A DNA stretch of 45,444 bases from an uncultured Clostridia bacterium (lineage in GTDB: Bacteria > Bacillota > Clostridia > Christensenellales > Borkfalkiaceae), in contig CANRGR010000005.1 of NCBI GenBank assembly GCA_947630245.1, positions 1 through 45,444 on the forward strand. Reading direction: 5' to 3'. Below, one piece after another: positions 1-45,444 of this stretch (within the stretch, counting starts at the first letter, position 1; each line of letters begins with the position of its first letter). The notes beneath the pieces are model-generated. The model did not search any database. It was not told where the DNA came from and saw only the letters and a list, made by a program, of their open reading frames with translations. A program made the translations under genes and the position numbers.

Positions 1-1598
1 TACATGGGCAAGCCCAAATCCCGCTTGACTTCGGCAATATAAGCGGTATGAACTTTGAAGCCGTAAGTCTTTTCGATGTATTCCTGTATCATCTTATAGG
101 TAACTTTCTCTTTCGGCTTACGTTCCTCGGCGCGTTTTTCCACTTCTTTCAAGGAAATCTGTCCTTCTTCCTCTCCAAATTCAACCTTGACGCCGATATG
201 TCCGTCGGGTTTTTTGTGGGAAAGCACAACCAATGTCTCCGTCCACTTTGTTTGAGGAAACATGTCGAACGGTTTGACAAATTCGACCGTATATCCCGGC
301 GACACGGGTTCCGTTTTGACGAGTTCTCCCCTCTCGTTGGGGACGAGCGTCCCCGTAAGCAGTCCGAGATCGCGCGCGAGCGTGGAGGGATTGCAGCTGA
401 TCATGAGAATCTTCTTCACCCGCCGTTCGCACAAGACGTCTATCACGCTGCGTTCCACGCCCGCACGGGGCGGGTCCAGCACGACGGAGACGTCCCCGTC
501 GATGGATCCGAGCACCTTCGGGAGCTCCTGCGCAACGTCTCCGCAGATATTCCGCATTTTCATTTCGAGCCCGTTTCTGCGCCTGAGCGCGTCGGCGCAC
601 TCGGTCGCCTCGGGCACGATTTCGATTCCGATCGCCCGCTTGCACCGCTTGGCGAACATGGCGGTGAGCAGACCGCCGCCCGCATAGCAGTCCACAACGG
701 TCTCCTCCGTCCCGACAAAGGAGACGGCGTTCTCATAGAGCTTGGCGCGGACGCTCTCGTTGACCTGCAAAAAGGTGTTCGCGCCCGCCTCGTAGGCGAT
801 TCCGTTCTCCACGCCCTCGTAAATCCCCCTGCCGCGCAGCAGACGGAACTCGTCGCCGAACACGACGTTGTCCTTCCCGGGATGATAGTTGAGATAAAAA
901 CTGTATTCCGCGAAAATGTCGTTGAGCAGGAAGAGCAGATAGTCGATCCCCGGGATCTCGCGCACGGCGGAGACGAGGGTGACGATGTATTTTTTGCGGA
1001 TCTCCCGCACGACGATGTGACGGAGCTGTCCCTCGCCCGTCGATTCGTCGTAGCCGTCGAGCCCGCAGGTCTCCATGAATTTCCGGAGCGCGGCGATGAG
1101 CGGTTCCGACCAGTCGGGATGGATGGGACAGACGTCCGTGGGGACGATGCGGTGCGATCGCTCGGCGTAAAATCCGACGGCGTTCTCGCCGTTCACCCTG
1201 CCGATGGGAAGTTGAAGTTTATTGCGGTAGCCGTATTCCCTGTCGCTCTTTTCGCAGGCGCAGATCTTCGGTTCGAGCCCTGCGATCTTTTTGAGCGCGG
1301 TTTTGACGAGCCCCGTCTTGAATTTGAGCTGATCGCGATAGCGGATATGTTGCAGCTGGCATCCCCCGCAACGGAAAAAGACGGGACAGAGGGGGCGCAC
1401 CCGTTCTTCGGCGGGCGTCAGAAGCTCCTCCGTCTTACCGTAGGCGATGTTGTCCTTGCATTTGAGGATTTTGATCCGCGCCCGTTCCCCGGGCAGAAGA
1501 TAGGGCACGAAAACCGTGACGCCCTCCGCCGCGACGATTCCCTCGCCGTTCGTGCCGAGCGCGCTCACCGTTCCGATGATGATATCGTTCTTTTCCAT
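1..1598 (-). CDS. rlmD: 23S rRNA (uracil-5)-methyltransferase, RlmD/RumA-TrmA family, 3' end outside window
   Basis: SAM-dependent RNA m5U methyltransferase; 532 residues are visible and the frame is open to the window edge. The N-terminus is TRAM-like, followed by an iron-sulfur cysteine pattern CPVFFRCGGC (C-x5-C-x2-C) near residues 80-89. The Rossmann part carries DCYAGGGLLT, then VVLDPPRAG, and the catalytic cysteine lies in ISCNPSTLARD, the family signature. Beyond the usual C-terminus (about residue 470) an extra tail of at least 60 residues is charged and then resembles a small helical domain ending in VHTAYIAEVKR; my recollection is that clostridial family members often carry a similar tail. 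The start has a GGAGGTAG ribosome site that also contains the stop of the upstream gene, so it is the last visible gene of the trpS operon. Firmicutes often have several paralogues, so the exact target (U1939, U747 or tRNA U54) is uncertain. Confidence 0.9.
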   Translation of the reverse strand, partial: MEKNDIIIGTVSALGTNGEGIVAAEGVTVFVPYLLPGERARIKILKCKDNIAYGKTEELLTPAEERVRPLCPVFFRCGGCQLQHIRYRDQLKFKTGLVKTALKKIAGLEPKICACEKSDREYGYRNKLQLPIGRVNGENAVGFYAERSHRIVPTDVCPIHPDWSEPLIAALRKFMETCGLDGYDESTGEGQLRHIVVREIRKKYIVTLVSAVREIPGIDYLLFLLNDIFAEYSFYLNYHPGKDNVVFGDEFRLLRGRGIYEGVENGIAYEAGANTFLQVNESVRAKLYENAVSFVGTEETVVDCYAGGGLLTAMFAKRCKRAIGIEIVPEATECADALRRRNGLEMKMRNICGDVAQELPKVLGSIDGDVSVVLDPPRAGVERSVIDVLCERRVKKILMISCNPSTLARDLGLLTGTLVPNERGELVKTEPVSPGYTVEFVKPFDMFPQTKWTETLVVLSHKKPDGHIGVKVEFGEEEGQISLKEVEKRAEERKPKEKVTYKMIQEYIEKTYGFKVHTAYIAEVKRDLGLPM

Positions 1599-1601
1599 GC
1601 G

Positions 1602-2132
1602 CTACCTCCGGATACGGCGGATGACGGAATCCGCCGATCGCTGACAAAAGAAGATCATGATATCGTAAACGACAAAGAAAACCGAACCGCCGACGAAGAG
1701 GACGAGATAGAGATACTGCGTCACAATTTCGGGGAACGTCATTCCCGCAAACTCCGTGAGGAGATAGAAGGAGAGCCACATTGCAAAATCGAACCAGACA
1801 GTCTTTGCAAGCAGACAGAGCGCCTTGAACGGCGTCTTTTTCACATATTTTTTTTGCAGATAGTTGACGATGGGATGCAGTCCGAAAAAGACGGCGTACG
1901 GCACGATCCTGACCCCCCCGAGCGGGAGGGCGATGAGCCCCGCCGCAAGATAGCACAGCAGGCTCCCCCAAAGATAGTTCTTCGAAAGCGGAACCATGAG
2001 CGCAAACGCCGCGACGAGATAGCCCGTAGCGAGCAGAAACGGCGTGAGCGTTCCGAGCATCAGAAAACCGGCGGCAAACGCGCAGGCAATCGCGGACAGC
2101 GCGATCTCGAATGTCCTCGACGGCTTTTTCAT
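1602..2132 (-). CDS. Small multi-pass membrane protein, unknown function
   Basis: A 176-residue protein with about five hydrophobic segments: residues 8-30, 33-50, 55-80, a weaker one near 105-125, and 135-160. It has a basic N-terminus (MKKPSR) and a basic C-terminus (IRRIRR). The general look, short helices rich in Ala, Leu and Gly with a PLGG turn, recalls substrate-binding S components of ECF transporters, but I see no motif that proves it. It lies between the J-domain-like gene and the RNA methyltransferase; its stop codon is inside the ribosome site of the methyltransferase and its ATG is one base from the stop of the gene before it, so it is co-translated in the same operon. Function unknown. 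Confidence 0.75.
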   Translation of the reverse strand: MKKPSRTFEIALSAIACAFAAGFLMLGTLTPFLLATGYLVAAFALMVPLSKNYLWGSLLCYLAAGLIALPLGGVRIVPYAVFFGLHPIVNYLQKKYVKKTPFKALCLLAKTVWFDFAMWLSFYLLTEFAGMTFPEIVTQYLYLVLFVGGSVFFVVYDIMIFFCQRSADSVIRRIRR

Positions 2133-2133
2133 A

Positions 2134-2739
2134 TCAGCGGCAACTGCAACAGAGATTGAACAGGCAGTTCACACAGAGGAAGGTATAGCAAAAACTTGCG
2201 CACTGGGCGCACCAGTTCCCCCCCATCTGTTCGCCATTTTCGGCGGGGTTGGGATTGGTATTGGGCGCGCCGCCCGTCTGTTTGGTGTACTCGGCGCGGG
2301 AGCGCAGTTTTTCGTAGGCGTCGCGGTATTTCGCATTCCCGCCGTCGAGCTGCATGGCGATTTCGAGCTGTTTCTTGCTCTCGTTGATCCAATTCTTTTT
2401 ATAAAAGACGACCGATTGCAGATAATGCCATTCCGCACTGCGCTCGTTGAAGGAATCGAGCTTGGTCTGCGCGCCCGCAAGATCGCCCTTGCGGATGAGA
2501 TCGGCAACTTCCCCGAAGGCGTCCGTTCCGTCCGTCGTCTGCCGCGCCTCGCGGCGCGCGCGCATGATCTCCTCATAGGCGACGTCGAGCTTTTCGAGCA
2601 TGCGGGCGGCGGCGTTGCCCGCCTCGCCGTCCTGCCATCGCTCTTCGCCGTACTTCTCTTTGAGCGCGCGGTAGCTGCTTTCGATCTCCTCGTCGGTCGC
2701 GTCCTCGCTCACTTGCAACAGTTTGTAATATTCGTTCAT
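2134..2739 (-). CDS. J-domain-like protein lacking HPD, with Cys-rich C-terminus
   Basis: 201 residues. The N-terminal 65 residues read as a J-domain (MNEYYKLLQVSEDATDEEI, then a second long helix), but the HPD tripeptide needed to stimulate Hsp70 is absent: the loop reads KEKYGEERWQ. The middle (about 75-140) has a TPR-like helical pair, GDLAGAQTKLDSF and KKNWINESKKQLEIAMQLD. The last 27 residues hold nine cysteines, spaced as WCAQCASFC and then CVNC and CCSC. The start was chosen at the ATG with an AAGGAG site; a Met nine codons upstream lacks one. The downstream-encoded neighbour of 124 residues shares the TPR-like part and the Cys-rich end, so the two are paralogues. J-like proteins of this kind occur beside DUF5685 genes in Clostridia; the role is unknown, and metal or membrane attachment through the cysteines is a guess. 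Confidence 0.8.
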   Translation of the reverse strand: MNEYYKLLQVSEDATDEEIESSYRALKEKYGEERWQDGEAGNAAARMLEKLDVAYEEIMRARREARQTTDGTDAFGEVADLIRKGDLAGAQTKLDSFNERSAEWHYLQSVVFYKKNWINESKKQLEIAMQLDGGNAKYRDAYEKLRSRAEYTKQTGGAPNTNPNPAENGEQMGGNWCAQCASFCYTFLCVNCLFNLCCSCR

Positions 2740-2769
2740 AGTCTGAGACTCCTTATTTTTCGGCAATTC

Positions 2770-3144
2770 CTATCCCGAGAAAAACTCGCAGATTCCGCTC
2801 ACGCAGAGCTCGCACGAGCATTCGCAGCAACATTCCGCGGCGAGCGACTTCGCGTCCTCGCGGGCGGCGCTGTGTCCTTCCCGCGCTTTCCTGCCCTCCC
2901 GCGCCATTGCGCCGAGCTCTTCCGCCGCCTTGCGGTACTTCTCGTTTCCGGGATCTTTTTCCATCGCAAAGGAGAGCTGGGCTCCCGCCTCCGCATACCA
3001 TTTCTTTTTCAGATAGATCTGCGCCTGCGCATAGTTCCGTTCCGCGCTCTGTTCCTCAATGCCATCGAGCGCCGACTGCGCTCCGTCCTCGTCCCCTGCT
3101 TCGAGAAGCCCGTACACTTCCGCAAAGGGATCCCGCCCGTCCAC
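2770..3144 (-). CDS. Small TPR-like protein with Cys-rich C-terminus, paralogue of the J-domain-like protein
   Basis: 124 residues starting at GTG, three bases after the stop of the DUF5685 gene, with a GAGG ribosome site inside that gene. The helical pair GDEDGAQSALDGIEEQ and KKKWYAEAGAQLSFAMEKD matches the middle part of the J-domain-like neighbour, and GNEKYRKA matches GNAKYRDA there. The C-terminus CCCECSCELCVSGICEFF carries seven cysteines in eighteen residues. It is essentially the neighbour without its J-domain. The order DUF5685, this gene, J-domain-like gene is tightly packed, so the three products probably act together. No enzymatic motif is seen; function unknown. Confidence 0.75.
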   Translation of the reverse strand: MDGRDPFAEVYGLLEAGDEDGAQSALDGIEEQSAERNYAQAQIYLKKKWYAEAGAQLSFAMEKDPGNEKYRKAAEELGAMAREGRKAREGHSAAREDAKSLAAECCCECSCELCVSGICEFFSG

Positions 3145-3147
3145 GGC

Positions 3148-4014
3148 TCAGATCCTCACGGACATCTTCACGGGCGCGTCCCCGTTCATGACCCGCATCG
3201 TTTCGAGCGGGATTCCCCGGAGAAGCACGTTGTCCGTGAGATCGCGGTTGAAGAAAAACTTGACGCCCGAGAGCCCCTCGCGCAGGGAATAGAAGAGGGT
3301 ATCGAACAGGAACCCGACGTCGTCGCCGTGCTCCTTCATGAGCGTCTTTTTGTCGGCGCTGCCGTATGTCCTGACAAAGGGATTGAACCCGCCCTTTTTC
3401 TTGTCTTTATCGTAATCGTCGAGCGCGTCGATGAGATAGACCCACTTTCCGAGCGCGTAAAAGAGCTCGTCCGAACTCTCGCTCGCCTTTTCGCCGAGGA
3501 AATGGCGCGAGACGTCCCGCATCATGCGCGCCGTGGGGTCCGCCGCGCGGTCGGGAGAGGTCTCCTCCGCCCGTTCCGCCCGTTCCTGCTCCCGCATGAA
3601 CTCCTCGACGAGCGCCGTGAGCGCGGGATAGCGCTTTTTGGCGCGGCGGTATCCGCGCCCGAACCAGAGCCTGCGTCCCCGCTTTTTTTCGCCGTCCCGC
3701 TCGTCGTCCGACAGCTTGTGATAGACGAGCAACGTGTTGAATGCGCCGAGCTCCTCGGTGAGCCCGTCCACGCACGCGATGGGACGCTTGCGGATCGCAT
3801 GCTCGAAACAGTTTTGTCTCTCGATCTTGACGTCCGTTCCCGTCATGTTGTGCAGCAGCGCGGAGAGAAAGGTCATATCGTAGCTGAGCCCCATGCGCGC
3901 CATCTGCCCGCAGGACGCTCCGATGCTCTTACACAGCCCGCAGTACATCGCCTTGTAGAGGGAGAAGTCCTTGATGAAGAGATTGGGCATATCGTAGCGA
4001 ACGTAACCGAACAT
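3148..4014 (-). CDS. DUF5685 family protein
   Basis: 288 residues. The start MFGYVRYDMPNLFIKD followed by YKAMYCGLCKSIG is the hallmark I associate with DUF5685. A C-x2-C pair at residues 27-30, a distal Cys near position 69, and the conserved acidic stretch YLIDALDDYDKDKKKGGFNP fit the same family. It is mostly helical, with no signal peptide or membrane segment. The ATG overlaps the trpS stop (TGATG) and has a GGGGGA site, so it is translationally coupled to trpS; a TTG one codon upstream is possible but less likely. The family has no established function; its constant company of J-domain-like and Cys-rich genes suggests a shared complex. Confidence 0.85.
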   Translation of the reverse strand: MFGYVRYDMPNLFIKDFSLYKAMYCGLCKSIGASCGQMARMGLSYDMTFLSALLHNMTGTDVKIERQNCFEHAIRKRPIACVDGLTEELGAFNTLLVYHKLSDDERDGEKKRGRRLWFGRGYRRAKKRYPALTALVEEFMREQERAERAEETSPDRAADPTARMMRDVSRHFLGEKASESSDELFYALGKWVYLIDALDDYDKDKKKGGFNPFVRTYGSADKKTLMKEHGDDVGFLFDTLFYSLREGLSGVKFFFNRDLTDNVLLRGIPLETMRVMNGDAPVKMSVRI

Positions 4015-5012
4015 CAATCCCCCTGATAGAACCCGACTTTGCGGTAGACTTTGGAGAGCGTCTTTCTCGCCGCCTTGAAGGCGCGCTCCGCTCCCGCGGC
4101 GAGAATGCCCGAAAGATACGCCTTATCGGCGAGAATGCGCTTTTGTTCCGCCTGCACGGGCGCGAGCGCGTCCGCAACCGTCTCGCCGACGGCAAGTTTG
4201 AACTCGCCGTAGCCCTTTCCTTCGAACTCTCTCTCGGCGTCCCCGACGGAGACGCCGCGATAGGCGGAATAGATCGTCAAAAGATTGGAGATCCCCGGCT
4301 TGTCCTCGGAAAAACGGATCTCGGAGCCGCTGTCCGTGACCGCGCGCTTGAATTTGCGGATGATCGTGTCCCTGTCGTCCGTGAGATAGACGGAGGCGTT
4401 GGGATTCTCCGTCTCGGATTTGCTCATCTTTTTGGAGGGCTCTTGCAGGGACATGATCTTAGCGCCCTGTTTGACGATGAATGCCTCGGGCACACGGAAC
4501 GTCTCTCCGTAGCGGTTGTTGAAGCGGATTGCGATGTCCCGCGCGATCTCGACGTGCTGGGTCTGATCCTGCCCGACGGGGACGAGCTCCGCCTGATAGA
4601 GCAGAATATCCGCCGCCATGAGGACGGGATAGTCCATGAGCCCCATGTTGATATTCTCGGCATGCTTTGCGGACTTGTCCTTGAATTGGGTCATGCGCTC
4701 CATTTCGCCGACATAGGTGAGCGAATTGAGCACCCAGCAAAGTTCGGCGTGCTGGGGCACCTGCGACTGCACATAGAGCGTACACTGCTCGGGGTCAATG
4801 CCGCAGGCGATATACAGCGCGGCGAGTTCGAGCGTTCTGCGCCTCAGCTGTGCGGGATCCTGCCGCACCGTGATCGCGTGCATGTTCGCCATTGCAAAGA
4901 AACAGGTGAACTTGCTCTGCAATCCGATCCAATTCCGGATGGAGCCGATGTAATTCCCGATCGTCAGATTTCCGCTCGGCTGGATCGCCGAATACAAGAT
5001 TTTTTCTTCCAT
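4014..5012 (-). CDS. trpS: Tryptophanyl-tRNA synthetase
   Basis: Charges tRNA-Trp with tryptophan in the cytoplasm. 332 residues, the usual size for a bacterial TrpS. The class I signature near the N-terminus reads PSGNLTIGNYIG (residues 12-23; TIGN stands for HIGH), and the second motif KMSKS lies at 195-199. MDYPVLMAADILLYQ and VPVGQDQTQHVEIARDIA are typical TrpS substrate-pocket stretches. The open frame extends upstream, but the ATG at 5012 is preferred: it has a GGGGAG site and begins exactly where the family begins. A strong promoter (5064-5092) lies 52 bases upstream. The leader is too short for a T-box, so tryptophan-dependent T-box control is not expected here. First gene of a six-gene operon. 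Confidence 0.97.
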   Translation of the reverse strand: MEEKILYSAIQPSGNLTIGNYIGSIRNWIGLQSKFTCFFAMANMHAITVRQDPAQLRRRTLELAALYIACGIDPEQCTLYVQSQVPQHAELCWVLNSLTYVGEMERMTQFKDKSAKHAENINMGLMDYPVLMAADILLYQAELVPVGQDQTQHVEIARDIAIRFNNRYGETFRVPEAFIVKQGAKIMSLQEPSKKMSKSETENPNASVYLTDDRDTIIRKFKRAVTDSGSEIRFSEDKPGISNLLTIYSAYRGVSVGDAEREFEGKGYGEFKLAVGETVADALAPVQAEQKRILADKAYLSGILAAGAERAFKAARKTLSKVYRKVGFYQGD

Positions 5013-5063
5013 AGTCTCCCCGTTCTCTGCGTTTTTTTGCCGCAAATTACTCTTTTCGGATTC

Positions 5064-5092
5064 ATTATACCATATTCTTCCCGAAAATGCAA
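5064..5092 (-). promoter_or_regulatory. Sigma-A promoter of trpS operon
   Basis: On the minus strand: -35 TTGCAT, 17-base spacer, -10 TATAAT preceded by TGG, an extended -10. Placed 52 bases before the trpS ATG. The predicted leader is about 45 bases. Confidence 0.9.
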
Positions 5093-5127
5093 CGTCAGAC
5101 GGGATACCTTTGATGAAAATTTCGTGC

Positions 5128-5164
5128 AAAACGCCCCTTCTTCCGGGGAAAGAAAGGGCGTTTT
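5128..5164 (-). terminator. Rho-independent terminator after the large lipoprotein
   Basis: Stem AAAACGCCC / GGGCGTTTT around a loop with a small internal pairing. It starts three bases after the stop of the lipoprotein gene and ends in a T-run in that direction. It separates the lipoprotein from the trpS promoter. Confidence 0.8.
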
Positions 5165-5167
5165 CAT

Positions 5168-8100
5168 TCAGACGAGGCGGAAGGCTACGGCGGAGGGACA
5201 TTCCTCCGCGCTCTCCCCGTCGAGCAGGAAACAGCGCACCGCGCCGTCCTCCCCCTCCGTCACGAGGCAGCCGTCTCCCTCCCAAAGAACATCGAGAAGG
5301 AAGATTTTGTCCTCCGTGCGGTACTCCGCGCCGAAGGGTCCGGCGACGAGCTCGCCGCCCGCGCAGGAATAGGTCTGCTCAGCGCCGTCTCCGCGCTTGA
5401 CGCGGTAGAACGCTCCTTCCTTCCGCTCCCCGACCGTCACGGTCATCTCCCCGCCGCAGTCGACCAGGATCTCCCCGTCCGAGACGGAATAGGTTCCGCA
5501 CACATCCTCCTCGCCGCGCAGGAACGCGGTGCTTTTGTCCCGCCCGAGATAGAGTGCAGGCAGCGAGAAGAGCCCTTCGTAGCGGTCGAATACGAGCGGT
5601 TCGCTCCACGCGTCCCCAACCGCTTCGAAGCGGTACAGAACGGTGCCCGCCGTCAGCTCCGCGCCGCCCGCGCCCTCTTCTCCGAAGATCCAACGGATCG
5701 AGCCCGTGACAATCCCGTCCGCCGTGCGGTAGCTCGCCGAACCGAATCCGTCCGCTTCGAGCTCTCCCTTCGGCGTGAAAAAGACGCCGGAGATCCCCCG
5801 CGGAACGCAGGAGGCGTCCTCCGAGAACAGCAGGAATTCCGTCTCGGCGGTTCCGTCGAAGCAGACCGCCTTCCCCGCCGCGGGATCGTAGACATAGGTT
5901 CCGAAGAAGGTTTCGCCGTCCTTCTCCCATGCCGCGCCGCCCGCGCCGTCCAGAAAGAGACTCCCCGCGCCGTCGCGGAAGCGGTAGAGCCCGACTTCCC
6001 GCTTTGCGATCTGTTCCGCGGAACGGGCGCCGAAATCGAGACGGAAATAGAACGCGCCCGTCTGCGTGCCGAAACAGGGCGCGGAGACGCCGATCAGATC
6101 TTCCGCCGCATAGACGACCCCGATCTCCACGCTCTCCCCCGCGGTGCCGAAATAGACCCCTCCGCCGTAGCCGTCGAGAAGAAGGCAGGGACCGCAGAAG
6201 GTCTCGAATTCCCCGAAAAAGCGCTCGTCGCGCACGGAGTACGTCCCCTCTTCGAGGCGGAAGCGGAAACTTCCGACCGCCGAATTGCGCGCGGGCAGGA
6301 AAATCCAGCCGTCCTCCTCCCGCTCATAGTTTCCCGCGGCGAGGAATCCCCCGTCCGCGCGGTAGAGCTCCGCCCCGCCCGCGCCGTCGAGAAGGAGCGA
6401 ATATTCGCCCTCGTATACGCCCGCCTCGTCGCCGCAGAGATGAAACCGCCCGAAGAGCGGATCGAGCGCGAACTGCACCGTCTCCTCCCCCGACAGGGTC
6501 ACAAATCTGCCGCTCACCGTATACTTTCCGACGGTCTGCGTCTCGCCCGACGTGTAGACGGCGAGAAAACCGTATCCGTCAAGGGAAAGCGTCCCGTCCT
6601 CCGAGGCGAACGTACCCGCGAGCGCGGGATCGTAGACGAGGAAACAGTTCTCCGTTTCGAGGAGCCTGTCCCCGACCGTCCATTCGCGCGTTCCCGCGCG
6701 GAAGCGAATCCGCCGCCCTTCGCCGACAAACTGCCATTCGCCGCCGCCGAGCCCGAGATAGGAACCGGTATGTACCTCCCCCGCCTCCTTCAAGACCGCG
6801 CCGCCGAAGCCGTCGAGCGTGAGCGTCTGCGACGGGTCGACCTCGTCCCCGAGAAGGGAATAAGCAAGAAAGACGCCCTTCTCCTTCCCCTCGCGCAGGA
6901 AGGTCTCCCCGTTGAGAAGGAAGGGAAAACTCACCCCGTCCGCACAAAACCGATAGATTCCGACGTACTTCTCGCCGTCGTGCACATACTCGTACTCTCC
7001 CGTTTCCGCCTTGCCTTCGAGCTCGTAAATTGCGGTGCCCGCCGCAAAATCGAGGGTGAGCGTGCCGAACCGCGCGCCCGCGCCGTTCTCCGCGAGGCTG
7101 TATCCGAGATATTTGCCCGTGTCGTCCGGAAGATACCCGCCGAGCCCGTCGAGCCTGCCGCCGGCGCCGTTTTCGAGCGAGAACGTCTCCTGTTCGGGAT
7201 CGAACGTCCCCTCCCGCCGCGCGCCGTCCTCCCCGATGAGCACGGCGCGGCGTTTTTCTCCGCACTCCTCGACGACGAGCAGTCCGTCCCCCTTTGCCGA
7301 GGGATATTCCTTTGCCCACGAGGCATACAGGGTGACGTCCTCATCGCCGAGGACGAGATTCTTCCCGGGGGAAAGCGCGTCGTCGGCGGGTGCGTTTGCA
7401 GCGCGCGACCAGCCGAAGAAAACGTACCCCGCCGTGCGGTATGCGCTCTCCGAGAGGGTGACGCGCGCACCGTAGCGGCTCTTGATCTCGCTCATTCTGC
7501 CCGTCGCCCCGCCCTGCGGCGGATTGGGGTCGTAGGAGAGGGTGACTTCTTGCCTCGTAAAATAAAATCCGAGCGTATTTTCTCCCGCGCGGAGATAGCG
7601 GGACGCAGAATCGGACTTCCCGACGTCGAGCGTGAAGTGAGCGATCTCGGGAAGGGTGAACCCGACGGTCGTTCCCTCCCAATCGCTGCCCGAAACGCTG
7701 TACAGGTCGGACTTTTCGAACTCCTCAGGCTCGTCCGCGCATTGCAGATAGACGTTGAATTCATACCGCGCGCGGTATTTCGCCCCGAGCGTGAGATCGG
7801 AATCGGGCATGACGGCGCCCTCGGGAAGGAGCGTTCCCTCCGACGTCCAGCCGCCGAATTCCAACCCCCGTTTAGACGGTTCGATGCCTTCGAGGAAGGA
7901 TTTGAGCGGGGTGCCGGGACGGACGGAGAACTCCGTTTTCGGCAGCATGCCGCCGTCCGTATCGAGCGTGAGAATGGGATACTTCACAAATTTCGCATAG
8001 TACGTCGTGCTCGATTGGGGCATCGTTCCGGGCAGAATCTTCGGCTCTCCCGAGAAATCGCTGTCGAGATACCACCCTTCGAAGGCATAGCCCTCCTTTT

Positions 8101-8296
8101 CGGGATCGTCGGGCGGAAGAATGATGCCGCCCGCGTCCCCCTCGATCGCGTCGAGCGGGGTCCCGCCGTATGTTTCGAAGCGCAGCGTCACCTTGTCGCT
8201 GCAAGCCGCGGCGAGCATGACCGCGACGAGCAATGCGAGCGACATGGCAAAGACCGAGATCGCGACCGTCAAAAATGTCTTTCGGATAAGTTTCAT
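5168..8296 (-). CDS. Large lipoprotein with InlB-type repeats and LDGxGGA repeat modules
   Basis: 1042 residues. A signal peptide with lipobox LAAAC puts the lipidated Cys at residue 32, so the protein should be anchored on the outer face of the membrane. Residues about 36-320 hold InlB/Listeria-Bacteroides-type beta-grasp repeats, recognisable by GYAFEGWYLDSDFSG, LEFGGWTSEG and GYVFFGWSRA, with one aberrant module between the second and last. The rest is a series of about seven units with core LxLDGxGGAxY...G.Y (LTLDGFGGAVLKEAG, LLLDGAGGAELYRADG, LFLDGAGGAAWEKDG), spaced irregularly by 50-110 residues and predicted all-beta. The 1674-residue lipoprotein at 28761-33785 has the same order of modules, so they are paralogues. 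The start at the ATG with GGAGGAGGAG was chosen over an upstream Met that lacks a signal peptide. It appears monocistronic. Function unknown; adhesion or a structural surface role is a guess. Confidence 0.85.
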   Translation of the reverse strand: MKLIRKTFLTVAISVFAMSLALLVAVMLAAACSDKVTLRFETYGGTPLDAIEGDAGGIILPPDDPEKEGYAFEGWYLDSDFSGEPKILPGTMPQSSTTYYAKFVKYPILTLDTDGGMLPKTEFSVRPGTPLKSFLEGIEPSKRGLEFGGWTSEGTLLPEGAVMPDSDLTLGAKYRARYEFNVYLQCADEPEEFEKSDLYSVSGSDWEGTTVGFTLPEIAHFTLDVGKSDSASRYLRAGENTLGFYFTRQEVTLSYDPNPPQGGATGRMSEIKSRYGARVTLSESAYRTAGYVFFGWSRAANAPADDALSPGKNLVLGDEDVTLYASWAKEYPSAKGDGLLVVEECGEKRRAVLIGEDGARREGTFDPEQETFSLENGAGGRLDGLGGYLPDDTGKYLGYSLAENGAGARFGTLTLDFAAGTAIYELEGKAETGEYEYVHDGEKYVGIYRFCADGVSFPFLLNGETFLREGKEKGVFLAYSLLGDEVDPSQTLTLDGFGGAVLKEAGEVHTGSYLGLGGGEWQFVGEGRRIRFRAGTREWTVGDRLLETENCFLVYDPALAGTFASEDGTLSLDGYGFLAVYTSGETQTVGKYTVSGRFVTLSGEETVQFALDPLFGRFHLCGDEAGVYEGEYSLLLDGAGGAELYRADGGFLAAGNYEREEDGWIFLPARNSAVGSFRFRLEEGTYSVRDERFFGEFETFCGPCLLLDGYGGGVYFGTAGESVEIGVVYAAEDLIGVSAPCFGTQTGAFYFRLDFGARSAEQIAKREVGLYRFRDGAGSLFLDGAGGAAWEKDGETFFGTYVYDPAAGKAVCFDGTAETEFLLFSEDASCVPRGISGVFFTPKGELEADGFGSASYRTADGIVTGSIRWIFGEEGAGGAELTAGTVLYRFEAVGDAWSEPLVFDRYEGLFSLPALYLGRDKSTAFLRGEEDVCGTYSVSDGEILVDCGGEMTVTVGERKEGAFYRVKRGDGAEQTYSCAGGELVAGPFGAEYRTEDKIFLLDVLWEGDGCLVTEGEDGAVRCFLLDGESAEECPSAVAFRLV

Positions 8297-8456
8297 GATC
8301 TCCTCCTCCGCCCTCTTTCCGCGTGCCGCGGCCGGGGGCGGTAGAATTGATTTTATCATGTCCGCCGCGCAAAAATTCGGGTATCGTAGCGAAATAGCGC
8401 TTTCTTTATCCGTTTCCCTTCCGCCCCCGCCGCGCAGACTTTTTTCGGGAAACCCC

Positions 8457-8485
8457 TTGCATTTTCTGCGCAAACGCGCTATAAT
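8457..8485 (+). promoter_or_regulatory. Sigma-A promoter of fba
   Basis: -35 TTGCAT, 17-base spacer, -10 TATAAT, with the fba ATG 27 bases further on and a GGAGG site at 8502-8506. The 216-base divergent gap to the lipoprotein gene shows no comparably good promoter for the minus strand; TAAAAT near 8350-8360 has no clear -35. Confidence 0.9.
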
Positions 8486-8512
8486 TGGAAAAAACTCTTT
8501 CGGAGGGAAATT

Positions 8513-9448
8513 ATGTCATTGGTAACAACCACGGAAATGTTCCGCAAGGCGTACGAAGGCGGCTATGCAGTGGGCGCGTTCAACGTCAACAATATGGAGA
8601 TGATCCAGGCAATCGTCGAAGCGGCGAACGAGCTCCGTTCGCCCGTCATTCTCCAAGTCTCCGCCGGCGCGAGAAAGTATGCGAATCCCGTCTATCTCCG
8701 CCATCTCGTCGCCGCGGCGGTCGAAACGACGGATATCCCCGTCGCGATGCATCTCGATCACGGCGCGGATTTCGAGATCTGCAAGAGCTGTATCGACGTC
8801 GGCTTCACTTCCGTCATGATCGACGCGTCGTCCAAGCCGTGGGAGGAGAACATCGCCCTCACGAAGCAGGTCGTGGAATATGCGCACGATCACGGCGTCG
8901 TCGTCGAGGCGGAACTCGGGAAACTCGCGGGCATTGAGGACGACGTAAACGTCGCCGCGCACGACGCGCAGTTCACTTCTCCCGACGAAGTGCAGGAATT
9001 CACCTCCCGCACGGGCATCGACTCGCTCGCCATTGCGATCGGCACTTCCCACGGCGCGTATAAGTTCAAACCCGGTCAGGATCCCAAACTGAGAATCGAC
9101 ATTCTCGAAGAGATCGGGCGCCGCCTTCCCGGCTTCCCCATCGTCCTTCACGGCGCGTCCTCCGTGCCGCAGGATCAGGTTGCGATCGTCAACGAATTCG
9201 GCGGCTCCATGCCCAACGCGATCGGCATTCCCGAGTCCGAACTCAGAAAGGCGGCGAAACTTGCGGTCTGCAAGATCAATATCGACTCCGACCTCCGCGT
9301 TGCGTTCACCGCCGCGATCAGAAAGCACCTTGCCGAGAATCCCTCGCACTTCGACCCCCGCCAATACCTCGGCGACGCCCGCGCGAACATGAAGGAGATG
9401 GTCAAGCACAAGATCGTCGACGTCTTGGGTTCCGCCAACAAGGCATAA
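8513..9448 (+). CDS. fba: Class II fructose-1,6-bisphosphate aldolase
   Basis: Zinc-dependent aldolase that cleaves fructose-1,6-bisphosphate to glyceraldehyde-3-phosphate and dihydroxyacetone phosphate, the central step of glycolysis and, in reverse, gluconeogenesis. 311 residues, the normal length. The motif HLDHG at 80-84 supplies the catalytic Asp82 and zinc ligand His83; further zinc ligands are His180 in GTSHGAYK and His213 in VLHGAS. KINIDSDLR and RANMKEMV are the phosphate-binding region and C-terminal helix expected for the family. It has its own promoter and a strong terminator, so it is monocistronic. Its neighbour beyond rnpB is pyk, another glycolytic gene. The tagatose-bisphosphate aldolase branch of the family is close; glycolytic use is favoured by context. 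Confidence 0.95.
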   Translation: MSLVTTTEMFRKAYEGGYAVGAFNVNNMEMIQAIVEAANELRSPVILQVSAGARKYANPVYLRHLVAAAVETTDIPVAMHLDHGADFEICKSCIDVGFTSVMIDASSKPWEENIALTKQVVEYAHDHGVVVEAELGKLAGIEDDVNVAAHDAQFTSPDEVQEFTSRTGIDSLAIAIGTSHGAYKFKPGQDPKLRIDILEEIGRRLPGFPIVLHGASSVPQDQVAIVNEFGGSMPNAIGIPESELRKAAKLAVCKINIDSDLRVAFTAAIRKHLAENPSHFDPRQYLGDARANMKEMVKHKIVDVLGSANKA

Positions 9449-9466
9449 GCAAATTTTTCATTCGAA

Positions 9467-9499
9467 AAGGCAAGGAACAATCCTTGCCTTCTTCTTTTT
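9467..9499 (+). terminator. Rho-independent terminator of fba
   Basis: Ten-base-pair stem AAGGCAAGGA / TCCTTGCCTT with an ACAA tetraloop, followed by CTTCTTTTT. Confidence 0.93.
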
Positions 9500-9528
9500 G
9501 CGCCGCGGGAGCGAATTTTTTATATACC

Positions 9529-9563
9529 GCAAGTCCGCCCCGCAAAGAGCGGGGCGGACTTGC
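9529..9563. repeat. Perfect 15-bp inverted repeat at the 3' end of rnpB
   Basis: GCAAGTCCGCCCCGC and its exact reverse complement flank a five-base loop (AAAGA). It abuts the 3' side of the RNase P RNA. On the minus strand it is followed by GGTATATAAAAAATT rather than a U-tract, so it is a stable 3' hairpin rather than a textbook intrinsic terminator. Confidence 0.85.
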
Positions 9564-9979
9564 GATCCGAGCGGGCCTGTAAGCCGGGTTCTGTCGAGCG
9601 CGGTCATTTATCTACGCCTACCGTCACCGATAGGCTCCAGCGTTATTCACGGCTCCGCTTCGGGCGGGCAACCCTATGTGAAACGGAGCCCAAACTTGCA
9701 TCGGACGGGGTTTACATGGCACGGGGCGTTACCGTCCCGTCGGTGAGCTCTTACCTCGCCTTTCCATCCTTGCTCGCAGGCAGTTCCCCCTCCCCGGAAT
9801 TTTCCGGAGCGGACGCGGGAACGTTCAACCGATTCAAACGGAAGCTGCGGGCGGTCTATTTCTGTTGCACTTTCCTTAAAGTCGCCTTCACCTGACGTTA
9901 TCAGGCGTCCTGCCCTGCGATGCCCGGACTTTCCTCATCGCACGCATGGTGCGCCGCGACCGCGCAGCCCGCTCGGATC
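9564..9979 (-). ncRNA. rnpB: RNase P RNA (M1-type ribozyme)
   Basis: Catalytic RNA of ribonuclease P, which removes 5' leaders from pre-tRNAs. On the minus strand the conserved 5' core GAGGAAAGTCC (reverse complement of 9927-9937) and the conserved 3' core ACAGAACCCGGCTTACAG (reverse complement of 9577-9594) are both present about 340 bases apart, and GAAAGTGCAACAGAAATA between them is the typical internal region. The ends pair as helix P1: GATCCGAGCGGGC at 9967-9979 with its complement at 9564-9576. That gives about 416 nucleotides, in the normal range. The -10 element lies seven bases upstream of the P1 end, so the 5' end is well supported. Short open frames here (for example 9560-9895) are not genes. 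Class A fold is likely but not proven. Confidence 0.97.
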
Positions 9980-9985
9980 CTCTCC

Positions 9986-10014
9986 ATTATAGCACGGCTA
10001 TCCCTCTTTTGCAA
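9986..10014 (-). promoter_or_regulatory. Sigma-A promoter of rnpB
   Basis: On the minus strand: -35 TTGCAA, 17-base spacer, -10 TATAAT, seven bases before the inferred 5' end of the RNA. Confidence 0.9.
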
Positions 10015-10075
10015 GCAAATTTTCTCCCGACTTTCCCGCGGGCAATTTCCTTGCGGACTATTTTTGAAAAAGTAC

Positions 10076-10103
10076 TTGATTTTTGAAAAGAGTATGGTAA
10101 AAT
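10076..10103 (+). promoter_or_regulatory. Sigma-A promoter of pyk
   Basis: -35 TTGATT, 16-base spacer, -10 TAAAAT preceded by TGG (extended -10). A GGGGGA ribosome site at 10121-10126 precedes the pyk ATG at 10133. Confidence 0.8.
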
Positions 10104-10132
10104 ATTGATAACGTCATTCAGGGGGAATCAAC

Positions 10133-11545
10133 ATGAAAAAAACAAAGATCATCTGCACGCTCGGTCCCGCTTCCGAAACGGAGGAAGTGATCGCCGCTAT
10201 GGCGGACGCAGGCATGAACGTTGCGCGGATCAATTTCTCGCACGGCACCCATGAGGAACATGCCAAAAAAATCGCCGCGATCAAGAAAGTACGGGAGGAG
10301 AAAAATATTCCCCTTCCCATCATGCTCGACACAAAGGGACCCGAGTTCCGCATCAAGACGTTCCGCGACGGAAAGATCCTTCTGCACGAGGGGGATGAGT
10401 TCACCTTCACGACCGAGGAGATCGAGGGGGACGAAACCCGCGTCTCCGTCTCCTACAAGGGCATCTGCGAGGACATGAACCCGGGCGACAAGATTCTTTT
10501 GAACAACGGGCTCATGGTGTTCGAAGTCACCGAAGTCAAGAAGCCCAACGTCCGCTGCAAGGTCGTCATCGGCGGGGAACTCTCCAACCGCAAGAGCATG
10601 TTTTTCCCCGAAAAACAGCTCAACCTCGTCTATCTGTCCGATCAGGATAAACAGGACCTTCTCTTCGGAATCGCCCAGCAGGTGGACTTTGTGGCATGTT
10701 CCTTCGTCTCCAAAGCGCAGGACATCGTCGACGTGAGAAACTTCCTCAAAGCCAACGGCTCAACGGACATCGATCTCATTGCGAAGATCGAAAACCGCGC
10801 GGGCGTGAACAATCTCAACGAAATTCTCGCCGTCTCCGACGGAATTATGATCGGACGGGGCGACATGGGCGTGGAGATCCCTTACGAGGAACTTCCCGAC
10901 ATTCAGAAAATGATCATCACCGCCTGCCGCATTGCGGGCAAACGCTGTATCACCGCAACGGAGATGCTCGAATCCATGATCAAACAACCCCGTCCCACCC
11001 GTGCGGAGATTTCGGACGTCGCGAACGCCGTCTACGACGGGTCGAGCGCGATCATGCTCTCCGGCGAGACCGCGGCGGGCGCGTATCCCGTGGAATCCGT
11101 GCGGGCGATGGCGCGCATTGCGGAACAGGCGGAAAACAGACCCGAATATATCCAGACGGTCAACGACAACAACTATCTCATCCGCGGTCTCTCCGACGCG
11201 CTCTCCCATTCCGCATGTCTGCTCGCCCGCGACGTGAAGGCAAAGGCGATCGTCGTCTGCACCCGCACGGGCGGCACGGCGAAGATGGTCTCCCGCTTCC
11301 GTCCCATGATCGACATCATCGGCATGACGACGGACGAGAAGAGCTACCGCAAACTCGCTCTGAGCTGGGGCGTCTATCCCGCGCTCAGCGAGGAATATAA
11401 CTCGGTGGACGTGCTGTTCCACTTCGCAAAACAGGCGGCGAAGGATTCGGGACTTGTGAAGAAGGGCGACGTCATCGTCATCACGGGCGGCACCCCCAAC
11501 GGCAAGAGCGGCAACTCCTCCCTCATCAATCTCGAAACCGTGTAA
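10133..11545 (+). CDS. pyk: Pyruvate kinase
   Basis: Transfers phosphate from phosphoenolpyruvate to ADP, giving pyruvate and ATP, the last step of glycolysis. 470 residues, the short bacterial form; it lacks the extra C-terminal PEP-utilising-like domain found in Bacillus-type enzymes. Key stretches: KIICTLGPAS at the start, NVARINFSHG, LDTKGPEFRI, the B domain (about 70-165), IAKIENRAG with the catalytic Lys, DGIMIGRGDMGVEIP for metal and phosphate, and PRPTRAEISDVANAV with SGETAAGAYP. The C-terminal domain includes VCTRTGGTAKMVSRFRP, the usual effector-site region. It has its own promoter and terminator. Control by sugar phosphates may be allosteric, and the neighbouring RpiR-type regulator could be relevant, though nothing in the pyk promoter proves that. 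Confidence 0.97.
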   Translation: MKKTKIICTLGPASETEEVIAAMADAGMNVARINFSHGTHEEHAKKIAAIKKVREEKNIPLPIMLDTKGPEFRIKTFRDGKILLHEGDEFTFTTEEIEGDETRVSVSYKGICEDMNPGDKILLNNGLMVFEVTEVKKPNVRCKVVIGGELSNRKSMFFPEKQLNLVYLSDQDKQDLLFGIAQQVDFVACSFVSKAQDIVDVRNFLKANGSTDIDLIAKIENRAGVNNLNEILAVSDGIMIGRGDMGVEIPYEELPDIQKMIITACRIAGKRCITATEMLESMIKQPRPTRAEISDVANAVYDGSSAIMLSGETAAGAYPVESVRAMARIAEQAENRPEYIQTVNDNNYLIRGLSDALSHSACLLARDVKAKAIVVCTRTGGTAKMVSRFRPMIDIIGMTTDEKSYRKLALSWGVYPALSEEYNSVDVLFHFAKQAAKDSGLVKKGDVIVITGGTPNGKSGNSSLINLETV

Positions 11546-11570
11546 ACAAACTAACTATCTCTAAAGATAT

Positions 11571-11603
11571 ACGGGACCCGACGCGTCGGATCCCGTTTTT
11601 TTT
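11571..11603 (+). terminator. Rho-independent terminator of pyk
   Basis: Stem ACGGGAcCCGACG / CGTCGGaTCCCGT followed by a run of eight T. The gene on the other strand ends just beyond, at 11627. Confidence 0.95.
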
Positions 11604-11626
11604 AACCGTTTTCGCCCGGCAAACTC

Positions 11627-12370
11627 CTAATCCGTTTGCAGGACGTCTTTCGCCGCGTCGAACCGCGCGCGGTCGGAGCGGTAAAGGGCGGTGCAAAAGA
11701 CGTCCACGAGAAATTGCCGCGCGATTTTCCCCTCCGGAAGAGCGGGAAAGAGCGCACAGTCCGCCGCACGGGTGAGTTCGCCCGATCCGCATCCGACGGC
11801 GAGAATCCGCACGCCGCGGCTTCTCGCAAGCGAAACGGTGGAAATCTCCCCCTCGCCGAGAAGGAGCAGGACGTCCCCGCCGCCGCTCGCCGCGACGAGT
11901 TCCCGCCGCATTTTTTCCGTCTCCTCGCTCACCGCAAATATACCGAGCGAGAGCAGACGCTCCTTGAATTCCCTTCCCCATGCCGACGACGCGCCGCAAC
12001 AGTGAACCGTCGCCGCCGCCCGCAGAATCATACACGCCCGCTTGACCGCGTTTGCATCCAACGTCCGCCCGATCCGCTCGATCTCTTCCGAATGAGAACG
12101 GATCAGATTGTCCACAATTTCTACGTCACCCGCCGCCTGCAAGTCCCTCTCCCGCGCCAGACTCAGACGAAAATCGGTATACCCGCAGTATCCGAGCGCA
12201 CGGCAGAACCGCAGAACGGTCGCCTCCGCAACCCCCGTCTCCCGCGCAAGCTCCGTGATCGTGCAGCACGCAACCGCGCGCGGATCCGCGGAATTCAGAA
12301 AGGAAAAAAGTTTTCTCTGCCCCTTCGTCGGCTTCGGAATGCGGGACATGCGCTCCGAAATCTCCCCCAT
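11627..12370 (-). CDS. RpiR/MurR-family transcriptional regulator (HTH + SIS)
   Basis: 247 residues. The N-terminal about 80 residues form an HTH_6 domain: TITELARETGVAEATVLRFCRALGY is the recognition region typical of RpiR proteins (shown here only up to its core VAEATVLRFCRALGY). Residues about 110-240 form a SIS sugar-phosphate-binding domain, including VHCCGASSAWGREFKERL and GGGDVLLLLGEGE. Such regulators sense phosphosugars and control sugar, amino-sugar or cell-wall-sugar genes. The ATG at 12370 has a GAGGAGGG site; a second Met seven codons in is less well served. It is transcribed away from an XRE-type regulator gene from overlapping divergent promoters, with palindromes in between, so autoregulation is plausible. 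No sugar gene is adjacent; the nearest metabolic gene is pyk, tail to tail. Confidence 0.88.
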   Translation of the reverse strand: MGEISERMSRIPKPTKGQRKLFSFLNSADPRAVACCTITELARETGVAEATVLRFCRALGYCGYTDFRLSLARERDLQAAGDVEIVDNLIRSHSEEIERIGRTLDANAVKRACMILRAAATVHCCGASSAWGREFKERLLSLGIFAVSEETEKMRRELVAASGGGDVLLLLGEGEISTVSLARSRGVRILAVGCGSGELTRAADCALFPALPEGKIARQFLVDVFCTALYRSDRARFDAAKDVLQTD

Positions 12371-12387
12371 CGCGCCCTCCTCGCTTC

Positions 12388-12417
12388 ATTATAGTACGCT
12401 GTAAACGTACTTGTCAA
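12388..12417 (-). promoter_or_regulatory. Sigma-A promoter of the RpiR-type regulator
   Basis: On the minus strand: consensus -35 TTGACA, 18-base spacer, consensus -10 TATAAT. Confidence 0.85.
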
Positions 12418-12419
12418 GT
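12394..12419. promoter_or_regulatory. Candidate operators: two adjoining palindromes
   Basis: GTACG-7-CGTAC at 12394-12410 fills the spacer of the RpiR-type promoter, and ACTTG-T-CAAGT at 12409-12419 covers its -35 and the -35 region of the divergent XRE promoter. GTAC recurs at 12426-12429. Binding by either regulator would affect both genes. The identity of the binding protein is inference. Confidence 0.55.
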
Positions 12420-12437
12420 ATTGGCGTACTTTTTTCC

Positions 12438-12443
12438 TATAAT
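12438..12443 (+). promoter_or_regulatory. -10 element of the XRE-type gene, immediately upstream of its ATG
   Basis: TATAAT ends six bases before the A of the ATG at 12450, so the expected transcription start coincides with the start codon. The -35 region (around 12412-12420) is poor, suggesting dependence on an activator or weak expression. Confidence 0.65.
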
Positions 12444-12449
12444 TTTTTT

Positions 12450-12665
12450 ATGGACAAGATTACGAAATTTCAGACACGATTCAACGAGGCGTTGCGCTAC
12501 TCCGACATGAAGCAGACGGAACTCGCGAAAGCCGCGAACGTCTCCAAGCAATGTATCTCCGACTACAAGGCGGGAAAGAGCGTTCCGGGGATCGACACGC
12601 TGGTTTTGCTCTGCCGCGCGCTCGACGTCTCCGCGGACTATCTTCTCGGGCTCGACGACGACTGA
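12450..12665 (+). CDS. Small XRE-family (Cro/CI-type HTH) regulator, probably leaderless
   Basis: 71 residues, almost entirely one HTH_3 domain: MKQTELAKAANVSKQCISDY and KAGKSVPGIDTLVLLCRALDV, ending in SADYLLGLDDD, the common end of solo XRE proteins. A longer reading from 12411 adds 13 residues, but those would be translated from promoter DNA (the TATAAT lies inside), and they do not belong to the family. The ATG at 12450 is preceded by T-rich sequence without any Shine-Dalgarno site, and sits where transcription should begin, so the mRNA is likely leaderless. Divergent to the RpiR-type regulator. No toxin or phage gene is adjacent; target unknown. Confidence 0.85.
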   Translation: MDKITKFQTRFNEALRYSDMKQTELAKAANVSKQCISDYKAGKSVPGIDTLVLLCRALDVSADYLLGLDDD

Positions 12666-12703
12666 GCCCTTTTATCATCTAACCTCACAGCGGCAACGGG
12701 ACG

Positions 12704-12790
12704 GATCAAGGCGATGTTTCGGCTTCGCTCACCTATTTTGGAACGCCTTTCCGTTCATACCGATTGGAGCGCGTGGAGAAATCTCGATAA
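12704..12790 (-). repeat. Diverged copy of the dispersed repeat found at the right end
   Basis: Read on the plus strand, GATCAAGGCGATGTTTCG and TATTTTGGAACGCCT match the reverse complement of 45008-45048 nearly base for base, with an eight-base difference between them. The following TTCATACCGA and GTGGAGAAATCTC match other segments of the same right-end repeat block. No gene is seen in 12666-12957; this copy, the hairpin and the tandem repeats fill most of that gap. Confidence 0.8.
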
Positions 12791-12792
12791 AC

Positions 12793-12833
12793 ACCGCCGC
12801 CGCGCTTTCCGACAGGGAAAGCGCGGCGGCGGT
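12793..12833. repeat. Perfect 18-bp inverted repeat (stable hairpin)
   Basis: ACCGCCGCCGCGCTTTCC pairs exactly with its complement at 12816-12833 across a five-base loop (GACAG). There is no T-run on either side. It lies between the converging XRE-type gene and the kinase operon and may stop or protect transcripts from both sides. Confidence 0.85.
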
Positions 12834-12917
12834 TCGCATTATAAATCCATTCTTGGCGGTTCGCATTACCGTTCCATTTTATAGCCGTTCGTATTATCAT
12901 TCCATTCTGAGCCGAAC
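12829..12917. repeat. Imperfect tandem repeats, 27-28 bp, three copies plus a fragment
   Basis: Units begin at 12829, 12856 and 12884 with a fragment at 12911. Each has GCsGTTCGyATTA near its start and CCATTyT near its end. They overlap the right arm of the preceding hairpin. Confidence 0.65.
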
Positions 12918-12957
12918 TTGCTATTTTTTCACGGTTCGTTTTTTAACGTTTTACGGT

Positions 12958-13605
12958 TCAGTTTTTCAAGACTTCCTTCATCGTTTCGACGGCGGCGGTG
13001 CGGTTGTCGCAACCCGTCTTTTCATAGATGACGGAGATGTAGTTGCGGGACGTCCCGTCGGTGAGTTTGAGCGCGGAGGCGATCTGCTTGTTCGTGAATC
13101 CCTCGCAGAGCATGAGCGCAATCTGCACTTCCCGCTCGGAAAATCCGAAGCGCCGTTTCAGCTTGATCTCCCGGTCGCTCGTCACCAACTTCGCGGCGTC
13201 GGCGATGCGGCGGGCGATCTTGGCGGGCAGAATCGTATCCCCCGCATAGGCGTTCTTCACGGCGTCGATGAGGGCGGAGGCGGAAGTGTCTTTGAGCAGA
13301 TAGCCGCTCGCGCCGTTGTTGATCGCGCTCAGAATATAGTCGCTGTCGTCGAAGGTCGTGAGAATGAGGACCTTCGTCTCGGGATTTTTGCGCTTGATCT
13401 CCATCGTCGCGATGACGCCGTTCATATTGGGCATGCGGATGTCCATGAGCACGACGTCGGGCTTTGCGCAGTCCATGAGAGACACCGCCTCGGCGCCGTC
13501 TTTGGCGATCCCGACAACTTCGAGATCGGGAGAGGTTTCGAGCACGCTCTTGATCCCGTCCGCGAGCAAGAGCTGGTCGTCTGCGAGCAGTACTTTGATT
13601 TTCAT
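12958..13605 (-). CDS. NarL/LuxR-type response regulator
   Basis: 215 residues: receiver domain (1-120) and a LuxR-type DNA-binding domain (about 148-210). In the receiver, acidic residues D9 and D10, the phospho-acceptor D55 in VVLMDIRMPNMNG, T83/T84 in ILTTFDD and K104 in YLLKD are all present. The output domain reads FGFSEREVQIALMLCEG and TNKQIASALKLTDGTSRNYI, where the usual T-V-K (TEGTVKNYI) is TDGTSRNYI. It regulates transcription when phosphorylated by the adjacent kinase. Its ATG overlaps the stop of the kinase gene (ATGA), and AAGGAGG lies in the kinase coding end, so the pair is translationally coupled. Targets are not evident; such pairs often control envelope-stress exporters, but none is adjacent. 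Confidence 0.93.
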   Translation of the reverse strand: MKIKVLLADDQLLLADGIKSVLETSPDLEVVGIAKDGAEAVSLMDCAKPDVVLMDIRMPNMNGVIATMEIKRKNPETKVLILTTFDDSDYILSAINNGASGYLLKDTSASALIDAVKNAYAGDTILPAKIARRIADAAKLVTSDREIKLKRRFGFSEREVQIALMLCEGFTNKQIASALKLTDGTSRNYISVIYEKTGCDNRTAAVETMKEVLKN

Positions 13606-14873
13606 TGCTTTCCTCCTTCGCTCCGCAGGTCCGCCGGAAGCGTAAGATGTATTTCGAATCCCTCGCCGGGTTCGGTCTCAAACCAGACCTGCCCGCCGAG
13701 GCTTGCCGCCCTCCGATGCATTCCGGAGAGCCCGAATCCCTCCTTCAATGCGGAGAGCTCCATCCCCTTGCCGTTGTCCGAGAGGAAGAAGCGGACGATC
13801 CCCTTCTGTTCTTTGAGTTCGAACCAGAAGGCGGTCGCGCCGCCGTGGCGGAGTCCGTTCGAGATTCCCTCTTTGAGCGTATTGGTCAAAAAGCGCGATT
13901 TGGCGTCGCACAGGCGCAGGTCCGCCACATCGTAGCGGAACGTGATGTCCGTCCCGTCCGAAGATTCGTGAATGATCGACAGCAGTTCCTCGCGGAGCGT
14001 GGGCCTCTGCTCCATGCCGGAGAGAAGGTGCACGCTCTCGCGGAGCTCTTCGAGGGCGTTCTTCGCTTGCAGATTCGCCGCCGCGAGTTTTCGCTTCGCG
14101 TCCTCGGGATCGGAATCGAGCACCAGCCGCGCCGCCTCCGTCTGCATGATGACGGTCGTGATCGAATGCCCCGCCGTGTCGTGAATCTCCTTTGCAATCC
14201 GCTGGCGCTCTTCCAAAAGCGTGACCGTTTGCAGTTCCAGATTCGCCGCCCGCAGTTTTTCGTTGCTCTCGTTGAGCTTTTGGTTGCTCTCGTTGAGCTC
14301 TTCGATCGCCTGCGCGATTTCGAGATTCTTTCGGTAGACTTGAAGGGTAAAATTGACGATGAGAAAGTGCAGAATGAGGACGATGAGATCGTTGAACGCG
14401 CTCGACACGCTCGCCCAGATGTTCAGCTCCCCGCTGCGGAATGCGCTCGAAATCGCAAACGTGGCAAGGAACAGCACGATACTGCACGCGCCCATCGCGA
14501 TACTGCCCGAGAGCTTCTTCTGGCTGAGATAAAATTCCGTGAGAATGACGACGTACATCGTCGAGATGAGCGCCCCATCCGTGAAAAAGGTGATGACAAG
14601 GAGCAGGAGCGTATCGAGGACGTAGCAGACGATCTTGTGTTTGAACGAGCGCAGTCCCCAGATCTTGACGGCGTTTTCCACGGCGAGCGCGATCTCCGCC
14701 GCAAGCGTGATCCAGATCCCGTATGAGATCATCGTGTCGAAATTGCTGGCAAAGACAACGACTTCCACGACGATGAGCACGGCAAAAATGAGCGCCTTCC
14801 CCGCGGGAATCAGCGTTTCGAGCCGCCCCTGCCTGAGCAGGGTGATGGGATTGTGCATCATTTTTCCGTTCAT
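13602..14873 (-). CDS. Membrane sensor histidine kinase, HisKA_3 (NarX/DesK-like) type
   Basis: 423 residues. About six hydrophobic segments lie between residues 25 and 178 (for example ALIFAVLIVVEVVVFAS and LLLLVITFFTDGALIS) with no large extracellular domain, so the signal is probably sensed in or at the membrane. A coiled coil follows (about 185-220), where NESNQKL and NESNEKL are a tandem duplication. The phospho-accepting His231 lies in RQRIAKEIHDTAGHS, the HisKA_3 signature. The C-terminal ATPase part has NTLKEGISNGLRHGG (N box), DNGKGM (G1) and GFGLSGMHRRA (G2). It is coupled at both ends: its ATG overlaps the stop of the radC-like gene and its stop overlaps the response regulator ATG. 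The ribosome site is weak, which fits dependence on coupling. Confidence 0.92.
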   Translation of the reverse strand: MNGKMMHNPITLLRQGRLETLIPAGKALIFAVLIVVEVVVFASNFDTMISYGIWITLAAEIALAVENAVKIWGLRSFKHKIVCYVLDTLLLLVITFFTDGALISTMYVVILTEFYLSQKKLSGSIAMGACSIVLFLATFAISSAFRSGELNIWASVSSAFNDLIVLILHFLIVNFTLQVYRKNLEIAQAIEELNESNQKLNESNEKLRAANLELQTVTLLEERQRIAKEIHDTAGHSITTVIMQTEAARLVLDSDPEDAKRKLAAANLQAKNALEELRESVHLLSGMEQRPTLREELLSIIHESSDGTDITFRYDVADLRLCDAKSRFLTNTLKEGISNGLRHGGATAFWFELKEQKGIVRFFLSDNGKGMELSALKEGFGLSGMHRRAASLGGQVWFETEPGEGFEIHLTLPADLRSEGGKQ

Positions 14874-15580
14874 ATTCTTTTGAGAAGCGCCGCAACGTCA
14901 TACCGCTCGCAGATCTGTGCGAGTTTTCCCGTCTTGTAATAGCTGTATTGTCCCTCGGGACTCACGATGAGATGTTCGGCAAGCCTGATGTTGTGCAGGG
15001 AGCAGATGAGCTGTACCTGTTCGGTAAAATAGTCGTCTTGGGCGGAGGGAAGACAGGTCCCCTTCAAATGATTGTGCGCGACGACGATCTTCGTCGGCTG
15101 GGCGGCGACGATGAACCGCGTGATCTCGCCGGGGTCGAAACAGACGCTGTCCGAATCGTTGGAGGAAAAGCGCTTGCTCGACTTGACGCGCGAATTGGCG
15201 TCCAGCGCGTAGAGTTCGAGCACTTCGCAGTCGAGCCCGGAAAATCTTCCGCTCACAAAGCGGGAAAATTCCTCGTAATTGAACGCCGAAGGACGGACGG
15301 TCATTCCCGTTTCGTTGACCCGTTTGAAGATCAGACCGATCCCGCGCAGATAAGCCGCCGTCGACTCCCCCACGCCGTTCACTTGTTCGAGTTCCTCTTT
15401 CGTCGCGTTGAAAACGCCCGCAAGACTGCCGAACGAGGAGAGAAGCTCGTGCGCGATCCCGTTCGTGTTCCTTCTCGGGATCGCAAAAAACAGCAGGATT
15501 TCCAGGAGCTCATGATCCTGCAAGCCGTGCGCCTCGCCCTCCAACCGTTCGAGCATTCTCTGTCTGTGTCCTTCGTGCAT
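14870..15580 (-). CDS. radC: RadC family protein (HhH + JAB metalloprotease-like)
   Basis: 236 residues, the usual length. The N-terminal part has a helix-hairpin-helix region (NGIAHELLSSFGSLAGVF, then LEQVNGVGESTAAYL). The C-terminal JAB/MPN-like domain has the metal motif AHNHLKGTCLPSAQDD, the RadC version of H-x-H-x10-D with HNHPSG changed to HNHLKG. RadC was named for a repair phenotype in E. coli that was later withdrawn, so its role is unresolved. It has a GGGGG ribosome site and a strong promoter of its own. It overlaps the kinase gene by the ATGA arrangement, which makes it the first gene of a radC-kinase-regulator operon; I do not know this as a standard arrangement. Confidence 0.9.
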   Translation of the reverse strand: MHEGHRQRMLERLEGEAHGLQDHELLEILLFFAIPRRNTNGIAHELLSSFGSLAGVFNATKEELEQVNGVGESTAAYLRGIGLIFKRVNETGMTVRPSAFNYEEFSRFVSGRFSGLDCEVLELYALDANSRVKSSKRFSSNDSDSVCFDPGEITRFIVAAQPTKIVVAHNHLKGTCLPSAQDDYFTEQVQLICSLHNIRLAEHLIVSPEGQYSYYKTGKLAQICERYDVAALLKRI

Positions 15581-15600
15581 TTTTTGCCCCCATCCCGATC

Positions 15601-15629
15601 ATTATAGCATAAAAATTTCGGATTGGCAA
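15601..15629 (-). promoter_or_regulatory. Sigma-A promoter of the radC-kinase-regulator operon
   Basis: On the minus strand: -35 TTGCCA, 17-base spacer, -10 TATAAT preceded by TGC (extended -10). Confidence 0.88.
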
Positions 15630-15680
15630 AAAAAACATCCTCTTTTCCGAAAAAAACATCAACGGTTTTGAGTTGCGGGG

Positions 15681-15709
15681 TTGACAATCAGTTCACATTG
15701 TGATATAAT
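15681..15709 (+). promoter_or_regulatory. Consensus sigma-A promoter of the dipeptidase gene
   Basis: -35 TTGACA, 17-base spacer, -10 TATAAT: full consensus at both hexamers. GGGAGG at 15725-15730 precedes the ATG at 15739. Confidence 0.95.
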
Positions 15710-15738
15710 CCCCCTCGTAACTCAGGGAGGGCAGTAAA

Positions 15739-17010
15739 ATGAATCAATATCTCGACGACGCGGTCAAAAGTATTGCGGAAAGCATCCGTTTCGATTCCTC
15801 CATTGCAAAACATTCAAAGGAATATCCCTTCGGCAAGGGCGCGGCGGACTGTCTCGGACATTTTCTGACGCTCGCCGAAACGCTCGGGTTTGAAACGCAC
15901 AATTACGACAACTATATCGGCGAAGTGATTTTCGGGGAAGGACCGGAAGAATTCGCAATCCTGTGCCATCTCGACGTCGTGCCGGCGGGAGACGGCTGGA
16001 CGAAGGATCCGTTCGGCGGAACCGTCGAGGACGGGAAGATCTGGGGGCGCGGCGCAACGGACGACAAGGGACCCGCCGTCTGTTCCCTGTACGCCTTGAA
16101 GGCGTTGAAGGACAAGGGCTTCCGCCCGCGCAAAAAGATCAAACTCATCGTCGGCTGCAACGAAGAGAGCGGTTGGGGATGTATCGAACATTACAACGAA
16201 GTCGCCACGATGCCGGAGACGGGAATCTCGCCCGACGCGGATTTCCCCGTCATCTATGCGGAAAAGGGCATTTTGCAGCTCCGTCTGCACTTTCCCCTGC
16301 CCCGTGCGCCCTTCCTTCATCTCGAAGGCGGACATCAGGCGAATATGGTATGCGATCACTGCGAGGCGACTCCCCGTTCCCTCACGCTCACAAAGACGCA
16401 GGAACTCGGGCTCTCCGTCCGTCACAAAAAAATCATCGCAACGGGAAAGAGCGCGCATGGCTCCACGCCCGAACTCGGCGAGAACGCCATTCTGCCCATT
16501 CTGAAATTCTTCGAGGGCAAGAGCGAAGTCGTACGGAGAGTGATCGACTGCGTTTTCAACGACATCTACGGGCTCCGCGAGCTCGAAGACGAGACGGGCA
16601 AGCTCACCATGTCCCCCAATATCATCAAATATCGGAAGGGACAGCTCCTCGTCGGCGTGGATATCCGCTATCCCGCCACGATTCCCGTGGAGAAAGTGCT
16701 CGAAAAGATTGCGCAGTTCGGCGTAAAATACGAGACCGTGCATTTCCAGCCCCCGCTCTTCAACGACAAGAACGGCGAGCTCGTGCAGACTCTTCTCACC
16801 GTCTACGAGCTCTGTTCGGGAAAGAAGGCGGAACCGATTGCCATCGGCGGCGGAACGTACGCCCGCGCGCTGAAATACGGCGCGGCGTTCGGTCCCGAGA
16901 TGCCGGGCGACGAACCCGTCATTCACATGGCGGACGAATATATCCGGATTGATCGCGTCGAATTTCTGCTGAACGTCTATGAGGCGGCAATCGAGCGTCT
17001 GACGAAATGA
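15739..17010 (+). CDS. M20 family dipeptidase, PepV/Sapep type
   Basis: 423 residues; a cytoplasmic metallopeptidase expected to split dipeptides for amino-acid recycling. Metal-site stretches are in order: CHLDVVPAGDGW (His77, catalytic Asp79), GRGATDDKGP (bridging Asp108), GCNEESGWGC (catalytic Glu142 and metal Glu143), ISPDADFPVIYAEKG (metal Asp), and IHMADEYI near the C-terminus (last His). The DADFPVIYAEKG stretch is characteristic of PepV/Sapep enzymes rather than of succinyl-diaminopimelate desuccinylase. At 423 residues it is slightly short of the roughly 460-470 of PepV, with the missing length in the lid domain. It has a consensus promoter and its own terminator, so it should be well expressed alone. 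The exact substrate range cannot be read from sequence. Confidence 0.92.
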   Translation: MNQYLDDAVKSIAESIRFDSSIAKHSKEYPFGKGAADCLGHFLTLAETLGFETHNYDNYIGEVIFGEGPEEFAILCHLDVVPAGDGWTKDPFGGTVEDGKIWGRGATDDKGPAVCSLYALKALKDKGFRPRKKIKLIVGCNEESGWGCIEHYNEVATMPETGISPDADFPVIYAEKGILQLRLHFPLPRAPFLHLEGGHQANMVCDHCEATPRSLTLTKTQELGLSVRHKKIIATGKSAHGSTPELGENAILPILKFFEGKSEVVRRVIDCVFNDIYGLRELEDETGKLTMSPNIIKYRKGQLLVGVDIRYPATIPVEKVLEKIAQFGVKYETVHFQPPLFNDKNGELVQTLLTVYELCSGKKAEPIAIGGGTYARALKYGAAFGPEMPGDEPVIHMADEYIRIDRVEFLLNVYEAAIERLTK

Positions 17011-17027
17011 CCGACCGAGACAGAAGT

Positions 17028-17052
17028 CCCTCCCGCACGGGAGGGCTTTTTT
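17028..17052 (+). terminator. Rho-independent terminator of the dipeptidase gene
   Basis: Stem CCCTCCC / GGGAGGG, loop GCAC, followed by CTTTTTTG. Confidence 0.93.
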
Positions 17053-17155
17053 GTTTTGCGGGGAAACCATCCCGCAAAAGGCGGCGGGGTGTGCGGGGCA
17101 GGGGCGGAAATCGCGCGTTCTTTCGATTCTTTATATCAAAATCCGCACTCCGCCC

Positions 17156-17184
17156 TTGCAAAGCGGAGCACGGTATGGTATAAT
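17156..17184 (+). promoter_or_regulatory. Sigma-A promoter of the NRPS operon
   Basis: -35 TTGCAA, 17-base spacer, -10 TATAAT preceded by TGG (extended -10), 59 bases before the MATE ATG. No other promoter is evident between the three genes, so this probably drives transporter, NRPS and PPTase together. Confidence 0.88.
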
Positions 17185-17243
17185 GGAATCCATAGGTCGT
17201 CGTGGCGTCGAAACGAAACCAAATCCGCTTCGGAAGAAAAATA

Positions 17244-18986
17244 ATGAAACAGCTCTCCCTGCAAAGGAACGGAAAAATCTTACAGAAAACATATCTGAGG
17301 TATTTCTTCCCCACCGTGCTCACCGCGATGGCGACCAATATCGCCGTTTTTGCCGACTCCATTCTGGCGGGAAATCTCCTGGGCGGGGAGGCGCTTGCGG
17401 CGATCAACCTGCTCTCCCCCGTCACGCAGCTCTATTTTGCGCTGACGGTTCTCCTCGGCTTGGGCGCCTCCACCGTGATCACCGCCGCCAGAGGAAAGAA
17501 CGACTCCGAATCCGCCGACCGCGCCTTTACGTCCGTCATTCTCCTCGCCGCGGCGATCTCCGCCGTCCTTCTTGCCGTCCAGCTCCCCCTTGCGCGCCCG
17601 ATCTGCGGCGTGCTTTCCGGCGATCCCCGTCTCATAGATCTTTCCTACCGTTATTATTTTCCCTTCATTCTCGGAACGCCGCTCCAAATCGCCCTTCTGT
17701 GCTCGGTGTATTTTGTGCGCGTCGACGGGCACCCCAACTATTCCTCCGCGGCGGTGATTGCCGCAAACGGCATCAATCTCTTCATGGATTACCTTCTCAT
17801 GGGCGTTGCAAAAATGGGAATTGCGGGGTCTGCGGTTGCCACGATCGTCGGAAATGCGGTGGGGCTTGCGATGATCGCCGTTTTTTATCTCATGGGCAAG
17901 GGGCGAGAACGCTTCCTTTTCTCAATCTTCAAATCTCCCCGCGCGTTCGGGAACAGCGTGCTGTCCGTCCTCTCCACGGGGCTCAGCGGCGCGGCGGGGA
18001 CGGCGCTCATCGTGCCGAAAATGTTTTTCCTCAACTATTTTGTACAGCGCATGGGCGGAAGCGACGCGATGGTCGTCTACTCGGTCTGTTCCTCCGCGAG
18101 CGTGATCGTCTCCATGTTCATCACGGGCGCGGCGCAGGCGATGATCCCCATCGTCTCCGTCTGCTATGCGGAAAAGGACTACGACGGCGTGAAGTACACC
18201 TTGAAACGGGCGGCGCTCGTCATGCTCCTTTGCAGTGCGGCGGTGACTGCCTTTGCCATGATTTATCCCGAGGGACTTGCCGCGGTGTTCGGATTCCGCG
18301 ATCCCGCCCTGCGCGGCGAAATGGTCTCCGCGCTCCGCATTTACGCCGTCTCTTTCCCCTTTTTGGCGTTCTCGTTTTTGATTCTCTATTACGATCTCGC
18401 CGTGAAGCGGAAAGGACTCTCTTTGATCTCCGCGGTGCTCGGCAACATCGCCCTGCAAATCCCCGTCACCGCTCTCTTCGGCGCCGTTTGGGGAATTGAG
18501 GGCGTGTGGTACTCCTTCTTTGCGGCGCAGGCGCTCGCCCTGCTTCTCTCCCTGCTCTCCGCCTTCCTCTTTTCGAAGATCAAAAAGAACGTCGGCGGAT
18601 TCTATCTCCTGCCCAAGACGGGCGGGGCGCTCTTCTCCCTTTCTTACTACGCGACGGCGGAGACCGCCGCTAAGGTCTCCGAACTACTTCAAACCAAGTT
18701 TTCCGCCTCTTTCGATCCCCTCCGCGCGAACAAACTCGCCGTCGCGGTCGAGGACTACACCGTCTGTCTGATCCGGAAGAGCGGACGCGGACGGGTGGGG
18801 GTCGACGTTTTGCTCTATGCGGATCCCGCCTTCTCTGTCGTCATCCGTGACGACGGCGCGGAGCAAAACCCGCTCGAAGGCGAAGAGGAGCCCTTCTCCC
18901 CCGCCGACGTCGTGAAGGACGTCGCAGACAACATCGCCTATTCCTCCGTGCTCGGAATGAATAAATTTTCTTTTGAAGTCAGGTGA
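17244..18986 (+). CDS. MATE-family exporter with C-terminal GHKL/SpoIIAB-like domain
   Basis: 580 residues. Residues about 10-450 form a twelve-helix MATE transporter, a cation-coupled exporter of small organic molecules: the two halves begin with FFPTVLTAMATNIAVFADSI and GLSGAAGTALIVPKMFF, and LVQ/VFG-type helices follow. MATE proteins are usually about 450 residues; here about 130 more follow. That tail (KLAVAVEDYTVCLIR, FSVVIRDDGAEQNP, DVVKDVADNIAYSSVLGMN) lines up with anti-sigma-factor ATPases of the SpoIIAB/RsbW type, but the N-box Asn is replaced (EDYTV for E-x-x-x-N), so ATP binding is doubtful. The ATG at 17244 with GGAAG is preferred over a GTG at 17202. Its stop overlaps the ribosome site of the NRPS gene, only four bases separate the genes, and it is the obvious candidate exporter of the NRPS product. 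Confidence 0.9.
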   Translation: MKQLSLQRNGKILQKTYLRYFFPTVLTAMATNIAVFADSILAGNLLGGEALAAINLLSPVTQLYFALTVLLGLGASTVITAARGKNDSESADRAFTSVILLAAAISAVLLAVQLPLARPICGVLSGDPRLIDLSYRYYFPFILGTPLQIALLCSVYFVRVDGHPNYSSAAVIAANGINLFMDYLLMGVAKMGIAGSAVATIVGNAVGLAMIAVFYLMGKGRERFLFSIFKSPRAFGNSVLSVLSTGLSGAAGTALIVPKMFFLNYFVQRMGGSDAMVVYSVCSSASVIVSMFITGAAQAMIPIVSVCYAEKDYDGVKYTLKRAALVMLLCSAAVTAFAMIYPEGLAAVFGFRDPALRGEMVSALRIYAVSFPFLAFSFLILYYDLAVKRKGLSLISAVLGNIALQIPVTALFGAVWGIEGVWYSFFAAQALALLLSLLSAFLFSKIKKNVGGFYLLPKTGGALFSLSYYATAETAAKVSELLQTKFSASFDPLRANKLAVAVEDYTVCLIRKSGRGRVGVDVLLYADPAFSVVIRDDGAEQNPLEGEEEPFSPADVVKDVADNIAYSSVLGMNKFSFEVR

Positions 18987-18990
18987 AAAA

Positions 18991-21900
18991 ATGAATGTCT
19001 TGCAAATGTTCTTCCCCACAGCCAACATGGATCTTCCCGCCGTCGTAGACTGCGACGGAAAGCGCGTGACGACTTACCGCGAACTGCTGCTGCTTGCCTC
19101 CGACGCGGCAAGAAAGCTGAAAGAAGCGGGCGTAAAACGGGGCGGTGCGGTGATCGTCCAGACGGCGCGCACGCGGGATTTTCTCGCCGCCGAACTCGGC
19201 GCGTTCCTTTTGGGCGCGGCGGCGATTCCGGCGCTTGAAAGCTATCCCGAAAATCGGGTCGCCATGATCGCCGAAAACGCGGGCGGAGCATTCCTTGCGC
19301 GCGGGAGGTTCTTCCCGCTGCGGGAGGCGGACGACGTGTTCCCCGCGGCGGAGATCGAAGAGGACGACGAGATCTTTCTCGTCTACACCTCCGGTTCCAC
19401 GGGAAAGCCGAAGGGCGTCGTCTACACGCTGAAATCGTTCGTGGCGGCGTATGAGCGCTCCAACCTCCATGTCCGCGACATCTCTCCTCTCCGTTTCGGC
19501 GCTTCCGCTCCGTTCACCTTTATCGCAAGCGTTGTCGAATGTTACACGACGCTCTCGCTCGGCGGCTGCGTTCATCTCCTCTCGAACGAGACGCGCTCCG
19601 ATATCGGACGTTTGGAGACATACTATGCCGAGCACGGCATCACAATCGGATTTATGAGCCCCAAAGTTCTGAAACTGTTCCAAAAGAAGGGCGACAGCCT
19701 CAAACGGATTCTCACGGGCAGCGAGCGGCTCTCGGATACCTACAAAGACGATTTCGAAGTCTATAATTGCTACTCCCAGAGCGAGGCGTTCGGGGTCTGT
19801 TCCTTCCTCGTCGACCGCGCCTATTCCAATACCCCCGTGGGAAAGCCTCTCCCGGGAGTGGATATCCTTCTCCTCGACGAAAAGGGCAATCCCGTACGCG
19901 ACGGGGAGGAGGGCGAGATCTGCGTGCGCGGCGTCTTTGCGGCGGGATATAAAAATATGCCCGAGGAGACGGACAGGGTCTTTGTCAAAGACGGCGATCT
20001 GACGATCGTGCACACGGGCGATATCGGGAAAAAGCTCCCCTCGGGCGATCTTCTGTTTGTCAACCGCAAGGACTGGATGGTCAAGATCAACGGACAACGG
20101 GTGGAACCGGGCGAAATCGAGAGCGCGCTTGCCGCGATCCCCGGGATCTCCCAGGCGGTGGTGAAACATTTCTCGCCGGATTCGGGGGCTTACCTTGCGG
20201 CTTACTACGTCTCGGAGAAAGAATTGAGCAAACGTTTCCTGCGCGAAACGCTTCTGAAAACCCTGCCCGCATACATGCTCCCCTCCTACTTCGTGCGGCT
20301 CGACAAGATGCCCGTCAACATCAACGGCAAGACCGACCGCACGGCGCTTAAACCGCCCGTTTTGGGCAAACGGAGCGCCTATGTAGAGCCCGAAAACGAC
20401 GCGGAACGGGCGTTGGCGGCGGCATTCGAGCAGGTGCTCGGCTGCGGCGTCGTGGGCGCGGAGGACGACTTTTTCGACCTCGGGGGAGATTCGATCAAGG
20501 CAATGCAGCTCCAAACCGTGTGCGGGCTTCCCGCTCTCTCCTCCTCCGCTGTGTTCCGCGGCAGAACGCCGCGCGGGATCGCCGCACTGCTTCCCGCCGA
20601 AACGGTCGATCCGTACGAAGAGGCGAGCGCCTCCGAATCGGATGTGAGCCCGCTCACGGCGGAACAGCTCGGCGTCTATGTCGCCTGCGTCAAGACGCCG
20701 GACGGGGTCATGTACAACAACCCCATTTCCTATGAACTTCCCGGGGGCGTGGACGAAACTCTTCTCGAACAGGCGCTCTGCGCCGTGGTGAAGGCGCATC
20801 CCGCGCTCAACCTTCGCATCGAGACAAGGGACGGCGTGCCCTGCATGGTCAAGGATCGCTCCGCCTTCCGCATGGAGCGCATCGAGGCGGAGGACGCGGA
20901 ATCCGCCATGCGGGCGTTTGTGCGCCCCTTCGACCTCTCGCAGGCGGGATTTTACAGATTCGCGCTCCTCAAAACGCAGGGCGCGCGCCATCTTCTCGCC
21001 GACTTCCATCATCTGATTTTCGACGGCACGTCGCTCGGCGTCATCTGCAAAGAGATCGCGCTCGCCTATCGCGGTCTGCCGCTCGAAGAGGAGCGGTATT
21101 CGATCTTCCTGTCGCATGACGTGGAAAAGCGCGCGGAGACGACGGAAGAGTACCGCAAAGCGCGCGATTTCTTCGCCCGCTCCCTCGAAAATACCGAGGC
21201 GTCCGCCGAATTTGCCGAGGACTGCGAAGCGGCGGAGCAGAGCGGCTGTCCCGCCGAAGAGATCGTCCGTCCGCTTACGATCCGCGTTCTTGACGCGGAG
21301 ACGTTCGCGCAGAACTGCGGCGTGACGCCCGCAAGCTGTTTCCTTGCCGCCTATGAATATTCGCTCGCGAAATTCTTGGGACAGACGGAGATCCTCGCCT
21401 ACACCGTGCATCACGGCAGAAGCGCCGCCGTCGCGGAGTCGGTGGGCATGTTCGTCAGGACCCTTCCCCTCTATGCGAAGATCGACGAGACCGCCCGCGT
21501 CGCCGATTTTGTGAAGAGCGCCGACAGGGCGCTCCGCGAGACGGTCGCGCACAGCGTCTATCCCTTCCATCATCTTGCCGAGGAATACGGGCTCTCGGCG
21601 GAATTTCTGTTCGCTTATCAGTCGGATTCGTTCAACGCCCTCTCGCTCGCGGGAGAACATATCCCCGCCCGCAATATCCCCGTAAAGAATGCGCTCTCCA
21701 AGTTCAATCTCATGCTCTTTAAGGAGGGAGACGGCTATTCCGTGCGCTGTTCCTACCGCTGCGATCTCTACCGGATGGAGACCGTGAGCTCCTTCCTGCG
21801 GCTGTTCGAAACGGTCGTCGGGCAGTTCTTCGAAGCCGGGACGCTGCAAGAGATCAAGCTGTGCGGGGAGGAAGAACTTCGTCTGCTCGACCGCTTCAAC

Positions 21901-24900
21901 GAGACTTCCGCAGAACCGCCCGCAGGCGGAAACGTTGTGGATCTTCTGCGCGCGCAGGCAAAGAGAACGCCCGAAAAAAGAGCGGTCGTGTTCGGCGAAA
22001 AGTCCTTCACCTATGCCATGCTCGACGACCTTTCGGACCGTCTCGCTTCGCGCCTTGTTTCGCTCGGCGTCAAGCGGGGGGACGTCGTCTCCGTGCTCAT
22101 CGGGCGGAACGAATATATGGCGATCGCCTCCATCGGCGTTTTGAAGGCGGGCGCCGCCTATCAGCCCCTCGATCCCTCCTATCCCGAGGAGCGGCTCAAC
22201 TTCATGATCGCGGACGCAGACGCCCGCCTTGTCATCACGGAGAGATCGCTCCGAAATCTCGTCTCCGAATTTGCGGGCGAGACGCTCTACACCGACGAAA
22301 TTCCCGCCCTTCCCGCGGCAGAATCTCTTCCCGCCTCCCCCTCGGCGGACGATCCCTTTATCCTGCTCTACACTTCGGGGTCGACGGGCACACCCAAAGG
22401 CTGCGTCCTCGATCACGGAAACCTCGTCGACTTCATCCTCTGGTATCACCGTTTCTACGGGCTCGGCGAGACGAGCCGCGTCGCCGCCTATGCGAGCTAC
22501 GGGTTCGACGCCTGCATGATGGATCTGTATCCCACGCTGACGACGGGAGCCGAACTGCATATTCTCGACGAGGCGATCCGTCTCGATCTCGTCGCCATCG
22601 GCAAGTACTTCAACGAGAACGGCATCACCAACGCCTTCATGACGACGCAAGTCGGCAGGGCGTTCGCCGCCTCCGTAAAAGCGGACACGCTGAAAACGCT
22701 CTCCGTCGGCGGAGAACAGCTCGTTCCCCTTCCGCCGCCCGAGGGCTATGCGCTCTATAACGCCTACGGTCCGACCGAATGCACCGTCTTTTCGACGATC
22801 CAAAAAGTCGACGCGCTCTATCGCCGCGTGCCGATCGGAAAACCCATCTCGGATTTTAAGGCGTATGTCCTCGACGCGCAGGGAAGAAGGCTTCCCGTCG
22901 GCGCGGCGGGAGAGCTGTATCTTGCGGGCAGACAGGTCTCCCGCGGATATCTCAACCGCCCCGAAAAGACGAAAGAGGCGTTTCTTCCCAATCCCTTCAC
23001 ACAGGAAAAGCCGTACGACAGAATGTACCGCACGGGCGACATCGTGAGATTTTTGCCAAACGGCGCTCTGGACTTTGCGGGACGGCGCGACGGGCAGGTG
23101 AAGATCCGCGGCTTCCGCATCGAACTCCCCGAAGTCGAGGGCGTGGTCCGCAGGTTCGAGGGTGTAACGGACGCGGCGGTGATCGCAATCGACGCCGCAA
23201 ACGGCGGCAAGGAACTCGCGGCGTTCCTTTCGGGTCCCTCCCCCATTGATCTCGACGCGCTGAAAGCCTTTATCGGCGCGGAAAAGCCGCCCTATATGAT
23301 TCCGTCCGTGATCGTGCAGATCCCCAAAATCCCGCTCAACGTCAACGGCAAAGTGGATCGCAAAAAATTGCTTCAACTCAAACCCGAGTCGAAGAAGGTT
23401 GAACGGGAGCGCCCGATGAGCTATCTCGAAACGGTCATCGCGCAGATCGTCGGAAAGATTCTCGGCACGGAAGCGCCGCCCTCCACCGAAAACCTTCTCC
23501 TGTACGGATTCAATTCCATCTCCGTGTTGCGCCTCGCCGTGGAGATCAACAAGGCGTTCGGATACGAATGCGACGTAAAGCAGATGATGAAGGGCGTGAG
23601 CGTCTTTTCGCTCTCCGACGAGATCGGAAGATATCTTCTGGAACATCGGAGCGGGGAGAAAACCCGCGAAGAGCACGTTCGCCGCAGCGTTCCCCTCTCG
23701 TCGAGCCAGTTCGGCGTCTATGCGGACAGCATGAAGCACCCCGGCTCCACCCTCTACAACATTCCGCTCATCTTCGCCTTCCCGAAGTCGTTCGACGCGG
23801 ACCGTCTCCAAGACAGCGTCGAAAAAGTTCTGCGCGCGCACCCCTATCTCGCGACGTCGGTCGCCGTGCAAAACGACGCGATCGTGCAAAATTTCTCGTC
23901 CGAACTCCATCCCGAAATCACCCGCCTCACCGTGACCGACGCGGAGGCGGAGACTTATACCGATTGCTTTGTGCGTCCCTTTGCGCTCTCCCGCCCTCCC
24001 CTCTACCGGATTGCCGTCCTCGAAGCGGAGAGCGCGGTTTGGCTGCTCATGGACTTCCACCACATCGTGTTCGACGGAGCGTCGGCGGATCTCTTGCTGA
24101 CGCAGCTCAAAACCGTCTATGAGGGCGGAACGATTCCGAACGAAGAGTATACCTATTTCGACTACGCCGCCGCGGAGGAAGAGCGGAAGGAGAGCGAAGA
24201 GTATGCCCGCGCCGAAAAATTCTTTGCGGACATGCTGAAAGACTGCGAATCCGCCTCCGAGCTCTCCCCCGACCTCGCCCGCGAACAGGCGATGGAGGGC
24301 TTTGCAGAGGAATTTCTTCCCATCGACGCCGAACAAATCACGGCGCCCGCCGCAAAGGAGGGGATCACGCCCGCCGCGTTCTGGCTCGCCGCCACGGGCT
24401 ATGCCCTCTCCCGCTTCGTCAACAGCCGGACCGTCTATCTCAATACGATCTCCAACGGCAGGAGCGACCTTAAAACCGCGAATTGCTTCGGCATGTTCGT
24501 GCGCACCCTGCCCGTCACGGTTCGGGTGGAGGAGGACAGCGTTCTCTCGTTTTTGAAAAAGACGGGAGGGACGCTTCGCGCCGTCATCGAGCACGAGATC
24601 TATCCCTACTCCGCCGTTTGCGAGAAATACTCCTATGCGCCCAACATCGTCTATGAATACCAGCTCGACGTCCTCGGCGAGCTCGTCATCGACAAAACGC
24701 CCATTCCCCAGAAGATTTTGCCGCCGAGCGAGACGAAGTTCAAACTCGCCGTGCACATCGAGAAAAGGAACGGCGCCGCCGGCGTGACGGTGCAATACGA
24801 CCCGTCGCTGTATTCGAAGGCGCTCATGCAGACGCTCGCGCGTTCGATCTGCAATGCGGGCGCGCGCATGTCGGAAGATCTTACATCCCCCGTGAGAAAG

Positions 24901-27885
24901 ATCTCCCTGCTCGACGGAAAGCAAACGGCGCAGCTTGCGGCGTTTGCGGTCTCCCGCGAGGGCGAGATTCCCGTCAAGACGCTGCACGGTCTGTTTGAAA
25001 AGCAGGTTGAAAAGACGCCCGACCGCCGCGCGATCGTTGCCTGCGACGGGACGTTTACCTACCGCGAGGCGGACGAGCGCGCCAACGCCGTCGCCAATCG
25101 GCTCCTCACGCTCGCCGCCAAAGAGAAGCGCGTCGCCGTGCTCCTTCCGAGAACCGCCGCGGCGATCCTCTGTATCCTCGGGGCGTTGAAAGCGGGATTT
25201 GCATTCATTCCCGTCAACCCCGAATACCCCGAGGAGCGCGTCCGTCTCATTCTCGACGACAGCGACGCCGACTACATCATCGCGGAAAAAGAGCTCGCCG
25301 CCCGCTATCCGAACGGGTTGGACGCACAGGCGCTCCTTGCCGAAGAGAATACAAAAAATCCCCATGTCCCGGTCGATCCCGACGATCTTGCCCATCTCAT
25401 CTATACCTCGGGCTCCACGGGTCGTCCGAAGGGCGTCATGCTCCGCCATCTCGGCATTGCGAACTATCTCACCGACGTCGAAGAAAACTTACAGGTACAT
25501 CTCGTCACGGAACACTGTAACGTCTACGGCGCGCTGACGACGTTTGCGTTCGACATGTCGCTGAAAGAGACGATGCTCTCTCTCACGCACGGGCTCACGC
25601 TCGCCATTGCCGACGACGAACAGGTCGTCAACCCCGTCAGTCTCACCGAATTCTTCCGCAAGAACCGGGTGGACGTCTGCAACGGCACGCCCTCCCGCCT
25701 TCTGCAATATACGGAATACGAACCCTTCCTCGCCTGTCTCCGGAACTGCAACGTCATCCTCTCGGGCGGGGAAAAATACCCCGATACCCTGCTCCGTCTT
25801 TTGAAAAACAACACAAAGGCGCACATTCTCAATACTTACGGTCCCACCGAGATCACCGTCTCCTCCAACTGCAAGGAACTGACGAACGCCACCGCGATCA
25901 GCGTCGGGAAACCGCTCTATAACTATCGGGAATACATCGTGGACGCCGACGACAACCTTCTGCCCGTGGGCGTCGTGGGCGAACTGCTCATCGGGGGCGT
26001 GGGCGTCGGGAAGGGCTACAACCATCTCGAAGAACAGACAAGAAAAGCGTTCGTCGAATTTTGCGGCGAGCGGGTGTACCGCTCGGGCGATTACGCCAAG
26101 TGGACGGAGGAGGGCGACGTCGTCATCCTCGGCAGGACGGATACGCAGGTGAAGATCCGCGGACTGCGCATCGAACCGGGCGAGATCGAAAGCGCGCTTG
26201 CCGCAATCCCCGGGATCAGACGCTCCGTCGTGCTCATCAAAAAAGTCGGCGCGGCGGACGCGCTCTGCGGCTACTATACGGCGGACAGGGAGTTCGATCA
26301 GAAGGAGCTCAAAGGGATGCTGTCTGAAAAGCTCGCCGAATACATGGTGCCCCAATACCTCGTATTCCTCCAAGAGATGCCCCTCACCCCCAACGGCAAA
26401 GTGAACGTGAAGGCGCTGCCCGTGCCCGAATCCGAGCACCGCGACGGAGCCCTTCCCCGCACGGAGACGGAAAAACTCTTCTGCAAGATCTTTTCCGAAA
26501 TCCTCAAAACGGACGGCGTGTATGCCGACGACAACTTTTTCGAGATCGGCGGCTCCTCCCTCACGGCGACCCGCATCATCATCGAGGCGGATAAGCGCGG
26601 AATCGGGCTTGCGTACGGCGATGTGTTCAAATATCCCACGCCGCAAAAACTCGCGGCGTTCGTGGGAGACGGGAATATCAAATCGGAATTCGACGACCTC
26701 GGAGCCTTCGACTATTCGAGAATCGACGCCCTTCTTTCGCACAACACCCTCGAAAACTTCCTCACGGGAGAGAAGAGACCGATCGGGAATCTTCTCCTCA
26801 CGGGCGCGGGCGGGTTCCTCGGAATCCACATTCTCAAAACGTTCCTCGAAAATTATGAGGGGAAGGTATTCTGCCTGCTTCGCGGCAAGCGCGGAAAAAC
26901 CACGCAGACCCGTCTGACGTCGCTCTATTTCTACTACTTCGAAAAGGTTCTTTCCGCAGACTATCCCGAGAGAATCGAAATCATAGAGGGCGATATTACT
27001 TCGCGGACGGATCTCGAAAAGCTCGGCGCATATCCCATCGACACCGTGATCAACTGCGCCGCAAACGTGAAACACTTCTCGGAAAAAACGGATATCGAGG
27101 ACGTGAACTATTACGGCGCGATGAATCTGCTCGAATACTGCCGCCGCGCGAACTGCCGCTTTGTGCAGATCTCCACGATGAGCGTGGGCGGCGTCTTTGT
27201 CGGCAAACAGGGTCCCGTCGAAAACATCACCGAGACGCAGCTCTATTTCGGGCAAAAGCAGATATCCAAATACACTCTCTCCAAATTCCTTGCGGAAAGA
27301 GCCGTCCTCTCGGCGGGCGCCGAGGGCGCGGACGTCAAAATCATGCGCGTCGGAACGCTCGCGCCGCGGGAATCCGACGGGGAATATCAGATCAATTTCC
27401 TCACCAACACCTTTATGGGACGGCTGAAATCGGCATATCTTGTCGGGGCGTACCCCTATTCGCAGGAGGAGACGCCCTTCGAGCTCTCCCCCATCGACTC
27501 CGTCGCCGACGCCGTTTTGCGCCTTGCCGAGACGCCCAAGTCCTGCGTCGTCTTTCATCCCTATAACAACCATAACCTGCTCATGGGCGATCTCTACCGT
27601 GAGCTCAACGAGGCGGGGCTCCCGATCCGTGCCGCCGAGGAAGAGGAATACGACCGGCTGCTTGCGATCGCCAAACAGGACGAGGAAACCGCAAAAGTGC
27701 TGTCGAGCGTCATCGCCTATCGGAATATGGCGCACGGAGAGCGCACTTTCTCCGTCGGAAAATCCAACCGCTATACGATGCAGGTGCTCTTCCGCCTCGG
27801 GTTCCGCTGGCCGGCGACTTCGCGGGACTATATGGTGAAGTTCATCCGTCTGCTCAAAGGGCTCGGCTATTTCGAAAAACACTGA
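18991..27885 (+). CDS. Trimodular NRPS, A-T-C-A-T-C-A-T-R, predicted to make an N-acyl dipeptide aldehyde or alcohol
   Basis: 2964 residues. Domains: A1 (5-455), T1 (Ser501 in GGDSIK), C1 (about 545-965; active site HHLIFDG at 673-679), A2 (about 985-1465; ATP loop YTSGSTGTPKG), T2 (Ser1509 in YGFNSIS), C2 (about 1560-1975; HHIVFDG at 1690-1696), A3 (about 1990-2475), T3 (Ser2523 in IGGSSL) and a terminal reductase (about 2595-2964; NADPH loop TGAGGFLG at 2604, Tyr2761 and Lys2765 in YTLSK). No thioesterase or epimerase is present. All three A domains keep the Lys of motif A10. A2 and A3 keep the substrate-binding Asp (Asp1173, Asp2188), but A1 reads FIASVVE where others read FDASVWE, so Ile178 replaces it, and YGPTE is YSQSE. 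A1 should therefore load a carboxylic acid other than a normal alpha-amino acid. The ATG at 18991 follows AGGTGA; an upstream TTG in frame is less likely. Confidence 0.93.
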   Translation: MNVLQMFFPTANMDLPAVVDCDGKRVTTYRELLLLASDAARKLKEAGVKRGGAVIVQTARTRDFLAAELGAFLLGAAAIPALESYPENRVAMIAENAGGAFLARGRFFPLREADDVFPAAEIEEDDEIFLVYTSGSTGKPKGVVYTLKSFVAAYERSNLHVRDISPLRFGASAPFTFIASVVECYTTLSLGGCVHLLSNETRSDIGRLETYYAEHGITIGFMSPKVLKLFQKKGDSLKRILTGSERLSDTYKDDFEVYNCYSQSEAFGVCSFLVDRAYSNTPVGKPLPGVDILLLDEKGNPVRDGEEGEICVRGVFAAGYKNMPEETDRVFVKDGDLTIVHTGDIGKKLPSGDLLFVNRKDWMVKINGQRVEPGEIESALAAIPGISQAVVKHFSPDSGAYLAAYYVSEKELSKRFLRETLLKTLPAYMLPSYFVRLDKMPVNINGKTDRTALKPPVLGKRSAYVEPENDAERALAAAFEQVLGCGVVGAEDDFFDLGGDSIKAMQLQTVCGLPALSSSAVFRGRTPRGIAALLPAETVDPYEEASASESDVSPLTAEQLGVYVACVKTPDGVMYNNPISYELPGGVDETLLEQALCAVVKAHPALNLRIETRDGVPCMVKDRSAFRMERIEAEDAESAMRAFVRPFDLSQAGFYRFALLKTQGARHLLADFHHLIFDGTSLGVICKEIALAYRGLPLEEERYSIFLSHDVEKRAETTEEYRKARDFFARSLENTEASAEFAEDCEAAEQSGCPAEEIVRPLTIRVLDAETFAQNCGVTPASCFLAAYEYSLAKFLGQTEILAYTVHHGRSAAVAESVGMFVRTLPLYAKIDETARVADFVKSADRALRETVAHSVYPFHHLAEEYGLSAEFLFAYQSDSFNALSLAGEHIPARNIPVKNALSKFNLMLFKEGDGYSVRCSYRCDLYRMETVSSFLRLFETVVGQFFEAGTLQEIKLCGEEELRLLDRFNETSAEPPAGGNVVDLLRAQAKRTPEKRAVVFGEKSFTYAMLDDLSDRLASRLVSLGVKRGDVVSVLIGRNEYMAIASIGVLKAGAAYQPLDPSYPEERLNFMIADADARLVITERSLRNLVSEFAGETLYTDEIPALPAAESLPASPSADDPFILLYTSGSTGTPKGCVLDHGNLVDFILWYHRFYGLGETSRVAAYASYGFDACMMDLYPTLTTGAELHILDEAIRLDLVAIGKYFNENGITNAFMTTQVGRAFAASVKADTLKTLSVGGEQLVPLPPPEGYALYNAYGPTECTVFSTIQKVDALYRRVPIGKPISDFKAYVLDAQGRRLPVGAAGELYLAGRQVSRGYLNRPEKTKEAFLPNPFTQEKPYDRMYRTGDIVRFLPNGALDFAGRRDGQVKIRGFRIELPEVEGVVRRFEGVTDAAVIAIDAANGGKELAAFLSGPSPIDLDALKAFIGAEKPPYMIPSVIVQIPKIPLNVNGKVDRKKLLQLKPESKKVERERPMSYLETVIAQIVGKILGTEAPPSTENLLLYGFNSISVLRLAVEINKAFGYECDVKQMMKGVSVFSLSDEIGRYLLEHRSGEKTREEHVRRSVPLSSSQFGVYADSMKHPGSTLYNIPLIFAFPKSFDADRLQDSVEKVLRAHPYLATSVAVQNDAIVQNFSSELHPEITRLTVTDAEAETYTDCFVRPFALSRPPLYRIAVLEAESAVWLLMDFHHIVFDGASADLLLTQLKTVYEGGTIPNEEYTYFDYAAAEEERKESEEYARAEKFFADMLKDCESASELSPDLAREQAMEGFAEEFLPIDAEQITAPAAKEGITPAAFWLAATGYALSRFVNSRTVYLNTISNGRSDLKTANCFGMFVRTLPVTVRVEEDSVLSFLKKTGGTLRAVIEHEIYPYSAVCEKYSYAPNIVYEYQLDVLGELVIDKTPIPQKILPPSETKFKLAVHIEKRNGAAGVTVQYDPSLYSKALMQTLARSICNAGARMSEDLTSPVRKISLLDGKQTAQLAAFAVSREGEIPVKTLHGLFEKQVEKTPDRRAIVACDGTFTYREADERANAVANRLLTLAAKEKRVAVLLPRTAAAILCILGALKAGFAFIPVNPEYPEERVRLILDDSDADYIIAEKELAARYPNGLDAQALLAEENTKNPHVPVDPDDLAHLIYTSGSTGRPKGVMLRHLGIANYLTDVEENLQVHLVTEHCNVYGALTTFAFDMSLKETMLSLTHGLTLAIADDEQVVNPVSLTEFFRKNRVDVCNGTPSRLLQYTEYEPFLACLRNCNVILSGGEKYPDTLLRLLKNNTKAHILNTYGPTEITVSSNCKELTNATAISVGKPLYNYREYIVDADDNLLPVGVVGELLIGGVGVGKGYNHLEEQTRKAFVEFCGERVYRSGDYAKWTEEGDVVILGRTDTQVKIRGLRIEPGEIESALAAIPGIRRSVVLIKKVGAADALCGYYTADREFDQKELKGMLSEKLAEYMVPQYLVFLQEMPLTPNGKVNVKALPVPESEHRDGALPRTETEKLFCKIFSEILKTDGVYADDNFFEIGGSSLTATRIIIEADKRGIGLAYGDVFKYPTPQKLAAFVGDGNIKSEFDDLGAFDYSRIDALLSHNTLENFLTGEKRPIGNLLLTGAGGFLGIHILKTFLENYEGKVFCLLRGKRGKTTQTRLTSLYFYYFEKVLSADYPERIEIIEGDITSRTDLEKLGAYPIDTVINCAANVKHFSEKTDIEDVNYYGAMNLLEYCRRANCRFVQISTMSVGGVFVGKQGPVENITETQLYFGQKQISKYTLSKFLAERAVLSAGAEGADVKIMRVGTLAPRESDGEYQINFLTNTFMGRLKSAYLVGAYPYSQEETPFELSPIDSVADAVLRLAETPKSCVVFHPYNNHNLLMGDLYRELNEAGLPIRAAEEEEYDRLLAIAKQDEETAKVLSSVIAYRNMAHGERTFSVGKSNRYTMQVLFRLGFRWPATSRDYMVKFIRLLKGLGYFEKH

Positions 27886-27946
27886 ACGGGTTCCGCCCGT
27901 GGGTTCTGCACAAGACCCGTCCCATACTCATACGCGAGGCAATCTC

Positions 27947-28660
27947 ATGAAACTGATCATCACAAATCTCTACGGAGTCACGAAAGAGGAAACGGAGACG
28001 GCGATCGCATGTTTCCCGCCGGCGAGAAGAGCCGAAATCAACCGCCTTATCGTCACACGCGACCGCGCCCGCAGCGCCGTGGCGGAGGCGACGGTGCGGC
28101 TCGAAATTATGCGGACGTTGCACATTCCGGACGCAGACATCAACATTGCGCGCACGGAAAACGGAAAGCCGTATCTTTGTGGATATGACGGATTTTGCTT
28201 CAATCTCTCCCATTCGGGCGACTATGCGGTCTGCGTCACCGATTCTCTCCCCGTCGGCGCGGATGTGGAGCAGATCCGCCCGATTGACCATGCGGCAATC
28301 GCCGAACGCTGGTTTACGCCGCAGGAGCGCGAAGAGATCTCCCAATCCGACAACCCGCTCCCCGCCTTCTTCCGCGTCTGGACTGCCAAAGAGAGCGTTT
28401 CGAAATGGCTCGGGACGGGGATTTCGGAACAATGGAAAACACTCAATGTCGCAGCGGGCAGATCGCGAGCGGACGCGGCGTATGAGATCAACTCTTTCGG
28501 GCTCGCGCGCGAAGCGGACGCGCTGTCCCCGCTCGGCGGCTCGTCCGAGTACGCGCTCTCCGTCTGCCGCACGCCGGGCGGCGGAACGACCGACGTGCGC
28601 TTCTGCCGCGCGGACGTCCTTTTGCACGAGTATCTCGCCGCGCACCTGTTGACGAAATAG
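27947..28660 (+). CDS. Sfp-type 4'-phosphopantetheinyl transferase
   Basis: 237 residues. It transfers phosphopantetheine from CoA to the conserved Ser of carrier domains, here surely the three T domains of the adjacent NRPS. Family stretches: GKPYLCGYDGFCFNLSHSGDY (ends in the FNLSHS motif), VGADVEQIRP with the metal-binding Asp and Glu, and FFRVWTAKESVSKWLGTG, the W-x3-KES-x3-K motif with catalytic Glu and Lys. The ATG at 27947 has a GAGG site and starts with the family N-terminus (MKLIITNLYG); a GTG 48 bases upstream adds residues with no similarity. It lies 61 bases after the NRPS stop and before a strong terminator, closing the operon. The primary acyl-carrier-protein synthase would be elsewhere in the genome. 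Confidence 0.93.
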   Translation: MKLIITNLYGVTKEETETAIACFPPARRAEINRLIVTRDRARSAVAEATVRLEIMRTLHIPDADINIARTENGKPYLCGYDGFCFNLSHSGDYAVCVTDSLPVGADVEQIRPIDHAAIAERWFTPQEREEISQSDNPLPAFFRVWTAKESVSKWLGTGISEQWKTLNVAAGRSRADAAYEINSFGLAREADALSPLGGSSEYALSVCRTPGGGTTDVRFCRADVLLHEYLAAHLLTK

Positions 28661-28677
28661 AGCAAGATCGCACGATA

Positions 28678-28708
28678 AAAGGCTTCGTACATCACGAAGC
28701 CTTTTTTT
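28678..28708 (+). terminator. Rho-independent terminator of the NRPS operon
   Basis: Stem AAAGGCTTCGT / ACGAAGCCTTT, loop ACATC, ending in a run of seven T. Confidence 0.95.
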
Positions 28709-28720
28709 CACGGTCTGTGA

Positions 28721-28746
28721 AAAGAGCGGGCATTCGCCCGCTCTTT
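28721..28746 (-). terminator. Terminator of the long minus-strand operon, possibly bidirectional
   Basis: Stem AAAGAGCGGGC / GCCCGCTCTTT, tetraloop ATTC, with TTTT on the minus-strand exit side. It lies 15 bases past the stop of the 1674-residue lipoprotein. Two terminators back to back separate the converging operons. Confidence 0.85.
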
Positions 28747-28760
28747 GAATTGCGCCGAAC

Positions 28761-31700
28761 TCAACTGTTTACGGTGAGCGTCGCTTTGCCGTCCTCCCCT
28801 ACTTGAATCGTAAAGACGACGCCTTGCACGCTGAGCGTGTATGTTTCCGACTCGGCATCGTAACTGCACGTATCGGGGTGGAAGAAATAGTTGCCATAGC
28901 GGAATACCATCACTTCGCGTCCGCCGTCATCGGTTTCGATGTATTGGAAGAAGCTCACAAGGTCGGTATAATACACGGTGGTTGCCTTTTTCACTTCGAA
29001 CTTTTGAAGAGTGACTTCATCGCCGTCCTCGTTATAACCGAAGTTGACAAAGTACCAAGTGGCGCTCTCGATCAAGCCCGTATCGCCCGTGGTGTAGGTG
29101 CCGACATAGTAGCCGCCCGTCTCGTCATCGAAGGCAAACCGCGCGGTTATCCATTCGATTTCTTCACCCGTGCCGACGCCGATTTCGGGCATGAGCAAAC
29201 TCCCGACCGTGACGCCGTTCGCCTCGGTATAGAGCACTCTCTGCACGCGCACCGTGTAGCCATCCTGTTCGAGCGTATAGACGCGGCTGAACGTGTAGCA
29301 ATAGAATCCCGCGCCGTACAAGCCGAGATCGGAGAGCGACTGCACCGTGAAATCGAGCACATAGGGCTTTCCGTCCGCTCCCGTGAAGTTCACAACAATG
29401 CCCGAAGAGGAGAGTTCGATATCTTCTCTGCCCGCTTCGATCGTTCCGATCGTCTTGCCCGTGCTGTCGGTGAGCCCCATATCGGGGCCGAAATGCGCTT
29501 CGAACTTCATATGCTCCGAATCCGCATCGCCCGAAACGGTATAAGGCGTGGTGAGGGTTATGGAGCCGAAGGTGTTCTCCAACGATTGCGCGTAGCTCGA
29601 CCCGTAGTACTGCGTGACGTACGCATACAGATAGGCGTAAGCGTAGGCATTGTATTCCTCAATCATATTCATGCCCGTGATCGTGTAAGTGCAAGTGAAC
29701 TTGCCTGCCGCGATTTCGAGATGAAGATCTATCATAAATTGGAGATACACATTGTAATCCGCTTGCAACAAGAGATAAGCTTCCGTGACATCGTCCTCTA
29801 CGATGCGCACGAGCGCCGCGGTGAAGTTGCTTGCGGCGGAGCCGTTGCGCATGACGAGCACGACCGTGGAGACGAACGTCTCCGCACCCGAAGGATAGAA
29901 CAGGAAGTCTTCGAGATTGTATGCGCCGCCGTCCGAAAGTTTGATCGGATATTTGGTGGATTCTTCCGAGCGCGTGAAGTGAAGCCCCGTTCCGTCGCTC
30001 AGGTAGTAATCCTTCCCCTCGAAGTTGACTTGTTGGTTGAAGGAACCGAAGCTGTCAATCTGCACAAATCCGTAGGGATTGCAATTTCCCGCATCGGGAT
30101 CGTGCAAATAGAGGGTGACGTTGCCGTTCTCCTCCTGATAGTAGAAGTAGCGGGTGGAACCGTTCGAGATCATGTACCCGTACGTCGTGAAGCGGAGCGC
30201 CTCGAAATTCTCGCTGTAATAGGTCTTGGCTTGGAGTTCGACGGGCGTTGCGGTCCCCTTAGCGGGATCGTACCGATACACACAGGCAAAACTTCCATCC
30301 GTGTTCACATAGTAGAGAAGGGTCTCGGTGATGATCGTGTAAGTACCCGTTTCGACGCCGCCCGTTGCGCTGTTGCGCACGGCGTTCCCGAGATTGTCGA
30401 GCACGAGCGTGGACCAATCTTTCGGGTTGAGATAGGTGGCGACGACTTCCTCGTAAGAGATGATGAGCGTGGGATATCTGCTGTCGGAAATGGTAAGCAG
30501 CGCGAGGGTGCCCACGAGGGTAACCGTTTGGCTCGTGCCCGTAGGCGTGTAAGTGACGGTGATCCCGCCGTCCTCGCCAAACACATAACTGCCCGTGCCC
30601 ACGACTTCGATTTCGCCCTCGGAATCATCGTCCGTCACATACAGCGTGGCGCCGTTCTTGCCGTCGAGTTTAAGAAGCGTTTGACGGATTGCATTGTTGT
30701 CGCAAATGAGATATTCGCCGTACTCGCCGCCGAGCTCCGAGAACGTACCGTTGCCGATCTCGAAATAGAACACATAATTGTTCGTCGTATCGTAGAAGCA
30801 GAGAACGTTCTCTTCCGCTTTATAGAACATTCCTTCGAAAGTGCCCTCGCCCCTTTGATAGGAACCGTACATGTAGCCATCGAGCATGAGGAACCCGTCC
30901 GTGGTACTGAAATCCCCCGCATACGCTTCCCGATACTTTGCAAAGTAGGTCGCGGAAGAGCCCGCTATGCAGATGAAATCGAACTCCACCGTCTGATCCG
31001 CAGACTGAAACTTGTAGATATAATTCCCGAAATCGGTGTAGGTGGGAGTGCCGTCTGCCGCGCGGACCGCGGTCGCAGTGCCCTGCTTTACCGTTTCGCC
31101 TTCGGTGTAAGTTGCGCCGCCCTTGCCGTCGAATTGAAGGGAGACCGTCCGATCAATCAAGTTCTCCTCATTGACGTAATATACCGAACCGTAAAGGAAG
31201 GGAGAGATGAGGGTGAACTCCTGACCCTCGATGAGGAAATACGCCGTGGTGTATTGCGTCTCGCTGAGCATATAACGGACGACGAGGAAATCTTCCATTT
31301 CTGCGGCAACGCCCGAGATCGTCGTATCTCCCTTTTGGTAGATCGCAAAACCGCCGACCAGAGTGAGTTTGCCCGCGTCATCCGCCGCGTTCTTTTCGGT
31401 GTATTCTTTCTCGCAGTTCGTGGTTTCGCCGTTTGCGGTGACCGACCACCAATAGGCGCCGTCGATTGCCACGACCCCGTTGCTCTGCGTCGTGACAAGC
31501 ACTGTTTGGACGGAGAACGTGAATGCCGTCATGTTGAAAATATCAAAGGGCAACGTATCCACGATTCCCTCGACGTCCTTCACGGTGTTCGTCACCGTTG
31601 CAAGATATCTGCCCGTTTCATCGCTGAACTGCAAAGTGCCTTCCGCGATTTTGACGATGTACGTATTCATAAACAGCCCGTAGAGGGTGAACGTCTTTGC

Positions 31701-33785
31701 CTCGCCCATCACGTCATTGAGAACGAGGAGCGGCGCACCCACAACGTTTCCTTCGCCGAGGTAGTAATATTCGCCGTAATCTTGGGGAACTTCGCTGTAA
31801 TGATAGGAATAGTCCTCATCTTCCTGCGTCGCCGAAAGCATGAAGCGGCGGGTATTCCCTTGCAAATATACTCTCACGAGCATACCGCCGATGATCGACG
31901 ATTCCGCCTCATAATAGCCGTTCAGGGTGACGCCGTTTTCCGTCAAGGTTGCGTTGCAAGCGCCGTCGAGCGTGAGCTTGTTCATCTCGCTGGTGCCCGT
32001 GAAGCTCAGATCGAGATCCTGTTCATAAAGGATATAGCCCTTCCCGTTGCCGTTCGGGGCGTCAATGATCTTAAAGGTGCTGTAAGAAGAACTGCCCGAA
32101 GCGAGCAGGAGAATATCGTCCTGCACGGCGTAATAGATGTATCCTATCGAACTGCCGTCATTGTAAAGGGCATAGCCGAAGCCGTCCAAAGTGACTTCGT
32201 AGAGCCCCGCGCTGATGGAGGAATAGGAGACGAGGCTGCCGTTGTAGACTTCGCAGCGGACCAACGTGCCGAGCGCGACCTCGGCTTCGTTGCGGATACG
32301 GAATGCGGCGTGTTCGTCCTCGTTCTCGTCGGTATAGATCGCGAGCATGACGACCATTTGGGTGCCGTCCGTAAAGGTAATTTGAAGGTCGCCCATTTCG
32401 TTGAACGTATAAGTTCCCGTCTTGTTTCCGTCCGCCGCGCCCGTGTAGGTGACGTCGTTATACTGCCCGAGAATGAGTTTTACGGAATCGTTGAGCGTGC
32501 CGTTTTCATAGAGAGCAAAGGTGCTCGAATCGTGAAGATAGCAGAATTTATCGTCTATGATCCTGCCTTCGAGCATGGGATCTCCCGTGTTGTTCCCGTC
32601 GGCGTCCTCATAGAAGTAAAAACCGACCGTCCCGCGGCGGGAAATTTCGAGTTCGCCGCGGAAGGTATAACCGCTTCTGATGAGATAGATCGCGCCGCCG
32701 TCTTTGAGTTCGCTTTCGGCGGAAACGAGGATATCGTTGCCGCCGAACATATCGGTATAACCCGCCTGCCAGACGGCATACAGCACGGTATCGCCCCCGA
32801 CCGTATAAGTACCAGGCTCTGTGGGCGTACCGTTGACGAGATTGGCGCCGAGCGCGTTCGTGTAATAGATCTCCCCTTCGCCGCTCTTCTCTTCGCACCA
32901 GCCGATCAGGAAATAGCCGGGGAGCGAAAATTCCGAGAACGGAAGCTCGATCTCGTCGCCGTAATAGCCCGATTTCTCGAATTCGTCATCCTCCATGCCC
33001 GAGCCTTTGGGATAGTTGGAATTGAAATAGATGTTGCTTTCGGTGCGGTCGTAATAGATCTTGAATACGTTCGCCTGCGGGTTCGCTCCGTCGAGCACCT
33101 TGCTCTTGACCGTATCCGGTGTGTTGACTTCGGTCGCGCCCGTGCGGCTTTCGATCGGGGGAGTGAACGTCTTTCCGTCGGCATAGGCATAGCCCGTCTG
33201 CGTATCAACCCGCTCGAATTCCGCCTCTTTGGACTTGCGTTCGTAGAGCTCTACGGTATAGCCGACTTTATAGCGCGCCGTAAGGGTGATGTTCTCGGCG
33301 GGCATCTTGGTACTCGGGGAAACTTCGTTTTCGCCCAAAAACCATGCGCCGAACTCATAACCCGTTTTTGCCGCGGGAGTATACGCGGCGAGCGCCGTTT
33401 GGAGAAGTTCTCCCGCCTGTACGCGCAGCGACGTTGCGCCCGGGAGCGTTCCCTCACCGGGATCGAGCGTAACGAGATACCCTTGCAACCACTTCGCATA
33501 GAAAGTCGTATCCTGTTCCGCGGTGACGCGCGTGCAGGGCGAGCCCGAAAAATCCTCCGCGAGATACCAACCTTCAAAGGCGTAATCCGCGCGCGCCTCG
33601 GGCGTGGGAAGAGTGTATTCCGTGCCCGTTTCCACTTCCACGGGGTCGATAGGAGCGCCGCCGTTCGTTTGGAATGTGAAAGTGACGGTATTGCCCGCGG
33701 ATTCGCCGCAGGCGCCGAGCGCAAAGCAGAATGCCGCCAGCACCGCCATCAGGCACAACATCCATCCTTTTCTCAATTTTTTCAT
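28761..33785 (-). CDS. Giant lipoprotein with InlB-type repeats and LDG repeat modules
   Basis: 1674 residues. Signal peptide with lipobox ALGAC, lipidated Cys26. Residues about 32-345 hold InlB-type modules (YAFEGWYLAEDFSG, GYEFGAWFLG, GYFLIGWCEE), with an aberrant third module carrying LYERKSKEAEFERVDT. The remaining 1300 residues are predicted all-beta and repeat the core L-x-LDG-x-G-x-A-x-Y...G.Y at least eight times (VTLDGFGYALYNDG, LQFDGKGGATYTEG, LMLDGYMYGSYQRG, LKLDGKNGATLYV), often followed by an aromatic-rich hairpin. The 1042-residue lipoprotein at 5168-8296 has the same four-module N-terminus and the same LDG units, so the two are paralogues. AAGGAGG precedes the ATG; it lies 23 bases after the LRR lipoprotein and ends the operon. 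Function unknown; surface display is likely, and binding or scaffold roles are guesses. Confidence 0.87.
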   Translation of the reverse strand: MKKLRKGWMLCLMAVLAAFCFALGACGESAGNTVTFTFQTNGGAPIDPVEVETGTEYTLPTPEARADYAFEGWYLAEDFSGSPCTRVTAEQDTTFYAKWLQGYLVTLDPGEGTLPGATSLRVQAGELLQTALAAYTPAAKTGYEFGAWFLGENEVSPSTKMPAENITLTARYKVGYTVELYERKSKEAEFERVDTQTGYAYADGKTFTPPIESRTGATEVNTPDTVKSKVLDGANPQANVFKIYYDRTESNIYFNSNYPKGSGMEDDEFEKSGYYGDEIELPFSEFSLPGYFLIGWCEEKSGEGEIYYTNALGANLVNGTPTEPGTYTVGGDTVLYAVWQAGYTDMFGGNDILVSAESELKDGGAIYLIRSGYTFRGELEISRRGTVGFYFYEDADGNNTGDPMLEGRIIDDKFCYLHDSSTFALYENGTLNDSVKLILGQYNDVTYTGAADGNKTGTYTFNEMGDLQITFTDGTQMVVMLAIYTDENEDEHAAFRIRNEAEVALGTLVRCEVYNGSLVSYSSISAGLYEVTLDGFGYALYNDGSSIGYIYYAVQDDILLLASGSSSYSTFKIIDAPNGNGKGYILYEQDLDLSFTGTSEMNKLTLDGACNATLTENGVTLNGYYEAESSIIGGMLVRVYLQGNTRRFMLSATQEDEDYSYHYSEVPQDYGEYYYLGEGNVVGAPLLVLNDVMGEAKTFTLYGLFMNTYIVKIAEGTLQFSDETGRYLATVTNTVKDVEGIVDTLPFDIFNMTAFTFSVQTVLVTTQSNGVVAIDGAYWWSVTANGETTNCEKEYTEKNAADDAGKLTLVGGFAIYQKGDTTISGVAAEMEDFLVVRYMLSETQYTTAYFLIEGQEFTLISPFLYGSVYYVNEENLIDRTVSLQFDGKGGATYTEGETVKQGTATAVRAADGTPTYTDFGNYIYKFQSADQTVEFDFICIAGSSATYFAKYREAYAGDFSTTDGFLMLDGYMYGSYQRGEGTFEGMFYKAEENVLCFYDTTNNYVFYFEIGNGTFSELGGEYGEYLICDNNAIRQTLLKLDGKNGATLYVTDDDSEGEIEVVGTGSYVFGEDGGITVTYTPTGTSQTVTLVGTLALLTISDSRYPTLIISYEEVVATYLNPKDWSTLVLDNLGNAVRNSATGGVETGTYTIITETLLYYVNTDGSFACVYRYDPAKGTATPVELQAKTYYSENFEALRFTTYGYMISNGSTRYFYYQEENGNVTLYLHDPDAGNCNPYGFVQIDSFGSFNQQVNFEGKDYYLSDGTGLHFTRSEESTKYPIKLSDGGAYNLEDFLFYPSGAETFVSTVVLVMRNGSAASNFTAALVRIVEDDVTEAYLLLQADYNVYLQFMIDLHLEIAAGKFTCTYTITGMNMIEEYNAYAYAYLYAYVTQYYGSSYAQSLENTFGSITLTTPYTVSGDADSEHMKFEAHFGPDMGLTDSTGKTIGTIEAGREDIELSSSGIVVNFTGADGKPYVLDFTVQSLSDLGLYGAGFYCYTFSRVYTLEQDGYTVRVQRVLYTEANGVTVGSLLMPEIGVGTGEEIEWITARFAFDDETGGYYVGTYTTGDTGLIESATWYFVNFGYNEDGDEVTLQKFEVKKATTVYYTDLVSFFQYIETDDGGREVMVFRYGNYFFHPDTCSYDAESETYTLSVQGVVFTIQVGEDGKATLTVNS

Positions 33786-33808
33786 CTTTATAGCCTCCTT
33801 TCAGGGTT

Positions 33809-36703
33809 CTATTCGTCCGCTTCTGCGGGAACATAGACCGCATAGAGCGTCGTCCCGGGGGCGACCTCTGCAAGATCGTTCACCCCGTATTCGGCTTCGG
33901 CGGCGTTTTCCGACGCCGACCAGCCGATAAAGCGATATCCTTCGCGCGCGGGAGCGGTGAACCCCCAACGGGCGAACGGATTGGAAAAGTTCTCCTCCCC
34001 CACCGTGACGGAAAGGACGTACCCCTCCTCCGAAAGCGTTGCGCCCCAAACCACAGGGCGGAATCCCGAGTTCCACCGATTGTTCCAATCTTCGCTCACA
34101 GAAAGCGGAGACGCCGCGTAGATCGTGAGACGGTTGCAGCCGAGAAATGCGTGAATGCCGACCGAGGGCGGGGAGAGATCTTCGGGATCCCACGCCGAAG
34201 GATCGTATTCGATGAGCACGGACGTGAGATTGTAACAGCTCTTGAATGCACGGTCGCCGATGTGTTTCAGCGTTGCGGGCAGACGGATCTCCGTGATGGG
34301 AGTAACTCCGAAGCAATAATCGCCGATCGTCCGAACCTGCCCGAGCGAAACCTTCTCCAAAGACAGGCATTGATAGAAGGCATAATCGCCCAGCTCGCGG
34401 ATATTATCGGGAAGGGAAATTTCTTGCAGGGAAGTGCAGAAGGAGAACGCAAGATCTCCTATCTTTTCCAGATTCCCGCCGAAGGTTACGGAGGACAGGG
34501 ACGAGCACCCGCCGAATGCGGAAGCGCCGAGTTCCGTGAGCGATTCGGGAAGCACAACTTCGGGAATCAACAGGGCGTCGTAGAATGCCGAATCGCAGAT
34601 CCGTTCGAGCGTCTCGGGGAATGTGACCTCCGCAATGCCCGAACAGCCGTAAAACGCGCCGTCGCCGATCTCCGTAACGGCGGTATCTTCCAGAATGACG
34701 TCCGTAAGCGAACCGCAATTTTCGAACGCCCCCGCGCCGATGCGGGTGAGCGCCCTCGGGAACTCCACATAGTCGCCGTCGGCGGAAACGGAAGTAAGCG
34801 ATGTGCAGCCGCTGAACAGATAATCGGGGATTACGGTAAGTCCCGAGTTGAAGCGGTCCAAACGTTGCAGGTTGACGCAATTCATAAATGCGCCATAGCC
34901 GTAGTTCCGCACCGAGCCGTTGCCCGAGACGTATTCGAGCGCCTCGCATTGATAGAATGCGTAGTCTGCGATGCCCGTGATCCCGTCTTTCACGGTGATC
35001 GCCGAATCGGTGAGATTGTTCGTGCCCACGAGCCAGCGCCCCGCGTAGACAACGCCGTCGCCCGAGGCGACGGAAGTATAGAAGGACGTGCCGTTGAACG
35101 CACGCGTGCCCACCTGTTCGACCGATTCGGGCAGAAGCCGTTCGTACGTTTCATCCTCGTTGTTGCCGAGCGTCGTGCAGTTCAAAAACGCGTAATTGCC
35201 GACCCGTTTCAATTTGGAGCCGAGGAACTGTACGTTGACCAACATTCCGCAGTTTTGAAACGCGCGGTTGCCGATCTCGACAAGCTCGCTCGCCTCGGAC
35301 TGCGTAACGACTTTCGTCAAGCGCGGGCAGCCGTAAAAGGCATATTCGCCGATATAGCGGAGGCTGTCCGGCAAAGTGATCTCCCGCAATTCGGGACAAC
35401 CCGTCGTGCCCATCTCCGTTTCGGTGACAAAGGTGTTATCGGCGATGCCGTACACTTCGTGACCCGTGAAATAAGACGCGTCGAGATTGGTAAAGGTGAG
35501 CTTGGTTTCGGGAGACACGGCGACGAGCCAATCGTCCGCATAGACGAATCCGTTGCCGAGCCCGCTCTGCCTTTGATAGAGGGCGGTATCATGAAAGGAA
35601 AATTCCCCGATCTTCTTGACCGACGCGGGGATCTGCACTTCGTTCAAAGATGAACACCGGTAGAAGGTATACGTTCCAATCTCCTCCGTGCCTTCGGGAA
35701 GGGCGACGGAAATGAGTTTTTCCGCACCGCGGAATACATAGTTCCCGAGAACGAGTCCCTCCGCTTCGACGGGGAAGTTGACATATTCAAGGGCAGGACA
35801 CTCCGAGAAGGCGTAATTATCAATATACTTGATCCCGCGCCCGATCTCCGCCGAGGAAAGCACGGTGCACTCCGCAAAGGCGGAATCGCCGATGGAGACG
35901 ACCGAATCGGGAATCACGATATCGGTGAGCGACGAACAGCTCGCAAAGGCGGAATCTCCGATGGAGACGATCTTATCCCCGAGTTCGATGTGCTTCAACG
36001 CCCTGCAATAGTTGAACACATGGGCGGGCAAATAGGTCAACGAGGCGGGAATGTTAATGCTTTCGAGCTTGGTGCAGCCCTGAAAAGCGGCTTCGCCCAT
36101 GAAGGTAATCCCGTCGGGCAATTCCACCGATTTGAGCGCGGTGCAATTATAGAATGCGGAGGCGCCGATGCTTGTGACGTTCTCCCCGACTTTGACCGAA
36201 GTGATCCTCGTATTGCCCTTGCCGCGGAAGGCGCTCTCCGCAATGGAAGTGACGGGCTTGCCGCGGTACTTTTCTTCGATCACGACATCCCCGACCGCGG
36301 TGCCGAGCTTTGTGACTTCGTACTCGGTATTCCCGTTGATCGGGGAATAGGCAAGCCCGGAATCCCGTTCGCGGTGCAGGGCGAGCGGTTCGGACCATTC
36401 GGAACGGATGGCGTTCAGCGATCCGCCGATCGCCTGTATCTTAACTTCGTAATCGCCGGGGGACAGCGATTCAAGCGAGAAATATGTTCTGTGCGAACTC
36501 TCGTATTCGGTATCTCCGCTTCCGACGTTCTTGATTTCGAGGGAATAACTGCGCGCATCCGCAACGCCGCGCCAATAGAGGGTGTATGTCTCGTCCATAT
36601 TCAGCCCCGTGGGCGTGCCGAGTATTTCCTCGCGGCAGGCGGCGATCAGCAGGACGAAGGAGAGAGAAAGAACCGCCAAAATGATACGTTTCAGCTGTTT
36701 CAT
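33809..36703 (-). CDS. BspA-like leucine-rich-repeat lipoprotein
   Basis: 964 residues. Signal peptide with lipobox LIAAC, lipidated Cys23. Residues about 30-110 look like a fibronectin-III-type domain (TYTLYWRGVADARSYSLEI). About 115-880 is a long run of LRR_5 (BspA/TpLRR) repeats of 22-24 residues with the pattern I-x-x-x-AF-x-x-C-x-x-L-x-x-V-x-L-P, such as SIGASAFYNCTALKSVELP, IGEYAFYGCPRLTKV and IGDLAFSFCTSLQEISLP; I count about twenty. The C-terminus is one InlB-type module (GYRFIGWSAS). BspA-like proteins are surface proteins in gut bacteria and protists, some of which bind host proteins. The ATG overlaps the stop of the upstream VWA gene (ATGA) with GGGAGG, so it is coupled to the VWA operon. 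Confidence 0.92.
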   Translation of the reverse strand: MKQLKRIILAVLSLSFVLLIAACREEILGTPTGLNMDETYTLYWRGVADARSYSLEIKNVGSGDTEYESSHRTYFSLESLSPGDYEVKIQAIGGSLNAIRSEWSEPLALHRERDSGLAYSPINGNTEYEVTKLGTAVGDVVIEEKYRGKPVTSIAESAFRGKGNTRITSVKVGENVTSIGASAFYNCTALKSVELPDGITFMGEAAFQGCTKLESINIPASLTYLPAHVFNYCRALKHIELGDKIVSIGDSAFASCSSLTDIVIPDSVVSIGDSAFAECTVLSSAEIGRGIKYIDNYAFSECPALEYVNFPVEAEGLVLGNYVFRGAEKLISVALPEGTEEIGTYTFYRCSSLNEVQIPASVKKIGEFSFHDTALYQRQSGLGNGFVYADDWLVAVSPETKLTFTNLDASYFTGHEVYGIADNTFVTETEMGTTGCPELREITLPDSLRYIGEYAFYGCPRLTKVVTQSEASELVEIGNRAFQNCGMLVNVQFLGSKLKRVGNYAFLNCTTLGNNEDETYERLLPESVEQVGTRAFNGTSFYTSVASGDGVVYAGRWLVGTNNLTDSAITVKDGITGIADYAFYQCEALEYVSGNGSVRNYGYGAFMNCVNLQRLDRFNSGLTVIPDYLFSGCTSLTSVSADGDYVEFPRALTRIGAGAFENCGSLTDVILEDTAVTEIGDGAFYGCSGIAEVTFPETLERICDSAFYDALLIPEVVLPESLTELGASAFGGCSSLSSVTFGGNLEKIGDLAFSFCTSLQEISLPDNIRELGDYAFYQCLSLEKVSLGQVRTIGDYCFGVTPITEIRLPATLKHIGDRAFKSCYNLTSVLIEYDPSAWDPEDLSPPSVGIHAFLGCNRLTIYAASPLSVSEDWNNRWNSGFRPVVWGATLSEEGYVLSVTVGEENFSNPFARWGFTAPAREGYRFIGWSASENAAEAEYGVNDLAEVAPGTTLYAVYVPAEADE

Positions 36704-39516
36704 GATTTTCCTCCCGTTTTCTTCGCTTTATGTTCGCGCACGATCTCGTGGATCCACTTGAATTTGAATTTCCGCACCGCGATATCGAGCAAGAAGAGCA
36801 CCATTGCGGTGATCATGAGCGCGAGACGGGGATCGTAAGTGCGCAGAAGCGCGGGCACGAACCCTTCGAACACTCCCCACGGGTCCTCCGCGGAGAGCAC
36901 GGCGCCCTCCCCCTTCTCGGCGATCTCCGCAAGCAAAACGCCGGGATCGTCCTCGCTCATCGAATCGTACTCCATCGAATAAGAGAACGATTTATAGAAT
37001 TCGACCGAGGAGACCGCCTCTCCCGCCGCGTTGAGCTTTTCGAGCACAATCTTATAGATGCCGCTCTTCTTTACGACGAACGTACAGCGGGAATAGCTGT
37101 TCGCTTCGCTCAGATTGAGGGTGACATAGATATTTTCCCCGTCCGTCTCTTCGGGCAGTTCGTTCAATGAGACTTCCTTCTCCTCGCCGTCCTCGGTGTA
37201 GACGATCTTGCCCCGCACCCATTCCCCGTCCTGCAAAGCGGGGTTCGGATAAACGGAGAGGGTGTTCATATAGTTGCCTTCGCTGAGATCGTAATTGATC
37301 TGGCTCGGGCGGATATTCGTAAGAGGCATGAGATTTGCGACTACGTTCATGAGGAAGCGTTGCCCGTTCGGATCGTTCATGAAGTCACCCGCAAGGCTCT
37401 CGCTCCCGCCTTTGAGGTCGCACATGAAACTTCCCACCATGCCGTTTCCGTATTTCCATTGCGCGTAGATGGGCACCTCGTAGTCGCCTTTGAGGACGAT
37501 CTCCGCGCTCTCGCGCCGTTTCGCACCGTAGAAGCCGCCGAGTTCCACATCGAGCGTGCGGCTGTTTTCGCCCTGCCCGTATGTTACGCCGTTCAAAAGC
37601 GGGGAAAGCGCATTCTCCACGATGGGATAGAAGGGCTCCTCTTTGTATTCGGTGATCGTGGGGGCTTCGAGGTCGTTTTTGAGCGCGCTGACGATCTCAC
37701 TGTTGCTCTGGCGATGCAGCGTTCCGCCGCAAGCGTCCGTGAGTTTCTTCATATCGTTGTAGGGCGTGGAATTATCGGCAATGCCCACGCCGACGACGGA
37801 GAGCGTGATCCCTTGCCGCACATAGAAGTCTCTCGCGATATTGAAATACTCGGTATCGTCGTTCGAGGGCATACCGTCCGAAACGATGATGATGTGGCGC
37901 TTATCGACGTCTTGGAGCTGCAAAAGGCGTTCGCCCGCCGTCTTGATCGCGTCGGTGTAGATCGTAGAAGTGCCAGCGGGGACGCTGTTGATCGCCTCTT
38001 TGATGATGGTCTCTTCCGTGCGGCGGGTGAGCGGCAAAACGACGCTGTAATCCTGATCCAGCGTCATAACGCCGATATAGTCTCGCTCTTGGAGCGCGCT
38101 GAGGCAGGCGATCGCCCCCTCTTTGGCATAGTGCAGGGGGGAAGTGGGCGAATCGGGACGCCCCATCGAACCCGAAATATCAATGATAACCATTACGCCG
38201 ACGGGCGGCTTGTAGTCGATGACCTGCACGGGTAGCATCTGCTGGAAGAGAGTATTATACATATCCTCGCGGTTGTAGGAATGGGCGGTTTCGCCGTCCG
38301 CTTCCTTGCCGCCGACGGTGAACAGCCCGCCGCCGATCTCATACACATAACTGTTCAGAAGGCGGTCGAGCCCGTAGCCTAAATCCACAAGGTCGCTGTT
38401 GGAGATGTTGTTGAGAATGATCTGGTCGTATTGCTGTAATTCTTCGAGCGTAGTGGGGATCTCGAACGCGGGAGCCTTCAAATTGAGGACGTCCACCGAA
38501 TATTGGTCGTCCGCCGTGAGCAGATCGCAGAGCGCGTCCGACGCATTGCTCTCCTGTTCGATGATGAGCACATGATTGAATACTTCGAGATAATAATTGG
38601 AACGGTATTCGTTATTTTGTTCCAAACCGTCGGCATTCACCGCCGCGCGCACGAGAAGCTCATGCAGACCGCGTTCCGCGAACGTGACGTTGAAGGTAAA
38701 GATCTGCTCGCCCGCCGCCACCGCGGAAGGTTGCACAAAGTCCCCCGTGATCTCCGTCCCGTTATCGTAGAGGCGGATCGTGGGGCTTTGCACGTTGGTC
38801 TTTGCCTTTACCGTGACGTTGAGCTGGAACTCTTCGCCCGCGACAAGGTGATATTCGGGATATTCCACGCCGACAATCTGCATTTTATCGTTCTGATAGT
38901 CCGAGGAGACGTACACCGTATCCACGCGGATCCCCTGCGCGGCGATGGGACGCACCACGTCCGTGGCGCTCTCGTCCGTCTCCTTGCCGTCCGTGATCAA
39001 TACGATCTTCGCCGTTTCGGGATTTTCGAACAGCGGGCGGGTGAAGCGGAGCGCCGCGGCGATATCGGTCGCGCTCGTATCGGGCAGCGCCGAGCTAAGC
39101 GAATCCAGATAGCGCTCATAGATGTCCCCCGTTTCGTAAGTGAGGGGAACGACGTATTCCTGCGTGAAGCCGAACGTCACGATGCCGACTTTATAATGAT
39201 CGTACCCGCTCTCCTCCACGACGGTGCGCACGAACTCGTCGCGCAGCTGTTTGGATTGCTCTTCGGTATCCGAAACATCCACGAGCAAGATGATCTCGTT
39301 TTCGAGATTGGTGACGGTATAGGAAAACCCGATGCCCGATAGCGCGAAGATCGCGAGCGTCATGACGGTGAGATGGAGCACGATAGACACGATGCGGTTC
39401 CGCGTCTTTCTGTATTTTTTGTTGAGGCGGAAATACAAAAAGAAGGTAAGGGCAAACGCCGGAATCAGCAGCAGTAACAGCCACGGATATTGGAAATGTA
39501 CGGTGAAATTCTGCAT
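36700..39516 (-). CDS. Large membrane protein with two VWA domains and a glutamine-amidotransferase-like insert
   Basis: 938 residues. Two N-terminal membrane helices (about 9-28 and 42-64) and one near the C-terminus (about 905-922) with a basic cytoplasmic tail leave most of the protein outside. VWA1 (about 70-215) has DVSDT in place of the metal-ion site D-x-S-x-S, plus TDIAAAL and ITDGKETDE. Residues about 310-420 resemble the class I glutamine-amidotransferase-like fold of the PF07090 type, without an obvious catalytic Cys. VWA2 (about 425-620) has a full MIDAS, IDISGSMG, with YTDA and VSDGMPS. A beta-rich region follows. The ATG has AAGGAGG and lies 12 bases after the BatA-like gene. 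VWA proteins of this set usually assemble or test protein complexes together with MoxR ATPases; which complex is served here is unknown. Confidence 0.88.
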   Translation of the reverse strand: MQNFTVHFQYPWLLLLLIPAFALTFFLYFRLNKKYRKTRNRIVSIVLHLTVMTLAIFALSGIGFSYTVTNLENEIILLVDVSDTEEQSKQLRDEFVRTVVEESGYDHYKVGIVTFGFTQEYVVPLTYETGDIYERYLDSLSSALPDTSATDIAAALRFTRPLFENPETAKIVLITDGKETDESATDVVRPIAAQGIRVDTVYVSSDYQNDKMQIVGVEYPEYHLVAGEEFQLNVTVKAKTNVQSPTIRLYDNGTEITGDFVQPSAVAAGEQIFTFNVTFAERGLHELLVRAAVNADGLEQNNEYRSNYYLEVFNHVLIIEQESNASDALCDLLTADDQYSVDVLNLKAPAFEIPTTLEELQQYDQIILNNISNSDLVDLGYGLDRLLNSYVYEIGGGLFTVGGKEADGETAHSYNREDMYNTLFQQMLPVQVIDYKPPVGVMVIIDISGSMGRPDSPTSPLHYAKEGAIACLSALQERDYIGVMTLDQDYSVVLPLTRRTEETIIKEAINSVPAGTSTIYTDAIKTAGERLLQLQDVDKRHIIIVSDGMPSNDDTEYFNIARDFYVRQGITLSVVGVGIADNSTPYNDMKKLTDACGGTLHRQSNSEIVSALKNDLEAPTITEYKEEPFYPIVENALSPLLNGVTYGQGENSRTLDVELGGFYGAKRRESAEIVLKGDYEVPIYAQWKYGNGMVGSFMCDLKGGSESLAGDFMNDPNGQRFLMNVVANLMPLTNIRPSQINYDLSEGNYMNTLSVYPNPALQDGEWVRGKIVYTEDGEEKEVSLNELPEETDGENIYVTLNLSEANSYSRCTFVVKKSGIYKIVLEKLNAAGEAVSSVEFYKSFSYSMEYDSMSEDDPGVLLAEIAEKGEGAVLSAEDPWGVFEGFVPALLRTYDPRLALMITAMVLFLLDIAVRKFKFKWIHEIVREHKAKKTGGKS

Positions 39517-39528
39517 ATCCCTTCCTCC

Positions 39529-41508
39529 TTATTTGCTTTCACGCGAATGCAGCCACCATTCTACGAACAGAAACGCCACCAGAGCGGACGCGAGATAGAG
39601 CAACAGATCTTTATAGTCGGTTTCGGTCTCCGTGCCCTCGTAGGGATCGGACAGACTGTCCGTACGCCGTAAAATATCGCTCTCGTAGGCGGGAATGGAA
39701 ATGAATACCTGCGCCGTGATAAATTCTTTTTTGATGCCCTGCGCAACAGCGTCCTCGAAATAGCTCCTTTGGCGGAACGTGTAAGTCCCCGGGACATCGA
39801 GCATGAACTGCGCGGGAAGATCTTCTTCGGTAAACGTCTCCCCCGTATCCGAAAATTCAAGTTCGCTTCCCCATGTGTTTACCGTAAATTCCTCCCCCAC
39901 TTCGAAGGAGTTTCCGCTGACGATCGCGGGGAAGAAATAATCGAGCAGGTTGCGCATGAGCAAGGGATTTTCGATCAATTTCGAGATGTTCGAATAGTGA
40001 ACGCTGAATCCCATCACCGCCATTTTGACCGCGCCGTCGTTGCGCACCATATAGACGGGATCGCCCCCGTACGAGAGCAAAACCCGATAGGCGGGATCGA
40101 CGTCCTCGATCTTGCAATAGCGGCTGACGGTGATGTCGTCGGCGATGATGTTCTCCGCAACGGGGTGTCCCGCGAAATCCTCGCCCTCGGCGAGCGTCTC
40201 GCGGTTGCCGTTGAGGTCGATCGCCTGAGAAACGCGGAATCCCGCGCCTGCGGGCACGGAAGATTGCCACATGGGGTCGGGATCGGCGAGCAGGACGAAG
40301 CCGTCCGTGGGGAGAGCGCTCGGCATCGTGTGTTCGAAAATGTAGAAATCGAATCCTTCGAGCGCGGGTTCCACGCCCTTCTTGACTTCGGTGATGCGGA
40401 AATCGTAGCGGGACGAGAGCATATTGCGGGCGGTATAGAGCGCCGCGGGAAGGAAGGGGTTGGGATCCGCGCTCGCGTATTGCACGTTGAGCACTTCCTT
40501 ATCGCCGCCATAGAGATAGTAGTTGTTATCCGAGTCGAAAGAGTCGTCCGCTTCGAACGTGAGCGTAACGCTCGTGAACGAAGAAAATTTGTTCAAATCG
40601 CCGATATCGCTGTAAAAGAGATTCTCGTCGTCCTTTCCGCCGCCCAAGCGGAAAATGACGGTATTCGTTTCCCCGGGTTCGCAAAGCACGAATTTGTTGA
40701 AACGGATGGTGTGATTGCTCTCCCCGTTCGCACCGCTTACGGCGACGCTGAGCGGGATCTCCATCGCCTCATTGCCGTAGAGTGCGACCGAGACGGTGAT
40801 GACGTAAAATCCGTCCTCACGGGTCGCCTCCGCGTCCAAAATCGCGGCGTTCCAATCCCCTTCCGCCTGCATGTTCACGACGTGCACCTTTTCGGGAATG
40901 TACTCGTAGGTGGTATCGGTATAGAGATAGAGCTGCGCGAGCGGGTTCTCGCCCAAAATGTCGCGGCTCATGGTGAGCGCCTTCTCGATATCCGCCGAGG
41001 CATAGGTGCATTGAAGTCCCATCAACGTTTTGGAAAATTCGTCGCGGCTCGTTGCATCCACACGGCGAAAGAGAAGTTTGGATTCGCGTTCCGCCACGAT
41101 GAGCGAAACCTTTCCGCCCGTATTGAATACCCCTTCCGCCTCATCCGAGATCTGTTTTACCGCACGGGAGAAACGGGTCTCGTAATCGGCGTTTCCGGCA
41201 TACATGCTCGCGGAAGAATCGAGAATATACACATAGTCGGCAGTCTCCCCTTCGGGTTCTTCGACGAGGGCGGGCCATGCCATGATCCCCGCCATTGCCG
41301 TCAGAATCAGGACCTGACAGAGAAAGAGGAGAATGTTGCGCAATTTGCTCGTAGGCGGGCGGCGTTTTTTATAGCGCAAGCTCAGCTTCCACACATAGGT
41401 GGAAGTGATGTATTTGTTTTGATAGTTGGGCTTAATGATGTAGATGATGATGAGCACGAGAATGCCAATCAAGCCCAAGAGCCCGAGCGGGACCAAAAAT
41501 TTCATCAT
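39529..41508 (-). CDS. BatA-like membrane protein with VWA domain
   Basis: 659 residues. The N-terminus has a BatA-type helix pair: FLVPLGLLGLIGILVLIII, then a basic loop (SLRYKKRRPPTSKLRN) and a second helix LLFLCQVLILTAMAGIMAW. A VWA domain follows (about 90-260) with MIDAS start ILDSSASMY. The middle (about 260-600) is a beta-rich extracellular region, and the last membrane helix is LLLYLASALVAFLFVEWWL at about 632-650. The arrangement matches the protein that sits beside DUF58 and MoxR genes in Bat operons. Its ATG overlaps the DUF58 stop (ATGA). It probably forms a membrane complex with the second VWA protein encoded next, under action of the MoxR ATPase; this is inferred from the family and order. 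Confidence 0.9.
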   Translation of the reverse strand: MMKFLVPLGLLGLIGILVLIIIYIIKPNYQNKYITSTYVWKLSLRYKKRRPPTSKLRNILLFLCQVLILTAMAGIMAWPALVEEPEGETADYVYILDSSASMYAGNADYETRFSRAVKQISDEAEGVFNTGGKVSLIVAERESKLLFRRVDATSRDEFSKTLMGLQCTYASADIEKALTMSRDILGENPLAQLYLYTDTTYEYIPEKVHVVNMQAEGDWNAAILDAEATREDGFYVITVSVALYGNEAMEIPLSVAVSGANGESNHTIRFNKFVLCEPGETNTVIFRLGGGKDDENLFYSDIGDLNKFSSFTSVTLTFEADDSFDSDNNYYLYGGDKEVLNVQYASADPNPFLPAALYTARNMLSSRYDFRITEVKKGVEPALEGFDFYIFEHTMPSALPTDGFVLLADPDPMWQSSVPAGAGFRVSQAIDLNGNRETLAEGEDFAGHPVAENIIADDITVSRYCKIEDVDPAYRVLLSYGGDPVYMVRNDGAVKMAVMGFSVHYSNISKLIENPLLMRNLLDYFFPAIVSGNSFEVGEEFTVNTWGSELEFSDTGETFTEEDLPAQFMLDVPGTYTFRQRSYFEDAVAQGIKKEFITAQVFISIPAYESDILRRTDSLSDPYEGTETETDYKDLLLYLASALVAFLFVEWWLHSRESK

Positions 41509-42398
41509 TCCATGATACCCGCCTTTAACAGTTCTCCGAAGAGCACGCGCTCGATCGGCATATCGCAGGAGACGGACAAAAATCCGACGTCGCGGCGGGA
41601 ACAGAAGGTTCGGATATCCTCCTTAAAGTCCCGCATTGCCTCTTCATACGCTTTGAGCATACTGCGCGTGATCCTCAATTTCATATTCTTCGAATCTTCG
41701 GGGCTGACCGATTCCGCGTCGATCAGCGTGACCCTGCCCTCGTACGTCGGATCGAGTTCCTCGGGCGAGAGAACCTGTAACAATAGCACCTGCCTGTGTT
41801 TATACAGCAGGAAATCCACCGCCTTCTTCCATTGGTCGGTGCAGAAATCCGAAATGATGACGGAAAGCCCGTTATTATCCCCTACGTCCGGGCAGTTGGT
41901 AATGCACGATTCCATGTCCACTTCGTCTCGGAACTCGATGCCGTCGAACGCGCTCACGGCGCGGAAAAAGGAATTCTTCCCGACGATGAGCCCGTAGGGA
42001 TTGACGGCGCTCGTACCGTTCATCAGATAGAGCGAAAGTTTATCCATTTCCTGCACGGCAAGAAAGCCAAGCGCCGCCGCGGCGGCGATGGCATAAGACG
42101 CCTTGTCCGAAAACTCTCTCCCCATCGACGCCGAACAGTCCAAAAAGATCTGCACCTGCATCTGCCGCTCGTCGGTGAACAGTTTGAGGAAATATTTTTC
42201 GAACCGGCTGAACAAGTTCCAGTCGATACGGCGGATGTCGTCCCCGAGCTGGTATTCGCGGTAATCGGCGAACTCCACCGTCTGACCGTAAGTGGAGACG
42301 AGATGTTTGCCGCCGAAATATCCCCTCAGATTCGACTTCAAATTCAATGACATCGTTTCCAAACGGTTGAAAAACGCGTCATTCAACTGCACTTTCAT
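41505..42398 (-). CDS. DUF58 family protein
   Basis: 297 residues, soluble. The DUF58 signature is complete: FADYREYQLGDDIRRIDWNL at 43-62, preceded by the GYFGGKH turn, and followed by a VWA-like core with LDCSASMG (93-100 region) and VIISDFCTD. DUF58 proteins accompany MoxR ATPases and VWA membrane proteins in Bat-like operons across bacteria, and are thought to link the ATPase to its partners. The ATG lies eight bases after the MoxR stop, with GGGAG inside the MoxR end, and the stop overlaps the BatA-like ATG. The length is typical for the short, soluble group lacking membrane helices. Confidence 0.92.
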   Translation of the reverse strand: MKVQLNDAFFNRLETMSLNLKSNLRGYFGGKHLVSTYGQTVEFADYREYQLGDDIRRIDWNLFSRFEKYFLKLFTDERQMQVQIFLDCSASMGREFSDKASYAIAAAAALGFLAVQEMDKLSLYLMNGTSAVNPYGLIVGKNSFFRAVSAFDGIEFRDEVDMESCITNCPDVGDNNGLSVIISDFCTDQWKKAVDFLLYKHRQVLLLQVLSPEELDPTYEGRVTLIDAESVSPEDSKNMKLRITRSMLKAYEEAMRDFKEDIRTFCSRRDVGFLSVSCDMPIERVLFGELLKAGIME

Positions 42399-42406
42399 GG
42401 TTTACA

Positions 42407-43525
42407 TTACTCCCGCGGTTTCTTCTTGAACAATCCGCGTTTCTTCGGTTCCTCTTCTTCGGCGGAGAGCTCCGCTTCGGGCGCGGGCGCCTTTTGCAAG
42501 GGCTCATTCCCGGGTTCGGCGGACTTCTTGCCGAATTTATCAATCTTCTTATCCACTTCTTCGAGAATCATGCGAATGATATCGTCGGCGGAGATCCGCT
42601 CCGCGATCGCCTCGAAGTTGAGTTTGATACGGTGACGGAGCACGGGATAGGCGAGCTCCTTGATATCGGAATAGGCGACGTTGAATCTGCCCTTGATGAG
42701 CGCCATGACCTTCGCGGCGGAAATGAGCGCCTGTCCCGCACGGGGGGAAGCACCGACGCGCACATACTTCTTGGCAACGTCCGTTGCGCATTCGCTGTCC
42801 GGGTGGGTTGCGGACGTGAGAATCATCGCATAGCGCAGAACTTCGTCCGCGACGGGGATCTGGTTCGCCGTTTCGCGCATTTTCAGAAGCTGTTCGCCCG
42901 TACAGGCCTTGTCCGCCACCTCTGCCATCGTCTTTTGCGTCATGGTGACGATGTTCATGAGCTCATCCAAACTCGGGTTGGGCACGAGGAGTTTGAACAT
43001 AAAGCGGTCCATCTGCGCCTCGGGCAGAGGATAGGTACCGTCCTGCTCGATGGGGTTCTGCGTTGCAAGCACGAAGAACGGCTCGGAGAGCTTTCTCGAA
43101 ACCCCCATGACCGTCACCGTGTGCTCCTGCATGGCTTCGAGGAGCGCCGACTGCGTCTTGGGCGTGGCACGGTTGATCTCGTCGGCGAGAATGATGTTGG
43201 AGAACACGGGTCCCGGCTGGAAACTGAATTTGGAGTTCCCCTGTTCGTCCTTGACGATGATGTTGGTTCCCGTGACGTCCGCGGGCATCAGGTCGGGCGT
43301 GAATTGGATGCGCGCAAAGGGCAGATCGAAAACCCGCCCGAGGGAGCGCACAAGGCGCGTCTTTCCGACCCCGGGAACGCCTTCGAGCAGGACGTTGCCG
43401 CCCGCAATCATGGCGATCACGGTTCCCTGCACGACGGGTCGCTGTCCGACGATATCGCGGGAGATCTGTTTGAAAATCTCGTCGCATTGGGTGCTGAATT
43501 GTTTGATGTCGTTTTCGCTTACCAT
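42407..43525 (-). CDS. MoxR-family AAA+ ATPase
   Basis: 372 residues. Walker A GVPGVGKT at 49-56, Walker B ILADEINRA near 111-119, the MoxR stretch LLEAMQEHTVTVMG, sensor 1 ATQNPIEQDGTYPLPEAQ and arginine finger region DRFMFKL, then the small helical domain with GASPRAGQAL (sensor 2). Chaperone-like ATPase that remodels protein complexes with VWA partners, here the products of the next three genes. After about residue 320 a charged tail rich in Glu, Pro and Lys (for example EEEEPKKRGLFKKKPRE) is longer than usual for the family. The ribosome site is modest (AGAGAG-type). Second gene of the operon, 20 bases after the Gln-rich membrane protein. Confidence 0.95.
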   Translation of the reverse strand: MVSENDIKQFSTQCDEIFKQISRDIVGQRPVVQGTVIAMIAGGNVLLEGVPGVGKTRLVRSLGRVFDLPFARIQFTPDLMPADVTGTNIIVKDEQGNSKFSFQPGPVFSNIILADEINRATPKTQSALLEAMQEHTVTVMGVSRKLSEPFFVLATQNPIEQDGTYPLPEAQMDRFMFKLLVPNPSLDELMNIVTMTQKTMAEVADKACTGEQLLKMRETANQIPVADEVLRYAMILTSATHPDSECATDVAKKYVRVGASPRAGQALISAAKVMALIKGRFNVAYSDIKELAYPVLRHRIKLNFEAIAERISADDIIRMILEEVDKKIDKFGKKSAEPGNEPLQKAPAPEAELSAEEEEPKKRGLFKKKPRE

Positions 43526-43545
43526 TTTCTTTCTCTCTTTATTTT

Positions 43546-44673
43546 TTAGTCCCCATTGTCGGAGCCGCTTGTCTCAATCGAATCGTAGTAATCCTGCAAA
43601 TCGTCCTTATACTCGTCGGGCATGTTCTTGTCCCCTTCGAGACGGTCCATTGCGTCCTGACGTCCCTGATCGAACTCGTCGCCGTAATAGGTTTTCCCGT
43701 CCTGGATCTGTTGGCTCGAAGTATCGCGCATGCCGCCCGCGGAAGGATCTTCACCCGGTTCCCCTTCGGGTTCCTGTTGCTGTTCGCTATCCGAACTGTC
43801 GTCGGGCGGACTGTTGTCGGAATCCTGCGGGTTTTGCTGCTGTTGCTGTTGTTGCTGTTGCTGCGGCGCCGTGGGATCTTCCTCGATGGGCTCGAAGATT
43901 GCATAGACGATGACGTCTCCGTCGAGATCGGTATCGTGGCGGTAGGGATTATTCAGCCCGTCCGACCAGCTCACGAAACACCAACCGTCATCGGGAATGG
44001 CATACACGGGATCCATGTCCTCCCCTTCTTTTTTGGTGAACGTGCCCTCTACGGTGACGGTATTTTCCCAATCGCCGTGCCAATTCTCGCCGCCGCGCCA
44101 GATAATCGTTCCCAAGCCGTTTTCGTCTACGCCGTAGGAGACGGTAAACTCTCTCGGGACATATTGTTCCGTGACGGCTTCGTTAAACGATGGAATGACG
44201 CCGGTATAGTAGAGCGCGGAGACCGTCGTCATGCCCGCGCCGAGCAAGAGCGCCGCGGCGAAGGGAAGAACGAGGGCGAGGGAGAGAGCGATTTTGAGCA
44301 TCATGTGGTTGACGCTCCCGAGCGCGCGGTAAGTGTCCTCCCGCTGAATTTTGGCGATAAAGGAATCGTCCCCTTCCAGCTCCGTCATGGTGAGCATACG
44401 TTCTTCGAGACCGAGCGCGTCTACACGGCGCGCGACCTGTTTCACCGTCGGTCGATAGCGCAAAAAATAGAAAAGCGGAGTGACGCCCGCGGTAAGCGCA
44501 AAAAACAGACCGAGCGCGATCCATATTCCGTTTTTGAAGCCGAGAAACCACGAGAGGAGCGCCGTAACGCACAGCGCCGCGCTGCCGAATATCACTCCCC
44601 AAAAGAGCGATTTTAAGATGCTCTCACGGACGAGACGGTCTCGATATTTTTTATACAGCCGATGATCCTTCAT
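43546..44673 (-). CDS. Membrane protein with InlB-like module and poly-Gln linker
   Basis: 375 residues. Two adjacent helices at about 22-45 and 50-70, a soluble cytoplasmic stretch with RRVDALGLEERMLTMTELEG, a third helix about 124-150, then an outside part. That outside part contains a beta module ending in DGDVIVYAIFEP, similar to InlB-type repeats, then a linker with ten consecutive Gln and a Ser/Asp/Glu/Pro-rich tail. The N-terminal half resembles large membrane proteins such as DUF4175 in its helix pair and ERM-TMTELE stretch, but I cannot confirm the family. First gene of the operon, with AAAGGAGG before the ATG and a strong promoter. It is probably a membrane partner of the MoxR/VWA set. 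Confidence 0.82.
   Translation of the reverse strand: MKDHRLYKKYRDRLVRESILKSLFWGVIFGSAALCVTALLSWFLGFKNGIWIALGLFFALTAGVTPLFYFLRYRPTVKQVARRVDALGLEERMLTMTELEGDDSFIAKIQREDTYRALGSVNHMMLKIALSLALVLPFAAALLLGAGMTTVSALYYTGVIPSFNEAVTEQYVPREFTVSYGVDENGLGTIIWRGGENWHGDWENTVTVEGTFTKKEGEDMDPVYAIPDDGWCFVSWSDGLNNPYRHDTDLDGDVIVYAIFEPIEEDPTAPQQQQQQQQQQNPQDSDNSPPDDSSDSEQQQEPEGEPGEDPSAGGMRDTSSQQIQDGKTYYGDEFDQGRQDAMDRLEGDKNMPDEYKDDLQDYYDSIETSGSDNGD
43831..43863. repeat. CAG/CAA microsatellite coding for poly-Gln
   Basis: On the minus strand a run of mixed CAG and CAA codons encodes ten consecutive Gln. The mixture of codons lowers slippage, but the tract is still a candidate for length variation between strains. 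Confidence 0.85.
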
Positions 44674-44709
44674 GGCAACCTCCTTTGAAGTATATTAAAT
44701 CACTGTATT

Positions 44710-44739
44710 ATTATAACTTATCATGTAAAGCGATGTCAA
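44710..44739 (-). promoter_or_regulatory. Sigma-A promoter of the MoxR-VWA-lipoprotein operon
   Basis: On the minus strand: consensus -35 TTGACA, 18-base spacer, consensus -10 TATAAT, about 36 bases before the ATG at 44673. No other convincing promoter is seen down to 28761, so a transcript of about 16 kb is expected. Confidence 0.85.
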
Positions 44740-44902
44740 GTAATTGCAATCTCATACAGGATACATGTGAGATGAAAATTTGTGAAATTTTCAGTGAACG
44801 AGTCGAGAAATTGGCACTTTTGTTAAATTTTGACAGATTTTGAACGGCAGATTCCCTTTGTGCGGAATTGTATATTATACGCATATTCCTATTCTTTGGG
44901 AG
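44740..44902. other. AT-rich intergenic stretch without recognised feature
   Basis: I see no gene, RNA motif or clear terminator here. It separates the operon promoter from the repeat block. Confidence 0.6.
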
Positions 44903-45053
44903 ACGCCCTCGGTATGACAGCGGGCGCGGACTGCGTATGAGGGGATACACTCCTCCCTCGCATTGCTCGGTCGTCGGTATGACAGTGAAAAACAGACAGG
45001 CGTTCCAAAATACGTCATGTTGAGCGCAGTCGAAACATCGCCTTGATCTTTAA
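44903..45053 (+). repeat. Dispersed repeat, copy A
   Basis: About 150 bases with ACGCCCT, GGGCGCGGACTGCGTATGAG, GGGATACACTCCTCCC, GGTCGTCGGTATGACAGTG and CGAAACATCGCCTTGAT in that order. The same order recurs in copy B at 45247. Short open frames across this block are by-products of the repeat. Confidence 0.88.
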
Positions 45054-45068
45054 GCCCTTGTTTTTACT

Positions 45069-45154
45069 GTCATTCCGAGCGAAGTCGAGGAATCTCTGCC
45101 TTATTATAGAGATTTCTCCACTTCGTTCGCTTCGCTCACTTCGGTCGAAATGAC
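45069..45154. repeat. Palindromic repeat element between copies A and B
   Basis: GTCATTCCGAGCGAAGTCGA at the left and TCGGTCGAAATGAC at the right are imperfect inverted repeats. Between them AATCTCTGCC and AGAGATTT form the tip. The whole can fold as one long hairpin, like the GTCATTCCGAG-type palindromes dispersed in many bacterial genomes. Confidence 0.8.
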
Positions 45155-45246
45155 AAAACGAGTGCATTCCTGTCATTCCGACCCCCAAAGGGGGAGAGAA
45201 TCCCCTCATTCAAAGCGGACTGCGTATGGGGGGATACACTCGGGCT

Positions 45247-45433
45247 ACGCCCTAGATATGAAAGCGGGCGCGGACTGCGTATGAGGGGATACACTCCTCC
45301 CCCCTCGCATTGTATAAGGGGATACACTCCTCCCCTCGCATTGCTCGGTCGTCGGTATGACAGTGAAAAACAGACAGGGGTTTCAAAATACGTCATGTTG
45401 AGCGAAGTCGAAACATCGCCTTGATTTTTTAAG
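45247..45433 (+). repeat. Dispersed repeat, copy B, with internal duplication
   Basis: Same elements as copy A, but GGGGATACACTCCTCCC plus CTCGCATTG is present twice, which makes this copy about 36 bases longer. A partial copy (GCGGACTGCGTATGGGGGGA) also lies at about 45211-45230. The block continues to the window end. Confidence 0.88.
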
Positions 45434-45444
45434 ACTATGGCGAT

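Follow-up and report, generated by a model that had tools for sequence, protein, structure and literature searches.

A compact three-gene operon predicted to make and export an N-acyl dipeptide aldehyde in an uncultured Clostridia bacterium

What would a short run of three genes built around one nonribosomal peptide synthetase (NRPS) make, and is it intact enough to make it? The question arose from an earlier note on the window, that is, the whole stretch of 45,444 nucleotides analysed here, which had described one promoter, a MATE-type exporter, an A-T-C-A-T-C-A-T-R synthetase, an Sfp-type transferase and one terminator, with no other tailoring gene. Pfam and our own HMMs bore out all three proteins (Table 1). 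The first gene gave a MatE match (E 1e-29) and the second three AMP-binding, two Condensation and three PP-binding domains followed by a terminal NAD_binding_4, the thioester reductase family; for the third, the phosphopantetheinyl transferase (PPTase), the best NCBIfam match was the AusB model at 78 of 225 bits, below its cut-off. Among the 26 window proteins searched by Pfam, a subset of the frames that surely includes some that are not genes, none outside these three genes looked like a tailoring enzyme, in line with the earlier description.

Table 1. Positions of the operon features in the window.
Feature	Position	Strand	Basis
Promoter, TTGCAA-17-TATAAT, extended −10	17156..17184	+	consensus match 10/12
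MATE exporter with C-terminal RsbW/SpoIIAB-like HATPase domain (tail about 18575-18983)	17244..18986	+	Pfam, HMM
NRPS, 2964 aa, A-T-C-A-T-C-A-T-R	18991..27885	+	Pfam and own HMMs
A1, loading domain without Asp235 (FTFIASVVE), predicted acyl-activating	18991..20400	+	alignment, tree
T1 carrier, LGGDS	20401..20640	+	motif
C1, HHLIFDG	20641..21915	+	motif, HMM
A2, code DAMFSGAVF, predicted hydrophobic amino acid	21916..23385	+	pocket code
T2 carrier, variant motif GFNS	23386..23670	+	motif
C2, HHIVFDG	23671..24945	+	motif, HMM
A3, code DMKNLGTVS, Lys239, Glu predicted	24946..26430	+	pocket code
T3 carrier, GGSS	26431..26730	+	motif
R, terminal thioester reductase, GAGGFLG and YTLSK	26731..27882	+	Pfam, motifs
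PPTase, Sfp/AusB-like 4'-phosphopantetheinyl transferase	27947..28660	+	Pfam ACPS and AASDHPPT_N
Intrinsic terminator, hairpin and T7	28680..28708	+	sequence and folding against shuffles

The three genes are close-packed on one strand, each opening with an ATG at the first position given in Table 1, and the ATG of the NRPS gene lies four bases past the MATE stop codon. The single promoter and single terminator of the earlier description were both found again. A promoter occupies the same place in the sister locus G859 (TTGCGA-17-TATAAT, extended −10), as indicated by sequence comparison. The terminator was read from the sequence and was absent from the output of a simple scan; its hairpin folds with a z of −4.37 relative to shuffled sequences, 0 of 200 shuffles being as good. 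Upstream, the gene of an M20 peptidase (15739-17010) is followed by a terminator-like hairpin of its own (17028-17045), and the gene downstream of the operon is convergent, on the opposite strand. As read from the DNA, the MATE, NRPS and PPTase genes are thus predicted to form a single operon with its own promoter and terminator. Two other ideas about the locus were dropped. A horizontal gain visible as odd GC content was not seen, the values in 3-kb windows being 57-61% for the cluster, 56-63% upstream and 54-57% downstream. A palindromic operator over the −35 sequence, on the minus strand, would need G-T pairs in its stem, an inverted-repeat search returned nothing there, and the element is asymmetric in G859.

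We then looked at whether the cluster is maintained. The genome G859, from a sister species, was the only other one among 101 same-genus genomes (the host's own included) to encode a three-module NRPS with an A1-type loader. It carries the same three genes in the same order, with NRPSs that are 87% identical. When the window was compared with 30 kb of G859, the match ran only from 17224 to 28614 (84.7%), and the upstream flanks differ over some 18 kb; as the contig of G859 stops within the PPTase gene, this comparison covers the upstream edge and only part of the PPTase. The dN/dS ratios against G859 (Nei-Gojobori) were 0.13 for MATE, 0.14 for the NRPS and 0.34 for the PPTase, whose 3' end is missing, and they ranged from 0.09 to 0.17 over the individual NRPS domains. 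The confinement of the match to the cluster, together with these ratios, therefore supports the upstream boundary and indicates proteins under constraint. A decayed or silent cluster that yields no product would fit with the rarity of the three-module NRPS in the genus and with the loss of the N-box Asn from the HATPase tail of the MATE protein, but the three frames are open, their motifs are present, the dN/dS ratios are low and the promoter hexamers are similar in the sister copy, so that we regard decay as scarcely likely. The cluster is real and apparently intact. It sits in a host assembly of 1.70 Mb in 99 contigs, 94% complete, in which C1 and C2 of the NRPS were the only condensation domains found (E <= 0.001).

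The starter unit of the product depends on A1. Throughout, we assume the pocket numbering 235-331 and the usual meanings of the codes, and we take Asp235 to be the residue that pairs with the amine of an amino-acid substrate. A2 and A3 keep this residue and C1 and C2 both carry HHxxxDG, giving two amino-acid modules after the starter. In A1, when FTFIASVVE is aligned with FSFDGSALD of LgrA, the position of the Asp is occupied by Ile; the same loss is found in the sister copy, and in a first set of A1-like domains all 7, window included, have Ile or Val there. We scanned species genomes with the A1-type domain and kept the best 80 of 571 relatives as loci (L numbers below). Counting only A domains that cover more than 75% of our own HMM, 73 of 79 first-position domains in these loci were without Asp235 and 100 of 100 other A domains had it; as the query was itself of the A1 type, these counts describe the clade and are biased as a rate. 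Four loci (L120, L126, L127 and L129) supply the six first-position domains that do have Asp, and the 73 include two distant proteins with a single A domain.

In a tree of 118 A domains (reduced from 197 by leaving out rows at least 72% identical or shorter than 380 residues, and built with FastTree alone), a single change is enough to explain the Asp/non-Asp split (starred at 97), and A1 of the window falls inside a clade of 50 rows (starred at 99) of which no member has Asp. This clade is made of 12 rows, 10 of them proteins with A-T-C only, and 38 rows of which most are NRPS loaders and a few (L042, L051, L107) are A-T-C-only proteins. Across the A1 clade, Ile, Val, Ala, Leu or Cys stands at position 235, and the rest of the pocket varies. 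The loss of Asp235 and the membership in a non-Asp clade support the reading of A1 as a candidate loader of an acyl starter. The C domains also sort mostly by position, C1 of the window with the first Cs and C2 with the later ones; eight changes are needed to account for the four position groups, against a minimum of three, in a FastTree-only tree of 112 rows (from 132, loci L120-L122 and L124-L129 being left out) whose long-branch warnings include C1 of the window. We also considered L047, a stand-alone non-Asp A protein, as a possible fatty acid amide system, but a C domain was not found beside it, its neighbours being of glycosyltransferase, deacetylase/acetyltransferase and cytidylyltransferase types, and we set the idea aside.

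Overall, A1 resembles amino-acid A domains, and its closest solved relatives, such as LgrA, belong to them; similarity alone therefore does not indicate a fatty acid. If all three A domains activated amino acids, the aldehyde released would be a tripeptide whose amine is free, and it could cyclise to an imine or a related ring. The AusA model, which matches a large part of the NRPS with a score well under its cut-off, is consistent with this, but Asp235 is missing from A1 of the window, from the sister copy and from the whole 50-row clade, and we consider such a product highly improbable. The earlier note had kept a free-amine imine or pyrazinone in reserve; an acyl-type loading domain disfavours it, and we dropped it as a leading reading since A1 is without Asp235. 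The loss of Asp235 fits with keto, hydroxy or aryl acids too, and A1 might thus load a 2-keto, 2-hydroxy or aryl acid to give a differently capped dipeptide aldehyde, all the more as the absence of Asp235 is the one feature seen and pocket positions vary in the clade. The pocket of A1 is nonetheless hydrophobic (IAVFLGCG, the last position gapped), Pfam finds no ketoreductase domain in the NRPS, and the 26 window proteins searched include no aryl-acid enzyme. A starter of that kind is, in our opinion, unlikely, and a fatty acyl starter is the reading that we follow below.

For the amino acids, the code of A2 suggests a hydrophobic substrate, and that of A3 suggests Glu, because Lys239 suggests an acidic side chain. 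Lys239 was present in 31 of the 43 A domains that stand just before an R domain in the best 80 of 571 relatives, and the code DMKN(M/L)GTVS in 26 of the 43; many of the 31 come from related Ruminococcus. The nature of the release depends on R, in which the nucleotide and the Tyr/Lys motifs are both present, as in R-terminated modular NRPSs. It matched 6vtj, which we take to be from Methanobrevibacter ruminantium, with 239 bits, the R domain of AusA with 122 bits and MxaA with 57 bits. AusA releases an aldehyde, and since R is closest to 6vtj and to R of AusA, aldehyde release is favoured. Some R domains, MxaA among them, make four-electron reductions, and R could in the same way give an N-acyl dipeptide alcohol; MxaA is among the weaker matches, however, behind 6vtj and the aldehyde-releasing AusA, and we give the alcohol a small probability. 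The best reading of the product is therefore a fatty acyl-(hydrophobic amino acid)-Glu-aldehyde, like ruminopeptin, and a pyrazinone is unlikely because the N-terminus would be blocked by the acyl group. The absence of Asp235, the affinities of R and its motifs all point to the N-acyl dipeptide aldehyde that the earlier note had proposed, and we consider it likely that the operon makes and exports such a compound, although the variant motif of T2 and the degenerate HATPase tail of the window's MATE protein count against it.

The pathway would run as follows. The PPTase, judging from its family, would arm T1, T2 and T3. A1 would adenylate a carboxylic acid that has no alpha-amine, the likeliest being a fatty acid of medium or long chain, and load it onto T1, a step suggested by the loss of Asp235 and by the clade. 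C1 would link the acyl group to the amino acid that A2 activates, probably a hydrophobic one to judge from the code, and C2 would attach the one that A3 activates, for which the code and Lys239 make glutamate probable. R, with NAD(P)H, would free the thioester as an aldehyde, as expected from its family, and the MATE protein would export it. The free aldehyde would inhibit serine or cysteine proteases, perhaps Glu-specific endopeptidases, which are the target of ruminopeptin.

The earlier note had called the dedicated loading A domain unusual, and this view did not hold. Within the best 80 of 571 relatives, 20 loci have the complete A-T-C-A-T-C-A-T-R frame (including L052, whose second T was undetected by our own HMM); the arrangement with an exporter, for which the earlier note had proposed a search, recurs in 18 of the 20, where a MATE gene lies on the same strand within 1 kb. 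The MATE protein is of the tailed form in 16 of the 20, and a PPTase gene is present in at least 5 of the 20, as detected with an HMM of one sequence. Shorter versions occur in the same 80 loci: A-T-C-A-T-R in 14, with a MATE gene in 9, and A-T-C alone in 11, with a MATE gene in 3. The titles among the matches listed include Lachnospiraceae, Oscillospiraceae, Ruminococcus, Bacteroidales, Prevotella and Muribaculaceae, as well as one MAG labelled Euryarchaeota, a kind of label that may reflect contamination. Closer to the host, A1-type matches with frames of about 3000 aa were found in 2 other genomes of 297 from the order and in 5 others of 391 from the class, the latter count depending on a strict cut-off that was set from a gap in the order-level scan and may miss distant members. 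The architecture and the adjoining tailed MATE were confirmed in all seven. Of 151 genomes from the family, six, counting the host's own, gave a match to the R domain alone (E <= 1e-20). Judged from these genomes, the predicted A1-type loading route is common among bacteria of the gut and rumen. A search of literature titles and abstracts, with the primary rup and BGC0001686 papers outside it, found no description of an A1-type loading clade or of a MATE-HATPase fusion.

Two features had been overlooked by the earlier note, the apparent mosaic of two lineages in the NRPS and the RsbW-like tail of the MATE protein. When each domain was compared by BLAST with the scanned NRPSs, the sister copy being left out, A1, C1 and A2 were nearest to Lachnospiraceae-type NRPSs (L050, L053, L096, L051) or to L062, C2, A3, T3 and R were nearest to L090, L079, L065 and L082, and T1 and T2 were nearest to other NRPSs. 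The A3 codes differ in L050, L053, L062 and L096, and in the A tree A3 of L050 and L062 belongs to a different starred clade from A3 of the window. These patterns suggest that an exchange near C2 once altered the last residue. Such an exchange is likely, but would be old, the best matches outside the carriers being only 35-59% identical.

As for the MATE protein, its open frame measures 590-596 aa where it adjoins the NRPS in 9 of 9 cluster-bearing genomes; most other MATE frames listed in those nine genomes have 445-560 aa, and four are longer (562, 562, 596 and 636). The MATE protein of the window has an RsbW-like tail of about 135 residues. An HMM made from 35 other MATE tails, that of the window left out, matches the window tail at 4.7e-14, and Pfam calls HATPase_c_2 in 4 of the 4 relatives' tails tried. 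Pfam does not call HATPase_c_2 in the tail of the window itself, which is degenerate, its N-box Asn being replaced. In some relatives (L079, L080) a SpoIIE phosphatase with its own HATPase lies next door. A link between the tail and regulation is plausible, and the tail may, speculatively, couple export to signalling. Joining these strands gives a broader proposal that we put forward as tentative and rather doubtful: the non-Asp loader clade would be a further shared acylation route for gut peptide aldehydes, serving NRPSs of Clostridia, Bacteroidales and the Euryarchaeota-labelled MAG that end in R and contain one to three amino-acid modules; the exporter-RsbW fusion would couple export to partner-switching; and module exchange would shift the P1 residue and with it the protease targeted.

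The locus offers a compact and complete cluster of three genes for what is probably a protease inhibitor, in a bacterium of small genome with no other condensation domain found. With so simple an operon, the predicted acyl-X-Glu aldehyde and its targets are open to direct tests, and the switch-type ATPase tail on the exporter raises the question of how clusters of this kind detect or regulate their product.

Several known systems can be set beside this one. AusA is a two-module enzyme whose free amine leads to pyrazinones. AusA and AusB pair an R-ended NRPS with a partner PPTase, as in the window, and gave the best NCBIfam matches; the window NRPS, however, scores 1419 bits where the equivalog cut-off of AusA is 2500, and it has an extra loading module without Asp235. 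NRPSs of the BGC0001686 type begin with a starter C domain that uses acyl-CoA, whereas a dedicated A-T pair would load the acid in the window. Their products, as given in the available part of PMC8518294, are protease-inhibiting acyl dipeptide aldehydes from a Clostridium NRPS cluster, and the product of the window is predicted to be alike; the same source agrees with the earlier note in tying gut NRPS clusters to peptide aldehydes that inhibit proteases. OaaA, an enzyme from the gut, activates oleic acid and transfers it to a carrier, and in OaaA/OaaACP/OaaC the C protein then forms an amide (PMC13142362, available part), a sequence of loading and condensation that is likewise predicted here. 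Those three proteins are separate and use a free small-molecule amine as acceptor, with no peptide and no R in the part of that account available, whereas the window encodes a single megasynthase whose C1 and C2 have HHxxxDG and not the (D/H)HxxxDS-type motif that C proteins of fatty acid amide synthases often carry. DHxxxDS was not seen in the C domains of the A-T-C-only relatives either, so that their tie to the fatty acid amide enzymes is loose. In Methanobrevibacter ruminantium, the clusters mru0068 and mru0351 have an NRPS beside a MatE gene, and mru0068 is surrounded by two serine phosphatases and an anti-sigma factor antagonist (PMC2812497, in part); its last domain is a thioesterase in the text of that paper and a thioester reductase in the legend of its Figure S8. 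The mru0068 NRPS starts with a C domain in an archaeal host, whereas that of the window starts with an A domain in a bacterium. Finally, the ruminopeptin (rup) pathway of Ruminococcus bromii, in the available part of PMC12327764, has the same order, acyl-hydrophobic-Glu, as that predicted for the window from its codes. The cluster is thus probably a credible new example among the known gut peptide-aldehyde systems, and not one without precedent.

The MATE exporter encoded by the cluster has a C-terminal RsbW/SpoIIAB-like HATPase tail (positions 18575-18983), and an NRPS-adjacent MATE gene of the tailed length, with a frame of 590-596 aa, was found in all nine of the nine cluster-bearing genomes. 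Among the best 80 of 571 relatives in a scan of species genomes with the loading A domain, locus L062, on a contig titled as a Euryarchaeota MAG, carries consecutive genes for a PPTase, a MATE exporter and an A-T-C-A-T-C-A-T-R synthetase; the L062 exporter is devoid of the tail.

Further genes around the operon are listed in the table below. The gene for the Listeria-Bacteroides repeat protein at its 3' side is convergent with it, and the histidine kinase gene lies on its upstream side, separated from it by a RadC gene and an M20 peptidase gene. Directly upstream of the sister cluster, on contig 8 of the same-genus genome G859, is an ORF whose start, judged by eye, resembles a LacI-type regulator.

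Genes flanking the operon in the window
Feature	Position	Strand
Large protein with Listeria-Bacteroides repeats	5168-8473	minus
Histidine kinase, HisKA_3 and HATPase_c domains	13602-14873	minus
Large protein with Listeria-Bacteroides repeats, lipoprotein-like start	28761-33785	minus
BspA-type leucine-rich repeat protein (repeats in 6 stretches)	33809-36703	minus
Gene row: MoxR-type AAA, DUF58, BatA-like, VWA	36700-43525	minus

The same best 80 of 571 relatives include other architectures. Proteins of about 1000 aa with A-T-C domains only (L042-L045, L112-L119) have an A domain of the window's non-Asp type, in some cases with an adjoining MATE gene, and are possibly fatty acid amide makers. Fourteen loci (L061, L067, L068, L071, L073, L074, L077, L078, L080, L081, L083, L084, L086 and L099) encode A-T-C-A-T-R synthetases, shorter than that of the window. 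Their terminal A-domain code is DMKN(M/L)GTVS, and their predicted product is an N-acyl amino aldehyde.
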